Virus record (IMG/VR): IMGVR_UViG_3300017757_000022
Location: 1-45,649 of that record
Direction: 5' to 3' (one strand)
Origin: a virus
Length of the DNA: 45,649 bases
Below are positions 1 to 45,649 of the stretch, piece by piece. Position 1 is the first letter of the stretch. The number at the start of each line of letters is the position of its first letter. The translations under genes and the position numbers were made by a program. The notes under the pieces were generated by a model that saw only the letters and a list, made by a program, of their open reading frames with translations, ran no database searches and was not told the origin of the DNA.

Positions 1-155
1 AATCCACTCCACATAGTAAAGAGTACTAACATGAAGTATGCTTGTAGACTAGGGTCGGGAACGTATTTAAGAGGATTGTATCTCACATCCATTACTAGTT
101 TCCAACTGTCTACCACCCATAGGATGAATCGTCTGTGTAATTTTGGTTTTATCAT
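1..155 (-). CDS. Small membrane protein, C-terminus cut by window edge
   Basis: An ATG at 155, preceded by AGGAAA about 10 nt upstream, opens a frame that stays open to the window edge (51 codons seen). It begins MIKPKLHRRFILWVVDSW and contains the motif DVRYNPLKYVPDPSLQAYF followed by a hydrophobic stretch, LVLFTMW, at the edge. This looks like a small phage membrane protein with a basic N-terminus and a C-terminal transmembrane helix. No function can be assigned. The upstream stretch 156-292 has no gene I can support; it holds a run of nine A at about 194-202. Confidence 0.6.
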   Translation of the reverse strand, partial: MIKPKLHRRFILWVVDSWKLVMDVRYNPLKYVPDPSLQAYFMLVLFTMWSG

Positions 156-292
156 AATATAATATTTCCTATTTAACTCAAAAATTTACCCGAAAAAAAA
201 ATTCTCGGTAGTAGTATATAATGCTTCACAGAGCTATTAGGTAGGGGGGTTGAGTTGCTGCCCACAATACCTAGGAGTCCCGTAGCACTGTT

Positions 293-466
293 CTAAGACG
301 CTCTACGTAACTCGACTACGTGTTTATACCTCTCTAGCTCTGCACAGATGCTGAGACCCTCTGAGAGGCTCACAGGTTTCTCTGTGCGCTTGAGCAACGT
401 ATGACTACCATCAATCTTAACGACTTTGGTATCAATACTGTATACGTGTACAGTATTCCATTTCAT
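293..466 (-). CDS. Hypothetical protein, 57 aa
   Basis: I do not recognise this protein. The start is the ATG at 466 (MKWNTVHVY), because AGGAG lies 9 nt upstream; a longer reading would need a TTG start and would run over a promoter. The product is basic with a predicted C-terminal helix (LSICAELERYKHVVEL). A consensus sigma-70 promoter lies immediately upstream, so it is probably an early gene expressed alone. Its function is unknown. Confidence 0.5.
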   Translation of the reverse strand: MKWNTVHVYSIDTKVVKIDGSHTLLKRTEKPVSLSEGLSICAELERYKHVVELRRAS

Positions 467-479
467 AGATGTATCTCCT

Positions 480-508
480 ATTATAACATAAGCGTATGCT
501 TTTGTCAA
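480..508 (-). promoter_or_regulatory. Sigma-70-type early promoter
   Basis: Read on the minus strand, TTGACA (508-503) and TATAAT (485-480) are separated by 17 nt, a perfect match to the bacterial housekeeping consensus. The AGGAG of the downstream gene starts directly after the -10 box, so a transcript starting at +1 would carry only about 9-10 nt before the ATG at 466 and would lose most of that Shine-Dalgarno sequence. Confidence 0.8.
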
Positions 509-668
509 GGCCACTCGGAAACGCCGTAGTAGCAAGGCATACAGAGGTGGCGCTTCTCATCACCACACGCGCTTTCGGTTACGACCCACTGAGACTTAAC
601 TCAAAGCAATCCACAGTACAATTCTCAGTTCAACTCCTGTAAATATAAAGTATAACTCTATTATATCA

Positions 669-893
669 TCAATGGAACGGTCTTGCAACCCCCTTTATGA
701 TGATTTCGTTTAATTCTATCTGACCAATAATCTCGATACCCAGGCGCTCATACACCATCGCACACATATACTCCCATGAAGCGTTAGAGCTAACAGGGTC
801 ATTATCACATGCATACGACATCTCTACGTCATTAAGTTCTATAGAGACAGGTATATTAGAAGCGATATGAATACCTTCTAGTCCATTCATCAT
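669..893 (-). CDS. Hypothetical protein, 74 aa
   Basis: I do not recognise this acidic protein (MMNGLEGIHIASN...). Its tandem ATGATG overlaps the TGA of a 33-residue hydrophobic ORF just upstream (890-991), so it is probably translationally coupled to it. The two form a short operon behind the minus-strand promoter at 1000-1029. The sequence between its stop and the next gene (467-668) holds only a promoter and no convincing ORF. Confidence 0.5.
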   Translation of the reverse strand: MMNGLEGIHIASNIPVSIELNDVEMSYACDNDPVSSNASWEYMCAMVYERLGIEIIGQIELNEIIIKGVARPFH

Positions 894-991
894 CCGCCAA
901 GCACCTTTAATAGTATAGGGAGTATGAACAGAGGGAGTGCTTGAATGAAATCAGCATCCAACAATCCGTTTTTCTTTATTATCTTTATCAT
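890..991 (-). CDS. 33-aa hydrophobic mini-protein
   Basis: An ATG at 991 lies 8 nt downstream of a TATACT -10 box and opens a 34-codon frame ending in TGA at 890-892. That TGA overlaps the ATG of the next gene (ATGATGA). The product starts MIKIIKKNGLLDADF and ends in an apolar segment, ALPLFILPILLKVLGG, as expected of a tiny membrane peptide with a cationic N-terminus. There is almost no 5' leader, so translation would be near-leaderless. The support is positional and compositional; I know no homologue. Confidence 0.4.
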   Translation of the reverse strand: MIKIIKKNGLLDADFIQALPLFILPILLKVLGG

Positions 992-999
992 ATACAGCT

Positions 1000-1029
1000 A
1001 GTATACCACTAAAGCCATACCACTGTCAA
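1000..1029 (-). promoter_or_regulatory. Sigma-70-type early promoter, left arm of a divergent pair
   Basis: TTGACA (1029-1024), an 18-nt spacer and TATACT (1005-1000) on the minus strand. It faces the 890-991 and 669-893 genes. Its -35 box lies 27 nt from the -35 box of the plus-strand promoter, so the two polymerases face apart. Confidence 0.75.
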
Positions 1030-1055
1030 GGCCTCTCGCCGAAGGTCTGCGTGCC

Positions 1056-1084
1056 TTGACACTACGGGCTTTCTGTGATATACT
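1056..1084 (+). promoter_or_regulatory. Sigma-70-type early promoter, right arm of a divergent pair
   Basis: TTGACA (1056-1061), a 17-nt spacer and TATACT (1079-1084) on the plus strand. It faces the only plus-strand gene (1258-1860), leaving a leader of about 165 nt that has no ORF of note. It is flanked by GCC before TTGACA, like most early promoters in this window. Confidence 0.75.
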
Positions 1085-1194
1085 TGGAGTACCACTGCAC
1101 CCCTCTGAGGGCCATTGACTCCAAACTAAATATGTGATTAACCTCTCCGAACAACAGCACCTAACCCCACTTTATTCCACTTCCCACCACTCCG

Positions 1195-1202
1195 TATAAA
1201 TA
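1195..1202 (+). promoter_or_regulatory. T4-type late promoter
   Basis: TATAAATA on the plus strand, identical to the T4 gp55-dependent late box, 55 nt before the ATG at 1258. With the sigma-70 promoter upstream, it gives the plus-strand dioxygenase gene both an early and a late promoter. Confidence 0.6.
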
Positions 1203-1257
1203 CCATTATTATTACACACTTTGACACACTACTACACACAATATATTAGAGTCCACC

Positions 1258-1860
1258 ATGATACCCTTTGAATTATATTCAATCACCCCCGATGTAGATG
1301 ATTATGGACACATATTCCGTATACCTAACTACTACACCCCCTCTGAATTGGACTTTCTGCAGTCTAGAATACCTACTACACCCATATCTCCCGAGGTGTA
1401 TCCATCCTGTAGAGTAAACCTACCTAGACCTAATCACACTCCCTCAAAGTTTATTGGAGAAAAGACTCAATGGTTTCTTGATAACTGGGATGAAGTATGT
1501 GAACTCACTCATATAGAAGGTGTTGATAAGAGGTTCTATCATGATAACCCACCCACATATACGGATGAATCTCTACGTGGTTCTCCCCCTAACTCTAAGT
1601 TGTATCCCATGCATACTGATAAGGGTAGTAAGAAGCTGTTAACTATACTTGTTCCTATGAGTGATATGGGTAATCCTACGATGTTTCATGGAGCGTCTCG
1701 GTCTCGTGTATGGTGTCATGAATGGGCGGTCAATGATGCATATATGTTTAGACCTTCTGATAGGTCTGTGCATTCATATCAGAATAATATGGATGTCAAT
1801 CGTTGGATTATGAATGTGAATGTATGTGGTACGGTTGGTTGGATGGAGAAGTCTAACTAA
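1258..1860 (+). CDS. 2OG-Fe(II) oxygenase-fold protein, 200 aa
   Basis: This is the only convincing plus-strand gene. The second half carries the double-stranded beta-helix signature of 2-oxoglutarate/Fe(II) dioxygenases: H119-T-D121 in PMHTDKGSKK, a distal H172 in SVHSYQNN, and R182 in a strand (NRWIMNVNV) where the 2OG-binding arginine is expected. It would hydroxylate an unknown substrate using O2 and 2-oxoglutarate. There is no strong Shine-Dalgarno. Its 3' end overlaps the oppositely oriented next gene by 8 bp. The fold assignment is fairly secure; the substrate is unknown. Confidence 0.75.
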   Translation: MIPFELYSITPDVDDYGHIFRIPNYYTPSELDFLQSRIPTTPISPEVYPSCRVNLPRPNHTPSKFIGEKTQWFLDNWDEVCELTHIEGVDKRFYHDNPPTYTDESLRGSPPNSKLYPMHTDKGSKKLLTILVPMSDMGNPTMFHGASRSRVWCHEWAVNDAYMFRPSDRSVHSYQNNMDVNRWIMNVNVCGTVGWMEKSN

Positions 1861-2560
1861 TCTCTACGTGTACGAAGTTGTCTCTACCGTCTCCACTATT
1901 GTATATTGATATAGGGTCTAGGTGAATGCCACAGACGTGTCCGTCTATATGGATGTCGAATGCCTGACTCATTCTAGGCTCTTGTCTCGTGTTAGAGTCT
2001 ACGGAATGCACGATAAGTGGACTGAATAAATGTAAGTCTCCTCGGATATTCTCTATCCAACCCTTATGTTGATACCATGTACCGTATTCTCTGTGGTCGT
2101 TATGACTAAGGAATATATTACCGCTAATCATGTGATTCCTAGCCATGTCCTCGTAAGGTGTGTGTTCCCTAATCGTCGCATATTCATTCTTACCAATTGT
2201 CTCGTATTCTAGGGCTGCATGTCTATGTGGTTGTATACCCTTTCCAGTTGTCCATAGATTGCACCATGACTTGATGAATATATCTTGGGTGTCTTTGGTG
2301 TCTATCTCATGCATGAGACGTTCGAGTAGGTTGATACCTAACTCATCTTCTATGAAGGGTATCCAGTTATAGGATGAATGCAGTGAAGTGAGTCCTTCGT
2401 ATAGATTGTATTCTACATGTGAAGAATCCTTAATACCATATTCTGATATTAAGGACTCGTGATTTTTTAGTATAAGGTCACAGACGTGGTCACATTCCTC
2501 GTCTGTATAGAACTTAGGGATTACTACGTGATAATCTTCTGATTGTCTTATAGAACCCAT
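1853..2560 (-). CDS. 2OG-Fe(II) oxygenase-fold protein, 235 aa
   Basis: A putative dioxygenase with metal ligands H112-R-H114 (GIQPHRHAALEY), distal H185 (LIVHSVDSN) and R196 (RMSQAFDIHI). The HxH rather than HxD form is typical of the phage 'putative 2OG-Fe(II) oxygenase' family (PF13759-like). The C-terminal tail, about 30 residues past the core, is of unknown role. The start overlaps the end of the glycosyltransferase-like gene at 2548, so the two are probably co-transcribed. The protein also ends convergently on the plus-strand dioxygenase. Confidence 0.7.
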   Translation of the reverse strand: MGSIRQSEDYHVVIPKFYTDEECDHVCDLILKNHESLISEYGIKDSSHVEYNLYEGLTSLHSSYNWIPFIEDELGINLLERLMHEIDTKDTQDIFIKSWCNLWTTGKGIQPHRHAALEYETIGKNEYATIREHTPYEDMARNHMISGNIFLSHNDHREYGTWYQHKGWIENIRGDLHLFSPLIVHSVDSNTRQEPRMSQAFDIHIDGHVCGIHLDPISIYNSGDGRDNFVHVEIS

Positions 2561-3423
2561 AGTTCGAGATACCTATCCGATTTCGGGTCTGCATCTCCTT
2601 TTAGGTGTACGAATGAACATTGTTGAGTAATAGTTCTATACTCATGGTCAAAGTGAATGAACTTAGCTTGTTGGTCACCACCTAATCCTCTCCACTCTCC
2701 GTCATTGTCAAATGATGGTCTGCATTTCTCTTCATACAGTCTATTGAGTTCAAGGTTTGCAAACTCATCACCGATATGATATTGTCCTATCATACCATGC
2801 ATAGTGTTAAGTACCATACCTTTATGTTCTGCAATCTTATCTTCGATATATTGCTGTACGTTGGTACCGTATTTCTCTTGAACACCAGCTGGGTCTGCAA
2901 GGAAGTCGTTTACAAGATACATTGCGTCACCTTGTACGAATCCACAGAAGTGTGGGAAATATTGAGTATCTCCTTCTTCCATCCAGTTTCTTTCTTGATA
3001 TAAGAATGATGTTTCATTCTCTTCGATTGATGCAGTTTCTTCATCTGTGAATTCGAAATTACATTCTGAGGTTGTACCTTTATTAGGTAGTCCTTCGTAT
3101 ATGATAGAGGTACACATGTTACGTGCAACAACTCTTGCATTTACATAGGTACATTTAGACTCTTCTCTGAGTCCTTTCATATCACCATCCCATAAAAGAA
3201 TTTGATACCATTCGGGATGAATGATTCTCTCGTCTTTTAGTAGTGGGATAACTCTGATTCCTTCATCGAGACCTGTAGGGTCATCGGTATAACAAGATAA
3301 TCTTGCAATGGACATTCCATCATTGTTTAGACTTCTTTGTCTATCTAATGACAGCTTTAATCTGTTAACATCCTCAGATGTAACACCTAGACCATCGGTC
3401 TTAATCGTAATCACTTCAAACAT
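2548..3423 (-). CDS. Glycosyltransferase-like protein, 291 aa
   Basis: The N-terminus reads VITIKTDG...SEDVNRLKLSL then SCYTDDPTGLDEGIRVIPL. This resembles a class of small nucleotide-diphospho-sugar transferases that have a 'YVNKL ... CFTDDPxG' start. A possible metal or acceptor region includes LLWDGDM and, near the C-terminus, GGDQQAKFIHFDH. ATG 3423 has AGGAG 6 nt upstream. If the call is right, it could glycosylate modified DNA bases or a surface polymer. The similarity is by eye and distant, so function is uncertain. Confidence 0.4.
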   Translation of the reverse strand: MFEVITIKTDGLGVTSEDVNRLKLSLDRQRSLNNDGMSIARLSCYTDDPTGLDEGIRVIPLLKDERIIHPEWYQILLWDGDMKGLREESKCTYVNARVVARNMCTSIIYEGLPNKGTTSECNFEFTDEETASIEENETSFLYQERNWMEEGDTQYFPHFCGFVQGDAMYLVNDFLADPAGVQEKYGTNVQQYIEDKIAEHKGMVLNTMHGMIGQYHIGDEFANLELNRLYEEKCRPSFDNDGEWRGLGGDQQAKFIHFDHEYRTITQQCSFVHLKGDADPKSDRYLELWVL

Positions 3424-3464
3424 TTATAACTCCTAATAATATAATAATAATGTTTTGTTTAATT

Positions 3465-3472
3465 TATTTAGG
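3465..3472 (-). promoter_or_regulatory. T4-type late promoter
   Basis: CCTAAATA on the minus strand, 41 nt before the ATG at 3423 and just downstream of a terminator hairpin. It would restart transcription for the glycosyltransferase-like gene and the dioxygenase behind it. Confidence 0.5.
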
Positions 3473-3477
3473 GATAT

Positions 3478-3519
3478 AAAAAACCCTTCATATTCCTATT
3501 ATAAGACAATAAAGGGTTT
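3478..3519 (-). terminator. Rho-independent terminator
   Basis: On the minus strand AAACCCTT (3519-3512) pairs with AAGGGTTT (3488-3481), giving an 8-bp stem with a 23-nt loop followed by a run of six T. It follows the 36-aa ORF at 3535-3645 and precedes the late promoter at 3465. The long loop makes it a weaker terminator than usual. Confidence 0.55.
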
Positions 3520-3534
3520 CTTTCAAGAGGCTAT

Positions 3535-3645
3535 TTACATAAAAGTATTACATACTTTATTTAAACGACCACTCTTCATCATCCTATGAAATCGTCTGCC
3601 TTGTGTCCTTAGATACTCGGTAGACAATGATGCTATATATTGCAT
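3535..3645 (-). CDS. 36-aa basic mini-protein
   Basis: ATG 3645 is preceded by TAGGAG at a good spacing (TAGGAGATAAAA then ATG). The frame runs 36 codons to TAA at 3535 and is followed by a terminator. The product (MQYIASLSTEYLRTQGRRFH...) has nine Arg/Lys, which would suit a nucleic-acid-binding or inhibitor peptide. I know no homologue. The strong ribosome-binding site, late promoter upstream and terminator downstream make it a plausible monocistronic gene within the 3424-3766 gap. Confidence 0.5.
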   Translation of the reverse strand: MQYIASLSTEYLRTQGRRFHRMMKSGRLNKVCNTFM

Positions 3646-3728
3646 TTTTATCTCCTATGTTGGTGTGTCTTTCGATAACGTCGGTGACTTCGGATATACC
3701 TACTTACTCTTGTTACGTACTTGTCACG

Positions 3729-3763
3729 ATAATGTGACACTCATGTGCCACATTATATTTAGG
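3729..3763 (-). promoter_or_regulatory. Hairpin with abutting late promoter
   Basis: ATAATGTG (3729-3736) and CACATTAT (3749-3756) form an 8-bp inverted repeat. CCTAAATA (3763-3756, minus strand) sits on its edge. It may end the TorF-like transcript and start the 36-aa gene. No T-tract follows, so termination is uncertain. The stretch 3646-3728 shows nothing else. Confidence 0.4.
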
Positions 3764-3766
3764 GGA

Positions 3767-4381
3767 TTAGTAGGTGTAAAGTATGCCTACTGAAAAACTA
3801 TCTGCAACTTGGTCTTCAAAAACATCTTGACCAATAATACCATTCAATGACCAGCTGTCGTTAAATGAATAACTAACATCTAACTGACCAAAGGTTTCTT
3901 CACTGTCATATAGACCACCAACCAATGTCACATCCAATACTGGAATGAACCATAAGTTGTAACCAACCTCTGCATAGTTATCATTTGTATCAATATCTTG
4001 ATAGTATGATAATGAGAGGTCACCTATGTCTGCAATGACATATAACTCTTCAAAAGATGCAACCGTACCATCGTATGTGTATCTAATGTACCCTACGTTG
4101 AGATTGATTGTATCTGATACTGGTAGAATTATTCCACCATAAAAGTCTGTCTCTGAAGTTGCATCATCAAACTCAACGTCTGAATTCCATACTCCAGCAT
4201 ATAGTCCAGTTGTATTGTGTACAACGGTACCACCTATAGAAAATGCTGGTTGATTGCCTTGTGAGACACCTCTCCATACATAATCTGAATCATAACCTAT
4301 TTCACCTGTAAAGTCGAATGACTGAGCTGAAACTCCTAAACTCATTATTGAAAACAATAATGTACATAATATATTTCTCAT
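3767..4381 (-). CDS. TorF/Gcw_chp-like outer-membrane protein, 204 aa
   Basis: The N-terminus is a classical signal peptide (MRNILCTLLFSIMSLGVSAQ, cleavage likely after SA-Q). The mature part starts with FTGEIGYDSDYVWRGVSQ, characteristic of the bacterial 'gcw_chp'/TorF putative porin family. It continues as short alternating aromatic strands and ends in an aromatic residue (VGILYTY), as beta-barrel proteins do. It would be exported by the host Sec system and inserted in the outer membrane. A phage-encoded barrel could alter nutrient uptake or superinfection. ATG 4381 has AGGAG upstream. The family call is fairly secure; its role in infection is inferred. Confidence 0.75.
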   Translation of the reverse strand: MRNILCTLLFSIMSLGVSAQSFDFTGEIGYDSDYVWRGVSQGNQPAFSIGGTVVHNTTGLYAGVWNSDVEFDDATSETDFYGGIILPVSDTINLNVGYIRYTYDGTVASFEELYVIADIGDLSLSYYQDIDTNDNYAEVGYNLWFIPVLDVTLVGGLYDSEETFGQLDVSYSFNDSWSLNGIIGQDVFEDQVADSFSVGILYTY

Positions 4382-4407
4382 ATATTTCTCCTGTTGTGGA
4401 TAGAGAC

Positions 4408-4483
4408 TGGTGGAGCTGACAGGGGTCGAACCTGCGACCTACTACGTGCAAGGCAGTCGCTCTCCCAACTGAGCTACAGCCCC
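4408..4483 (-). tRNA. tRNA-Ala (anticodon TGC)
   Basis: A 76-nt cloverleaf. The acceptor GGGGCTG (from 4483) pairs with CAGCTCC, with one G-U. The D-arm is TAGCTCAGTTGGGAGAGC, the anticodon stem ACTGC/GTAGT has loop CTTGCAC, and the T-loop is GGTTCGACCCC. The CCA is encoded (4410-4408). It lies between the 60-aa gene and the TorF-like gene on the same strand. Confidence 0.95.
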
Positions 4484-4490
4484 AAAAATC

Positions 4491-4673
4491 TTATCCGTTA
4501 TTATCTATACTGGGTTTGTAAGATTTCTTCTTGGTTCTACTCTTATAAACTCTCTTCTTAGATTCATCAACATCGGGTGTTGATTTATCATCTGCAACGT
4601 AACGACCTTTTGAGTCTCTTGCTCTGACAGTTTCGAAACCAAGGAAATCTGTAAATTTTGTCCAAAATCCCAT
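4491..4673 (-). CDS. Conserved T4-like marine phage protein, 60 aa
   Basis: A small basic protein starting MGFWTKFTDFLGFETVRARD, then SKGRYVADDKSTPDVDE, then a Lys/Arg-rich tail. I have seen this pattern in T4-like marine phages, but no function is known. A TATAAATA late box lies 15 nt before the ATG with GAGAGGA as ribosome-binding site, so it is probably late. It is followed 7 nt later by tRNA-Ala. Confidence 0.7.
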   Translation of the reverse strand: MGFWTKFTDFLGFETVRARDSKGRYVADDKSTPDVDESKKRVYKSRTKKKSYKPSIDNNG

Positions 4674-4687
4674 AATTTATCCTCTCA

Positions 4688-5302
4688 CTATTTATAGTGT
4701 ATATTACCAGCCACCGATATCCTTTCACCTTTAGGGTCATGGAATGGATAGACTGAATGATTTAACCACGATGGGAAGATAAGTATATCTCCCTTCTCGG
4801 GGTAATGTGACATGGAAGTCCAATTCATAAAATTGTTCTCTCCATAATGTAAGTCTATATGACCAGCTAGTGGTTTAGACTCTGTGTTGATATTACTATC
4901 GAATTCATTATCGATTGCAGTATCACGTAAAATTGTGTTTTTTGTGTAGAATACAAAACTAAACAAACCATCATGTGCATGGATAGGATTATACTCAAAC
5001 TCTTTTTGTAGATTGACCCAAAGGTTGTCTATTTGCAGCTGTTCATTGACAACTTCCATACCAGTCCCTTGGGCCCATGTCACTGCATGGTCTAGAATAT
5101 GGTTCTTTGTCGTATCAGACATCACATCTACAATAGATATCTGAGAGTGGACTCTACCAGCAAGTAAGTTGGAACCTATTTTATGTTCTTTACTGTACCT
5201 GCGTGATTCTATCTGTTCATTGACTTCATCAATAACAGACATGTCCATCTTTCCAACCCATACTGGTGGGCCAAAAGGTGTAATTAGATTACCATCAACC
5301 AT
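4688..5302 (-). CDS. 2OG-Fe(II) oxygenase-fold protein, 204 aa
   Basis: A PF13759-like phage dioxygenase. It begins with the family's ITPFGPPVWVGKMD strand. Metal ligands are H108-A-H110 (PIHAHDGLFSF) and H182 (WLNHSVYPF), with R194 in GERISVAGNI as the 2OG-binding arginine. The start chosen is ATG 5302, with a GTG at 5308 in the same frame as the alternative. It overlaps the end of the 79-aa gene. Substrate unknown. Confidence 0.8.
   Translation of the reverse strand: MVDGNLITPFGPPVWVGKMDMSVIDEVNEQIESRRYSKEHKIGSNLLAGRVHSQISIVDVMSDTTKNHILDHAVTWAQGTGMEVVNEQLQIDNLWVNLQKEFEYNPIHAHDGLFSFVFYTKNTILRDTAIDNEFDSNINTESKPLAGHIDLHYGENNFMNWTSMSHYPEKGDILIFPSWLNHSVYPFHDPKGERISVAGNIHYK
4689..4696 (-). promoter_or_regulatory. 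T4-type late promoter
   Basis: TATAAATA on the minus strand, 15 nt before the ATG at 4673. It lies across the stop of the upstream dioxygenase gene. Confidence 0.65.
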
Positions 5303-5534
5303 TTTCACTTACTGGTTCTCTAAAGATTGCATATGGCAATCCTTTCTTTTTTCTTCGTGCAAACTCATTAGATATTTTTTGCCTTAATTTCCCTTTACCC
5401 TTGGTACTTTTAATTTTGTTGTACTCATCAATCAGTTCTTGTAATGGTGTTGACTTGATATAGTAATGAGTTGTGGTTACTACTTTTGTTCCACGTGCAA
5501 CAGTTTTTTGGGTTGGTTTAAATTTTATCGGCAT
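5295..5534 (-). CDS. Hypothetical basic protein, 79 aa
   Basis: The start is ATG 5534 (MPIKFKPTQK), because AAGGAGAG lies just upstream. The upstream ATG in this frame would run back through the zinc-finger gene. The protein is strongly basic (KGKGKLRQK, FARRKKKG) with a central helix QELIDEYNKIK, which would suit binding to nucleic acid or to an acidic partner. Function unknown. It overlaps both neighbours. Confidence 0.6.
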   Translation of the reverse strand: MPIKFKPTQKTVARGTKVVTTTHYYIKSTPLQELIDEYNKIKSTKGKGKLRQKISNEFARRKKKGLPYAIFREPVSENG

Positions 5535-5694
5535 TTCTCTCCTTGGTTCGGGGTTTATTTCTAACATGCCAGTCGTGACTACAATATGCATCACAAAAGA
5601 CATGCACTGGTGACTGTTTAGGATTTGTGTGGTATTTGATTTTTTCCATTTCTAATTCTTTATCACATTCACTGCATTTAAGTTTCGTTGTCAT
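5518..5694 (-). CDS. Small zinc-finger protein, 58 aa
   Basis: From ATG 5694 (MTTKLKCSECDKELEM) the protein has CxxC at residues 7-10 and a second Cys pair in FCDAYCSHDW, so it is likely to bind one zinc. An AGAGGAAG ribosome-binding site precedes the ATG; a longer reading would overlap the dioxygenase more deeply. It may act on DNA, RNA or protein partners; its role is unknown. Confidence 0.6.
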   Translation of the reverse strand: MTTKLKCSECDKELEMEKIKYHTNPKQSPVHVFCDAYCSHDWHVRNKPRTKERNADKI

Positions 5695-6316
5695 GGGTTT
5701 GGTCTTCCTCTGCCCTTTTAAACCATATTGCAAAAACGTATCTCTCGCCTGCAAATATGGGTTCTACACTATGCCATCTCTCCGTTGAGTTGTTAAATGC
5801 TACCATAGTGCCTCTTCTTGGTAGTATTGTATGTCCTTCAACATTCAACCTACCCCCTTCGTATTCTTCATTCAACATGAAGATACAAGTTCCTGTGTCT
5901 TGCATATCAGCTGAGTCTTTATGCCAATTAAACATAGTATCCTTTGGATACTGCATTATAGTTGCATATGTAACCTCACCAAAATCTCTGTTCTTTGGCA
6001 TATAAGGTTCTACTAACTGCATCACTATTTCAAACTGTGATGTTCCCTGTTCTAAAACTGCAACATCATGACCAGTCTGTGGATGTGTATATCTCCAAGA
6101 CCTATCCAATGCAGATAAATCATCGGGACATATCTGTCCGTTCTCTTCTTGTTGTACATTCTCTACTGGTAATAAAGACAACTGTTCTATTATAACATCA
6201 CATGTGTCTATCGTCAATACACTATCTGCAATCATTAAGATATTAGAACTAGATTCAGTTTCTTCGACTGCATCCTTTTCTTGTTGAGATTGTACTACTA
6301 TCTTTCTTTTAGGCAT
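5678..6316 (-). CDS. 2OG-Fe(II) oxygenase, prolyl-4-hydroxylase-like, 212 aa
   Basis: A clear P4H-type dioxygenase core: H132-K-D134 (MFNWHKDSAD), strand CIFMLNEEYEGGRL, LPRRGTMVAFNNS, distal H182 (ERWHSVEP) and R192 (GERYVFAIWF). The first 60 residues are variable and low-complexity. Phage members of this family resemble PKHD-type hydroxylases. The substrate is unknown. It starts within the stop of the upstream dioxygenase gene (6309), so the two are translated together. Confidence 0.85.
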   Translation of the reverse strand: MPKRKIVVQSQQEKDAVEETESSSNILMIADSVLTIDTCDVIIEQLSLLPVENVQQEENGQICPDDLSALDRSWRYTHPQTGHDVAVLEQGTSQFEIVMQLVEPYMPKNRDFGEVTYATIMQYPKDTMFNWHKDSADMQDTGTCIFMLNEEYEGGRLNVEGHTILPRRGTMVAFNNSTERWHSVEPIFAGERYVFAIWFKRAEEDQTHDNET

Positions 6317-7010
6317 TGTTACGTCTATCGTTATTAGGATGGAAGAATCTTACATATGAGTATCTCCATGAGTCCTCACAATATTTCTTGTAGTCATCTA
6401 TCCATGCACCATGTAGTTTGTTACCTGTAAAGATAACACATGTATTGAATTTGGCTGGTATTATATAGTCTATCTCGAAGTCTTTCTCTACTTCATAGAG
6501 AACACCCATATGTTCCATGTTAGTAATCCATTCACCTTTATATACTGCAGTCCCGCCAGACTCTTCTTTGTCCATATAGACTAACATATTCAGTGTAGAT
6601 TTATCGTCGGGTGTAATGAATGCACTATCAATGTGTGGATAGTGTTGCATCTTTGGGTCAAACTCTGTTATGGTTTGGAAACAATTGAACTCATGAATCT
6701 GTTGATAGTCATAATCACCTTTCCACCAATATCGTCTACAGATGTCCAGTATTCTCTCGTTCTCATTGATACCTATTCTAGTAGGATGTCCTATCTTGTC
6801 TGTAATACGGCAGTCATTGTATACAGTACCATTAGGTGAATCTCTCTCTGTAGAATATTTCCACATAGGATATTGTCTACTAGATATGTGTTCGTATAGG
6901 TCTTCGGGGTTTTCAAAGAAATCGTGTATAGTAATAACACCATTCTCATATGTGTGTTCAAGCTTAGGGTTTATTGCATAAAGTTCATCTAGTGCGTATG
7001 TCTTTTTCAT
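6309..7010 (-). CDS. 2OG-Fe(II) oxygenase-fold protein, 233 aa
   Basis: The start chosen is ATG 7010 (MKKTYALDEL), because it overlaps the TGA of the small membrane gene (7007-7168) as ATGA. An earlier ATG at 7052 would run through most of that gene. Ligands are H126-I-D128 (HYPHIDSAF) and H200 (NKLHGAWID), with R216 or R221 near the end (WRYSYVRFF). A beta-strand NMLVYMDKEESGGTAVY is typical of the core. The substrate is unknown. Confidence 0.75.
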   Translation of the reverse strand: MKKTYALDELYAINPKLEHTYENGVITIHDFFENPEDLYEHISSRQYPMWKYSTERDSPNGTVYNDCRITDKIGHPTRIGINENERILDICRRYWWKGDYDYQQIHEFNCFQTITEFDPKMQHYPHIDSAFITPDDKSTLNMLVYMDKEESGGTAVYKGEWITNMEHMGVLYEVEKDFEIDYIIPAKFNTCVIFTGNKLHGAWIDDYKKYCEDSWRYSYVRFFHPNNDRRNNA

Positions 7011-7168
7011 AACCAATCCATTATAATGTTTACCATAATTAGAAGACCACATAGGATGTTAATTCCTACTATGATTGTTCTGATTATCGCAATCTTGTTC
7101 TCGTTTTGAGGGTTGTATCCATCCTCTTCGTCAAATGCTCCAAGAGCATGTTTCCATATCTCCCACAT
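7007..7168 (-). CDS. Small membrane protein, 53 aa
   Basis: The ATG at 7168 follows GGTGA about 5 nt upstream and lies just after the stop of the dioxygenase gene at 7171. The frame runs 53 codons to a TGA that overlaps the next ATG. The N-terminus is MWEIWKHALGAFDEEDGYNP, then a single apolar segment (IIRTIIVGINILCGLLIMV). Its layout (Trp-rich start, acidic linker, C-terminal helix) matches the protein at 7920-8117, so the two may be diverged paralogues on either side of one dioxygenase gene. Confidence 0.7.
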   Translation of the reverse strand: MWEIWKHALGAFDEEDGYNPQNENKIAIIRTIIVGINILCGLLIMVNIIMDWL

Positions 7169-7170
7169 AT

Positions 7171-7923
7171 TTATTCACCAAATACATCACTATAATATAG
7201 TGCATCCCCTGTTTCATTGTCATTAAGTTCTTGTCTATGTTTTAAGTTAAATGACACGGAATATCTGAGTTCTTCCTGTTCGCTATTTCCAGTGGGCGGA
7301 ACCGAGTGCATCAAATAAGACGGCCAAAGTAAGAAATCACCAGCCGATGGTTCAAACATCATTTCTGATTGAAACCCTTGACAACCTGTGAATCCCATAT
7401 TAGGTAAATCATCAAACTTAATCATATCTTCAGTACCATTATGTGCATATTGAGCTGCCATGTTTGGATTCCAAAACTTGATTGGTCTATCCGAATTGTT
7501 TACATAGTAGGTTCCACTGATATGTGAGTCAACATGATTGTGGACTTGATGGTCATGTTCTGCATCATATCTATTAATCCATGCAAACAGATGTATATCC
7601 TTTCTAGATAGATGTCTAACCTCTGTGTTGAATTGTGTACGTATGAATTCAATATAGGTATCTTTCATGATGTTAGCAAAGTCATTAAACCATGGTAACT
7701 TATGTGTCATTTCTCTTATATCATTATCAAAATAAGATGTGTAGTTACAGAGTTTGTCTTTGTTATCTTTGTCTGCAACCATATCAATGAGTCTATCTAT
7801 ATCTCTGATAATTTGGTCAGGCGGAAATCCTATGTGACCTCTTAGAAATGGTGTTGGGAATAATTGTAATATTCTATGTTGTGCAGGCTGATAAAAAGAC
7901 TGCTTGTATGTCGCTGGTTTCAT
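7171..7923 (-). CDS. 2OG-Fe(II) oxygenase-fold protein, 250 aa
   Basis: A PF13759-like dioxygenase starting with LFPTPFLRGHIGFP. The core has H128-N-H130 in the HNHVDSHISG segment, GDFLLWPSYLMHSVPP with distal H206, and R220 in RYSVSFNL. The fold and cofactors are confident; the substrate is unknown. It overlaps the upstream small membrane gene by ATGA (7920-7923), so they are co-translated. Confidence 0.85.
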   Translation of the reverse strand: MKPATYKQSFYQPAQHRILQLFPTPFLRGHIGFPPDQIIRDIDRLIDMVADKDNKDKLCNYTSYFDNDIREMTHKLPWFNDFANIMKDTYIEFIRTQFNTEVRHLSRKDIHLFAWINRYDAEHDHQVHNHVDSHISGTYYVNNSDRPIKFWNPNMAAQYAHNGTEDMIKFDDLPNMGFTGCQGFQSEMMFEPSAGDFLLWPSYLMHSVPPTGNSEQEELRYSVSFNLKHRQELNDNETGDALYYSDVFGE

Positions 7924-8117
7924 AATTTAATTGCCAATAGTAAAAGTATTGCAATGAGAATGACGTTTGACATGAAGATACCTATTGCAAGAATAGTGTG
8001 ATACCATATCCATCTTGTCTTGTATGCATTATCTACTGTAATGTCATCGGGGTCAGGCCCATGGTCAATATCAGTCTTGGGATTCTGTTTCCAAAGTATC
8101 TCCCACCACTTAGTCAT
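7920..8117 (-). CDS. Small membrane protein, 65 aa
   Basis: It starts MTKWWEILWKQNPKTD, followed by an acidic stretch (DHGPDPDDITVD) and a long C-terminal transmembrane helix (AIGIFMSNVILIAILLLLA). Its similarity in design to the 53-aa protein at 7007-7168 is noted there. The start overlaps the lipoprotein gene's end by 8 nt, so it belongs to the lysis and accessory operon. The function is unknown; it could be a holin-like or membrane-anchoring protein. Confidence 0.7.
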   Translation of the reverse strand: MTKWWEILWKQNPKTDIDHGPDPDDITVDNAYKTRWIWYHTILAIGIFMSNVILIAILLLLAIKL

Positions 8118-8670
8118 TCTTTTTCTCTATCTGTACTGCAACCCCCTTTTCGTTACCCTTGGGTGTTTTGATAGTTACGTCTCTGTAGTATACAACTACT
8201 TCTCCTAACTGTTTGATGTATCGTTTGAGTTCTTGCATATTTGCACTCATGACTTGATAATCACCTATAGTCGTTGCAACAAATACAACCTCACCACCAT
8301 TCTGTTCTTTCATTTCATCTAAGAAATAGTCAAGATGTGAGTAATCGACTGGCCACTCGGGATTGTCTCTGTCCTCAAGGTTACATGTCTTAGGACGTTT
8401 AAGTTTTTCTACTTGTACTCCGTCTTTCTCTTCGAATCTTTTAGGGTCATACGATAATGTTGCAACACATAGATTGTCTTTCTTTGCCTCAGATACGACA
8501 TACCAATTAGGTGATGTCATTTCAATAGGTCTTGGAAGTGTAGGTTGAATTATATCTATTTCTAATGGTTTAGATACTATCTCTACTTGTTTCGTTCCAA
8601 TTAACGAGCATCCACTAATCGTTATCAGTGCGATTAGACTCATCAAGGTTATATATTTCCTTTGTATCAT
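8110..8670 (-). CDS. Lipoprotein, probable outer-membrane spanin, 186 aa
   Basis: From ATG 8670 (MIQRKYITLMSLIALITISGCS) there is a signal sequence with lipobox ISG-C, so it would be lipidated and moved to the outer membrane. The gene begins inside the end of the i-spanin gene (56-nt overlap), the arrangement of Rz/Rz1 pairs. GAGG lies 9 nt before the ATG; the longer reading would need a GTG. At about 165 mature residues it is larger than classical o-spanins. The C-terminal helix MQELKRYIKQL could contact the i-spanin. Confidence 0.65.
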   Translation of the reverse strand: MIQRKYITLMSLIALITISGCSLIGTKQVEIVSKPLEIDIIQPTLPRPIEMTSPNWYVVSEAKKDNLCVATLSYDPKRFEEKDGVQVEKLKRPKTCNLEDRDNPEWPVDYSHLDYFLDEMKEQNGGEVVFVATTIGDYQVMSANMQELKRYIKQLGEVVVYYRDVTIKTPKGNEKGVAVQIEKKND

Positions 8671-9004
8671 CTTCGATTCCCTCAAATACTCTATCCGTTG
8701 CACGATTGACCTTTCCTGTCATTATGCCAGGCTTTGCAACTGCAAGAGCGCTTAAATTATGTCTTTGGAATATTTGTAGATACTCCGCCTTTTCTGCTTC
8801 AATCGATGCATTTTTACGACTCATGTTCTGCAATGCTTTCCCTTGTTTTTCAAAGTTCTCTTTCATCACTTCCATGGCACGTTGTTGTTCTTCTACTGCA
8901 GCTTCTAACTTAATGTTATTTTGTGTAAGTGTTTGATTCTCATTATACAAAAAGAAACAAAACAATCCCACTGCTACTAGAAGACCCATAGTTAACTGAT
9001 TCAT
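8615..9004 (-). CDS. Inner-membrane spanin (Rz-like), 129 aa
   Basis: One N-terminal transmembrane helix (MGLLVAVGLFCFFLYN) is followed by a long coiled coil from about residue 22 to 80 (NIKLEAAVEEQQRAMEV...). A conserved-looking end, LAVAKPGIMTGKVNRATDR, recalls Rz-type spanins (AxxKPGLIExRxNxAT). It would span the periplasm and, with the lipoprotein, disrupt the outer membrane at lysis. Its ATG overlaps the stop of the upstream gene as TAATG. Confidence 0.75.
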   Translation of the reverse strand: MNQLTMGLLVAVGLFCFFLYNENQTLTQNNIKLEAAVEEQQRAMEVMKENFEKQGKALQNMSRKNASIEAEKAEYLQIFQRHNLSALAVAKPGIMTGKVNRATDRVFEGIEDDTKEIYNLDESNRTDND

Positions 9005-9276
9005 TAATCTATCTCCTCAATTTTTACTTCAAGTCCTAGAACTGAACGTATTTCTATAACGTTCTTAGTTTCATAGTCTTTGAATTTTAAATGTTTCGGT
9101 CTATTTACCATGATATTTCTTGACATATATTCCGACTTGTACATGTTACCACCCTCAGATTGTCTGTAAATGGTAATCTTGTATTCTGCTTTAAAGAGAT
9201 GTTTAATCCATGTCCAAATGAACCAAAAAAATCTCTTCAGTAATTCTTTTATCTTATTCCATAGTTTGTTAAGCAT
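9004..9276 (-). CDS. Conserved hypothetical, membrane-associated N-terminus, 90 aa
   Basis: The N-terminus is an amphipathic, Trp/Phe/Lys-rich helix (MLNKLWNKIKELLKRFFWFI) likely to sit on the membrane. It is followed by a beta-rich part (AEYKITIYR ... NVIEIRSVLGLEVKIEEID). Similar small proteins occur in T4-like marine phages without a known function. It directly precedes the spanin pair and overlaps the dioxygenase gene by 8 nt, so it may be a lysis accessory factor; that is inference. Confidence 0.6.
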   Translation of the reverse strand: MLNKLWNKIKELLKRFFWFIWTWIKHLFKAEYKITIYRQSEGGNMYKSEYMSRNIMVNRPKHLKFKDYETKNVIEIRSVLGLEVKIEEID

Positions 9277-9892
9277 AGTCTATCCATCCTGTTACTATAT
9301 ATTTCTCTCCTTTGAGAGGTGGATTACCTCTATGCATATGAGTGAAACCAGCAGGCCACAATACTATGTCACCTTTTTTGGGTTTGATACGTAATGATTG
9401 GTATAGGAATTCTAACTCTCCACCTTCCTCAACGTCATTAAGGAAGATTGCCCATGCAAGTAGGGATTTAGAACTAGATGGACAATTACAGTGTTCACAA
9501 TGCCAGATATGATATCCTTGTTGTGGTAATGTCTTTTGAATTTTTGCACCACTGACCATAAGACCTCTGTAGTTATCTTGGACTGGGTACTTTTGAAACC
9601 ACTCATCGATAACACCATCGGGTTCTTCAAAGATAGATAGTATTCTATTCATCTGACTACCGAAGTATGACTCGGGTACTGAAGTCATGCTGATTGCGTC
9701 ATCACTCTTTTTTGTTATTAAAGTTGTGTCGTAATGAGCTCTTGGAAGTGTTAAACCTCTGGCTTCACATTTTTTGTATATTCCCATGACATAGTCTATG
9801 AACTCGTCGTCTGTCCAACCACGATAAAGGAGAACATGTTCTCCAAGGTCTTCTATGTGTCTATCTTCTGCAAATCTATTTTGTGTTTCCAT
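9269..9892 (-). CDS. 2OG-Fe(II) oxygenase, HxE type, 207 aa
   Basis: The start is the ATG at 9892 (METQNRFAED); the longer frame needs a TTG. The core is recognisable: GYHIWHCEH gives an H131-C-E133 ligand pair, then AIFLNDVEEGGELEF, KKGDIVLWPAGFTHMHRG with distal His 185 or 187, and GEKYIVTGW. The usual 2OG-binding arginine appears as lysine 197, a variation worth noting. Its substrate is unknown. It follows a terminator and a late promoter, so it may begin a separate transcription unit. Confidence 0.75.
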   Translation of the reverse strand: METQNRFAEDRHIEDLGEHVLLYRGWTDDEFIDYVMGIYKKCEARGLTLPRAHYDTTLITKKSDDAISMTSVPESYFGSQMNRILSIFEEPDGVIDEWFQKYPVQDNYRGLMVSGAKIQKTLPQQGYHIWHCEHCNCPSSSKSLLAWAIFLNDVEEGGELEFLYQSLRIKPKKGDIVLWPAGFTHMHRGNPPLKGEKYIVTGWIDYA

Positions 9893-9902
9893 AATATATA
9901 CC

Positions 9903-9926
9903 AAAAAGTAAGGATTATTCCTTACT
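9903..9926 (-). terminator. Rho-independent terminator
   Basis: On the minus strand AGTAAGGA (9926-9919), loop ATAA, and TCCTTACT (9914-9907) form a perfect 8-bp stem followed by five T (9907-9903, the first being the last base of the stem). It follows tRNA-Arg and precedes the dioxygenase gene, so it ends the nucleotide-metabolism transcription units that run into the tRNA. Confidence 0.8.
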
Positions 9927-9928
9927 CT

Positions 9929-9935
9929 TATTTAG
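9929..9935 (-). promoter_or_regulatory. Late-type promoter box
   Basis: CTAAATA on the minus strand, between tRNA-Arg and the terminator. A transcript from here would immediately read the terminator hairpin, so it may be a weak or attenuated start for the dioxygenase at 9269-9892. The match could also be chance. Confidence 0.35.
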
Positions 9936-9950
9936 TGTGTTTAGAAATGG

Positions 9951-10027
9951 TGGCGGGACTGATAGGAATCGAACCTATAACCTACTGCTTAGAAGGCAGT
10001 TGCTCTATCCGATTGAGCTACAACCCC
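9951..10027 (-). tRNA. tRNA-Arg (anticodon TCT)
   Basis: A 77-nt cloverleaf. The acceptor GGGGTTG pairs with CAGTCCC. The D-arm is TAGCTCAATCGGATAGAGC, the anticodon stem ACTGC/GCAGT has loop CTTCTAA, and the T-arm is ATAGG TTCGATT CCTAT. The CCA is encoded (9953-9951). Its 5' end is the base immediately after the stop codon of the deoxyribonucleotidase gene. It reads AGA codons, common in AT-rich genes. Confidence 0.95.
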
Positions 10028-10537
10028 TTAGTCACCATTTCTTAATACTTTAAGTTGTGCAATTGTATCAGCTGCACTAGTGTGTAGTATTCCAATACCA
10101 CCATGTTCTACCCATGCATCAAGGTTCTTTTGTCTGTCATCAATAAGGACACTTCCTTTGATTGCAAACATACCTTTCTGACTACCAGTCATAGTACAAG
10201 TAACAACAACAGTAGGACTAACATGTTCTTTAATCCACTCGTTCTTATCATACACAACCAACTCTCTGTTTATAACACCAGCTGCAGTGAGTATTTCCCA
10301 CGGTAGTTTAGTGTGTCTAACGTAACCAACCAATTCATGCATATCAGGCATAGGTGGTAACATTCTGAACAGTCTTTTGTTTGTTAACTCTTCCTTCCTT
10401 AAGTCATAGTCATTATGACCTTGGTCGGTGTTAGGGAATTCTCTCCCTGTTAGTTTTTCAACACCAGTGTTGAAATCGGCTAATACTCCATCCATATCGA
10501 TGAAGATTCTTTTTATCTTTACTCTCTTATTTTCCAT
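10028..10537 (-). CDS. 5'(3')-deoxyribonucleotidase, HAD superfamily, 169 aa
   Basis: The HAD motif I is FIDMDGVLADF (nucleophile D14, acid D16). Motif III/IV lies in SVLIDDRQKNLDAW. This matches phage and bacterial 5'(3')-deoxyribonucleotidases (NT5C family, PF06941), which dephosphorylate dNMPs and would adjust the dNTP pool made by NrdAB. The start is ATG 10537 (MENKRVK), which lies exactly 6 nt after the TATACT of a sigma-70 promoter, so its mRNA is predicted to be leaderless; a longer frame would extend into the promoter. tRNA-Arg follows without a gap. Confidence 0.85.
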   Translation of the reverse strand: MENKRVKIKRIFIDMDGVLADFNTGVEKLTGREFPNTDQGHNDYDLRKEELTNKRLFRMLPPMPDMHELVGYVRHTKLPWEILTAAGVINRELVVYDKNEWIKEHVSPTVVVTCTMTGSQKGMFAIKGSVLIDDRQKNLDAWVEHGGIGILHTSAADTIAQLKVLRNGD

Positions 10538-10543
10538 ACGTAT

Positions 10544-10573
10544 AGTATAACACTCTTTCGGCCCTGTTGTCAA
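10544..10573 (-). promoter_or_regulatory. Sigma-70-type early promoter, leaderless
   Basis: TTGACA (10573-10568), an 18-nt spacer and TATACT (10549-10544), then ATACGT and ATG at 10537. A start site 7 nt after the -10 box falls on the A of the ATG. Confidence 0.8.
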
Positions 10574-10585
10574 GGCATTTCGGGC

Positions 10586-11029
10586 TTATTCCCAAAATAT
10601 TTTATACAGTTTTTCTTCCTTTGCGTAGGCTTCTCGCTCCCAAGGTTGACGGCTATATGGTGCCTTAGAGTAGTCCTTTTTCTTCCATTTTTGACGAACT
10701 GGACTGAGTTGTCCAGTTAAGAATTGTTTTGCATGAACTAATTCATGTGCAAGATTCAACATTTGGTCTTCTAGAGTGAATTCTAGTCCATTACTACCAC
10801 GTGCAATCTCTATAATGACCTCATCACGGTCACCCCAACATAAAGCATAGTGATTATTCTCACATCTAGTTATAACATTTAGTTCTATGGTTATATCCCT
10901 ACGTAATTTAGGGGAAAGATAGGCAATACAGGACTTCACAAAGGTACGAATTCGACGTTTTTGTGCAATTTGACCATTTATTTGAATGTCAATCAAGGGG
11001 TAATGTTCCTTTCTTCTCAGTTGTGTCAT
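10586..11029 (-). CDS. HExxH metallopeptidase-like protein, 147 aa
   Basis: A zinc-peptidase signature H95-E-L-V-H99 sits in NLAHELVHAKQF, and a later Glu in PWEREAYAKEE could be the third ligand, as in SprT-like domains. It may cleave host proteins or be a small zincin of unknown target. ATG 11029 directly abuts a TATAAT box, so a transcript from that promoter would begin inside the gene. A TTG at codon 12, with AAGGA 9 nt upstream (AAGGAACATTACCCC TTG), could be the real early start. The domain call is fairly secure; the start is not. Confidence 0.7.
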   Translation of the reverse strand: MTQLRRKEHYPLIDIQINGQIAQKRRIRTFVKSCIAYLSPKLRRDITIELNVITRCENNHYALCWGDRDEVIIEIARGSNGLEFTLEDQMLNLAHELVHAKQFLTGQLSPVRQKWKKKDYSKAPYSRQPWEREAYAKEEKLYKIFWE

Positions 11030-11059
11030 ATTATATCAAAAAATCTACCCTGTAGTCAA
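11030..11059 (-). promoter_or_regulatory. Sigma-70-type early promoter overlapping a start codon
   Basis: TTGACT (11059-11054), an 18-nt spacer and TATAAT (11035-11030), with the next three bases being the annotated ATG at 11029. The predicted +1 is near 11023, inside the reading frame. Confidence 0.7.
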
Positions 11060-11063
11060 GGCC

Positions 11064-11216
11064 CTAATCGTCGTATTCAAATACCTCTTCTATTGTATCT
11101 TCATCCATTTGTGCGCCACAAAATGGACAATGTTCGATTCCATACTGGTGTGAATCCATTTCATGTTCTACTATGCACTCTGATTTACAGTCGTTGCAGT
11201 GTAATCTAATCTTCAA
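11064..11216 (-). CDS. Small zinc-ribbon protein, 50 aa, TTG start
   Basis: A TTG at 11216 has TAGGAG 6 nt upstream and opens a 50-codon frame to TAG at 11064. The product has CNDCKSEC near the N-terminus and CPFCG in the middle (C30-P-F-C33), a typical treble-clef or zinc-ribbon arrangement, and an acidic tail (MDEDTIEEVFEYDD). It overlaps the stop of the 79-aa gene. The non-ATG start explains why it is easily missed. Function unknown; small zinc ribbons often bind nucleic acid or RNA polymerase. Confidence 0.65.
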   Translation of the reverse strand: MKIRLHCNDCKSECIVEHEMDSHQYGIEHCPFCGAQMDEDTIEEVFEYDD

Positions 11217-11445
11217 CTTTATCTCCTACGATTTCCTTGAAAAAGTTATCATTTGATTTAGCTTTACCATCAATCATTCCGAATGGTAGTGGTCTATCAA
11301 TATCTTTTTTAAAGAAATCTTCCCCACACGTGTAAATTCTAATCTCTACTAAATCTTTATCAAGTGTTCTTGCAATATGCTCAAGTCTTAAATCTATAGC
11401 TGTCTGGCTATGTTTTACATTGAGATATACATGAACTTGTTTCAT
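11206..11445 (-). CDS. Hypothetical protein, 79 aa
   Basis: ATG 11445 (MKQVHVYLNV) overlaps the TAA of the glutaredoxin gene as TAATG, which decides the start over an upstream TTG. The protein looks like a small alpha/beta domain: strand MKQVHVYLNV, helix TAIDLRLEHIARTL, strand VEIRIYTCGEDF. I do not recognise the family. Its place in the operon suggests a role in nucleotide or redox metabolism. Confidence 0.6.
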   Translation of the reverse strand: MKQVHVYLNVKHSQTAIDLRLEHIARTLDKDLVEIRIYTCGEDFFKKDIDRPLPFGMIDGKAKSNDNFFKEIVGDKVED

Positions 11446-11699
11446 TAGTCTTCCCAAACGTCTCCGTGTTTTACGAACTCTGCAAGTTTGTCATATCCAC
11501 CTATGTAAGTCCAAGTATTTTCTGTTTCTCTGACTCTGATTTGTGGAAAGGTTCTTGCAGTTGGAAACTCTTCAAAGAGTTCTTCTCTTGTGAAGTCTGT
11601 GTCCAACTGTTTGTAAGTGTATTCTAGTCCTTCTTTCTCACATAAAGCTTTTGCTTTATCACAGAATGGACATTGTGTTTTTCCAAATATTTCTATCAT
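11445..11699 (-). CDS. grx: Glutaredoxin, 84 aa
   Basis: A complete small glutaredoxin: strand MIEIFGKT, active site C10-P-F-C13, the cis-proline segment TFPQIRV and the glycine pair of YIGGYD. It would pass electrons to ribonucleotide reductase (its genes lie upstream in the same operon) or reduce disulphides in the infected cell. T4 likewise encodes its own glutaredoxin (nrdC). The identification is confident. Confidence 0.9.
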   Translation of the reverse strand: MIEIFGKTQCPFCDKAKALCEKEGLEYTYKQLDTDFTREELFEEFPTARTFPQIRVRETENTWTYIGGYDKLAEFVKHGDVWED

Positions 11700-11700
11700 A

Positions 11701-12312
11701 TTAAAATCCCGATATTTTTGTTAAATGTTTATATTCCAAGCATTTGTCACATTCACCACATTGGTTTGGGTAACCTAATGCACATGAATTGACGTATTGT
11801 CTTATATCCACTGGTATTGATGACCACTGTTCCATCTTGGTCATTCCACCAAGAGGTGGATAAAGTCTGTAGTTGTGATTCTTGTTCATCAACCTTGCAT
11901 AGAATTCAAATACTATTTGAAACTCCCATGCACGTGGCACCCATGGCCAATCAGAATAGTGTTTATGGTCATCTGCATAGTTTATCATCCCACTGTTCAC
12001 ACCCCAATAGTATTCTTCTATATGTGGGAACTGAGTCAATGCACTTAAACATGCAATTGACCAATGTCTAGCAGAATGAAAGTATTCTTCTGACCTTTCA
12101 TCATGGTCATATTTAGGATGCTCATGAGTAATCAAATCTACATCCAACATATCACATATCTGTGTAATATTACTATGTAGTTGATTTGCTGTTGTGATGG
12201 GGTTGTCCCATAGTGAATGTAGTGCAATAGGTTTCTTACCTTTCTCTACACACCAGTTTAATAAAGCAGTAGATTCAACCCCACCACTGAACATGACAAC
12301 ACAATCGTGCAT
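11701..12312 (-). CDS. QueC-like PP-loop ATPase, 203 aa
   Basis: The PP-loop motif SGGVES (residues 9-14) and a C-terminal zinc site C177-x7-C185-x2-C188-x2-C191 (NSCALGYPNQCGECDKC) match 7-cyano-7-deazaguanine synthase (QueC). QueC adenylates 7-carboxy-7-deazaguanine to make preQ0 for queuosine or for 7-deazaguanine in DNA. No FolE, QueD, QueE or DNA transglycosylase gene is visible nearby. It could draw on host precursors or be a repurposed PP-loop enzyme. It starts at the stop of nrdB (shared base at 12312). Confidence 0.75.
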   Translation of the reverse strand: MHDCVVMFSGGVESTALLNWCVEKGKKPIALHSLWDNPITTANQLHSNITQICDMLDVDLITHEHPKYDHDERSEEYFHSARHWSIACLSALTQFPHIEEYYWGVNSGMINYADDHKHYSDWPWVPRAWEFQIVFEFYARLMNKNHNYRLYPPLGGMTKMEQWSSIPVDIRQYVNSCALGYPNQCGECDKCLEYKHLTKISGF

Positions 12313-13409
12313 TACAACTCAAAGCCTTCAAACGTATCGTCGTCTACGTCCTGTTTTATACCCCCAATTAGATAGGATTCTATTTCCGTCTCTTGTGGTG
12401 CATTCTGTAATCCTCTACTGTTGAACCAATGTGATGTCCAAGGTAAAGGGTTGTTTGTTGAAGAGATATCAAACAATGGATTCAGACCCAATGCACGTAA
12501 TCTTTTGTTTGCTGTGTACTCTACGTATTGTCCAAGTAATGCAGTAGATAGTCCAATCATAGAACCATCCTTAAATAAGAAGTCTGCCCAATCCTTTTCT
12601 TGTTGGACTGCATCACGATACATATCATATACTTCCTCTTCACATTCTTTCATGATTTTTAACATCATTTTGTCGTTCTCTTGTTTCTTATAAGCTTTAA
12701 GAATGTGTTGTGTGATTGCAAGATGTTGTGCTTCGTCTCTTGCAATAAGAGATATGATTTTTGCACTTCCTTCCATCTGTTTTAACTCACCAAATGCAAA
12801 AGAACATGCAAAGGATACGAAGAAACGAACTCCTTCTAAGATGTTAACTGATACCAATGCAAGGTATAATGCTTTCTTAAGCTCGTAATCATCAACTTTA
12901 AGACCTAGTAATCTACGTCTTCCTAGTTGTATAAACTTATCATACTTTTCTGTTACCTGTTCTGCTCTAGCTACAATTGCTGGTTCGTCTAGGATTGTGT
13001 CAAATATCTCACTAGGGTCACTATAAACATTCTTTATAATATGAGTATAACTTCGTGAATGAATAGTCTCCATGAAATCCCATGTGATAATACAAGACTC
13101 AAGTTCAGGCAGGCTCACAAACGGTAAGAATGCTATGGATGGAGCTCTTCCTTGAACTGAGTCGAGTAAAGTTTGATACCTCAAGTTAGAGGTAAAGATG
13201 TGTTTCTGTGCGTCAGAAAGTGTTTGGTAATCACCTCTATCTTTCTGTAGGGATACCTCTTCGGGTCTCCAAAAGAATGATAGTTGTGTCTGTGTTAGTT
13301 TGTCAAATATAGGATACTTGAATGTGTCAAATCTTTGCGTGTTTAATTCCTCACCGAAGAACATGGACTCTTTTGTAAAATCTACATTTTTTTTGTTAAA
13401 TACTGTCAT
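12312..13409 (-). CDS. nrdB: Ribonucleotide reductase class Ia, beta subunit
   Basis: The 365-aa protein has the signature segments of class Ia NrdB: IHSRSYTHIIKN (radical tyrosine region as in E. coli Y122), IARDEAQHLAI (iron ligands E and H) and GQYVEYTANKRL. It houses the diiron-tyrosyl radical cofactor and pairs with NrdA to make dNDPs. The ATG overlaps the stop of the dioxygenase gene (ATGA) with AAGGA just upstream. It is unusual that a dioxygenase gene separates nrdB from nrdA. Confidence 0.95.
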   Translation of the reverse strand: MTVFNKKNVDFTKESMFFGEELNTQRFDTFKYPIFDKLTQTQLSFFWRPEEVSLQKDRGDYQTLSDAQKHIFTSNLRYQTLLDSVQGRAPSIAFLPFVSLPELESCIITWDFMETIHSRSYTHIIKNVYSDPSEIFDTILDEPAIVARAEQVTEKYDKFIQLGRRRLLGLKVDDYELKKALYLALVSVNILEGVRFFVSFACSFAFGELKQMEGSAKIISLIARDEAQHLAITQHILKAYKKQENDKMMLKIMKECEEEVYDMYRDAVQQEKDWADFLFKDGSMIGLSTALLGQYVEYTANKRLRALGLNPLFDISSTNNPLPWTSHWFNSRGLQNAPQETEIESYLIGGIKQDVDDDTFEGFEL

Positions 13410-14398
13410 TCCTTCACGGCCCTCTTTTTTCTTGTGTCTAATTCAAAATCATCATAATTATTTGCAAAGTTAGCTTTCTTATCTACTACGTTATGATATA
13501 TGTTTGCAAACTCTTTAAACCTTTTTTTGGTTTTACCTGTTTCTGCATCATTATATACACCAGTTTCAACATTGTATGTCTCATCTGCATATCTATGTGG
13601 TCTTCCATCAAACGATAGTGCAAAATGGTCTTCCATATCTGTATGCATTTTGTCTATGTTCAACAACTTACTATCTTCATTGAAGAAGTGTAAGAAGATG
13701 TGATACGAGTAGTCACCTACTAAGTAATCTCTCCAGTGTATTACATTAGGCCCTTGATATAATAAAACATCACCAGGCTCTAAACTTATTGGAATACCTC
13801 TTCTATTTCTATGTGATATCCCTTGAGATATATCATACACTTCATCCATGCAACCCATGTCGACATAGTTATCATCATTCTGTACCCATATCTTCCATGG
13901 TGCATTATCATCTGTTTTATAATCTAAACAGATTGTTGCACTTATTTCACATGATGGTCTATCAGTGTGAGCTCTTAGATATGCACCTCTTTCATATTTC
14001 CGAGTGTAAGAGTATGTTTCTCTTAACCCCATATCAATTACGTTATCTAATTTTTCCTTTAGCCATCTATGTAGGGAAACTGCCATCGGAGTGCAGTAAT
14101 TAGCTTTAGATTTTCCTAAAGAATCTTTAGGTGAGTTTTGAGTGATTTCATGTTCTCTTTTGAATATTGCTTCATCCCATGCACCATTGTGTTCAATAGT
14201 CTTCCATGTATCTAATGATAAGTTAATAATATCTTTAGGAATGAAATTACGTAAGACAACAAACCTGTCTTTCATTAAGTCCCAAGTTAGTTGATTGGTT
14301 CTACCACTTATTCTTAAATGGTTCTCTCCATCCTTATCCATTCTCTCGTCGTCGGGATACGTATATATTACAGTCTTTTCATCATATGGCACAGGCAT
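13406..14398 (-). CDS. 2OG-Fe(II) oxygenase-fold protein between nrdA and nrdB, 330 aa
   Basis: The core shows H144-T-D146 (LRAHTDRPSCEI), strand SATICLDY, ISLEPGDVLLYQG and distal H221 (NVIHWRDYL). A strand YSYHIFLHF follows where the arginine is normally found, so the 2OG anchor is unclear. The start at 14398 (MPVPYDEK) has GAGGAAG 7 nt upstream; in-frame starts at 14413 and GTG 14419 are possible. The gene begins inside the 3' end of nrdA and ends in the start of nrdB. Its place in the operon suggests a link with RNR, but the substrate is unknown. Confidence 0.7.
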   Translation of the reverse strand: MPVPYDEKTVIYTYPDDERMDKDGENHLRISGRTNQLTWDLMKDRFVVLRNFIPKDIINLSLDTWKTIEHNGAWDEAIFKREHEITQNSPKDSLGKSKANYCTPMAVSLHRWLKEKLDNVIDMGLRETYSYTRKYERGAYLRAHTDRPSCEISATICLDYKTDDNAPWKIWVQNDDNYVDMGCMDEVYDISQGISHRNRRGIPISLEPGDVLLYQGPNVIHWRDYLVGDYSYHIFLHFFNEDSKLLNIDKMHTDMEDHFALSFDGRPHRYADETYNVETGVYNDAETGKTKKRFKEFANIYHNVVDKKANFANNYDDFELDTRKKRAVKE

Positions 14399-16700
14399 CG
14401 CAATCTTCCTCATCTTCACTTGGTGCAGAATGCATCATTGGTGGTATGTAATCATTAGACGCTGAATTAGGGTCTGTAACTACATCCTCTACTTTACCAT
14501 CCATTGTGTTTTGGTAATATGATGTCTTCCATCCATACTTGTATGTGTTCAACATGTCTTGAGCCATGACTGATACTGGTACTTCACCCTTGTCATAATT
14601 TTCGGGGTTGTAAGACCAGTTACCACTAATCGCTTGGTCAAAGAACTTTTGCATCACTGCAAGTACTTTAATATATCCTTCATTACTAGGCATATCCCAT
14701 AGTAACGTGTAATTGTTTTTAAGTATACTATACTGTGGAACTACCTGTTTTAGGGTTCCTTTTTTACTTTTCTTGACTGAAAGGTAATCTCTAGGGGGTT
14801 CTACTCCATTCGTTGCATTAGAGACCACGCTAGAGGACTCTGAAGGCATCTGTGCAGTAAGAGTTGAGTGTCTTAGACCATGTACTTTGATGCATGTTCT
14901 AAGTTTATCCCAGTCACATTGTAACTCATTTGGTGTGATACTGTCAACATCCTTTTTATAGGTATCGATGGGTAATATTCCTTGTGCATACTTAGTTTTA
15001 TGGAAGTATTCACATGCACCTTTCTCGGATGCAATCTGATTAGATGATTTTAATAACTCGTACTGGAATCTCTCGGTTAGTTCATGTACTAATCTATGTG
15101 CTTCGGGGTCATCGTACTTAACCTTATTCTTTGCAAGGAAATGTGCAAGACCAATGTATCCTATTCCTAATGAACGTCTTGCTCTTGTTGATTTCTCAGC
15201 TGCAATCACTGGATATTTCTGATAGTCTATTAGTTCTTCTAACCCTCTAACTGCAAGGTCACATAAAGTACTAAGTTCATCAAAGTTCTTTAAGATACCT
15301 ATGTTAACTGCAGATAGGATGCACAACGCAATCTCACCTTCCCCATCAATATGACTGATAGGGTCGGTGGGTAGTGTTATCTCTTGACATAAGTTACTCA
15401 TGTTAACCTTGTCGATAAAACTACTATGCGTATTGCAATGGTCTATATTCATAATGTAAATACGGCCAGTCTCTGCTCTTTCTTTTAATAAACTTGTAAA
15501 TAATTCTCTTGCACCAATCTTCTGTTTAGGAATACTGGTTGCACGTTCATACTTTTCATAGAGTTCATCAAACTCTGGCGTTCCAAACGCCTCGTATAAA
15601 CCTTTAACATCATGTGGTGAGAATAATGATATATCTTCATTCTTTAAGAATCTCTTATAGAATAGTTCTGATATCTGTATAGAGTAATCTAACTTTCTTA
15701 CTCTGTTGTCCTCTGTTCCTTTATTGTTTTTAAGTACGAGGATATCTTCGATTTCTTGATGCCAGATTGGGAAATGTACCGTTGCACTTCCACCTCGGAC
15801 GCCATTCTGTGTGCAACTCCTAACCGTTGCTTCAAATTTCTTAAGAAAAGGGACAACTCCAGTATGTTGAACTTCTCCACCACGTATCTTTGACCCAATT
15901 CCTCTAATTCTTCCTGCGTTAATTCCAATTCCAGCTCTTTGTGCAACATATTTTCCGATTGCCATGTCACTCGAAAAGATTGAATCGAGTGTGTCGTCTG
16001 AGTCAACCAAGACGCATGATGCAAATTGTCTGAGTGGAGTTCTGACCCCTGCCATGATGGGTGTGGGTATGTTAATTTTAAACTGTGATATGGCATCATA
16101 ATATCCTTTGACATAACTTAATCTACTCTCTTTATAATCTTTAAATAACGTCATTGCAATCATCATGTACATGAACTGTGGTGTTTCATATAATGTGTTA
16201 CTTGACCTGTCTTGTACCAAATACTTGTCCACAATTTGTTGTAGACCAGCATATGTAAAGTCTAAATCTCTTTGGTGTCTTATAAACCTATTACACTGAT
16301 TTATTTCATCTTCAGTATAATAATTAAGAATGTCTTTATCATACACACCGTAATCTATATTTCTATTGATAATATCCAATAATGGTGGATAGATTTCTGA
16401 GTCTTTCCACTTGGTGTTAAAGACCTGTTTCTGTACACCAAATAGTAATAATCTTGCAGCTACAAACTGATAGTTTGGATTGTCCAGTGAAATTAAATCA
16501 CTTGCACTTTTTACAAGGATTTGTTGTATGTCTTTTGTTGTAATACCATCATAAAATTGTAAACCACTATTCATCTCGACGGATGATTCTGATACACCTG
16601 TAATATCTTTACAAGCTTTCTCCATCATTCTATGAATCTTTTCCAAGTCAATGTTCATTTTTGAACCGTCAGACTTGATTACCTTGAACTCTGCATTCAT
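14382..16700 (-). CDS. nrdA: Ribonucleotide reductase class Ia, alpha subunit
   Basis: A full-length 772-aa NrdA. Residues 1-90 form an ATP-cone (FKVIKSDGSKMNIDLEKI). The catalytic cysteines include C229 (LRQFASCVLVD), the NLCQEITLP motif and LCILSAVNIG. The tail ends CDACAI, the C-terminal CxxC that shuttles electrons from glutaredoxin. It reduces ribonucleotides for phage DNA synthesis. The start overlaps the primase stop (ATGA). Confidence 0.95.
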   Translation of the reverse strand: MNAEFKVIKSDGSKMNIDLEKIHRMMEKACKDITGVSESSVEMNSGLQFYDGITTKDIQQILVKSASDLISLDNPNYQFVAARLLLFGVQKQVFNTKWKDSEIYPPLLDIINRNIDYGVYDKDILNYYTEDEINQCNRFIRHQRDLDFTYAGLQQIVDKYLVQDRSSNTLYETPQFMYMMIAMTLFKDYKESRLSYVKGYYDAISQFKINIPTPIMAGVRTPLRQFASCVLVDSDDTLDSIFSSDMAIGKYVAQRAGIGINAGRIRGIGSKIRGGEVQHTGVVPFLKKFEATVRSCTQNGVRGGSATVHFPIWHQEIEDILVLKNNKGTEDNRVRKLDYSIQISELFYKRFLKNEDISLFSPHDVKGLYEAFGTPEFDELYEKYERATSIPKQKIGARELFTSLLKERAETGRIYIMNIDHCNTHSSFIDKVNMSNLCQEITLPTDPISHIDGEGEIALCILSAVNIGILKNFDELSTLCDLAVRGLEELIDYQKYPVIAAEKSTRARRSLGIGYIGLAHFLAKNKVKYDDPEAHRLVHELTERFQYELLKSSNQIASEKGACEYFHKTKYAQGILPIDTYKKDVDSITPNELQCDWDKLRTCIKVHGLRHSTLTAQMPSESSSVVSNATNGVEPPRDYLSVKKSKKGTLKQVVPQYSILKNNYTLLWDMPSNEGYIKVLAVMQKFFDQAISGNWSYNPENYDKGEVPVSVMAQDMLNTYKYGWKTSYYQNTMDGKVEDVVTDPNSASNDYIPPMMHSAPSEDEEDCDACAI

Positions 16701-17734
16701 ATTTTCTTGTACTCCATAAGTTTTAAGTTTGCCGAAAGACCTTCAAATGTACAAGCATTAATGATATCTATTATTTCACTTTGACTCAATCCACTCATTA
16801 TCATATCGTTTATATCTTTACAGTTTGCAATACGTCTGTCGTCCCATATGCAAACTTTATATCCTAACTCAATTACTTCCTTAAGCTTCTTGAGTATCTC
16901 TTCATTACGAGGTTCATTATCATAAATGATAATCGCATTATCTTTTATACCATCGTCTATTTTCTTAAAGTCACTACCCCCGACTGCAATACTATTGGGT
17001 AGGAATAAACTATCTATAGGGCCTTCGGTAACATAGATAGTTTTTGTCTTGTCCACATTTTCTATGTTATAGATGAGTGGAACATCATCTAGGAGCCTCA
17101 TTGTAAGGTATCGTAATGGTGAGTCATTAATTGCTCTACCCGATACTCCTACGAGTTCCCCATCCTCTTTAAAGAATGGTAATATTATTCTTGGGTCTGT
17201 CCCAAGAACTCTGTCTTTATACTTCTCATGAAGAAGACCAAGAGTTTGTGCTGACTCTACAAACCATAGAGTGTCAATCTTGTCTTCGGGAACTTTCCTG
17301 TTCTGTAGATATTCTCTTGCAACTTGTTTCTCTCTAGCAGGAAACATAATCGCTGACAAGTCAACTTTAATCATATTTAGTAATTCTGTTTTTGGAGTGA
17401 ACTTGAATTCATTTGCACTTGGCATCTTATGACCCGAGGCATGTTTTTTAGGTTTCTTACCACTCTCTGTTAACCATTCTTTAATGTACTCTTTATGTAG
17501 TACAGGGAAATGGTCTTTGATAAAATTTACACTAGATGTGGATTTACCACAATTGTGACATTTGTATATAAAACTTTGTTCTACAACGAAATGATACCCA
17601 CGTGCTTTGTGTTTATTCTTTTGAGAATCTCCACAATATAAACACCTGTGATTCAGTGTTGTATCACCCTTCCATTTTGCAAGCTCTAGAGAACCCACAC
17701 ACATAGAAAGATATTTTCTTTCTAACCATAGCAT
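16697..17734 (-). CDS. DNA primase, T4 gp61-like, 345 aa
   Basis: An N-terminal zinc finger (HRCLYCGDSQ ... YKCHNCGKS) is followed by a TOPRIM domain with the acidic motifs YVTEGPIDSLF and IIIYDNEPRN. It would make the RNA primers at the fork together with the gp41-type helicase at 32926-34326. The start chosen is ATG 17734 (MLWLERKYL), exactly 6 nt after a TATAAT box; the upstream ATG at 17749 would lie in the promoter. It heads the primase-nrdA-dioxygenase-nrdB-queC-grx-zinc-ribbon operon. Confidence 0.9.
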   Translation of the reverse strand: MLWLERKYLSMCVGSLELAKWKGDTTLNHRCLYCGDSQKNKHKARGYHFVVEQSFIYKCHNCGKSTSSVNFIKDHFPVLHKEYIKEWLTESGKKPKKHASGHKMPSANEFKFTPKTELLNMIKVDLSAIMFPAREKQVAREYLQNRKVPEDKIDTLWFVESAQTLGLLHEKYKDRVLGTDPRIILPFFKEDGELVGVSGRAINDSPLRYLTMRLLDDVPLIYNIENVDKTKTIYVTEGPIDSLFLPNSIAVGGSDFKKIDDGIKDNAIIIYDNEPRNEEILKKLKEVIELGYKVCIWDDRRIANCKDINDMIMSGLSQSEIIDIINACTFEGLSANLKLMEYKKI

Positions 17735-17740
17735 ACATTC

Positions 17741-17769
17741 ATTATACATGAATACATGCTAAAATACAA
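17741..17769 (-). promoter_or_regulatory. Sigma-70-type early promoter, leaderless
   Basis: TTGTAT (17769-17764), a 17-nt spacer and TATAAT (17746-17741), then GAATGT and ATG at 17734. The -35 box is weak (3 of 6 matches). The spacing to the ATG is the same 6 nt seen at other early genes. Confidence 0.6.
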
Positions 17770-17787
17770 GGTGTTTTTTAAACTAAA

Positions 17788-17973
17788 TTAACCGTCGATT
17801 AGAGCTTGAACACGTGCTACTTCTGTGTCCCAAGCTGCTTTTGAAGTGTCATATGATGTCTGAGCAAGAGCTCTTCCATCTGTTCCTTCTGCTGGAGCTC
17901 CGTCCATACTTGGTTCTGTTGCTACCAATTCTGCCATAAACTCTGTTAGAGTCATAGAATCTGATATTGCCAT
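17788..17973 (-). CDS. Hypothetical protein, 61 aa
   Basis: A small acidic protein (MAISDSMTLTEFMAELVATE...) ending VARVQALIDG. It has GGAGAAG before its ATG and starts at the stop of the preceding 156-aa gene. The Ala/Asp/Thr-rich composition and C-terminal helix resemble the 129-aa protein at 31687, which ends similarly (IQARIDAGDTT). Both may be minor virion or tail-associated proteins; the function is unknown. Confidence 0.6.
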   Translation of the reverse strand: MAISDSMTLTEFMAELVATEPSMDGAPAEGTDGRALAQTSYDTSKAAWDTEVARVQALIDG

Positions 17974-18443
17974 TATACTTCTCCGTTATGTTCTGTTGTT
18001 GGTTCTTCTACTTGATGTTCTTCATGAGACATTTCTTCTTCCATTTCATGAATAGGAGCCATATAAGCTGCCCAGTCGTTTGACCAATCATCTTCTTCAG
18101 TTCTCATCCACTCACCTGCTACTGAGTCGTAACATGCATCTGTATCGATGTTAGTAGACAAGTTATACTCGTCTTCATCCATGTCATTTGGTTGCATCCA
18201 ACACTGGTAGATACAATCCCAATAAGCATCTTCACCAAACCCTTCTGGGCATGGGTGAGTTGGTGTTTCGGGATGGATATAATCACCTTCACTAGACTCT
18301 GTGAATACTACAGAATAGTCCTCGACATTTTCTTCTTCGTGTGGTATATTACCAAGTGTATGTTCAATATCTAACAACATTCCACGAATGTCGTATAGTA
18401 AGTGTTCGATTTTTAGACGAGGGTCTAAGTATTTGTCTGACAT
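17973..18443 (-). CDS. Acidic hypothetical protein, 156 aa
   Basis: A very acidic protein with a helical start (LKIEHLLYDIRGMLLDIEHTL), then a Cys/Trp-rich part (HPCPEGFGEDAYWDCIYQCW, DACYDSVAGEW) and a Glu/His-rich tail. The cysteine spacing suggests disulphides or a small structural repeat (CPEGFG ... CYDSVAGEW), as in virion adhesins. A TATAAATA late promoter and TAGGAG precede the ATG, supporting a late, probably structural role. Confidence 0.6.
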   Translation of the reverse strand: MSDKYLDPRLKIEHLLYDIRGMLLDIEHTLGNIPHEEENVEDYSVVFTESSEGDYIHPETPTHPCPEGFGEDAYWDCIYQCWMQPNDMDEDEYNLSTNIDTDACYDSVAGEWMRTEEDDWSNDWAAYMAPIHEMEEEMSHEEHQVEEPTTEHNGEV

Positions 18444-18458
18444 GATTTCTCCTAGAAA

Positions 18459-18466
18459 TATTTATA
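18459..18466 (-). promoter_or_regulatory. T4-type late promoter
   Basis: TATAAATA on the minus strand, 15 nt before the ATG at 18443, with TAGGAG between. Exact match to the T4 late consensus. Confidence 0.75.
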
Positions 18467-18473
18467 ATTGTAT

Positions 18474-19649
18474 TTAGTCTTTTTGAAGTTTCTTCACTCT
18501 CTTTTTTGGTACTTGAAGCACAATTCTTTGTGTTTCTCTTAACTTTTTAGTATGTCCTTTTCCTTGTATCAATCCTAATGATGTAACCAATAATAGAATT
18601 GCCAGCGGGTCAAATACAAAAATCAGCATGTAAATTACCCATCGAACCGCGTTGTCAAGGTACTTGACAGAATCCTCTTGTCCGTATATTACCTCTGCAA
18701 TATACTTGATTGGGCCTACTTCACGTTCTAAATTGAGGATAATTTGTTTACTCTCAAACATCTCGTCTTTGTATTCATCTATTATATCATAGGACTCATC
18801 AATCAACAAGTTGAATTCATCGGTCTTTGCAATTATCTCATTTGAATCACCTGTAGATGATTGTTGTAATCTCTTTATCTCTACATTTGCATCATCAATA
18901 GTCTTCTGTGCTTGAGCTCTATAACGGTCAATGTTACTCTGTTGTTCTGCAATGTCATCTCTTATCTGTTCTCTTTGAGTTGATTGTTGGTCAAACAACG
19001 TATTTGCCTGTTGAACATAGTCTATAACTTCTAACTCATCCTGTGTAAATACTCCCCCTTCTGAGGTAGTAATAGTCTCAATCCCTTTCTCTCTAAGATT
19101 GCTTACAGCCGTGTCTAGTGCAGTCACAGAACCCCTTAGAGATGTTATTTGACCCTTTGCATAGTCTATATCCCCTTGAACTCTGTCCCATGCACCATCT
19201 CTAATAGTTTCTTGTTGTTTGATAGACTCTGATACATCTATCTTTGCACCCCCAAGATTGTCTATCCTGTCTTGATAGGTTTGTATCTTGTTCTCTTCCC
19301 TTGCAATCTGATTCTCGATTCTATCAACAATAGATTGTGCTTGTGCAGTATCCCCTGTTTGTTCTGAATGTGCTTTTGATAGGTATCCAAATATACCCAG
19401 TGATGTAATTAACATGAGAACGAATACTGAAAATACAAGATAGTATTTCATGTAATTGAGTTTTTCCCATGCAAGATGTAGATAAGCTGCAGTTACGACT
19501 TTACCAAATTCTAAAGCACCTGCCATAATTACAACACCCATGAAGGCACCAGCAAATATTGTTGCAAGACCTAACACTGAGAAATATGCAGCTATTGATG
19601 CAATTCCTAGGGACGTAATTACCGCGAGGTAATTCAAAAATCTGTTCAT
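18474..19649 (-). CDS. Polytopic membrane protein with periplasmic-type coiled coil, 391 aa
   Basis: Three N-terminal hydrophobic segments (for example IASIAAYFSVLGLATIFAG and YLVFSVFVLMLITSLGIFG) lead into a long coiled coil (about residues 100-310, with IENQIAREENKIQTYQDRI). A C-terminal transmembrane helix (MLIFVFDPLAILLLVTSLG) and a basic tail follow. The layout suggests an inner-membrane protein with a long helical extramembrane arm. I know no function; candidates are a virion-encoded injection factor or a superinfection-exclusion protein. It sits in the late block. Confidence 0.6.
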   Translation of the reverse strand: MNRFLNYLAVITSLGIASIAAYFSVLGLATIFAGAFMGVVIMAGALEFGKVVTAAYLHLAWEKLNYMKYYLVFSVFVLMLITSLGIFGYLSKAHSEQTGDTAQAQSIVDRIENQIAREENKIQTYQDRIDNLGGAKIDVSESIKQQETIRDGAWDRVQGDIDYAKGQITSLRGSVTALDTAVSNLREKGIETITTSEGGVFTQDELEVIDYVQQANTLFDQQSTQREQIRDDIAEQQSNIDRYRAQAQKTIDDANVEIKRLQQSSTGDSNEIIAKTDEFNLLIDESYDIIDEYKDEMFESKQIILNLEREVGPIKYIAEVIYGQEDSVKYLDNAVRWVIYMLIFVFDPLAILLLVTSLGLIQGKGHTKKLRETQRIVLQVPKKRVKKLQKD

Positions 19650-19652
19650 AAT

Positions 19653-20453
19653 CTATCTCTTGATGTTTCTACGCAAGAGAGTATATAAAGCATTTGGTTC
19701 ATACTTTTTATTTCTTTTATATCTCTTCTTGAAACCAATACTACTTGCATCGGTTGAAACAGCTGCACCAGTGGCATTCATAGGTGCATCTTCTTTTAAT
19801 TTTCCGAAGTTCATGAATTCCATGAGTTCGGATGCAAGTTTTACTCCTGCTTCATAATCTGAAGGATAGTGTAATCCTGCTATAACTCTACCAAACCCAC
19901 TAATCTTTGCACCGTTCATTAATCCAGCACGGTGTTGTGGGTATAATCTACTATAATACTCTGCAACTACAAATGGTTGGACTGTATGTCCACTTGGGTA
20001 TGAAGGTGTCTTTGCAGTATCGGTTACATATCTTTCAAAATCCATACCTAATTCTTCTGCAACTTGATATGGTCTTGCACGATTGAAGTGATTCTTATGA
20101 TGTTTGATTATAGGCTTACACTGGTCTTCAAGATACTCTACATCATCTACATCATAATCTAAGTCCTCTTTATTCATATATTCTTTGATATAATAAGTTG
20201 AATCTTCATCACATTTAAGATATTCTTCTTTTTGTTCTTCTGTTGCACCTGTAACGTGTTTCTGTATTTCTTGCAATTCTTTAACAACTGCATTACCTTT
20301 AGGAAACTGTCCTAACATTATAGTCTCCCAACCTTCACTCCATATCTCTAGGTTTTTGTACTTTGCTTTTTTAAGTTCTTCTTGTGGTTTGAAGACCATA
20401 TGGTCTATGTCTTCATCTAGAAAAACTGAGAGGTGTTTATTAGTATACGTCAT
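19653..20453 (-). CDS. PAP2-family acid phosphatase, 266 aa
   Basis: All three PAP2/haloperoxidase motifs are present: FNRARPYQ (KxxxxxxRP-like), PSYPSGHT and GRVIAGLHYPSD. The family removes phosphate from phosphatidic acid, pyrophosphates or other phosphoesters. There is no obvious signal peptide or membrane span, so this looks like a soluble class A type enzyme. The Lys/Arg-rich C-terminus (KKRYKRNKKYE) suggests nucleic-acid or virion binding. It overlaps the next upstream gene by 14 nt. Confidence 0.8.
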   Translation of the reverse strand: MTYTNKHLSVFLDEDIDHMVFKPQEELKKAKYKNLEIWSEGWETIMLGQFPKGNAVVKELQEIQKHVTGATEEQKEEYLKCDEDSTYYIKEYMNKEDLDYDVDDVEYLEDQCKPIIKHHKNHFNRARPYQVAEELGMDFERYVTDTAKTPSYPSGHTVQPFVVAEYYSRLYPQHRAGLMNGAKISGFGRVIAGLHYPSDYEAGVKLASELMEFMNFGKLKEDAPMNATGAAVSTDASSIGFKKRYKRNKKYEPNALYTLLRRNIKR

Positions 20454-21024
20454 CTTCTGTTACCAAGACTCTATCTTCGTTGATATAACCAATGTAAACA
20501 TCTATTCCAAATACTTTAGAATGATGTTCCATGATTGAAATTTCTGATTTGTGTGGATATTCTATATCTAACTGTTCTAATCTTCTACGTAAGTGATACA
20601 CTCCACCAGCCTGTAATTTACCGACTGACATAGATTCTTCTAGAACCTCTGCATCTACCTTACCCAGTTCTTTTAGATGTCTATAGAACTTCTCACATAG
20701 TTCTTCCATTTGGTCTTCTTCTAACTCATTCTGTTCCTTCAACATAAGAAGTGCAACAGCATAAGATGCAAATTGTGATTTACCAAATGGTACCTTGTTT
20801 ATTATTTTCTTTAGATTGAATACTACACGATGTAGAGGTGTCAAGGAAGCTTTCTCTGCAGAAGTTTCGGGTTTGTTGTCAACCATCTTTCCGTCAACAT
20901 CTATCTTTTTAATTCTAGTTCCTTTGTTGTCGATAAACCCAAATTTATATGCCTGCATCTTCTCCCAAGGTGTTGTCAACATCTTGAGCATTCTAAAGAC
21001 TATTAAAGTATCTACTATTCTCAT
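20440..21024 (-). CDS. Conserved T4-like marine phage protein, 194 aa
   Basis: It starts MRIVDTLIVFRMLKMLTTPW, then KFGFIDNKGTRIKK, and continues with LHRVVFNLKKIINKVPFGKS. I recall this pattern from T4-like marine phages, where it is listed as conserved or structural without a known function. The C-terminal part is acidic (INEDRVLVTEDD). Its ATG is exactly 5 nt after a CTAAATA late box, predicting a leaderless late mRNA. Confidence 0.65.
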   Translation of the reverse strand: MRIVDTLIVFRMLKMLTTPWEKMQAYKFGFIDNKGTRIKKIDVDGKMVDNKPETSAEKASLTPLHRVVFNLKKIINKVPFGKSQFASYAVALLMLKEQNELEEDQMEELCEKFYRHLKELGKVDAEVLEESMSVGKLQAGGVYHLRRRLEQLDIEYPHKSEISIMEHHSKVFGIDVYIGYINEDRVLVTEDDVY

Positions 21025-21029
21025 ATATC

Positions 21030-21036
21030 TATTTAG
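21030..21036 (-). promoter_or_regulatory. T4-type late promoter, leaderless
   Basis: CTAAATA on the minus strand followed by GATAT and ATG (21024). If +1 is 6 nt after the box, as in T4, transcription starts on the A of the ATG. Confidence 0.65.
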
Positions 21037-21049
21037 GTGTTTTGAGCAG

Positions 21050-21125
21050 TGGAGCTCCCAAACCGATTCGAACGGTTGACCTACTGATTACAAATCAGTT
21101 GCTCTACCAGCTGAGCTATGGGAGC
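21050..21125 (-). tRNA. tRNA-Thr (anticodon TGT)
   Basis: A 76-nt cloverleaf. The acceptor GCTCCCA pairs with TGGGAGC. The D-arm is TAGCTCAGCTGGTAGAGC, the anticodon stem ACTGA/TCAGT has loop TTTGTAA, and the T-arm is AACCG TTCGAAT CGGTT. The CCA is encoded (21052-21050). Its first base follows directly on the stop codon of the 123-aa gene. It reads ACA codons. Confidence 0.95.
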
Positions 21126-21497
21126 TTACAATTCTCTCAATCTTTGTGCAATCACATCGTCAATTGGTAATTCGGGTTCGAAGTCCTGTGTGATGTAATC
21201 TAGGTATAGTAGTAAGGTTTTGATTGAAGACCAATATCTATCTTCTTTTATTTTGAATTTCAACATTCTCATACATGGTTCGTATCCAAATACATTGAAT
21301 AGACATATAAGATGATTGAGTAACAGGCGTTCTCTTAGTTCACCACTCTCATGGTATCTGAATAGTAATCTTTTAAGATATCTGAATCTACGTAAATCCT
21401 CTTGGAAGTCTTCCATGTCCTCACATTGAGGGTCATCATAGTGCTTCATAGCATATGCAGAAAAGTTTTTTGCTGTTAGTTTGTCAAAAAGACTCAT
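21126..21497 (-). CDS. Conserved phage protein, 123 aa
   Basis: A helical protein, MSLFDKLTAKNFSAYAMKHY, with DMEDFQEDLRRFRYLKRLL and a central LLNHLICLFNVFGYEPCMRM. I recall a family of unknown function in T4-like marine phages with this pattern. It lies immediately before tRNA-Thr and behind a hairpin that contains a late promoter. It may be a regulatory or assembly protein; the function is unknown. Confidence 0.65.
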   Translation of the reverse strand: MSLFDKLTAKNFSAYAMKHYDDPQCEDMEDFQEDLRRFRYLKRLLFRYHESGELRERLLLNHLICLFNVFGYEPCMRMLKFKIKEDRYWSSIKTLLLYLDYITQDFEPELPIDDVIAQRLREL

Positions 21498-21515
21498 AAT
21501 ATAATTTTAAATAGT

Positions 21516-21540
21516 GGTCTACCATGGTATTTAGTAGACC
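21516..21540 (-). promoter_or_regulatory. Inverted repeat enclosing a late promoter
   Basis: On the minus strand GGTCTAC (21540-21534) and GTAGACC (21522-21516) form a 7-bp stem around an 11-nt loop, TAAATACCATG, with a late box (CTAAATA, 21535-21529) at the stem-loop border. No T-tract follows. It may control, or be an operator for, the 123-aa gene, or may stabilise the upstream mRNA end. Confidence 0.5.
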
Positions 21541-21553
21541 TCTAAGGAAGGTT

Positions 21554-21952
21554 TTAGACCAATGAACCGTATACTTTGTAACTGTTGTTCATTAACCTTT
21601 CGTATTTCACATTAAGTGAAACTAGTTTTTCTTCTTTTTCGAACTCATCATGTGGTGTATCCACTGATTTTCCAAATGTTTCACCATATCTTGAGAAAGA
21701 AAGGTCAAACTCTCCACTTTCGTTGAACTCAACATCATCATGTTTCATCATTGCAAGTCCAAGTTGTTCGAGTTTTGCCTTCATTTGTTCGACTGCAGCT
21801 TGTGGGTTCATGTATTCTGAACTTGCTGTATGTCCTAAGACAGCATTGATTTTAGCCTTAACTTCTGCATCATCAATGTCGTGTGGTATTTCTGTTGAAG
21901 AAAGTCCACCAACTTGTTTTGTTTCTGTTATGAATTGACTGAATTTTTTCAT
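21554..21952 (-). CDS. Late protein with capsid-targeting-like N-terminus, 132 aa
   Basis: The N-terminus MKKFSQFITE|TKQ closely resembles the T4 capsid-targeting sequence of internal protein III (MKTYQEFIAE, cut after E10 by the prohead protease), with the glutamate also at position 10. The remainder is an unrecognised small domain (DAEVKAKINAVLGH ... FDLSFSRYGETFGKSV). If the tag works, the protein is packaged inside the head and injected. The tag is seen in the sequence; packaging is inferred. Confidence 0.65.
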   Translation of the reverse strand: MKKFSQFITETKQVGGLSSTEIPHDIDDAEVKAKINAVLGHTASSEYMNPQAAVEQMKAKLEQLGLAMMKHDDVEFNESGEFDLSFSRYGETFGKSVDTPHDEFEKEEKLVSLNVKYERLMNNSYKVYGSLV

Positions 21953-21962
21953 AATTTTTTTC

Positions 21963-22190
21963 CTATTGTGCGTCGTAGTAATTTTTATTTAGTTCACCAC
22001 GAACTATTGTTTCACCGACTTTTCTACATTTAATGTAGACTCTTTCTGTATTACCACCAATCGATGTAAATGTTCTAATACCGTTTGTTACAGTTCCGTT
22101 GGATTCGGAGTATGTTTCTGCATCTGATTTAGTTGCAGCGTTATCATACTCCCAAATTCCACCCGAACCTGTGACTGCTACGTACGCCAT
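21963..22190 (-). CDS. Hypothetical small beta protein, 75 aa
   Basis: A Gly/Thr-rich, probably all-beta protein (MAYVAVTGSGGIWEYDNAAT ... VYIKCRKVGETIVRGEL). It is followed upstream by the Ig-like virion protein gene and has no cysteine motif. Such small beta proteins between virion genes are usually decoration or tail-associated proteins; the function is unknown. Confidence 0.6.
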   Translation of the reverse strand: MAYVAVTGSGGIWEYDNAATKSDAETYSESNGTVTNGIRTFTSIGGNTERVYIKCRKVGETIVRGELNKNYYDAQ

Positions 22191-22198
22191 TACTTAAC

Positions 22199-22771
22199 TT
22201 ATGCTACTGCAGTAAGTGTACCAGCTGCAGTTCCAATACCTGCTATTGAGGTAATTGTTGATACAGTTGAAGTACCTTTGTCTTTAATGGTTCCACTGTT
22301 TAGTGATACTGGGTTTGCACCAAAACTTAGTACATCATCAGCTGCAATCGCTGCATTCGCTGCACCGTATGTAATTGTGAATGTAAGTTCATTAGTACCT
22401 GTTCCACTTGCATATGATAATACATGTGGGCCTCTTCCACTTCCACTACCTTGGTTACCGTTAGTAACTGATAGTTGAGGTGTTCCAGTAACGTCTACTG
22501 CTTCGTTAAATATAACTTTTGCAGATAGAGTTCCACCAGCAGAAACGTCCCATCCAGTTGAAACCCAATCGATATCAGTGATATCAGCTGCTCCAAGAGC
22601 AGTTGTAAGTGCAGAACTAGACCATGCGACTAATACTTCAGTCAATGTTCTTGAACCCACTACTTTTTTTAATTCCCAACCATATGGTTTAGCTTGAGTA
22701 TTTGTTTTGTCGGCTGCAGATAACCAGTTAGGTTTTGATTCTGAACCACTTGTATGTCCCCAAAGTGCCAT
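22199..22771 (-). CDS. Probable virion protein with Ig-like/SwmB-type domain, 190 aa
   Basis: The C-terminal two thirds (LSAKVIFNEAVDVTGTPQLS ... VLSYASGTGTNELTFTITY) match the SwmB-like Ig-type repeat of surface proteins. The N-terminus has Trp and Gly (MALWGHTSGSESKPNWLS), a pattern of phage capsid-decoration or tail-fibre proteins. It is probably displayed on the virion and may bind the host surface. It lies behind a CTAAATA late box with GGAG. The domain call is moderately confident. Confidence 0.7.
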   Translation of the reverse strand: MALWGHTSGSESKPNWLSAADKTNTQAKPYGWELKKVVGSRTLTEVLVAWSSSALTTALGAADITDIDWVSTGWDVSAGGTLSAKVIFNEAVDVTGTPQLSVTNGNQGSGSGRGPHVLSYASGTGTNELTFTITYGAANAAIAADDVLSFGANPVSLNSGTIKDKGTSTVSTITSIAGIGTAAGTLTAVA

Positions 22772-22791
22772 TTTATTTCTCCGTTATAGAT

Positions 22792-23337
22792 TTATTTAGC
22801 GACTCTTAATATTGTATCAAAAGTCTTTTTAAAAGATTTTATATCTTTTTGTAAAAGTCGTGAGTATTTATCTCTTAAGGCGGGCTTAACAGACATTAAT
22901 GCCTGATAAACTTTGGCTGCATCTTGATGCTTTACCTTCAACTTTTTCATATCATCCGTTCTTACTTCCGTATCTCGTTTAGTATCAATCATTTTTGATA
23001 ACTGAACAAGAACGTTTGCATCGGGTCTTAATTGCATTCCCTTTGCTTTTGAGTTAAAAGCATCGATTGCTCTATCGATAACCTCATCCTCTTGTGCTTC
23101 TGAATACTTTCCACCAGCCATTGTACTGATTTTCTGTATCATCGCACGCAATTCTTTCTCTGATTTTGCCTTTGATACTGCACGTGCAATCTTCTTATTG
23201 CCACCGTCACTCATCATTGCAAAATCTGAAGCCTTCTCCATTACGGCATTGGTCTTCTTTGCAGCGTCTTTTACGTATCCTAACTTCTTAAGTTTCTCCT
23301 TAAAAAGTTTGTATCTCGCATCACCTTTGACGCTCAT
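22792..23337 (-). CDS. Basic helical late protein, 181 aa
   Basis: A Lys-rich, almost entirely helical protein (MSVKGDARYKLFKEKLKKLG ... LQKDIKSFKKTFDTILRVAK). No known family. It joins directly to the 550-aa gene upstream (one base apart), so the block is transcribed together. It is probably a prohead-core or internal head protein given its composition and neighbours; this is inference. Confidence 0.65.
   Translation of the reverse strand: MSVKGDARYKLFKEKLKKLGYVKDAAKKTNAVMEKASDFAMMSDGGNKKIARAVSKAKSEKELRAMIQKISTMAGGKYSEAQEDEVIDRAIDAFNSKAKGMQLRPDANVLVQLSKMIDTKRDTEVRTDDMKKLKVKHQDAAKVYQALMSVKPALRDKYSRLLQKDIKSFKKTFDTILRVAK
22793..22799 (-). promoter_or_regulatory. T4-type late promoter
   Basis: CTAAATA on the minus strand, 21 nt before the ATG at 22771 with GGAG between. 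It lies in the last codons of the upstream 181-aa gene. Confidence 0.55.
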
Positions 23338-24990
23338 TTACTTCTCGTCAAAGTGTGTAATTGTTGAAGGGTCACCATATGATGATTTACCTCTTGCAAC
23401 TGCATCAAAGTCTCTGAGTTTCTTCTTAGTTCCACTCATAACGATTACTGTATCTTTCTTACCTTTATCCATAGTAATCTTTAAACCCATCATTTTTGCA
23501 GAACGAATAAATTTTTGTTCTTCGGGTTTCTGCATTCCTTTAACTCTGTAAGTAATCATCTCTTCTGAAATAGTATCTCCTTCCATGTTGTCACCCATTT
23601 TCTGCATCATTCTTTGTGCAAGGTCGACAAGTGTAGAGATATTTGACTTCTCCATTTTCTTTTTGTTTTGGTCGTTTACTTTACTGTAGATTTGTGTAAT
23701 CATTGATGCAGTAAACATATCAATCATTATACCACCAACTTTAGCTGCACCTTTAGTGTCAACAATCTTTTGAACATCTGGCATAAGGTTTTTACCTTCT
23801 GAGATTGTTTCTTCACCTTTAAGTAATTTACCTGTTTGAAGTGTTCCGATAAGTGTAACGACTTTATCTCTTGCATCTAAAATTGATTTATAAGTATCGT
23901 TGTGTTTTGTATCTTTGAGTTCTTTATCACCCATTCCAGTGATTTTTTGATAACCTTTTAATACGCTTTGCATATCTTTAGAAAGTTTTTGTACTGCTTT
24001 AATTTCTTTATCAGTTGTTTCTGATACTTCTTCTTTCTTATTCTTAAGAGACTTACCTTCTTTTAATCCTTTTAGATTACCACGGTATTTGATTTTATCT
24101 TTACCTTCTTCTACTTCGTCTTCTTTAACTACTGCTTGACTCCAACCACCACCGTGGTCTTCTGCGGTCTTTAGTTTACTTAATGCAACATATAGAGGTT
24201 GCAAGTCCTTACCATCATCATAATCGGTTGTTTTACTGTAAGATTTGTCAATCATAAGACCGACTTTGTATGCACTTGAACCTTCCATTGGTGTTGAGTA
24301 AACTGGTTTTTGTTTGATTTTGTTTTTCTTACAGTATGCATCAATCATATCTGTTGCTTTAATGAAGTCTTTCTTGTTTTCTTCTGAAGTGATTCTGTCT
24401 CCTTTACCACCTCTGAACTGAATGTAGAAATCTACACATCTAGGATACTGTTTGTCACTGTAAGGTTTGAACTTCTCGGAAATGATGCCTTCATCAAGGA
24501 TGTCCATTATGAAGTCTTCTACATCGTCTTTATGACCAACTGCTCCAGTTGATGATGCCCAACCTATTAAATCGTCTTCTACCTTTTTAGGTAAATCTTT
24601 GTTGTTCTTTCTGAAATCATCAATTGCTTTTCTGTGTTTTGTGATGAGTTTCTTCCAGTCTTTATCTCTTGGATACATTTTGATTACTTTTTTGTAATCT
24701 TCTTGAAATTGGAATTCTTCGTTTGCATACTTCAATGCATTCTGAACTTCTTTTGATTTTAGAATCTTATCACCGTAGAACTTTTTAATTTCTTGTCTTG
24801 CAATAGTGTCTGCACCACCAAGGTCAAGTGCAACTTCTACAGCTTTCTTAACTTCGGGGTCACTGACTTTATTTCTTCTGAAGTATGTAGATACCTCTCT
24901 ACCTGTAAGTTTTTGTTTCCCATATGGGCCCAAAGGATTGACTTTACCATCCTTATCTAAAACTTTCTTTGCTTCATGAAATAAATTCAT
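23338..24990 (-). CDS. Lys/Glu-rich late protein with possible prohead-protease sites, 550 aa
   Basis: ATG 24990 (MNLFHEAKKVLDKDG) has GGAGAG upstream; the longer reading extends into the neighbour's end. The N-terminus MNLFHEAK is reminiscent of the MKxFxxFxxEA tags of T4-like internal proteins. Inside, [ILV]xEG motifs recur (VEEGKD, LKEGKS, ISEGKN), matching the T4 gp21 protease preference for cutting after Glu. The middle part, VDFYIQFRGGKGDRITSEENKKD, looks like a folded domain. It may be cut into pieces during head maturation. I do not recognise a catalytic motif. Confidence 0.6.
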   Translation of the reverse strand: MNLFHEAKKVLDKDGKVNPLGPYGKQKLTGREVSTYFRRNKVSDPEVKKAVEVALDLGGADTIARQEIKKFYGDKILKSKEVQNALKYANEEFQFQEDYKKVIKMYPRDKDWKKLITKHRKAIDDFRKNNKDLPKKVEDDLIGWASSTGAVGHKDDVEDFIMDILDEGIISEKFKPYSDKQYPRCVDFYIQFRGGKGDRITSEENKKDFIKATDMIDAYCKKNKIKQKPVYSTPMEGSSAYKVGLMIDKSYSKTTDYDDGKDLQPLYVALSKLKTAEDHGGGWSQAVVKEDEVEEGKDKIKYRGNLKGLKEGKSLKNKKEEVSETTDKEIKAVQKLSKDMQSVLKGYQKITGMGDKELKDTKHNDTYKSILDARDKVVTLIGTLQTGKLLKGEETISEGKNLMPDVQKIVDTKGAAKVGGIMIDMFTASMITQIYSKVNDQNKKKMEKSNISTLVDLAQRMMQKMGDNMEGDTISEEMITYRVKGMQKPEEQKFIRSAKMMGLKITMDKGKKDTVIVMSGTKKKLRDFDAVARGKSSYGDPSTITHFDEK

Positions 24991-24991
24991 T

Positions 24992-25873
24992 CTACTCTCC
25001 AAATATTGCATATGATAGAATAGCATCTTGCATGATGATTTCTGCCATATCTTCTCTAAACATTGTGTCGCCTTGAAAGTCTTTTACAAACTTTTCATGC
25101 ATTCTATTTGTTAATACGATGTTCTCTTCGTAACCCATAACTTCACACTTCTTTAAGTGTCCTTGTATCAGTTTACCGTATTTTTGTGAATCAGGAAATT
25201 CTTTCTCCTTCTTCATTAATTTTGTTAAGTCACTTAAAATCTTATTTAACTTAGGTGCCTTGTAAATGAAAGGTTTTTCATTACCGTGCTTTGCTATAAG
25301 AGCATCTACTTGTTTGTAATAATCTCTACTTGCCTCAGTAACAGGGGTTTTTAGATTTTTTTTTTCATCACCAAGTTTGATAAACTTCTTTGAAGGTTTT
25401 GCTTTCTCTTCTATTCCTTCACCGAATGCACCCATAAGAATTTTCTCAAATCCTTTGTCTTCTTTAATACCTAGTTTTTTGATTTCAGCTTTGATTTTTT
25501 TGTTGATATCACCAACTTCTTTTGTTGCAACTGGGCCTTGTGCAACTAGTTTTGCTTTTTGCATAAGAAGGTCTGAGTATTTTGCATACTTTCCAGCCTT
25601 CTCGTTGAATGTTTCTGTCTCTTCAATTTCAACTGTTTCGGGTAACTTAACTTCTATTGCTTCTTTCTTTTCGTCTTTACCTTTCCAGTTCTTATCGATA
25701 TAGTCATAGAATTCTTTTTCTTTATCACCTTTAAGTTCTGCTGGAGATGTTACTCCGAACTTCTTAAGTGCGGATTGGAAAAACTTCTTGTAGTCTCCAC
25801 TCTCTAATACGATTGCATTGGCAGCTGCAAGTAAGTCTGCAGATAGACCATGTCCTAATCCTTCAAATTTCAT
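24992..25873 (-). CDS. Lys/Glu-rich late protein, 293 aa
   Basis: It starts MKFEGLGHGLSADLLAAANA and is rich in Lys and Glu with long helices (for example KKEAIEVKLPETVEIEETE). Possible prohead-protease sites include AFGEG, VTEAS and VLESG. Its C-terminus MQDAILSYAIFGE adds a hydrophobic helix. The start overlaps the stop of the 180-aa gene. It is probably an internal head or core protein; the function is unproven. Confidence 0.6.
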   Translation of the reverse strand: MKFEGLGHGLSADLLAAANAIVLESGDYKKFFQSALKKFGVTSPAELKGDKEKEFYDYIDKNWKGKDEKKEAIEVKLPETVEIEETETFNEKAGKYAKYSDLLMQKAKLVAQGPVATKEVGDINKKIKAEIKKLGIKEDKGFEKILMGAFGEGIEEKAKPSKKFIKLGDEKKNLKTPVTEASRDYYKQVDALIAKHGNEKPFIYKAPKLNKILSDLTKLMKKEKEFPDSQKYGKLIQGHLKKCEVMGYEENIVLTNRMHEKFVKDFQGDTMFREDMAEIIMQDAILSYAIFGE

Positions 25874-26412
25874 TGTTTTAATTCCCCTTTTTCGAAGTAG
25901 TCAAACATTTTCTCTTTACCTGCCTCATCGAGACGTAAAGACTTTGCAAGTCTACCTAACATGTTTTTTTCTGTAAGTTTTTCTACTGTTTTCTCAAAGG
26001 ATAAATTTTCTTCTATGACTTCTTCTTGAACCTCTTCCATTGCTGGAAGTTCACCCATCTTTGCAGTCATTCTTTTGAATCCTTTAGGATTTTGTTTCTG
26101 CATAGCTTGTAGAACTTTGACATCTGTCATGTTCATAAGATTTGCAATACCACTGACTTCTTTTTTGTCCTTAGTTTTGAAAAGTTTAGAGATTTTATCT
26201 CCCATTCCCTCTTCAGCAATAAATTCTTCTATATCTTCTACTTCGGGAAGAGTGTCTTCAACTTTTTCTTCCTCAAGATGAGCTACTAATGCTTCAATTT
26301 CATCGGAAATAATATCCTCTGCAGTCTTTTCTATCGTGCCTTCTTTACGTGGTTCGACATAGTTACGAACTTCGTCTAATTTCTCTTTCCAATTTTCTGA
26401 TTTATAACTCAT
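25870..26412 (-). CDS. Acidic helical late protein, 180 aa
   Basis: An acidic N-terminal half (VAHLEEEKVEDTLPEVEDIEE) and a helical C-terminal half (ANLMNMTDVKVLQAMQKQN, LTEKNMLGRLAKSLRL). No family is recognised. The ATG is exactly 5 nt after a CATAAATA late box, predicting a leaderless late mRNA. It begins a run of co-transcribed Lys/Glu-rich genes (25870 down to 22792). Confidence 0.6.
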   Translation of the reverse strand: MSYKSENWKEKLDEVRNYVEPRKEGTIEKTAEDIISDEIEALVAHLEEEKVEDTLPEVEDIEEFIAEEGMGDKISKLFKTKDKKEVSGIANLMNMTDVKVLQAMQKQNPKGFKRMTAKMGELPAMEEVQEEVIEENLSFEKTVEKLTEKNMLGRLAKSLRLDEAGKEKMFDYFEKGELKQ

Positions 26413-26417
26413 AGTCT

Positions 26418-26425
26418 TATTTATG
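26418..26425 (-). promoter_or_regulatory. T4-type late promoter, leaderless
   Basis: CATAAATA on the minus strand followed by AGACT and ATG (26412), a 5-nt gap. It overlaps the stop of the cupin-like gene. Confidence 0.6.
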
Positions 26426-26744
26426 TAATTCGTATCCTAACAACAAGATTTCCTTGTCCTTTTATCAACCTGTGGTAGGTCATTTTAGGAATATAATACT
26501 CTTCTCCTTGATTTAATAATATAGGTAACTCGTCATCATGTTGTAATGACCAGTTAGTACCACTTAATACACTAACCTGTCGAGACTCTCTGTCTCTATG
26601 CCAGACCAGTTCTTCTTCCAATACACTGTCTTCGAACTCTCTTATAACGTAAGGTACACCTGTACCATGTTGTTCCTCTACCTTTTCGGTGTAAGGTTTA
26701 GTCGAGCTCTGGATGGTAGTTGTCTGTTTTTCTATTGTATCCAT
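26421..26744 (-). CDS. Small cupin-like protein, 107 aa
   Basis: ATG 26744 (MDTIEKQTTT) is chosen over an upstream TTG. The C-terminal 65 residues (VWHRDRESRQVSVLSG ... NQGEEYYIPKMTYHRLIKG) have the spacing and Gly/Pro pattern of a single-domain cupin, with HRD and YHR in place of strict metal ligands. It could bind a small ligand or metal. It overlaps the 85-aa gene by about 47 nt. Confidence 0.55.
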   Translation of the reverse strand: MDTIEKQTTTIQSSTKPYTEKVEEQHGTGVPYVIREFEDSVLEEELVWHRDRESRQVSVLSGTNWSLQHDDELPILLNQGEEYYIPKMTYHRLIKGQGNLVVRIRIT

Positions 26745-26955
26745 AGTAACCAAAATCGTTAGGCTCTAAATCGAACACTTTTTCGACATAATTCTCTGCA
26801 ACATTCTCTGCATATGTCTCTGAATGGTCATGCACCTTTCTTGTTGCATTCTCATTCCTTTTACTGTTTGTAAGGTCTACTTCCCAACCTAAGTCTGTTT
26901 TAAATACTTCTGCCTTTCTGTTATCCTTAACGTAACTGTGATATAATTCTCTCAT
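26698..26955 (-). CDS. Conserved T4-like marine phage protein, 85 aa
   Basis: ATG 26955 (MRELYHSYVKDNRKAEVF) is chosen because the late box and AGGTG precede it; the longer frame runs back into the next gene. The sequence EVDLTNSKRNENATRKVHDHSETYAENVAENYV recalls a short conserved protein of T4-like marine phages of unknown function. It is acidic and helical. Confidence 0.6.
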   Translation of the reverse strand: MRELYHSYVKDNRKAEVFKTDLGWEVDLTNSKRNENATRKVHDHSETYAENVAENYVEKVFDLEPNDFGYYGYNRKTDNYHPELD

Positions 26956-26972
26956 AATGTAACCTACACCTA

Positions 26973-26979
26973 TATTTAG
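26973..26979 (-). promoter_or_regulatory. T4-type late promoter
   Basis: CTAAATA on the minus strand, 17 nt before the ATG at 26955 with AGGTG between; it supports that start. Confidence 0.5.
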
Positions 26980-26980
26980 A

Positions 26981-27517
26981 CTACCAAAAAAAATCTCCCC
27001 CACCACTCAAACCTAATTGTTTTGCGTAGTACGGTAGTCGACATGCCCAATAGCCTGCCGTAGTCTTATCATTCTTTGTGTCACACTGGTGTCTTGCAAC
27101 AAAAGATGCTCTTGCCTTCTTGTTATTCAGTTTTACTTTCAACCCTGTAGTATCTCCCCATGAGATTTTCTTAATTTTATCTCCGTCCTTTACATAGACA
27201 TAGTATTTCTTACTACCACCAACTTTAGGTGAGTTGAGTTTAACGTCTTTCTTGTCTTCTTCTTCCATAATCATAGGACAATCTAAAGGAACAATGTTCC
27301 CTTCGTATACTTCGAATTGACCTAGGTCTGTTTCTATGATTTGTTTGTCGACTTCTGTGAGTGTGTACCTGTCTTCAGCAATAAGCTTTCGTGCTTCTTT
27401 GATGATTTCAAAGTACATCATTGACCCCAATCGGAATGGGTTATCTGTAAGGTTGATACCTTCTGACTGCAAAGACTCTAATGTTTCGTCTATTGCGACT
27501 TCTCTCAGCGTTTTCAT
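26981..27517 (-). CDS. Late protein with a SFxARHxC/YWxCR module, 178 aa
   Basis: The N-terminal part (MKTLREVAIDETLESL ... SMMYFEIIKEARKLI) is helical. The C-terminal half, KKYYVYVKDGDKIKKISWGD and then RASFVARHQCDTKNDKTTAGYWACRLP, is a compact Cys/Arg-rich module that I recall from T4-like marine phages and giant viruses as a small domain of unknown function. It is likely virion-associated; the ligand is unknown. Its ATG overlaps the stop of the upstream gene (ATTAATG). Confidence 0.65.
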   Translation of the reverse strand: MKTLREVAIDETLESLQSEGINLTDNPFRLGSMMYFEIIKEARKLIAEDRYTLTEVDKQIIETDLGQFEVYEGNIVPLDCPMIMEEEDKKDVKLNSPKVGGSKKYYVYVKDGDKIKKISWGDTTGLKVKLNNKKARASFVARHQCDTKNDKTTAGYWACRLPYYAKQLGLSGGGDFFW

Positions 27518-28191
27518 TAATCTTCCAAGTCTACCTCTTCGAACATAGGCATAAGTGCTTTAACGACTTGTCCCATGACTGCTGGGTCTATATTTGCAAT
27601 AAACTCTGATTCTTTTCTTTTAAGATTTTTGATGTTTTTAATTTTGTTGTGTATATTAGTATACTTTGCTTCTTCAAGGTTTTTACCTTCATCAATCATA
27701 CTGTAAGAAGACATACCAAATTCTTTATGTATTCTATTGAGTAATTTCTTTTGGTCTTTTGGTTTAACTCCTAAAATAATGAGTGCGTTTCTACCGTCTT
27801 TTTTATATTTGATACCCTCGTCATCAAGCATCTTCATTACTTTTGCTCTATATCTAGAGTCTTGTGAAATACCAAATATTTCATTTACTTCTTCAAGTTC
27901 TTCACCTATAGGGACACAGTTTGGTACTTGTTTACCATTTTTCATCTTGAACCCTTTCTGAACATAACCATCCCAACATGCTTCTTCTAGTTTCTCTTCA
28001 TTATAAGGAAACCCTTTTAATGGATTAGGATACTTAGAAGAGAAATGTTTCTTCTGTCTCTGTTCATTGACCACTTTAACTTGTGATAGATACTTCTCTA
28101 CTTGTTGGCCTGGTGTATCGTCTTGATACGCCTTTAAAGTTTCATCGGTACCCACTTCGTGTACTCCGTTGTTTGTTTTATTTCCACTCAT
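27517..28191 (-). CDS. Late virion-associated protein, 224 aa
   Basis: The middle holds LEEACWDGYVQKGFKMKNGK then VPNCVPIGEE, a Cys/Trp-bearing motif seen in T4-like marine phage virion proteins. After it comes a domain (KVMKMLDDEGIKYKKDG ... LGVKPKDQKKLL) and an [ILV]xEG site (MIDEGKNLEEAKY) suitable for prohead-protease cutting. The N-terminus is hydrophilic. Function unknown, most likely internal head. Confidence 0.6.
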   Translation of the reverse strand: MSGNKTNNGVHEVGTDETLKAYQDDTPGQQVEKYLSQVKVVNEQRQKKHFSSKYPNPLKGFPYNEEKLEEACWDGYVQKGFKMKNGKQVPNCVPIGEELEEVNEIFGISQDSRYRAKVMKMLDDEGIKYKKDGRNALIILGVKPKDQKKLLNRIHKEFGMSSYSMIDEGKNLEEAKYTNIHNKIKNIKNLKRKESEFIANIDPAVMGQVVKALMPMFEEVDLED

Positions 28192-29141
28192 TTGATACCT
28201 CTTAGTTTTAAAATAGTATTATAACTTTCTGATTTCGTTTCTGCTTTCTTTCTGTCTGCATCACGTTTTGCTTGAATTTGTTTGTCTGCTGTCTCTTTCT
28301 CTTTCTGACCATCGATTCTTTCTGTTTCTCTCTCGTGTCTTTTAGTTAAAGCTTCAAGTTCATCCTCTTGTCTTAGTTTAAGTCTTTCAAGTTCACCTGC
28401 CTGTTTTGCTTTTAACTCCGCTGCATCTACAGCTGCATCTTCGAATAGTTCATCACCTTCTAGATTGTCACCGAACTTAAGAAATAGTTTACCTTTCTCT
28501 TGTTTCTTATCGGTAACTTTATGTTTAATCATTGCACCGATTGTGTTGATGAGACCAATACCTTTTTCGGGATTCTTTTTGAGTTCATCTTCCATTTTTT
28601 GACCAACCTTTTTCATGATTAAATCAATAATATCACGAGCACTGGTAACTAGTTTTCCTTCTTGGACTGACTCAGATGCACCAGCTTTCTTTGCAAGGTC
28701 TTTATCTGCACCACCCCATGTTCCTTTACCTTTAGTAATGAAAGAGTTTACTCTTGCATGTCCCCATTGCTCTGGAGTAGTGCCTGGCCTATGACCAGTC
28801 TTCCATGCAGCCACACCTCTGTTATAAACCTGTTGTAGGATACCTTTGGAAATACCCGATTTGTCAGCTTTCTTTGCAAGTGATTTACCAGCACCTTCGT
28901 ACATATCTTTATACTTCTTAGTGTGTTTCGAAGGTTTGGTATCTGCATTATGGTCGCCAGGTGCAGGGCCGTCTTTCTTCTGTGCAAAATGAGCTGCACG
29001 TTTTTGTTTAGTAGACTTAGACATTTCGTCACCATCAGCATCCTTTGCGTAATACTTAGATGGTTGAGTACCTTTACGGTCTTCAATATCTTTGTCTTGT
29101 TTGACTTTTCTTTCGTTAAGTATAGAGTCTAATATGTCCAT
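28188..29141 (-). CDS. Late protein with a conserved phage domain (DUF5824-like), 317 aa
   Basis: The central block KSGISKGILQQVYNRGVAAW and GHRPGTTPEQWGHARVNSF followed by TKGKGTWGGADKDLAKK is a conserved phage module (I believe DUF5824, function unknown). Before it are Lys-rich segments (KYYAKDADGDEMSKSTKQK). An [ILV]xEG site (SVQEGKLV) follows, then a coiled coil (LKAKQAGELERLKLRQEDE). Its ATG is 5 nt after a GATAAATA late box. Probably packaged or core; unproven. Confidence 0.65.
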   Translation of the reverse strand: MDILDSILNERKVKQDKDIEDRKGTQPSKYYAKDADGDEMSKSTKQKRAAHFAQKKDGPAPGDHNADTKPSKHTKKYKDMYEGAGKSLAKKADKSGISKGILQQVYNRGVAAWKTGHRPGTTPEQWGHARVNSFITKGKGTWGGADKDLAKKAGASESVQEGKLVTSARDIIDLIMKKVGQKMEDELKKNPEKGIGLINTIGAMIKHKVTDKKQEKGKLFLKFGDNLEGDELFEDAAVDAAELKAKQAGELERLKLRQEDELEALTKRHERETERIDGQKEKETADKQIQAKRDADRKKAETKSESYNTILKLRGIK

Positions 29142-29146
29142 AGTAC

Positions 29147-29154
29147 TATTTATC
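29147..29154 (-). promoter_or_regulatory. T4-type late promoter, leaderless
   Basis: GATAAATA on the minus strand followed by GTACT and ATG (29141), a 5-nt gap. It overlaps the end of the nucleotidyltransferase-kinase gene. Confidence 0.6.
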
Positions 29155-30433
29155 GTTTTTTAGCATCTAATTCTGCTTGTTTCCAGTTGAGGGCTTGTTT
29201 GTTACTAGGGAATGAACCACTCCAACCTAGAAGTTTTGTGTATAGTTTGAGAGATTTCTTTTCTAAAGATTTAAGGTCTTCATCATTTGTAATCTCTACA
29301 TAATCTCTACCAAATATCTTTTTCAATGCATCTGCATTTTTTCTAGATTTATCCCAGTCTTGTTTAACTATTTCTTTGGGTAATTTTCTAGGTCTCATTT
29401 CGTTTCTTTTTTGTGCGTTGTCTAATGATGCACTGACAAATAACATCTTAGACTCATATCCTAGTGCATCCAATGATTTCTTATATTTTTGTATTTTAGA
29501 TATGTTTGCACTAGTAGTATCAAATATCATTCCAAGTCTACCACCAATATAGTTGTTCATATTCTTTGTAGTGATATTCTTTGCTTTTGCACGGATAGGG
29601 TCAACTTTATCAAAGTCTGCACCACGTAAATCAAGTGACATTCCTGCCTTCTTTAATCCATTTTCAAAAGCTGCATCTGTATTAACTAACTTTAAACCAA
29701 GTGCTTTTAGTGATAACTTTTGTACCACTGTTGACTTACCACTTCCAGGCCCACCACTAAAGAACACTGCTTTGAATGTACCTTGGTCATAGACTCCTTC
29801 ATTGATTAAATCTTCAATCATATAATCGGGTAGTGTGGATTCTACGATACCCATTCCTTTACGGATATCTTTGTATAGTTGTTCTACATCTTTTTTATTT
29901 CTAGATGGAACACCTTGTGCAAATGCTTTAAAGTCACCAACTTCTGCAAGAGCTCTTAACTTAGATGCACTCATTCCACTTAGGTCATCTGCATCGGGGT
30001 CTCTCTCTCCTGCTGATACAATTTGTATATCATCAAATTTGTAGTAGCCGTGTCTTGCTTTTACTCCGTTGTATTTCTTGAGTAACATTTCGAACTCTTT
30101 GATTCTATCTGAACCAACTACCATCTTTACACGTTTAAAATTTTGTCTATGTAATTCATTTGCAATCTCGAATACAGTACGTGCTTGTACGTCTGCAACT
30201 ATCTTACCAAAGAACTTCTTAAGATATCTTACTTTGAGTTTATGGTCTAATGGATTTTTCTTTTTGTCGTTTGAATGAGATGAGAAAAGCATTGGTTGAT
30301 AACCACCGCTGGTTTCTTTTTTAAGCTTGTCTACTAATTTTGCATGACCTGTTGTGGGTGGATTGAATCTACCGAATGTAAATACAACACCCTTGTCTTT
30401 TGCTTCTGTTAAAAATTTACCGAATTGTTTCAT
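29150..30433 (-). CDS. Nucleotidyltransferase-kinase fusion with capsid-targeting-like N-terminus, 427 aa
   Basis: Residues 1-10 (MKQFGKFLTE) look like a T4 capsid-targeting sequence, with likely cleavage before A11. Residues 15-165 form a cytidylyltransferase/NMN-adenylyltransferase-like domain: TFGRFNPPTTGH (HxGH-like, H30), VVGSDR and SGMSASKLR (like the SSTxIR signature). Residues about 220-400 are a P-loop kinase with GGPGSGKST (227-235). The domain order recalls NadR (NMNAT plus ribosylnicotinamide kinase), but the kinase also resembles zeta-toxin/polynucleotide kinases. It could make NAD or act on RNA ends, delivered with the DNA. Overlaps the ligase-like gene by one base. Confidence 0.75.
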   Translation of the reverse strand: MKQFGKFLTEAKDKGVVFTFGRFNPPTTGHAKLVDKLKKETSGGYQPMLFSSHSNDKKKNPLDHKLKVRYLKKFFGKIVADVQARTVFEIANELHRQNFKRVKMVVGSDRIKEFEMLLKKYNGVKARHGYYKFDDIQIVSAGERDPDADDLSGMSASKLRALAEVGDFKAFAQGVPSRNKKDVEQLYKDIRKGMGIVESTLPDYMIEDLINEGVYDQGTFKAVFFSGGPGSGKSTVVQKLSLKALGLKLVNTDAAFENGLKKAGMSLDLRGADFDKVDPIRAKAKNITTKNMNNYIGGRLGMIFDTTSANISKIQKYKKSLDALGYESKMLFVSASLDNAQKRNEMRPRKLPKEIVKQDWDKSRKNADALKKIFGRDYVEITNDEDLKSLEKKSLKLYTKLLGWSGSFPSNKQALNWKQAELDAKKR

Positions 30434-31635
30434 TACTTATCCCAATTTTTGATTGCAGTGAAGTTGTTAAATGCAAATTCCATACGGTCTACAAGTTTAA
30501 CAGCTTTACCTGTTCTGTCGATTGCAACGTAACCTTCGGGGTTAACTGCTTCGAATCCGTTTGCAGTCTTTTTGAATGTTCCGATACTCTTTACTCTATT
30601 TAGGGCAACAATAATAATCTGTTTTGCAACTACCAAGTGACCCATGAAACTAGTAAGATTAGTAATAAACTTTTTAAGACCTCTAAGTTCTCTTGAAAGG
30701 TCTTCACCAATCTCTGTTTTAATTAATTTGTGTTTCTCTGTTTTAACACCACCAACAACTTTATCTTTCCAATATCCTTCAAAGTGTTTAATGTACCCAT
30801 CGAATGATGGATTGAACTTACCTTGTCTGATTAATGAGTTACAGTAAGTCTTATAGGATGCACCAGCACCTTTCTTTGTGATAGTCATCTGTATATCTTG
30901 AAACTTCTGTAAGTCTTTCCTAGTAATACCATGGAAAGCTTTACCTGTTGCAGTCAACTCTTGTGTTAGTTTGAGAGTCTCCTTTGAAGTCATTGAACTA
31001 TTACCACTGACATCTTTGTATGATGCATCATCTATCCATACATCACTACTAGAACCTAATTTAGATATGTTTGCACCAAATGATGCACTCAATCCTTCTA
31101 TAGTACTACCCTCGTATGTGGTGTGGAATACAATGCCCATCTTAGAACCTGCTATAACTTTACCAAGGTTTGAGGATTCATCCACTGCATATAAAATTGT
31201 GTTTGGTTGAAATGTTATGAATGATTTACCATCTATCTTTTGTGTTTTCTTATCGTTTGTATACATCAAGTCACCTTGCATGACATTTGACCAAGATAGT
31301 TTAGATAGATATTTGAATGATGTTAAGAATTTCTCTTTGAGTTGTCCACTTAGTTCTTCTGCATTTTTTATATCATGTTCAGAAGTGTAGAACAATGGTG
31401 TCTTATTGAATAATGATTTCTTTGCAACAAAGAATTGACCAGTCTCGGGGTGTTTTCCACAGAAAATAGCAGGAGCTCCATCCCATTTAACAGTCATGTT
31501 TACAGAACTAGAAGAATTACCCTTCATCATGTCTCTTAGACCTTGAAGAAAGTTAATTGCACCACGACCACCATCAATTCCTTGATTGATGATTTCGTCT
31601 TCTAAATGTTCTAAATGTAGATTTTTTGCACTCAT
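30433..31635 (-). CDS. Ligase-like covalent nucleotidyltransferase, 400 aa
   Basis: I see the nucleotidyltransferase motifs of RNA/DNA ligases and capping enzymes: motif I K50-W-D-G (VKWDGAPAIF), a motif III-like QGDLMY, motif IV E367-G (NPEGYVAID) and motif V K377-A-V-K380 (GKAVKLVDR). K50 would carry AMP. The family is conserved in T4-like marine phages without proven activity. It lies directly upstream of the nucleotidyltransferase-kinase gene, so a joint RNA-repair or nucleotide-transfer role is plausible. The promoter is early-type with a 7-nt gap to the ATG, and a late box sits just upstream. Confidence 0.65.
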   Translation of the reverse strand: MSAKNLHLEHLEDEIINQGIDGGRGAINFLQGLRDMMKGNSSSSVNMTVKWDGAPAIFCGKHPETGQFFVAKKSLFNKTPLFYTSEHDIKNAEELSGQLKEKFLTSFKYLSKLSWSNVMQGDLMYTNDKKTQKIDGKSFITFQPNTILYAVDESSNLGKVIAGSKMGIVFHTTYEGSTIEGLSASFGANISKLGSSSDVWIDDASYKDVSGNSSMTSKETLKLTQELTATGKAFHGITRKDLQKFQDIQMTITKKGAGASYKTYCNSLIRQGKFNPSFDGYIKHFEGYWKDKVVGGVKTEKHKLIKTEIGEDLSRELRGLKKFITNLTSFMGHLVVAKQIIIVALNRVKSIGTFKKTANGFEAVNPEGYVAIDRTGKAVKLVDRMEFAFNNFTAIKNWDK

Positions 31636-31642
31636 AATAGAT

Positions 31643-31671
31643 ATTATACACCAAAATGGTGTCCTTGTCTA
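31643..31671 (-). promoter_or_regulatory. Sigma-70-type promoter with late box upstream
   Basis: TAGACA (31671-31666), a 17-nt spacer and TATAAT (31648-31643), then 7 nt to the ATG at 31635. An ATAAATA late box ends just upstream of the -35 box, so the ligase-like gene may be transcribed both early and late. Confidence 0.65.
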
Positions 31672-31686
31672 CTATTTATGCATTTT

Positions 31687-32076
31687 TTAGCTGTCTGCTA
31701 GGGTTGTATCACCAGCATCGATTCTTGCTTGGATGTGAGCCATGTCTGTTGTATAAGAATCTATTGAACCTTGAATGGTTGCAACCATTTCTGAATTATA
31801 TTGAAAGTCACCTGCTGGAGAACCGTTTTCTGTTCCTTGCATTTCTGCATACATATCTACAAAGTGTTGGTCTAATTCATTTTCGTTTACACCTTGTGCA
31901 TTATGCCAAACTAAGAATGCTTTTCTACCAGCTCCTGTCCACTCTGCTGGAGATGTAGATGATTTAGATGCACCAGTGAAGTAAGTTTTGTCCACTCCAT
32001 TATGCCAATCCAATTGGTCTTGTAATTTGGTTTTAGCTGCAGTTTGAACTGCAATTAGGTCTGTAAGTTCTGACAT
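31687..32076 (-). CDS. Hypothetical probable virion protein, 129 aa
   Basis: The N-terminus is a helix (DLIAVQTAAKTKLQDQLDW), then a Ser/Gly/Thr-rich part with Trp (SPAEWTGAGRKAFLVWHNA) and a C-terminal helix ending ARIDAGDTTLADS. It resembles the small protein at 17788 in its tail. No family is recognised. A late box with GGAG precedes the ATG; a minor tail or head protein is likely. Confidence 0.6.
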   Translation of the reverse strand: MSELTDLIAVQTAAKTKLQDQLDWHNGVDKTYFTGASKSSTSPAEWTGAGRKAFLVWHNAQGVNENELDQHFVDMYAEMQGTENGSPAGDFQYNSEMVATIQGSIDSYTTDMAHIQARIDAGDTTLADS

Positions 32077-32103
32077 GTATAACTCCGTATGTATTTACTG
32101 AAT

Positions 32104-32111
32104 TATTTATG
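32104..32111 (-). promoter_or_regulatory. T4-type late promoter
   Basis: CATAAATA on the minus strand, 27 nt before the ATG at 32076, with a second TAAATA about 6 nt closer and GGAG before the ATG. Confidence 0.5.
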
Positions 32112-32283
32112 TTTTGGAGAGCGGTGTCGAATGTAGTTTATCATCGATTTTATCGATTTTCTTTGATATTTTCTTAGAGGCGGTATCGTTATTCTCTCTT
32201 TTGGCTTCTCGGAGTTTCTTCTTCAATGCAATTTTTTCTTCAATTGCACTTATCACATCTGTCGATTTCAAGTTAGTAGTCAT
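32107..32283 (-). CDS. Small basic coiled-coil protein, 58 aa
   Basis: ATG 32283 to TAA 32107, 58 codons. The product (MTTNLKSTDVISAIEEKIAL ... KKISKKIDKIDDKLH) is a Lys-rich single helix with heptad character. A TATAAATA late box lies 10 nt before the ATG, so its mRNA would have a leader of about 5 nt. It could bind DNA or act as a scaffold. I know no homologue. Confidence 0.6.
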   Translation of the reverse strand: MTTNLKSTDVISAIEEKIALKKKLREAKRENNDTASKKISKKIDKIDDKLHSTPLSKT

Positions 32284-32293
32284 AATATAGTAG

Positions 32294-32301
32294 TATTTAT
32301 A
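32294..32301 (-). promoter_or_regulatory. T4-type late promoter
   Basis: TATAAATA on the minus strand, 10 nt before the ATG at 32283; exact match to the T4 late consensus. Confidence 0.65.
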
Positions 32302-32312
32302 GCATCTATATA

Positions 32313-32963
32313 TTATCCAGTAATAACAGTATCTTCAATTCTCATGATATCAGTTCCCTTTATTCTAATGTTACCCGATAATGTTATCCTAGGATTAGTA
32401 CTTAAGTTTGGTGATACTGCATGATAGATGTGTGATGGAAAGAAGTATAGAGTTCCTTTACCTTTTAAAGGTGGTACATAATCTACTGAGGTTCCGTAAG
32501 CAAGTAAAAACTCTTTTAAACAAACTTCACTATTAGAAGCATGTCTGTTCTTAAATACAATATGTGAGTCTCCAGCTTGATGTATGTAACACCATGAGAA
32601 ATCAGAAAACTTATCACCTTGATGGTCATGTGCATCTTGGAATCCATGTTCTTCATATACATTAATCCAAGGAACTTCTAACACACTTTTCAACATTTGA
32701 TTTGGGCCTAGAGATTCTAGATAGTGTTGAAATTCATCAAATACAGTATCAGTTACAACATTGTAATCTACATTATTATTCTCTTCCACACCTTGTGATG
32801 TTTTACATTTACTGAATGTAAATTCTTCTTTACATAACTCATCAATGTCTATGGTTTTAAACCATTCATCTATACCGTCTGAATTTATTGTCACTGCTGT
32901 TATAGGGTGTCCCCATAACAAATCGTCAGACCTTAAACTCTGAGAAGTCTCTTCGTTGTCCAT
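32313..32963 (-). CDS. 2OG-Fe(II) oxygenase-fold protein, 216 aa
   Basis: The start is taken at ATG 32963 ([10 protein letters not shown]) or the adjacent 32966, with AGAGGAAG upstream; the longer frame would run deep into the helicase gene. Ligands are H112-D-H114 (DAHDHQGDKF) and H181 (HIYHAVSPN) with R192 (PRITLSGNIRI), the PF13759-like pattern. It is translated with the helicase gene, whose last codons it overlaps. The substrate is unknown; its place with replication genes is notable. Confidence 0.75.
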   Translation of the reverse strand: MDNEETSQSLRSDDLLWGHPITAVTINSDGIDEWFKTIDIDELCKEEFTFSKCKTSQGVEENNNVDYNVVTDTVFDEFQHYLESLGPNQMLKSVLEVPWINVYEEHGFQDAHDHQGDKFSDFSWCYIHQAGDSHIVFKNRHASNSEVCLKEFLLAYGTSVDYVPPLKGKGTLYFFPSHIYHAVSPNLSTNPRITLSGNIRIKGTDIMRIEDTVITG

Positions 32964-34326
32964 CATTTCTTCCTCTATCAAATACAGGAACATCATCATT
33001 CTCAACGGCTGAGTCAATGAGTTCTTCCTGTGCTTCTTGTTCACAGTCATAGAGTTTCATTCTACTTCTGTCTACACCAATGACAAACCTTTTAAATACG
33101 GTTGGGTCATTGTATCTATTCTTTAATTGTTTTACTACCATTTGGTCTAGTTCTTCTAGTTCATCGGATGTAATTAACGCAAACATAAAGTCTGCAGTCG
33201 CTGGTAATCCAAATGATTCTGAAGTATCTGTTAGTTCCACATCTGTAGAACCATAACCACTACGTGTTGTTTGTGTTGCACTCATGATTGGTACATCAAA
33301 CTCTACTGCAAGTCCTCTGAGTTCCTCTGCAATACTCTTAACTAGAGTATAAGAGTTTGCACCAGCTCCTGGCTTGACTCTTGCACTTGCACAGATATTT
33401 AGGTAATCGATATAAATCATATCGGGTTTAAAATCTTTCTTGATATTCAACTCTTGAAGTAGATGTCTGAAGTGACCTACATGAGCTGATGCAGTTGGAT
33501 ATTCTTTTACAATAAGTTTACCTTGTGTCTTCTCTTTGATTTTATCAATCTTTTTATCAAACTGTTTCTTAGATAAGTCGGGTAAATCTTTCATAGGAAT
33601 GTTCAATGTATTTGAATCAATCCTCTCTGCAATTCTTTCCTCTGACATTTCCAATGTAATGTAAAGTACATTCTTGTTCATCATTAAGTTTGCAGATGCC
33701 ATATGACACATGAACAATGACTTACCAACACCAGTACCAGCAAGACATATGTTTAGAGTTTTGTTTGGTAATCCACCTTTGGTAACTTTGTTGAAATATT
33801 CTAAATCAAATGGAAGTTTCTCTTCTTCAGTGTGATAAAAATCAAATCTCTCATCTGAGTTTTCAATGAAATCGTGACCAATGTTAGTGTCAAACGATAC
33901 AGATAAAGCTTCTTTTAAAAGGTCGGGTATTTCTCCAGTCGAACGTTGGGACTTTTTGTCGATGACTTCGATACTGTCCATGACTGCAATATAGATTGCT
34001 CTATCTTGACACCACTTTTCAGTTTCTTCCACCAACCAATCGATTGGTGTGTCTTCTTTGTCCTTACTAATACTATCTACAATAGTTTTTGCACTAGATA
34101 AAACACTGTCATTGAGTGACGAGTTGTTATCTAGATTTATGAGAAGTGCTTCCACTGTAGGTGGTTTAGTGTACTTGTCGAAATAGGAACCTACTTCGTT
34201 GAACACGGTCTTCTCGTCCGACTCGGAGAAATACTCTTCCTTAAGGAATGGTATTACCTTCCTTGCAAACTCTTCACTCTGAACTAGGTTGTTCAGTATC
34301 GTCTGTTCTAGTCTCACTGTTTCCAT
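32926..34326 (-). CDS. Replicative DNA helicase, T4 gp41-like, 466 aa
   Basis: A RecA-fold helicase of the DnaB/gp41 type: Walker A at residues 196-203 (LAGTGVGKS), then [17 protein letters not shown], Walker [11 protein letters not shown], and a C-terminal arm that contains [13 protein letters not shown]. It unwinds the template in the 5'-3' direction with the gp61-type primase. The N-terminal domain (about residues 1-150) is helical, as in T4. It overlaps uvsX by 53 nt. Confidence 0.92.
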
Positions 34327-35329
34327 ATTTGAAATATTCCTGTGCTTTCTCTTCGAGAAGTCCCATCACCTCGGGGGTAAAGTGTTTCTCGGGATTGTTA
34401 TTAATTGTCTTACCGAATTCGGTTTTACCTGTAGGTAGTTTAACACGAGTTCCTTCTTTTGTAAAGACGCCAAATGCAAGTGCCATGTCTAATAGACCAT
34501 AGTACCTATCCAATCCTTTCTCATAAGAAAGTCTAACATCCACTATTCTATTCTCAACTGTCAATCTTGACTTTGCATTCTTACAGTGGATTATATTTCC
34601 GATAACTTCTGTTCCATCTTTCTCTTTTTTCTTTGAAAGATAAATGATTGATGATGCAGCGTACTTGAGTCCACTACCACCACCCATTTCTTTCTGAGGG
34701 AACATAGAACCAATCACATCATATGTGTGGTTCGTAACTATCATAGGAACACCAACACGTCCTAGTTTAAGAGTCAATACTCTGAATGCACCTTTTACTA
34801 CTTGGGCTCTCGTCATATCTTTTGTCTCTTTACCTTCTGCAGTGTCTTCAATTTCTTTAGTAGTTGATAACATACCAAGTGAATCTAAACACATCATCAT
34901 AGGTGGACGTTTGGATTTTGGGGTTTCTGCATACTTATCTAGTATGCTGATTGCTTGATTTCTGAATTCTTGTACAGTAACAACTGGTACGATTACCATT
35001 CTATTGGAATCAATTCCTCTAGATTCAATCATATCTTTTGATATTGCTGACTCAGACTCAAAGTATATAACTGCAGAATCGGGATTATCAGATAGGAATT
35101 GTTTTACCATGCCTAATGCAAAGTAAGTTTTACCTGTTGCTGATTCTCCTGCGATTGCAGTAATTTTGTTGTCGGGAAGTCCACCGTATAGTGAACCACT
35201 TAATAATGCATTGAAAATGTGACTACCTGTGTCTACAAAGGTATCAACATCCCCAGCTGCAACACCGTCGGAAACTACATTTGCATATTCGTTTCCCGAT
35301 GCTTTTACTAAATCTTTAATAAATGACAT
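34274..35329 (-). CDS. uvsX: UvsX-type RecA-like recombinase, 351 aa
   Basis: A RecA-core protein with Walker A G61-ESATGKT, then [20 protein letters not shown], and a Walker B segment [12 protein letters not shown]4 UvsX performs strand exchange in recombination-dependent replication and repair. The promoter 5' of the gene is sigma-70-like with TTGTCG and TATAAT, and GGAGAAG precedes the ATG, so unlike other early genes it has a leader and Shine-Dalgarno. Downstream it overlaps the helicase gene. Confidence 0.93.
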
Positions 35330-35353
35330 AACACTTCTCCATAATGTATACCT

Positions 35354-35382
35354 ATTATAGTATATAGTTGGAGATTCGACAA
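35354..35382 (-). promoter_or_regulatory. Sigma-70-type promoter of uvsX
   Basis: TTGTCG (35382-35377), a 17-nt spacer and TATAAT (35359-35354), about 24 nt before the ATG, with a Shine-Dalgarno GGAG in the leader. Confidence 0.7.
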
Positions 35383-35389
35383 GGGGGTT

Positions 35390-35572
35390 TTATAGTTTTT
35401 TTTCTATTTTTGTAAGTTGTTTTCCAACTTCTGACATCTTCATATCAAACTTAGTATGCTCTTTCATCATTGATGTAAGCTTTGATACGTTTACTTCCAA
35501 GTGGATTATAAAGACAAAGATAGTTAATATCATCGCTATATAAAAACAGTCCATAGCAGTAATAATCATCAT
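35390..35572 (-). CDS. Small membrane protein with coiled-coil tail, 60 aa
   Basis: One N-terminal transmembrane helix (FYIAMILTIFVFIIHL) is followed by a hydrophilic helix (SKLTSMMKEHTKFDMKM). The short reading frame begins MMIITAMD at the ATG pair just after the nuclease gene. It could be a membrane anchor or a small inhibitor; no family is recognised. Confidence 0.5.
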   Translation of the reverse strand: MMIITAMDCFYIAMILTIFVFIIHLEVNVSKLTSMMKEHTKFDMKMSEVGKQLTKIEKKL

Positions 35573-35573
35573 T

Positions 35574-36086
35574 CTAACTTACCTTATCAATCTGTTCTTG
35601 GGTAACAGTTCCTTTCTCTACGAGAAGTTTACGATGTTCCATGTGACGTTCTGTAGTAGTGTCCTTGTTCTCACCAGTATATTCTACTGCATGATGGTCA
35701 AGAATCATTTGTTTATTGACTGATACTCTTTCAGTAGATTCGAATGTCTGATGTCCTTCTGATTCATCCATCCAGTCTTCGTCTGAGTCCACTTTATTGA
35801 CGAATAGTTCTCCAAGTATTCTTCCGAATTTTCCTTTGTCGTGAGATACGAGGGTAATATCACCTTCTGATAAAAGATGTGTAAGATGTTTCTTAGATGC
35901 TTTACCAAATAATTTCTCCACTAAATCTCTTGTACGTGACTCGGGGGTATCTATTCCCATAAGACGCACTCTTTGTTTTTTTAGAACTGTAGAAAAGCCT
36001 AAGTCAATATCGACATCAACTGTGTCGCCATCTACTATTTTCGAAATTGTTACGTGAAACTCACTTTGTTTAAACTTTGTCGCCAT
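35574..36086 (-). CDS. Staphylococcal-nuclease-like protein, 170 aa
   Basis: ATG 36086 (MATKFKQSEF) is chosen because it lies 5 nt after a CCTAAATA late box. The SNase fold is clear: VDGDTVDVDI, VRLMGIDTPESR and a catalytic-type KGKFGRILGELF, with the Arg and Glu positions expected for DNA/RNA cleavage. It may degrade host nucleic acid late in infection or trim phage DNA. The C-terminal 60 residues are specific to this protein. There is no signal peptide. Confidence 0.8.
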   Translation of the reverse strand: MATKFKQSEFHVTISKIVDGDTVDVDIDLGFSTVLKKQRVRLMGIDTPESRTRDLVEKLFGKASKKHLTHLLSEGDITLVSHDKGKFGRILGELFVNKVDSDEDWMDESEGHQTFESTERVSVNKQMILDHHAVEYTGENKDTTTERHMEHRKLLVEKGTVTQEQIDKVS

Positions 36087-36090
36087 GAAC

Positions 36091-36513
36091 TTATTTAGGA
36101 TAATTATGTCTGCGATGTGACAATTTTGTATCGTAATCAATCATCGCTCTTCTGATTGCATCTTCGGCTAACACACTACAATGTAATTTGATTGGTGGTA
36201 AGTCTAATGCATCTGCAATATCTTTATCTTTGATTAGTTTTGCTTCTTCTATCGTTTTACCCATCATCATATCAACAAACATAGATGAACTTGCAATTGC
36301 ACTTCCACAACCATAAGTCTTAAACTTTACGTCAATGATTTTTTCTTCGTCATCTAATAATAATTGAAGTTGCATCACATCCCCACAAGCTGGTGCGCCT
36401 GCAAGTCCTGTTGCAACATGAGGGTCATCTCTGTCTAGAGAACCAACGGAGTGTTTTTTGGGGTTTTGGAGTACGGCTTCAAATCTCTCTACTACTTCTT
36501 TACTATATGCCAT
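36091..36513 (-). CDS. iscU: IscU/NifU-type Fe-S cluster scaffold, 140 aa
   Basis: All three scaffold cysteines are in place: C43 (PACGDVMQ), C69 (YGCGSAIA) and C112 (LHCSVLAEDAIRRA), plus the aspartate after the first. It would assemble [2Fe-2S] clusters, drawing on host IscS. The ATG is exactly 5 nt after GATAAATA, a leaderless late-gene spacing. The phage has many iron enzymes (class Ia RNR, ten dioxygenase-fold proteins), so raised iron handling is a reasonable guess. Confidence 0.85.
   Translation of the reverse strand: MAYSKEVVERFEAVLQNPKKHSVGSLDRDDPHVATGLAGAPACGDVMQLQLLLDDEEKIIDVKFKTYGCGSAIASSSMFVDMMMGKTIEEAKLIKDKDIADALDLPPIKLHCSVLAEDAIRRAMIDYDTKLSHRRHNYPK
36092..36099 (-). promoter_or_regulatory. 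T4-type late promoter, leaderless
   Basis: CCTAAATA on the minus strand followed by AGTTC and ATG (36086), a 5-nt gap. It lies in the last codons of the iscU-like gene. Confidence 0.6.
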
Positions 36514-36518
36514 ATTAG

Positions 36519-36526
36519 TATTTATC
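36519..36526 (-). promoter_or_regulatory. T4-type late promoter, leaderless
   Basis: GATAAATA on the minus strand followed by CTAAT and ATG (36513), a 5-nt gap. It abuts the stop of the DNA polymerase gene. Confidence 0.65.
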
Positions 36527-39014
36527 CGAAAAACGAATCAAGCGAGGCAACTGGTTCTACATTCCAGCCAATCTTTTCTATAACCACCTTCAATGGTTCT
36601 ATGAATGACTTGTCAAATTGCATGTCATAATTCAAATACTTGTGTAAGTCCATTTCTCTTGGTAACACATTTAGAAATGATATGACGTTTTCGTTGATTG
36701 GGTTAGGTGTTGTGAGATATGTAAAGTGTAGTTTCTCTCCACTCTTAATCAACTCATAACGTTTGTGAATGTTCTTTTGTTTTAGGTGATGATTGTAAAG
36801 TAAGGCACCGCGTACGTGTATGGGTGTACCCTTGGTGTAAATCATTGTTGGGTCTGCATACTGTCCGAGATTATTACAACCTCTTGGTGAAGACATTTCT
36901 TCGGGTGGTAATCTACGGAAGTCCATACGAGCACCTTCAACAAAGTCCCATAGTTCTTCTTCGGTTCCTTGCATCACAATCTTGAATGCATCTGTAAGTT
37001 TACCTCTGACCCATTGTGGTGTACTGGACTTTGCAGTCTCAATACCCATCATCTTGAGTTTGGGTTCGGCTAGTCTGACTCCTTCGTTGTCGATGACGTT
37101 GAGGATGTATCTTTTCTTTGCAGTCCAAATCCCACGGTCTGCGATGACCTCTCTCCCCATTTCCATCTTCTGTTCGTAGGCATTGGTGTACTCTGCAAGT
37201 TCTCTGAAGCCCTCATCAAGAACTTCTTCCATGTGGGATTTTGCAATTGAGTCGATGAAGTTTGTGATTTTGGTTTTGTTCGTTTCATTAGGCATTACCT
37301 TCTGTATAAGTTTGTCTAGTGTGATGTAAACAGAATCAGTATCCATTGCAACAACATAGTCTTCATCTGTCTTGAGTGTGGTGTTCAACCAATCATTGAT
37401 TGTCTTCTCTGCATGTTTGATAATCAACTGACCCGACAATGTGATTGCCTCTGCAAGTTGTGGGTCAAAGAATGCAAAGTATTGATTTGCCAAAGCACCA
37501 TAAGCTGAGTTGAGTGCAATCTTTCTAACCTGTTGGTTATTGTAAGAACGTTTGATTAATGTATTGAGTTCGTTCTTACGTTTCCTATCTGTACAAGTTT
37601 GCAGTTCCTTCTGATACTCAATCATTTTACCCTTCCACATCTTACGTTCGTCATAGAACTTCTGCATAAGTTCGGGAAGGAATCCTTGTTTGTCGTTAGA
37701 GAACCTAGCTCCGTTTGGTGTGATACCGAGTGCGCCATCAACAATCGTTTCTTTGTTGAATAATTTTTCTACAGATGTATCAGTCAATCCTCTTTGCATC
37801 TTCTCGGGTGAGATATTATACTGCATGATGATGTGTGGATACAGTGAGTTCAAATCGAATGAGACGACCCATTCATGTTTACCCACGATAGGTTCTTTGA
37901 CATATGCACCTTGAATTCTATCACCCTTTGTCTGTGATAGTTTCTGTGGTGGTGTTGCAATCTTCTGTTCCTTGAGGAAGTTGTAGATGATTGTCTCCCA
38001 ATACTTAACCATACCAAATGTATCATTGTAATTACATTTTGCATTATAAGACATTGCAAGAATCAATTCCATCAATCCTAGTTTGTCTTCTAGGTCTTCT
38101 ACAAGGGTAACATCCTTTACATTGTATGCAAGGAACTTGGAATAGTTTAGTCTGTATAGATGATGAAGAGAACCTTCCTCTTCATAACTCACCTTGGCTT
38201 TACCTAATTCTACTTGTGCAATGTGGTCTAGTCTGTAAGACTCTTGATTTACGAATGTATGTTTTTTGTACAGTTCTAGGTAATCAATTACATTTATTCC
38301 GTAAAGGTTGAAGACCTGTTGGGTTGACCCCCAATTGGTTTTGAATTCTCTGATATCACACATGTTCCATGGTGAAAACTTTTTATGTGATTCTGAGCCG
38401 AAGACTCTGTCCACACGATTACAAAGGTAAGTAATGTCAAAAGTGTTAACATTCCACCCAGTAATGATGTCGAACTTTTCTTTTCTCCAGTACTTGATGA
38501 ACTGTTCAAGTAGGTCTTTCTCATCCTGTGCTTCATGATATGTTACGTTCGCTGGTTTGTCATCCCACGGCCCAATCCCGAATGTGTGAGCCATGAATCT
38601 AAATGGTTTGATTGTAATTGCATTGACCTTCTCGAAAGCTTGCATGGGTTCGGGAAACCCATCTTCACATTCACACTCAATATCGAGTGTTGCAATCTTG
38701 ATAACCTTTGGGTCATACTTAATATCACCTTGAAACTTGTCTGCAATATATGTATAGATGTATCTATCGTATCCATGGATTTCCATTCCTGCTGTTCCAG
38801 CAAATTTTTCACGGAACTTTCTTGCACCACCCATCGAACTGAGATTTACAGCCTCAAGGTTCTTCCCATCCAATGACTTGAATGCAGAAGGTTTTTTTGT
38901 TGGGACGTAATGGTTTGGACGGTAGTCCACAGACATTTGAACCTGTTTCTTACCTTGATAACCTTTTACGAGTATTTTGTCGCGTGTTCGACAGACATTT
39001 GTGTAGAAATCCAT
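36522..39014 (-). CDS. DNA polymerase, family B, T4 gp43-like, 830 aa
   Basis: A 3'-5' exonuclease domain (TLDIECECEDG, GWNVNTFDI, AYNVKDVTLVEDL) is followed by the polymerase motifs A (SFDLNSLYPHII), B (KIALNSAYGALANQY) and C (VVAMDTDSVYI). It ends VASLDSFFG, which resembles the clamp-binding tail of T4/RB69 gp43 (ASLFDMFDF). The promoter is a perfect TTGACA-17-TATAAT, with the ATG 6 nt after the -10 box, so the mRNA is predicted leaderless. The identification is secure. Confidence 0.96.
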   Translation of the reverse strand: MDFYTNVCRTRDKILVKGYQGKKQVQMSVDYRPNHYVPTKKPSAFKSLDGKNLEAVNLSSMGGARKFREKFAGTAGMEIHGYDRYIYTYIADKFQGDIKYDPKVIKIATLDIECECEDGFPEPMQAFEKVNAITIKPFRFMAHTFGIGPWDDKPANVTYHEAQDEKDLLEQFIKYWRKEKFDIITGWNVNTFDITYLCNRVDRVFGSESHKKFSPWNMCDIREFKTNWGSTQQVFNLYGINVIDYLELYKKHTFVNQESYRLDHIAQVELGKAKVSYEEEGSLHHLYRLNYSKFLAYNVKDVTLVEDLEDKLGLMELILAMSYNAKCNYNDTFGMVKYWETIIYNFLKEQKIATPPQKLSQTKGDRIQGAYVKEPIVGKHEWVVSFDLNSLYPHIIMQYNISPEKMQRGLTDTSVEKLFNKETIVDGALGITPNGARFSNDKQGFLPELMQKFYDERKMWKGKMIEYQKELQTCTDRKRKNELNTLIKRSYNNQQVRKIALNSAYGALANQYFAFFDPQLAEAITLSGQLIIKHAEKTINDWLNTTLKTDEDYVVAMDTDSVYITLDKLIQKVMPNETNKTKITNFIDSIAKSHMEEVLDEGFRELAEYTNAYEQKMEMGREVIADRGIWTAKKRYILNVIDNEGVRLAEPKLKMMGIETAKSSTPQWVRGKLTDAFKIVMQGTEEELWDFVEGARMDFRRLPPEEMSSPRGCNNLGQYADPTMIYTKGTPIHVRGALLYNHHLKQKNIHKRYELIKSGEKLHFTYLTTPNPINENVISFLNVLPREMDLHKYLNYDMQFDKSFIEPLKVVIEKIGWNVEPVASLDSFFG

Positions 39015-39020
39015 ACAGTA

Positions 39021-39049
39021 ATTATACTACAGTGGGTCTATTCTGTCAA
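39021..39049 (-). promoter_or_regulatory. Sigma-70-type early promoter of DNA polymerase, leaderless
   Basis: TTGACA (39049-39044), a 17-nt spacer and TATAAT (39026-39021), then TACTGT and ATG at 39014. Both hexamers are perfect. Confidence 0.85.
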
Positions 39050-39274
39050 TGTTCTTTTGTTCTCGAAATCGAAATTATTTAGAGCAGCCGACTTGATATC
39101 TGTCCAGTATGAAATTCTTTCTAATTCTTTCTCTACTGTTTCCATTGTGTCGGGATGTTCTGCAACACCTACTGCATTTTTTGTGAGGACTTCTACATTG
39201 ATTTTGTGTTTCTCAATCATTGCATCAGCCTGTTTGATTTGTGCGTTAAGCACTTTTGATGTAAAATCTACCAT
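39038..39274 (-). CDS. Hypothetical coiled-coil protein, 78 aa
   Basis: A helical protein (MVDFTSKVLNAQIKQADAMI ... HPDTMETVEKELERISYW). The DNA polymerase promoter lies within its last codons, which sets its 3' limit. A late-like ATAAATA box abuts its ATG. It overlaps the neighbouring 88-aa gene by one base. Function unknown. Confidence 0.6.
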   Translation of the reverse strand: MVDFTSKVLNAQIKQADAMIEKHKINVEVLTKNAVGVAEHPDTMETVEKELERISYWTDIKSAALNNFDFENKRTLTE

Positions 39275-39540
39275 TATTTATTTCCAGTTAATACCTTGTA
39301 GTTTGTTGCAAGGTTTGGTCTAGGTTCAAAACATGCCACTACTCTGACTTTTGATATGTCAAAGGTAAAATCCTTTGCATAAGGAATCCATGGAGCTAGA
39401 CCCACTTCCATTTGTTCCCCTTCTACTGATACGATACAAGCATGTGCTTCTTCTACAGTATATTTAAAAAACGACTCTTTCACTTTACCAATAACAACGT
39501 CTCCGTTTTCTAAACGGAGGCATTTGATAAGATTAGACAT
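39274..39540 (-). CDS. Small beta protein, possibly Sm-like, 88 aa
   Basis: The start (IKCLRLENGDVVIGKVKE) followed by strands and the late FDISKVRVVACFEP recall Sm/LSm-like small barrels, but I cannot confirm it. It overlaps the lysozyme gene by 8 nt. If it is Sm-like it could bind phage or host RNA. No strong evidence for function. Confidence 0.5.
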   Translation of the reverse strand: MSNLIKCLRLENGDVVIGKVKESFFKYTVEEAHACIVSVEGEQMEVGLAPWIPYAKDFTFDISKVRVVACFEPRPNLATNYKVLTGNK

Positions 39541-39982
39541 TTAATACAAGCTCCTGTAGTTCTTTCGAACGTCTTCCGACCTGTCCAAACCATTTGGAAT
39601 CTTCCATTTCATATGCCATTTTTTTCCAATCATGAGCTCTAGCTGCACCTATCATACCTTTAAAGTATCCTAGTCTTGTTGCACCTAAGTTAAAAGTCAT
39701 GTTGACTAATACATGTTGTATATCTTCGGGTAGATTATAAAATGCTTCATCGCTTCCAAAAACATGAATTGCTTCTGCAACGTGTTTATCAAAATCATAA
39801 TCATATACATCATCAACTCTTTGTTGTGATACTGGTGTTCCAACTGGTTGACCATGTTCGGGGTCACCTTCTTTGATTAGATGTCCCACTCCAAAAGTTA
39901 AGTATCCTAATGAGTCTGCATAGACTTCTAATACTTCACCTTCGTGTCTTTTAATTTGTTCCTTCAATATTTCCCTGTTCAT
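39533..39982 (-). CDS. T4-type lysozyme (GH24), 149 aa
   Basis: The catalytic triad of T4 lysozyme is present with an offset of 3: E14, D23 and T29 in RHEGEVLEVYADSLGYLTFGVGH. There is no signal peptide, so a holin must let it reach the peptidoglycan. None is certain here; the small membrane proteins near 7007-8117 are candidates. It cuts the murein for lysis. Its ATG overlaps the stop of the 52-aa gene (ATGA). Confidence 0.93.
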   Translation of the reverse strand: MNREILKEQIKRHEGEVLEVYADSLGYLTFGVGHLIKEGDPEHGQPVGTPVSQQRVDDVYDYDFDKHVAEAIHVFGSDEAFYNLPEDIQHVLVNMTFNLGATRLGYFKGMIGAARAHDWKKMAYEMEDSKWFGQVGRRSKELQELVLNV

Positions 39983-40137
39983 AATTCTTGATACTCTCCT
40001 AAGTATGTTCCACCGTTGTCGGCAATGTATTGTGCAACTTTAGCATCAAAGTCAGACTCATCCGTATAAGTTATTTCGGGATAAATCATTTCTCCGTTAT
40101 CTAGTTGTATTTTTACTTGTCTTGCATTATTTGGCAT
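39979..40137 (-). CDS. Small hypothetical protein, 52 aa
   Basis: ATG 40137 runs 52 codons to a TGA that overlaps the lysozyme ATG. The product (MPNNARQVKIQLDNGEMIYP ...) looks like a single small beta-plus-alpha fold with a C-terminal helix and NGGTYLGEYQEL tail. No family is recognised. It lies in the lysozyme/modification operon. Confidence 0.65.
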   Translation of the reverse strand: MPNNARQVKIQLDNGEMIYPEITYTDESDFDAKVAQYIADNGGTYLGEYQEL

Positions 40138-40432
40138 CTTGTTCTCGTTTCATTTGTTCATCGACCAATTCCATGAGGATTTCACCCATGAGGTCATTTA
40201 ATTCACTATTATTTAGGAGTTCCTCAAGTCCAATATCTGTCTTTTCTTGGCCGTGTGGAAACCTTCTTATAGTTCTTTGGAAGTTAATATTTGGTTTACC
40301 TTCTTCGAATTGTAACTTACCATATTGGTATACTAATCCATCCCATTCTCCACCAGTCAATTCAATAGCTGCATCTTCTTCGGATGGATTTTCTACTACC
40401 ATGTAGACCTTTTTATCAAATAATTCTGGCAT
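40127..40432 (-). CDS. Hypothetical acidic protein, 101 aa
   Basis: It starts MPELFDKKVYMVVENPSEED, with a central GGEWDGLVYQYGKLQFEEGK and an acidic helical tail (LNDLMGEILMELVDEQM). No family is recognised. It overlaps the kinase gene by about 17 nt and the 52-aa gene, so it is part of the DNA-modification operon and could be an accessory to it; that is inferred only from position. Confidence 0.6.
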   Translation of the reverse strand: MPELFDKKVYMVVENPSEEDAAIELTGGEWDGLVYQYGKLQFEEGKPNINFQRTIRRFPHGQEKTDIGLEELLNNSELNDLMGEILMELVDEQMKREQDAK

Positions 40433-40949
40433 AAATTTCTTCCTCTATTTTCATAGATGATTCTATTGAATCATTATCACGAATCTGTAGTTGTCCTAAC
40501 AAGTTCATGTTTGTTAATATATTATTTATCTGACTTCTTCTTCCCTTTAACCACACTTCTGATTGTGTGTCTCCTCTTTCTGCATGACGATTATGTTCTT
40601 CTTCTAGTCCTACAGTAAGTACATAGACTCTTGCTTCATGATTATCCATTAACCATTCTATGTCTACTCCTCTAAAGTATCTGTCACCTTCTATAAGAAC
40701 ATGTTTGTATGCAATGTTCATTGCTTCAATGAACTCTCTAAACTGTGGGATAGAACCGTGAGAGAGCTTATCAGTTCCGCCGAATGTCTCTCCCTCGGGA
40801 TATTGACCGACTACTAATATGTCACCATGTTCTTGGCACTTAAATAGTTTCATCGGTTCAATTAGATTGGGTTCATCTAACCTAGAGATAAGTCTTCTCA
40901 TGAGAGTTGACTTTCCCGAACATGGAACTCCACCAACCATTATAATCAT
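40416..40949 (-). CDS. P-loop kinase, candidate hydroxymethyl-base kinase, 177 aa
   Basis: Walker A is at residues 6-15 (GGVPCSGKST). QYPEGETFGGTDKLS followed by HVLIEGDRYF are the acidic and basic motifs of a small P-loop kinase, similar in style to phage 5-hydroxymethyluridine DNA kinases. Next to a TET-like enzyme, it may phosphorylate 5-hydroxymethylcytosine in DNA to prime further decoration. Its ATG overlaps the stop of the ParB-like gene (ATGA). The substrate is inferred from context. Confidence 0.65.
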   Translation of the reverse strand: MIIMVGGVPCSGKSTLMRRLISRLDEPNLIEPMKLFKCQEHGDILVVGQYPEGETFGGTDKLSHGSIPQFREFIEAMNIAYKHVLIEGDRYFRGVDIEWLMDNHEARVYVLTVGLEEEHNRHAERGDTQSEVWLKGRRSQINNILTNMNLLGQLQIRDNDSIESSMKIEEEIYARII

Positions 40950-42082
40950 AGTTCTACTATCCTTCCACTTTCATCACAATGTGGTGTTTTATCTTGAGGT
41001 ATAAATCCACCCCACTGAAAGATTTCTCTGAACTTCCATTCAAGTTCCATGAAGTTAAGTCCCATCTTGTGATAGTCAAGAGAATCCGTAAATCTTCTTA
41101 CACATTCTTCTATGAACCACTCGTATCTTGCAAGTGTTTCTATTCTATCAGACTTTAAAGTCATTGATGAGGGATTCTCAACATAACCATATAACATGAT
41201 AGGTGTTTGATACTTGTTATAAAGCTTCATACCATCCCACAGTATCCTGTGACATGTAGTCTTCTTCTCAAAACAATAACCTAACTCAGTTACATCTTTG
41301 TTTCTTGCTCCAGCCCATCCCTTTCCAAGAGAGTTTAGAATTTGGTTTGCACCCTTACCATCTAACGGTAGAATGTTTCTGTTCTTTCCTCTCTGTCTGT
41401 AGACCTTATATAGTAAACATGAAGTTGATAGTTCTTGAATAGTACTCTCTGAACCATCGTCATTTACTTCTGTTACATCGACATAATTGACAATCTCTTC
41501 ATCTGTCTTTAAACGCATACCATCATCTGTTGATGTGATTTGTTTTAAGAATGAGATTATCTCTTCTTCGACTTCTTGATTGATTGCATTTGCATCAATC
41601 GCTTCTACTACACCTCTAATGAAGTCAATATCTTTATTAGGTTTAGATGGTAGGTTAGTATTGTTACAAACATACTTAAATGCAATGTTGTCCTTTTGGA
41701 CTGGTGCATCTTCATACACATCTACTAATAGATATTCCCAACCACTTTCCGTTGCAGCTTTGTATCTGTTGAATCCACTTCTTAGAATGAAGTTTCCATC
41801 AGCAGCGACTTGTACAAATAATGGTTCTTCTGAATGTAACCAACCTCTGTACTTGAATGAAGTTTTAATCTCAATAACATTTTGAGTGAGATTGATTTCT
41901 TCTCTCGGTTGCAATGGTTCCCCTGTAATAGGGTCAATGATGTGAATCTTATCCTTGTGTACTACAAGTCTTTTCTTGAATTTACAAGTTTGATAAGTTT
42001 CTTTGGGTGGACATAGTTCTCGGGTGAGTTCTATATCGTAGCTCTTTTTTAAACCTGCGAACAGGTGTTGTTGTGTTGTCAT
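40946..42082 (-). CDS. ParB-like domain protein, 378 aa
   Basis: Residues about 68-125 (IEIKTSFKYRGWLHSEEP ... DGNFILRSGFNRYKAATESG) have the pattern of a ParB/sulfiredoxin-like fold, typical of ParB-type proteins that bind or cut DNA or act on nucleotides. The rest is a large helical region with charged and aromatic motifs. It sits between the TET-like gene and the kinase. ParB-like proteins recur in phage DNA-modification clusters. GGAG is close before ATG 42082. The role here is inferred. Confidence 0.55.
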   Translation of the reverse strand: MTTQQHLFAGLKKSYDIELTRELCPPKETYQTCKFKKRLVVHKDKIHIIDPITGEPLQPREEINLTQNVIEIKTSFKYRGWLHSEEPLFVQVAADGNFILRSGFNRYKAATESGWEYLLVDVYEDAPVQKDNIAFKYVCNNTNLPSKPNKDIDFIRGVVEAIDANAINQEVEEEIISFLKQITSTDDGMRLKTDEEIVNYVDVTEVNDDGSESTIQELSTSCLLYKVYRQRGKNRNILPLDGKGANQILNSLGKGWAGARNKDVTELGYCFEKKTTCHRILWDGMKLYNKYQTPIMLYGYVENPSSMTLKSDRIETLARYEWFIEECVRRFTDSLDYHKMGLNFMELEWKFREIFQWGGFIPQDKTPHCDESGRIVEL

Positions 42083-42084
42083 TT

Positions 42085-42153
42085 TTACTCCTTATCCCAC
42101 GGGGATATGATTTGACGTTTGATGTCCAAAAGGAAACGTTCCAGTTGATACAT
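42085..42153 (-). CDS. Possible 22-aa mini-gene
   Basis: ATG 42153, 3 nt after a CCTAAATA box, opens a 22-codon frame (MYQLERFLLDIKRQIISPW...). Its last codons and stop (AAG GAG TAA) also form the ribosome-binding site of the ParB-like gene. Such a mini-gene could serve as a translational lead for the next gene. It has no other support, so I give it low confidence. Confidence 0.3.
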   Translation of the reverse strand: MYQLERFLLDIKRQIISPWDKE

Positions 42154-42156
42154 TAT

Positions 42157-42164
42157 TATTTAGG
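42157..42164 (-). promoter_or_regulatory. Late-type promoter box
   Basis: CCTAAATA on the minus strand, between the TET-like gene stop and the ParB-like gene. It may drive late expression of the ParB-like protein, kinase and lysozyme. Confidence 0.5.
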
Positions 42165-42165
42165 T

Positions 42166-43167
42166 CTAGAAAAAGCTGTCGAGTGAACCTTTCTCCTCAT
42201 ACTTTCCAGCATGTGGGCCGATAGGATTCTCAGTCTTTCCAGCTCTCCCTTTAGTTGCAACATGTTCATCACAATATGCAACACATGATAACCTTACTCC
42301 TTCACCAGTGATAGGTGATACACCATGCAATTCATTTGAATCTGCAATCAGTACGTCTCCATCATCTGCTTCAATAGCAATACCATATCTAGGGAAACAT
42401 AAGTATGCACCCCCAAATTCTCCAATACGGAAGACACACATAGTTGTCATTCCGAACTCTAAATCTTTTCCATCCAAATGTGCAGACATCTTTGCAGTCC
42501 CACCAGTTGAATATTTGTTTGCAGATAACGCTGTCATAGGAGCTCCACCGATATGGTATTTCTCTTCTATACATTCATCTGCAAATGTTCTTTGCATATT
42601 CCATATCTCGGGAACTGCAGTCTTTAATGCTTGTTCATTTACTTGTGCAATCTGTTGAAGGGTTTCAAACTTTTCTTTGTTTGCTTTCTTATCCATCCAA
42701 CCACTTGCCTTAATCATTCCTGTGAATCTGCCACGTTTATACCCGATTAGAACTGAATGAATCTCATTTGCTTCTGCAATACGATTGAACTCACCGTTCT
42801 TCTTTAATGGATAATAACTGTTTGGAGTTCTTAGGACATAGTCTTTACCTTCGATTAATCCTTTTGCTTTCATTTCTTCGTGGTCGATAGGCCCGGCTGC
42901 ATTTGCTCTCATTGTAGATGTATCATCTATAGAGAACAAAGTGTCTTTAACTGTTCTATAAGTTTTACCTTTGTATGCTTTCTTTACTATACATGCAAGT
43001 AAAGTTTCACCCATGAGTGTACCATGAGGTTTGTATATTTTAATAGTATCATCTTCTACACCAATGGATGAGATAACAGTGTCATAAGAATCTTCAGTAA
43101 GATACTTACCGTTCCATTTCTTAAATGTTTCTTTAAATCCTAAGTCTTTTGTTGCAGTGAATTCCAT
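42166..43167 (-). CDS. TET/JBP-type 5-methylcytosine dioxygenase, 333 aa
   Basis: The C-terminal half is a TET/JBP-family dioxygenase core: N217 in SANKYS, H230-L-D232 (MSAHLDGKDLEF), strand CVFRIGEFGGAYLCFPR, GDVLIADSNELHGV with H281, and R292 (GEGVRLSCVAY). Such enzymes oxidise 5-methylcytosine to 5-hydroxymethylcytosine and beyond. The gene overlaps the cytosine methyltransferase gene by 28 nt, which fits a methylate-then-oxidise pathway. The last six residues, SLDSFF, equal the tail of this phage's DNA polymerase (SLDSFFG), suggesting clamp binding. Confidence 0.85.
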   Translation of the reverse strand: MEFTATKDLGFKETFKKWNGKYLTEDSYDTVISSIGVEDDTIKIYKPHGTLMGETLLACIVKKAYKGKTYRTVKDTLFSIDDTSTMRANAAGPIDHEEMKAKGLIEGKDYVLRTPNSYYPLKKNGEFNRIAEANEIHSVLIGYKRGRFTGMIKASGWMDKKANKEKFETLQQIAQVNEQALKTAVPEIWNMQRTFADECIEEKYHIGGAPMTALSANKYSTGGTAKMSAHLDGKDLEFGMTTMCVFRIGEFGGAYLCFPRYGIAIEADDGDVLIADSNELHGVSPITGEGVRLSCVAYCDEHVATKGRAGKTENPIGPHAGKYEEKGSLDSFF

Positions 43168-44414
43168 GGTTCTAATATTTGTCCTTTAATGTTTTCGACT
43201 AGGTAATACATACATAATGGTGCAACCATCAATCCTATTCTCGCACCTTTATCATTGTAGTCACCAGTCATTTTATAATCATTTGGTAGAGTCATTAATC
43301 TCACCATTTCTTTTGGTGTGTAAATTCTTCTACCACTGTGATGGAAATGATTACCACCCATAAACTTGGGTTGACATCCCTGTTCAGTTAATGAATGGGC
43401 TGGTAAATGTTTAGGAACTATTCTTGACATGTAGTAAGAATGTTTCTCGTCTTCGGGTTGTATGTGTCCGTTTCTAATCTGTTCTTGGAACCAAGGTTTA
43501 ACAATGTGGTCTCCAATAGAAACATATGCTTGATTGTCTCTCTCATGTAGTATAGGTGTAACTCCACCACATGGGCCACAATCCTTGAACTTCTCATCGG
43601 GATGTTGTTCAAAACCATTTACCCAATGTCCTTTTGATGAATCGTCCATTGCAGTTTCTAGATAAGCTGCATCCTTCATATTCTCTTCATCGGTTTCTAA
43701 ATCTTGAATTGCATCTTCAATGGATGCAAATTCTTTAACTGGGTCGGGGAAGACTGAAGACATACACATCCAAGGCATTCCAATACCTTCTAGTACATCA
43801 TCACGTACACCAACCATGAATACTCTTTCTCTCTTCTGAGGTACACCATGCTGATGTCCCTTCATGATTTTCCAAGTCACTGAGTATCCTAGTGCTTCGA
43901 AATCATTTACCATCTTGTTTAGATGGTCTCTTGCATAGTCCATCGAGAGACCTTTCACGTTCTCACATACTATAACTTTAGGCATTAACCCTTCAGCAAT
44001 CCTAATCATTTCCCATGTTAGGTCTTCGATGTTCTGTTGCTTCATACCATATGCCATCTTCTCTTGATTCCATCCTTCTTTCTTGGAACCTGCCATAGAA
44101 AATGGTGGACAAGGTGGTGACCCATCCATGATATCTAATTCATATTTTTTAAGTCCAGTCAGCTCCATGATTCCTTCTGCAGTGACTTCTTTAATGTCTC
44201 TACATTCATGAACTGTATTGGGGAAATTTTCTAGGTAGGTGTCAACATGAATCTGTTGGAACTCGTTCATGTATCGAACGTCACCACCTGCGAGTTTGTA
44301 ACCACATGAAGAACCCCCACCACCAGCAAAGAAAGTAATGTAATTAAACTGTTTACTTTCACTGTTACGATGAAGGTCTTCTAGGTTGTATTGAAAATAT
44401 TTATTACTCATCAT
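43140..44414 (-). CDS. DNA (cytosine-5) methyltransferase, 424 aa
   Basis: All key C5-methyltransferase motifs are present: motif I (FFAGGGGSSCGYK), motif IV with catalytic C102 (GSPPCPPFS), motif VI ENVKGL, motif VIII GVPQKRERVFMVGV, and motif IX/X near the C-terminus (RRIYTPKEMVRLMTLPNDY). The target-recognition domain lies between residues about 240 and 345. No restriction gene lies nearby, so it is a phage orphan that probably starts the base-modification pathway. The ATG is 6 nt after TATAAT, a leaderless early arrangement. Confidence 0.93.
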   Translation of the reverse strand: MMSNKYFQYNLEDLHRNSESKQFNYITFFAGGGGSSCGYKLAGGDVRYMNEFQQIHVDTYLENFPNTVHECRDIKEVTAEGIMELTGLKKYELDIMDGSPPCPPFSMAGSKKEGWNQEKMAYGMKQQNIEDLTWEMIRIAEGLMPKVIVCENVKGLSMDYARDHLNKMVNDFEALGYSVTWKIMKGHQHGVPQKRERVFMVGVRDDVLEGIGMPWMCMSSVFPDPVKEFASIEDAIQDLETDEENMKDAAYLETAMDDSSKGHWVNGFEQHPDEKFKDCGPCGGVTPILHERDNQAYVSIGDHIVKPWFQEQIRNGHIQPEDEKHSYYMSRIVPKHLPAHSLTEQGCQPKFMGGNHFHHSGRRIYTPKEMVRLMTLPNDYKMTGDYNDKGARIGLMVAPLCMYYLVENIKGQILEPWNSLQQKT

Positions 44415-44420
44415 GACTCC

Positions 44421-44450
44421 ATTATACAGTATTTAGCACAATGCTGTCAA
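44421..44450 (-). promoter_or_regulatory. Sigma-70-type early promoter of the modification operon, leaderless
   Basis: TTGACA (44450-44445), an 18-nt spacer and TATAAT (44426-44421), then GGAGTC and ATG at 44414. It is preceded by GCC, as at other early promoters here. Confidence 0.8.
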
Positions 44451-44458
44451 GGCGGTTT

Positions 44459-44986
44459 CTAAAGATTTTCTAATAGATTTTCTGGGCTTGAGAATTCGTA
44501 GGGGTCGGACTCTGCATTGTCTTGATAACCATCTTCGATAAATGCTTTTTCAATTACACCATCATTAACAACTATTGCATATCTCCAAGACCTATATCCA
44601 AAACCAAGATTTGATTTAGAACATTCTGCACCAATCAAGTGAGTGAACTCACCGTTACCATCGGGAAGAGGGTAAACGTTTTTGATACCTAATGATTCGA
44701 ACCATGAGTTCATTACGAATGTATCGTTAACTGATACACAGTAAATCTCATCAATACCTTTTTCTTGGAACTTCTCAAAGTTCTCATCAAAGCCAGGCAG
44801 TTGTTGAGTTGAACATGTTGGTGTGAATGCGCCAGGCAAACCAAATACAATTACTCTTTTACCAGCAAACTGTTGTTGTGTGTCTAGTGTTACGAATTCA
44901 CCACCGACTCTCTGTGGTAGGATTACTTCGGGTACTCTAGTTTCCCCTTCGATAATTTCTAATCCCATTATTCTTTCATCTGTCAT
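44459..44986 (-). CDS. Type-5 peroxiredoxin, 175 aa
   Basis: From ATG 44986 (MTDERIMGLEII), with GGAG upstream, the protein contains the peroxidatic motif PGAFTPTCS (C58) of Prx5/AhpE-like enzymes, and SWRYAIVVNDGVI of the fold. It would reduce peroxides using glutaredoxin or thioredoxin. The phage glutaredoxin (11445-11699) is a possible partner. Confidence 0.9.
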   Translation of the reverse strand: MTDERIMGLEIIEGETRVPEVILPQRVGGEFVTLDTQQQFAGKRVIVFGLPGAFTPTCSTQQLPGFDENFEKFQEKGIDEIYCVSVNDTFVMNSWFESLGIKNVYPLPDGNGEFTHLIGAECSKSNLGFGYRSWRYAIVVNDGVIEKAFIEDGYQDNAESDPYEFSSPENLLENL

Positions 44987-45015
44987 ATCTAATCTCCATA
45001 ATAGTAGATACACCC

Positions 45016-45021
45016 ATTATA
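45016..45021 (-). promoter_or_regulatory. Probable -10 box of the peroxiredoxin gene
   Basis: TATAAT on the minus strand, about 29 nt before the ATG at 44986; the -35 region (TATACA at 17 nt) is weak. The leader carries GGAG. Confidence 0.45.
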
Positions 45022-45050
45022 GTACAAATGGGTGCATCTGTATATAGGCT

Positions 45051-45470
45051 TTATGAGATTTTAATTTCTAGAGGTTTATCTTCCTCGGGAATTTCTCTCA
45101 CTAATTGAATAGATAAAATACCATTCTCAATATGTGCTGAATCAATTACAATATCATCTGCAAGTGTGAATGACCTTTTGAAAGAACGAGTTGCAAGAGA
45201 TTTGTGTACAAATTCTCTTTCATCTTTTTCTTCTTTCTTACCTTCAATGATAAGTTGGTTCTTCTCTTTAGTAAGAGAGATTTCCTTCTTGTCAAATCCA
45301 GCAACCCCTAACTCCACGCTGAAATCTTCATCACTGTGTTTCACAATGTTGTAAGGTGGGTAGTTTGTTGAATCGTGCAAGTGTTCTGCACGGTTTAATA
45401 GTTGAACGGTTCTGTCGAACCCTATTGCGAATGGGAATGATTTCCCGAATACGTCATCGTATATAGTCAT
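45051..45470 (-). CDS. Small heat-shock protein, Hsp20/IbpA-like, 139 aa
   Basis: The alpha-crystallin domain is recognisable: FPPYNI-like NYPPYNIVKHSDEDFSVELG, VAGFDKKEISLTKEKNQL, IEGKKEEKDEREFVHK, and the end ENGILSIQLVREIPEEDKP. It would hold unfolding proteins during capsid production. T4-like marine phages often carry an Hsp20. GGAG precedes ATG 45470. Confidence 0.92.
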   Translation of the reverse strand: MTIYDDVFGKSFPFAIGFDRTVQLLNRAEHLHDSTNYPPYNIVKHSDEDFSVELGVAGFDKKEISLTKEKNQLIIEGKKEEKDEREFVHKSLATRSFKRSFTLADDIVIDSAHIENGILSIQLVREIPEEDKPLEIKIS

Positions 45471-45529
45471 AGCTTTCTCCTTTATTAAGCAAGTTTATAA
45501 TGTGCAACCTCTAATGAGCATTGCATTAA

Positions 45530-45616
45530 TGTTCGAGAACCGAGCTCTTTTGAAGAAATGGGGTCACTTGATGTCGGCGTTGCCCAATCCAAGTTCCAAA
45601 TCCGAGCTCTTTTTAA
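45530..45616. repeat. Pair of imperfect 25-bp direct repeats
   Basis: CCGAGCTCTTTT occurs at 45540-45551 and 45602-45613. The surroundings match too (GTTC before and AAG after), giving about 19 identical of 25 positions at a 62-bp spacing. They lie upstream of the hsp20 gene in a stretch with no clear gene. On the minus strand both copies can be read as L-(K/Q)-K-S-S-x-L-E in different frames, so they could be a decayed coding duplication. Confidence 0.5.
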
Positions 45617-45649
45617 GTTCTCTTACAATGGTATTTATAACACCATACT
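45564..45649 (-). CDS. Possible C-terminus of a gene cut by the right edge
   Basis: An open frame enters from the window edge and ends at TGA 45564-45566: YGVINTIVRELKKSSDLELG then LGNADIK. It has a plausible amphipathic helix, but a TATAAATA box (45630-45637) falls in the same stretch, so this could equally be a promoter region. Low confidence. Confidence 0.3.
   Translation of the reverse strand, partial: YGVINTIVRELKKSSDLELGLGNADIK

Follow-up and report, generated by a model that had tools for sequence, protein, structure and literature searches.

The internal proteins (IPs) of phage T4 and its ADP-ribosyltransferase Alt carry an N-terminal propeptide; gp21 cuts them, and they are packaged inside the head, from which they are ejected. 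In IPIII, mutagenesis assigned targeting mainly to residues 4 and 7 of this capsid-targeting sequence (CTS) and processing to residues 8 and 10 (PMC9026906), and the T4 propeptides span 10 to 19 residues in the IPs, 65 in gp23 and 10 in gp24 (PMC9026906, PMC9958956). IPII and IPIII start MKTYQEFIAEA, in which positions 4 and 7 are aromatic, position 8 is hydrophobic and position 10 is Glu; IPI starts MKTFKEFTSTTTPVSTITEA; and gp24 starts MAKINELLRES, its 10 residues being removed at the site LLRE/S (slashes mark cuts, observed or predicted). Residues 58-66 of gp23 read AFGSFLTE/A, with the cut after residue 65, and T4's own cut sites have the form [IL]xE.

In cyanophages, an early genomic survey reportedly counted a cytidylyltransferase/NMNAT-like protein (T4-GC190) among the core proteins of its 16 cyanomyoviruses, and homologs are reported by mass spectrometry in CsCl-purified or otherwise purified virions of S-SM1 (S-SM1_190, the T4-GC190 homolog; PMC3037559), S-SCSM1 (ORF91, gp91; PMC9602691) and S-CREM2 (ORF154; PMC10665884). 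The last was identified by 3 unique peptides only, and its authors remarked that highly expressed proteins might co-purify (PMC10665884); that paper names S-CBWM1 and S-SZBM1 too, and no NMNAT terms were found in the S-SZBM1 paper. No mention of a capsid-targeting sequence in these cyanophages was found in the available text of the literature on the homolog, or by searching for that combination.

The window (the whole 45.6-kb stretch of viral DNA analysed here, a fragment without the structural region) encodes a 427-aa protein starting MKQFGKFLTE/AKDKGVVFTFGRFNPPTTGH (fuller N-terminal sequence, MKQFGKFLTEAKDKGVVFTFGRFNPPTTGH), whose parts and neighbours are listed in Table 1. The earlier note on this DNA had proposed it as a possible head-packaged fusion of an NMN adenylyltransferase-like and a kinase domain. 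The two-domain reading is right, because the Pfam families found are CTP_transf_like at aa 19-125 and Zeta_toxin/AAA_33 at aa 217-386, whereas the label "NMN adenylyltransferase" goes beyond what can be said from sequence alone. In the AlphaFold model (mean pLDDT 67 overall), the nucleotidyltransferase (NTase, aa 12-198) is well folded, with pLDDT ~85, the kinase is only moderately predicted, a weak part of the model that counts against the packaging reading, and the tag is of low confidence; the disorder predicted for tag and linker would speak in favour of a packaged, tag-trimmed protein. A wrong start codon was considered and is unlikely, because relatives keep the start and the tag together.

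Table 1. Features of the tagged locus and its surroundings in the window.
Feature	Position	Strand	Basis and remarks
427-aa tagged nucleotidyltransferase-kinase	29150..30433	minus	ORF with ATG start, Pfam domains and IMG/VR relatives
Capsid-targeting-type propeptide MKQFGKFLTE	30404..30433	minus	predicted cut Glu10/Ala11; strict pattern scan, IPIII-mapped positions, pLDDT ~42 at residues 1-10
Nucleotidyltransferase domain, aa 13-198	29840..30397	minus	motifs FGRFNPPTTGH and GMSASKLR; Pfam CTP_transf_like, structure matches, invariant columns
Disordered linker, aa 199-221	29771..29839	minus	protease-type site DLINE/GVYD (Glu212/Gly213); pLDDT ~35
P-loop kinase domain, aa 216-412	29198..29788	minus	GGPGSGKS, RNxxRxRKLP lid; Zeta_toxin/AAA_33, PDB profile matches
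Second tagged protein, 132 aa, MKKFSQFITE/T	21554..21952	minus	tag at 21923-21952; strict pattern scan
DUF6267 neighbour	30433..31635	minus	untagged here, tagged in other lineages; motifs KWDG, EGYV, KLVDR
317-aa DUF5824 neighbour	28188..29141	minus	starts MDILDSILNE/R; module fused to NTase in HTVC008M and Melnitz
T4-type late promoter CTATAAATA (perfect)	32294..32302	minus	upstream of operon
PAP2-type phosphatase	19653..20453	minus	PF01569 E 6.5e-11; aa 213-233 mimic N-arm of near relatives' major capsid protein

The proposal that this protein and a second one of 132 aa (MKKFSQFITE/TKQ; fuller N-terminal sequence, MKKFSQFITETKQ) carry a tag of the T4 IPIII type proved stronger than could be known from the sequence when it was made. 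All four positions mapped in the IPIII signal fit in both proteins; in the 427-aa tag, F4 and F7 stand at the targeting positions and L8 and E10 at the processing positions, followed by A11. The predicted cut FGKFLTE/A is a near repeat of FGSFLTE/A in gp23, with 7/9 residues equal (QFGKFLTEA vs AFGSFLTEA). Of the 471 window ATGs opening frames of at least 50 codons, only those of these two genes passed a strict T4-IP pattern scan; T4 itself (1-150 kb), scanned alike, gave IPII, IPIII and gp61.1. With a pattern of exact positions (aromatic residues at 4 and 7, a hydrophobic one at 8, Glu at 10) and background composition, P is 1.1e-4 per start, so that ~0.007 matches are expected in the window against 2 observed. 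A looser pattern, applied to 1,678 distinct ORFs of related phages, matched 137 of 1,979 N-terminal Met (6.9%) vs 26 of 9,465 internal Met (0.27%), figures that are enrichments and not independent trials because the ORFs share descent. After removal of the NTases, 61 ORFs in more than 10 unrelated clusters were left, some of them probably by chance, and tag-like starts were found on DUF6267, p132, a basic protein, a nucleotidase and others. One N-terminus across unrelated families is as expected of a targeting module. Among 47 distinct 5' ends, chosen by pattern, Glu10 is encoded by both GAA and GAG, and P2 and P1' vary.

T4 gp61.1 itself (54 aa; gene 61.1, L095:18966-19130, minus) starts MKTFKEFIKE/D, in agreement with the strict CTS pattern, and its gene lies within the gp41-gp61 interval, as does the marine locus. 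In addition, head-tag-like starts were noticed on two nucleotidase-like proteins of the HAD type (L172:5354, MKTLEHFLYE/Q; L174:2852, MKKTLIQFLYE/S).

Of the encoded relatives found by scans of IMG/VR, 113 are close and several hundred others more distant; the first 80 IMG/VR loci gave 48 distinct relatives, and 640 phage records matched. By pattern, 94 of the 105 NTase ORFs (~90%) have a tag-like start, with Leu4 at CTS position 4 in some relatives, and in relatives of the 132-aa protein the tag is conserved and the residues after Glu are variable. The architecture behind the tag varies: NTase-kinase here, NTase plus DUF5824-type modules in HTVC008M and Melnitz, and, in cyanophage homologs, an NTase with a different C-terminal part and without the kinase. 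In these cyanophage homologs, ~25 to 100 unrelated residues separate the tag from the NTase; thus, the tag lies outside the fold. A gp21-type prohead protease is encoded in three long relatives, and near relatives that encode gp21 also have LxE/A at the expected place in their major capsid proteins. A few homologs that lack the tag, and HTVC008M, whose N-terminus is MKTLKELLRKK, count against packaging through the tag.

The three homologs reported in virions all present the strict tag, namely, MKKFSAFLNE/A in S-SM1 GC190, MKSFLQFLKE/A in S-SCSM1 gp91 and MKNFSSFLTE/A in S-CREM2 ORF154. Products of the neighbouring genes were likewise reported as virion proteins, specifically gp89, 90, 92, 93, 95 and 97 in S-SCSM1 (PMC9602691) and ORF155, 156 and 160 in S-CREM2 (PMC10665884). 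The window shares the interval of the cyanophage locus, with a helicase (32926-34326), the tagged locus and a primase (16697-17749), identities that were taken from sequence and from gene order in L082-L094. The 427-aa protein shares a homologous NTase, the tag and the locus with T4-GC190, which differs from it in the missing kinase domain and the other C-terminal part; the mass-spectrometry evidence concerns such kinase-less homologs. One of the S-CREM2 virion proteins, gp156 (L087:12013-12726), shows a pol-beta-type nucleotidyltransferase-like motif (GGNANYNYTPYSDIDLHLVV).

Packaging into the head by a T4-type tag, as first suggested from the letters alone, is therefore well supported by the four mapped positions, the modular tag, the gp23-like cut site and the tagged homologs reported in virions by mass spectrometry. 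We hold it to be quite probable that the 427-aa protein is packaged by way of a T4-type targeting propeptide with the tag removed, a judgement that excludes the second cut described below and the chemistry, and it is likely an internal protein packaged in the head of a Kyanoviridae-like phage. Judging from the position-by-position fit to the IPIII signal, the first ten residues would act as a capsid-targeting propeptide by binding to the core of the prohead. A gp21-type prohead protease would cut after Glu10, perhaps after Glu212 too, giving a free NTase and a free kinase in the head. Homologous proteins have been shown by others in virions of S-SM1, S-SCSM1 and S-CREM2. By analogy with T4 Alt and the IPs, the packaged proteins would reach the host cell along with the DNA and be active there before phage gene expression; such delivery of the 427-aa protein is probable, because the tag is present and relatives were found inside purified phage particles. 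In contrast to the T4 IPs, which are small proteins, and to Alt, an ADP-ribosyltransferase, the protein carried here is a conserved enzyme of two domains, and a second cut-like site lies in its interior. Polyvalent proteins are likewise multidomain, virion-delivered proteins for host conflicts (Iyer et al. 2017, PMC5512222), but their typical domains were not found in the 427-aa protein, which is small and CTS-tagged; the available text of that paper and of the NARP1 paper holds nothing on the 427-aa family.

The second site, LINE/G in the linker between the two domains, had been missed in the earlier note and is new here. Both alignments keep its Glu and Gly without exception, and the extracted linker sites are nearly always [LIV]xE/G, with at least 9 different residues at x (P2). 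Stand-alone kinases show unrelated upstream sequence ending at the same site (MIPFILKE/G in HTVC008M, QYINE/G in L171). The site and the nearby starts of the stand-alone kinases suggest that the head protease may split the 427-aa protein in two, and an internal cut after Glu212 is plausible from these alignments, although the conservation of LIxE/G could possibly have a structural reason instead. Across the proteins of the locus, gp21-like sites showed a modest enrichment (Z ~2.4), which is not a main argument.

Regarding the neighbouring genes, the invariant KWDG, EGYV and KLVDR of DUF6267 resemble ligase motifs I, IV and V, and weak structural matches (VIA) were found to TbREL1, T4 Rnl2 and DNA ligases, with Z ~5 over ~160 residues; its profile had no matches in the PDB, and Foldseek gave none below 0.001. 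DUF6267 is tagged in several lineages (e.g., MLSFNKFLTE/QKNTH), and PHROG 455 matches both DUF6267 and NTase-kinase genes, which are adjacent. We found no paper naming DUF6267, DUF5824 or DUF7207. In the nearest relatives, the late promoter upstream of the operon is kept at ~-667 relative to the start of DUF6267; in many others it is absent. Overall, TATAAATA is not over-represented in the window (5 vs 4.3 expected) and only its placement is notable, as four of the five sites lie in the 7.4% of intergenic DNA, for which shuffling predicts 0.54, and the fifth is found where a gene ends, shortly ahead of the next start. The five sites (1195, 4689, 18459, 32294 and 45632) are all upstream of gene starts and in the right orientation, and by their sequence and placement they are likely T4-type late promoters; late transcription fits head proteins.

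The PAP2-type phosphatase may possibly present a second head-anchoring device, as suggested by the mimicry of a capsid arm in its sequence. Its C-terminal part, KLKEDAPMNATGAAVS, aligned with the capsid-protein N-arm of near relatives, NLEEAAPLNATGSAVA, with a score of 59 vs 47 for the best of 60 shuffles, and ACG-2014b and S-SCSM1 have genes at this position that mimic the arm of their own phage (68 and 83 vs best shuffles of 45 and 54). The same-place gene of Melnitz is similar to the arm, although not above shuffles, and that of S-SCSM1 is reported as a virion protein. Several 2OG-Fe(II) oxygenase-like genes were also observed (1853-9904 and 32313-33050), the one at 32313-33050 confirmed by Pfam and the others recognised by eye. 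PADLOC returned marginal matches only.

What the enzyme does is clear as a class of chemistry, with an NMNAT/PPAT-like NTase and a PNK/PSTK/zeta-like kinase. The acceptor of the nucleotidyl group moved by the NTase would be a small phosphorylated molecule, most likely, if tentatively, in an NMN-type reaction supporting NAD, and the kinase would act on a sugar or RNA hydroxyl. Invariant columns of the NTase are F-G-R, N-P-P, G-H and S-A-S..R, and its (H/T)xGH motif, common to other families of the fold, is TTGH here and the classical HKGH in S-CREM2. An assignment of the NTase substrate from sequence was attempted and dropped, because the search of its profile against the PDB gave no significant family. 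For the kinase, Zeta_toxin/AAA_33 matched 27/27 members, and in the 427-aa protein AAA_33 scored above its cut-off, which places it in the AAA_33 class of P-loop kinases; AAA_28 matched 11/27, weakly. Fold and sequence searches do not discriminate NMN-, pantetheine- or RNA-directed activity, and NAD repair and RNA repair are offered here as hypotheses only.

The first of these, possible although doubtful and compatible with packaging, is that the packaged NTase is an NMN adenylyltransferase that rebuilds NAD against NAD-depleting defences or aids early infection. Cyanophage authors have proposed a role in NAD synthesis for the homolog. The best full-length Foldseek match is H. influenzae NadR (E 8e-6), an NMNAT plus ribosylnicotinamide kinase of equal domain order, and NCBIfam TIGR01526 (NadR) matched with E 2.8e-4, at 20 bits vs a cut-off of 341, so that the curated family score is not reached; non-significant matches to archaeal NMNAT and NadR profiles align FGRFNPPTTGH with GRFQPFHKGH. 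However, the similarity to NadR is remote, with TxGH instead of HxGH and a kinase nearer another P-loop class, PPAT/CoaD is an equally good structural match of the NTase (VIA Z 13.8 vs 12-13 for NMNATs, 13.0 at best), and no other NAD-salvage genes were recognised in the window.

The second, which we regard as rather improbable, is an RNA (or DNA) end-repair kit in which 5'-OH ends would be healed by the kinase and sealed by DUF6267, the pair corresponding to T4 Pnkp and RNA ligase but delivered by the head. The kinase matched PDB profiles of PSTK (5e-5), zeta toxin (1e-4) and T4 polynucleotide kinase (1ly1, E 0.003), and the ligase-like motifs, the adjacency of the two genes and their shared PHROG described above point the same way; nevertheless, the ligase matches are of low Z, the homologs proven in virions are NTases without the kinase, and the NTase is left without explanation. 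A further reading is a polyprotein processed in the head at the tag and at LINE/G. Its NTase and kinase would form, with DUF6267 as a ligase-like partner and with further enzymes of the operon that are tagged or anchored by a capsid arm, a nucleotide or RNA repair kit acting on entry; this appears similarly improbable.

It is quite unlikely that the protein is an ordinary cytoplasmic enzyme with a merely CTS-like N-terminus and that the virion reports are contaminants. The co-purification caveat of the S-CREM2 authors and the existence of natural tagless homologs, starting directly at the NTase (L068/L069, L120, L122), would agree with it, but detection came from three phages with the same locus, the tag occurs on unrelated families, and the cut site nearly repeats that of gp23. 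Finally, a CoA-type or other small-molecule nucleotidyl transfer, with a PPAT-like NTase and a dephospho-CoA-kinase-like domain as in CoA synthase, is most unlikely: PPATs use TxGH and the top VIA matches are PPAT/CoaD and, for the kinase, CoaE (Z 12.0), but sequence profiles favour an NMNAT-type GR motif and a PNK/PSTK-type kinase and gave PPAT and dephospho-CoA kinase no significant support, and a clear need in early infection is missing.

In conclusion, earlier cyanophage work, in its available text, detected these proteins in virions repeatedly, gave no route into the particle and suspected co-purification, and the tag supplies such a route for packaging of the 427-aa protein and its relatives. 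The tag predicts exact mature N-termini, which can be checked in existing spectra, and gives a simple sequence rule for spotting injected enzymes in abundant marine phages, suggesting that the T4 packaging code may reach distant relatives with enzymatic cargo.
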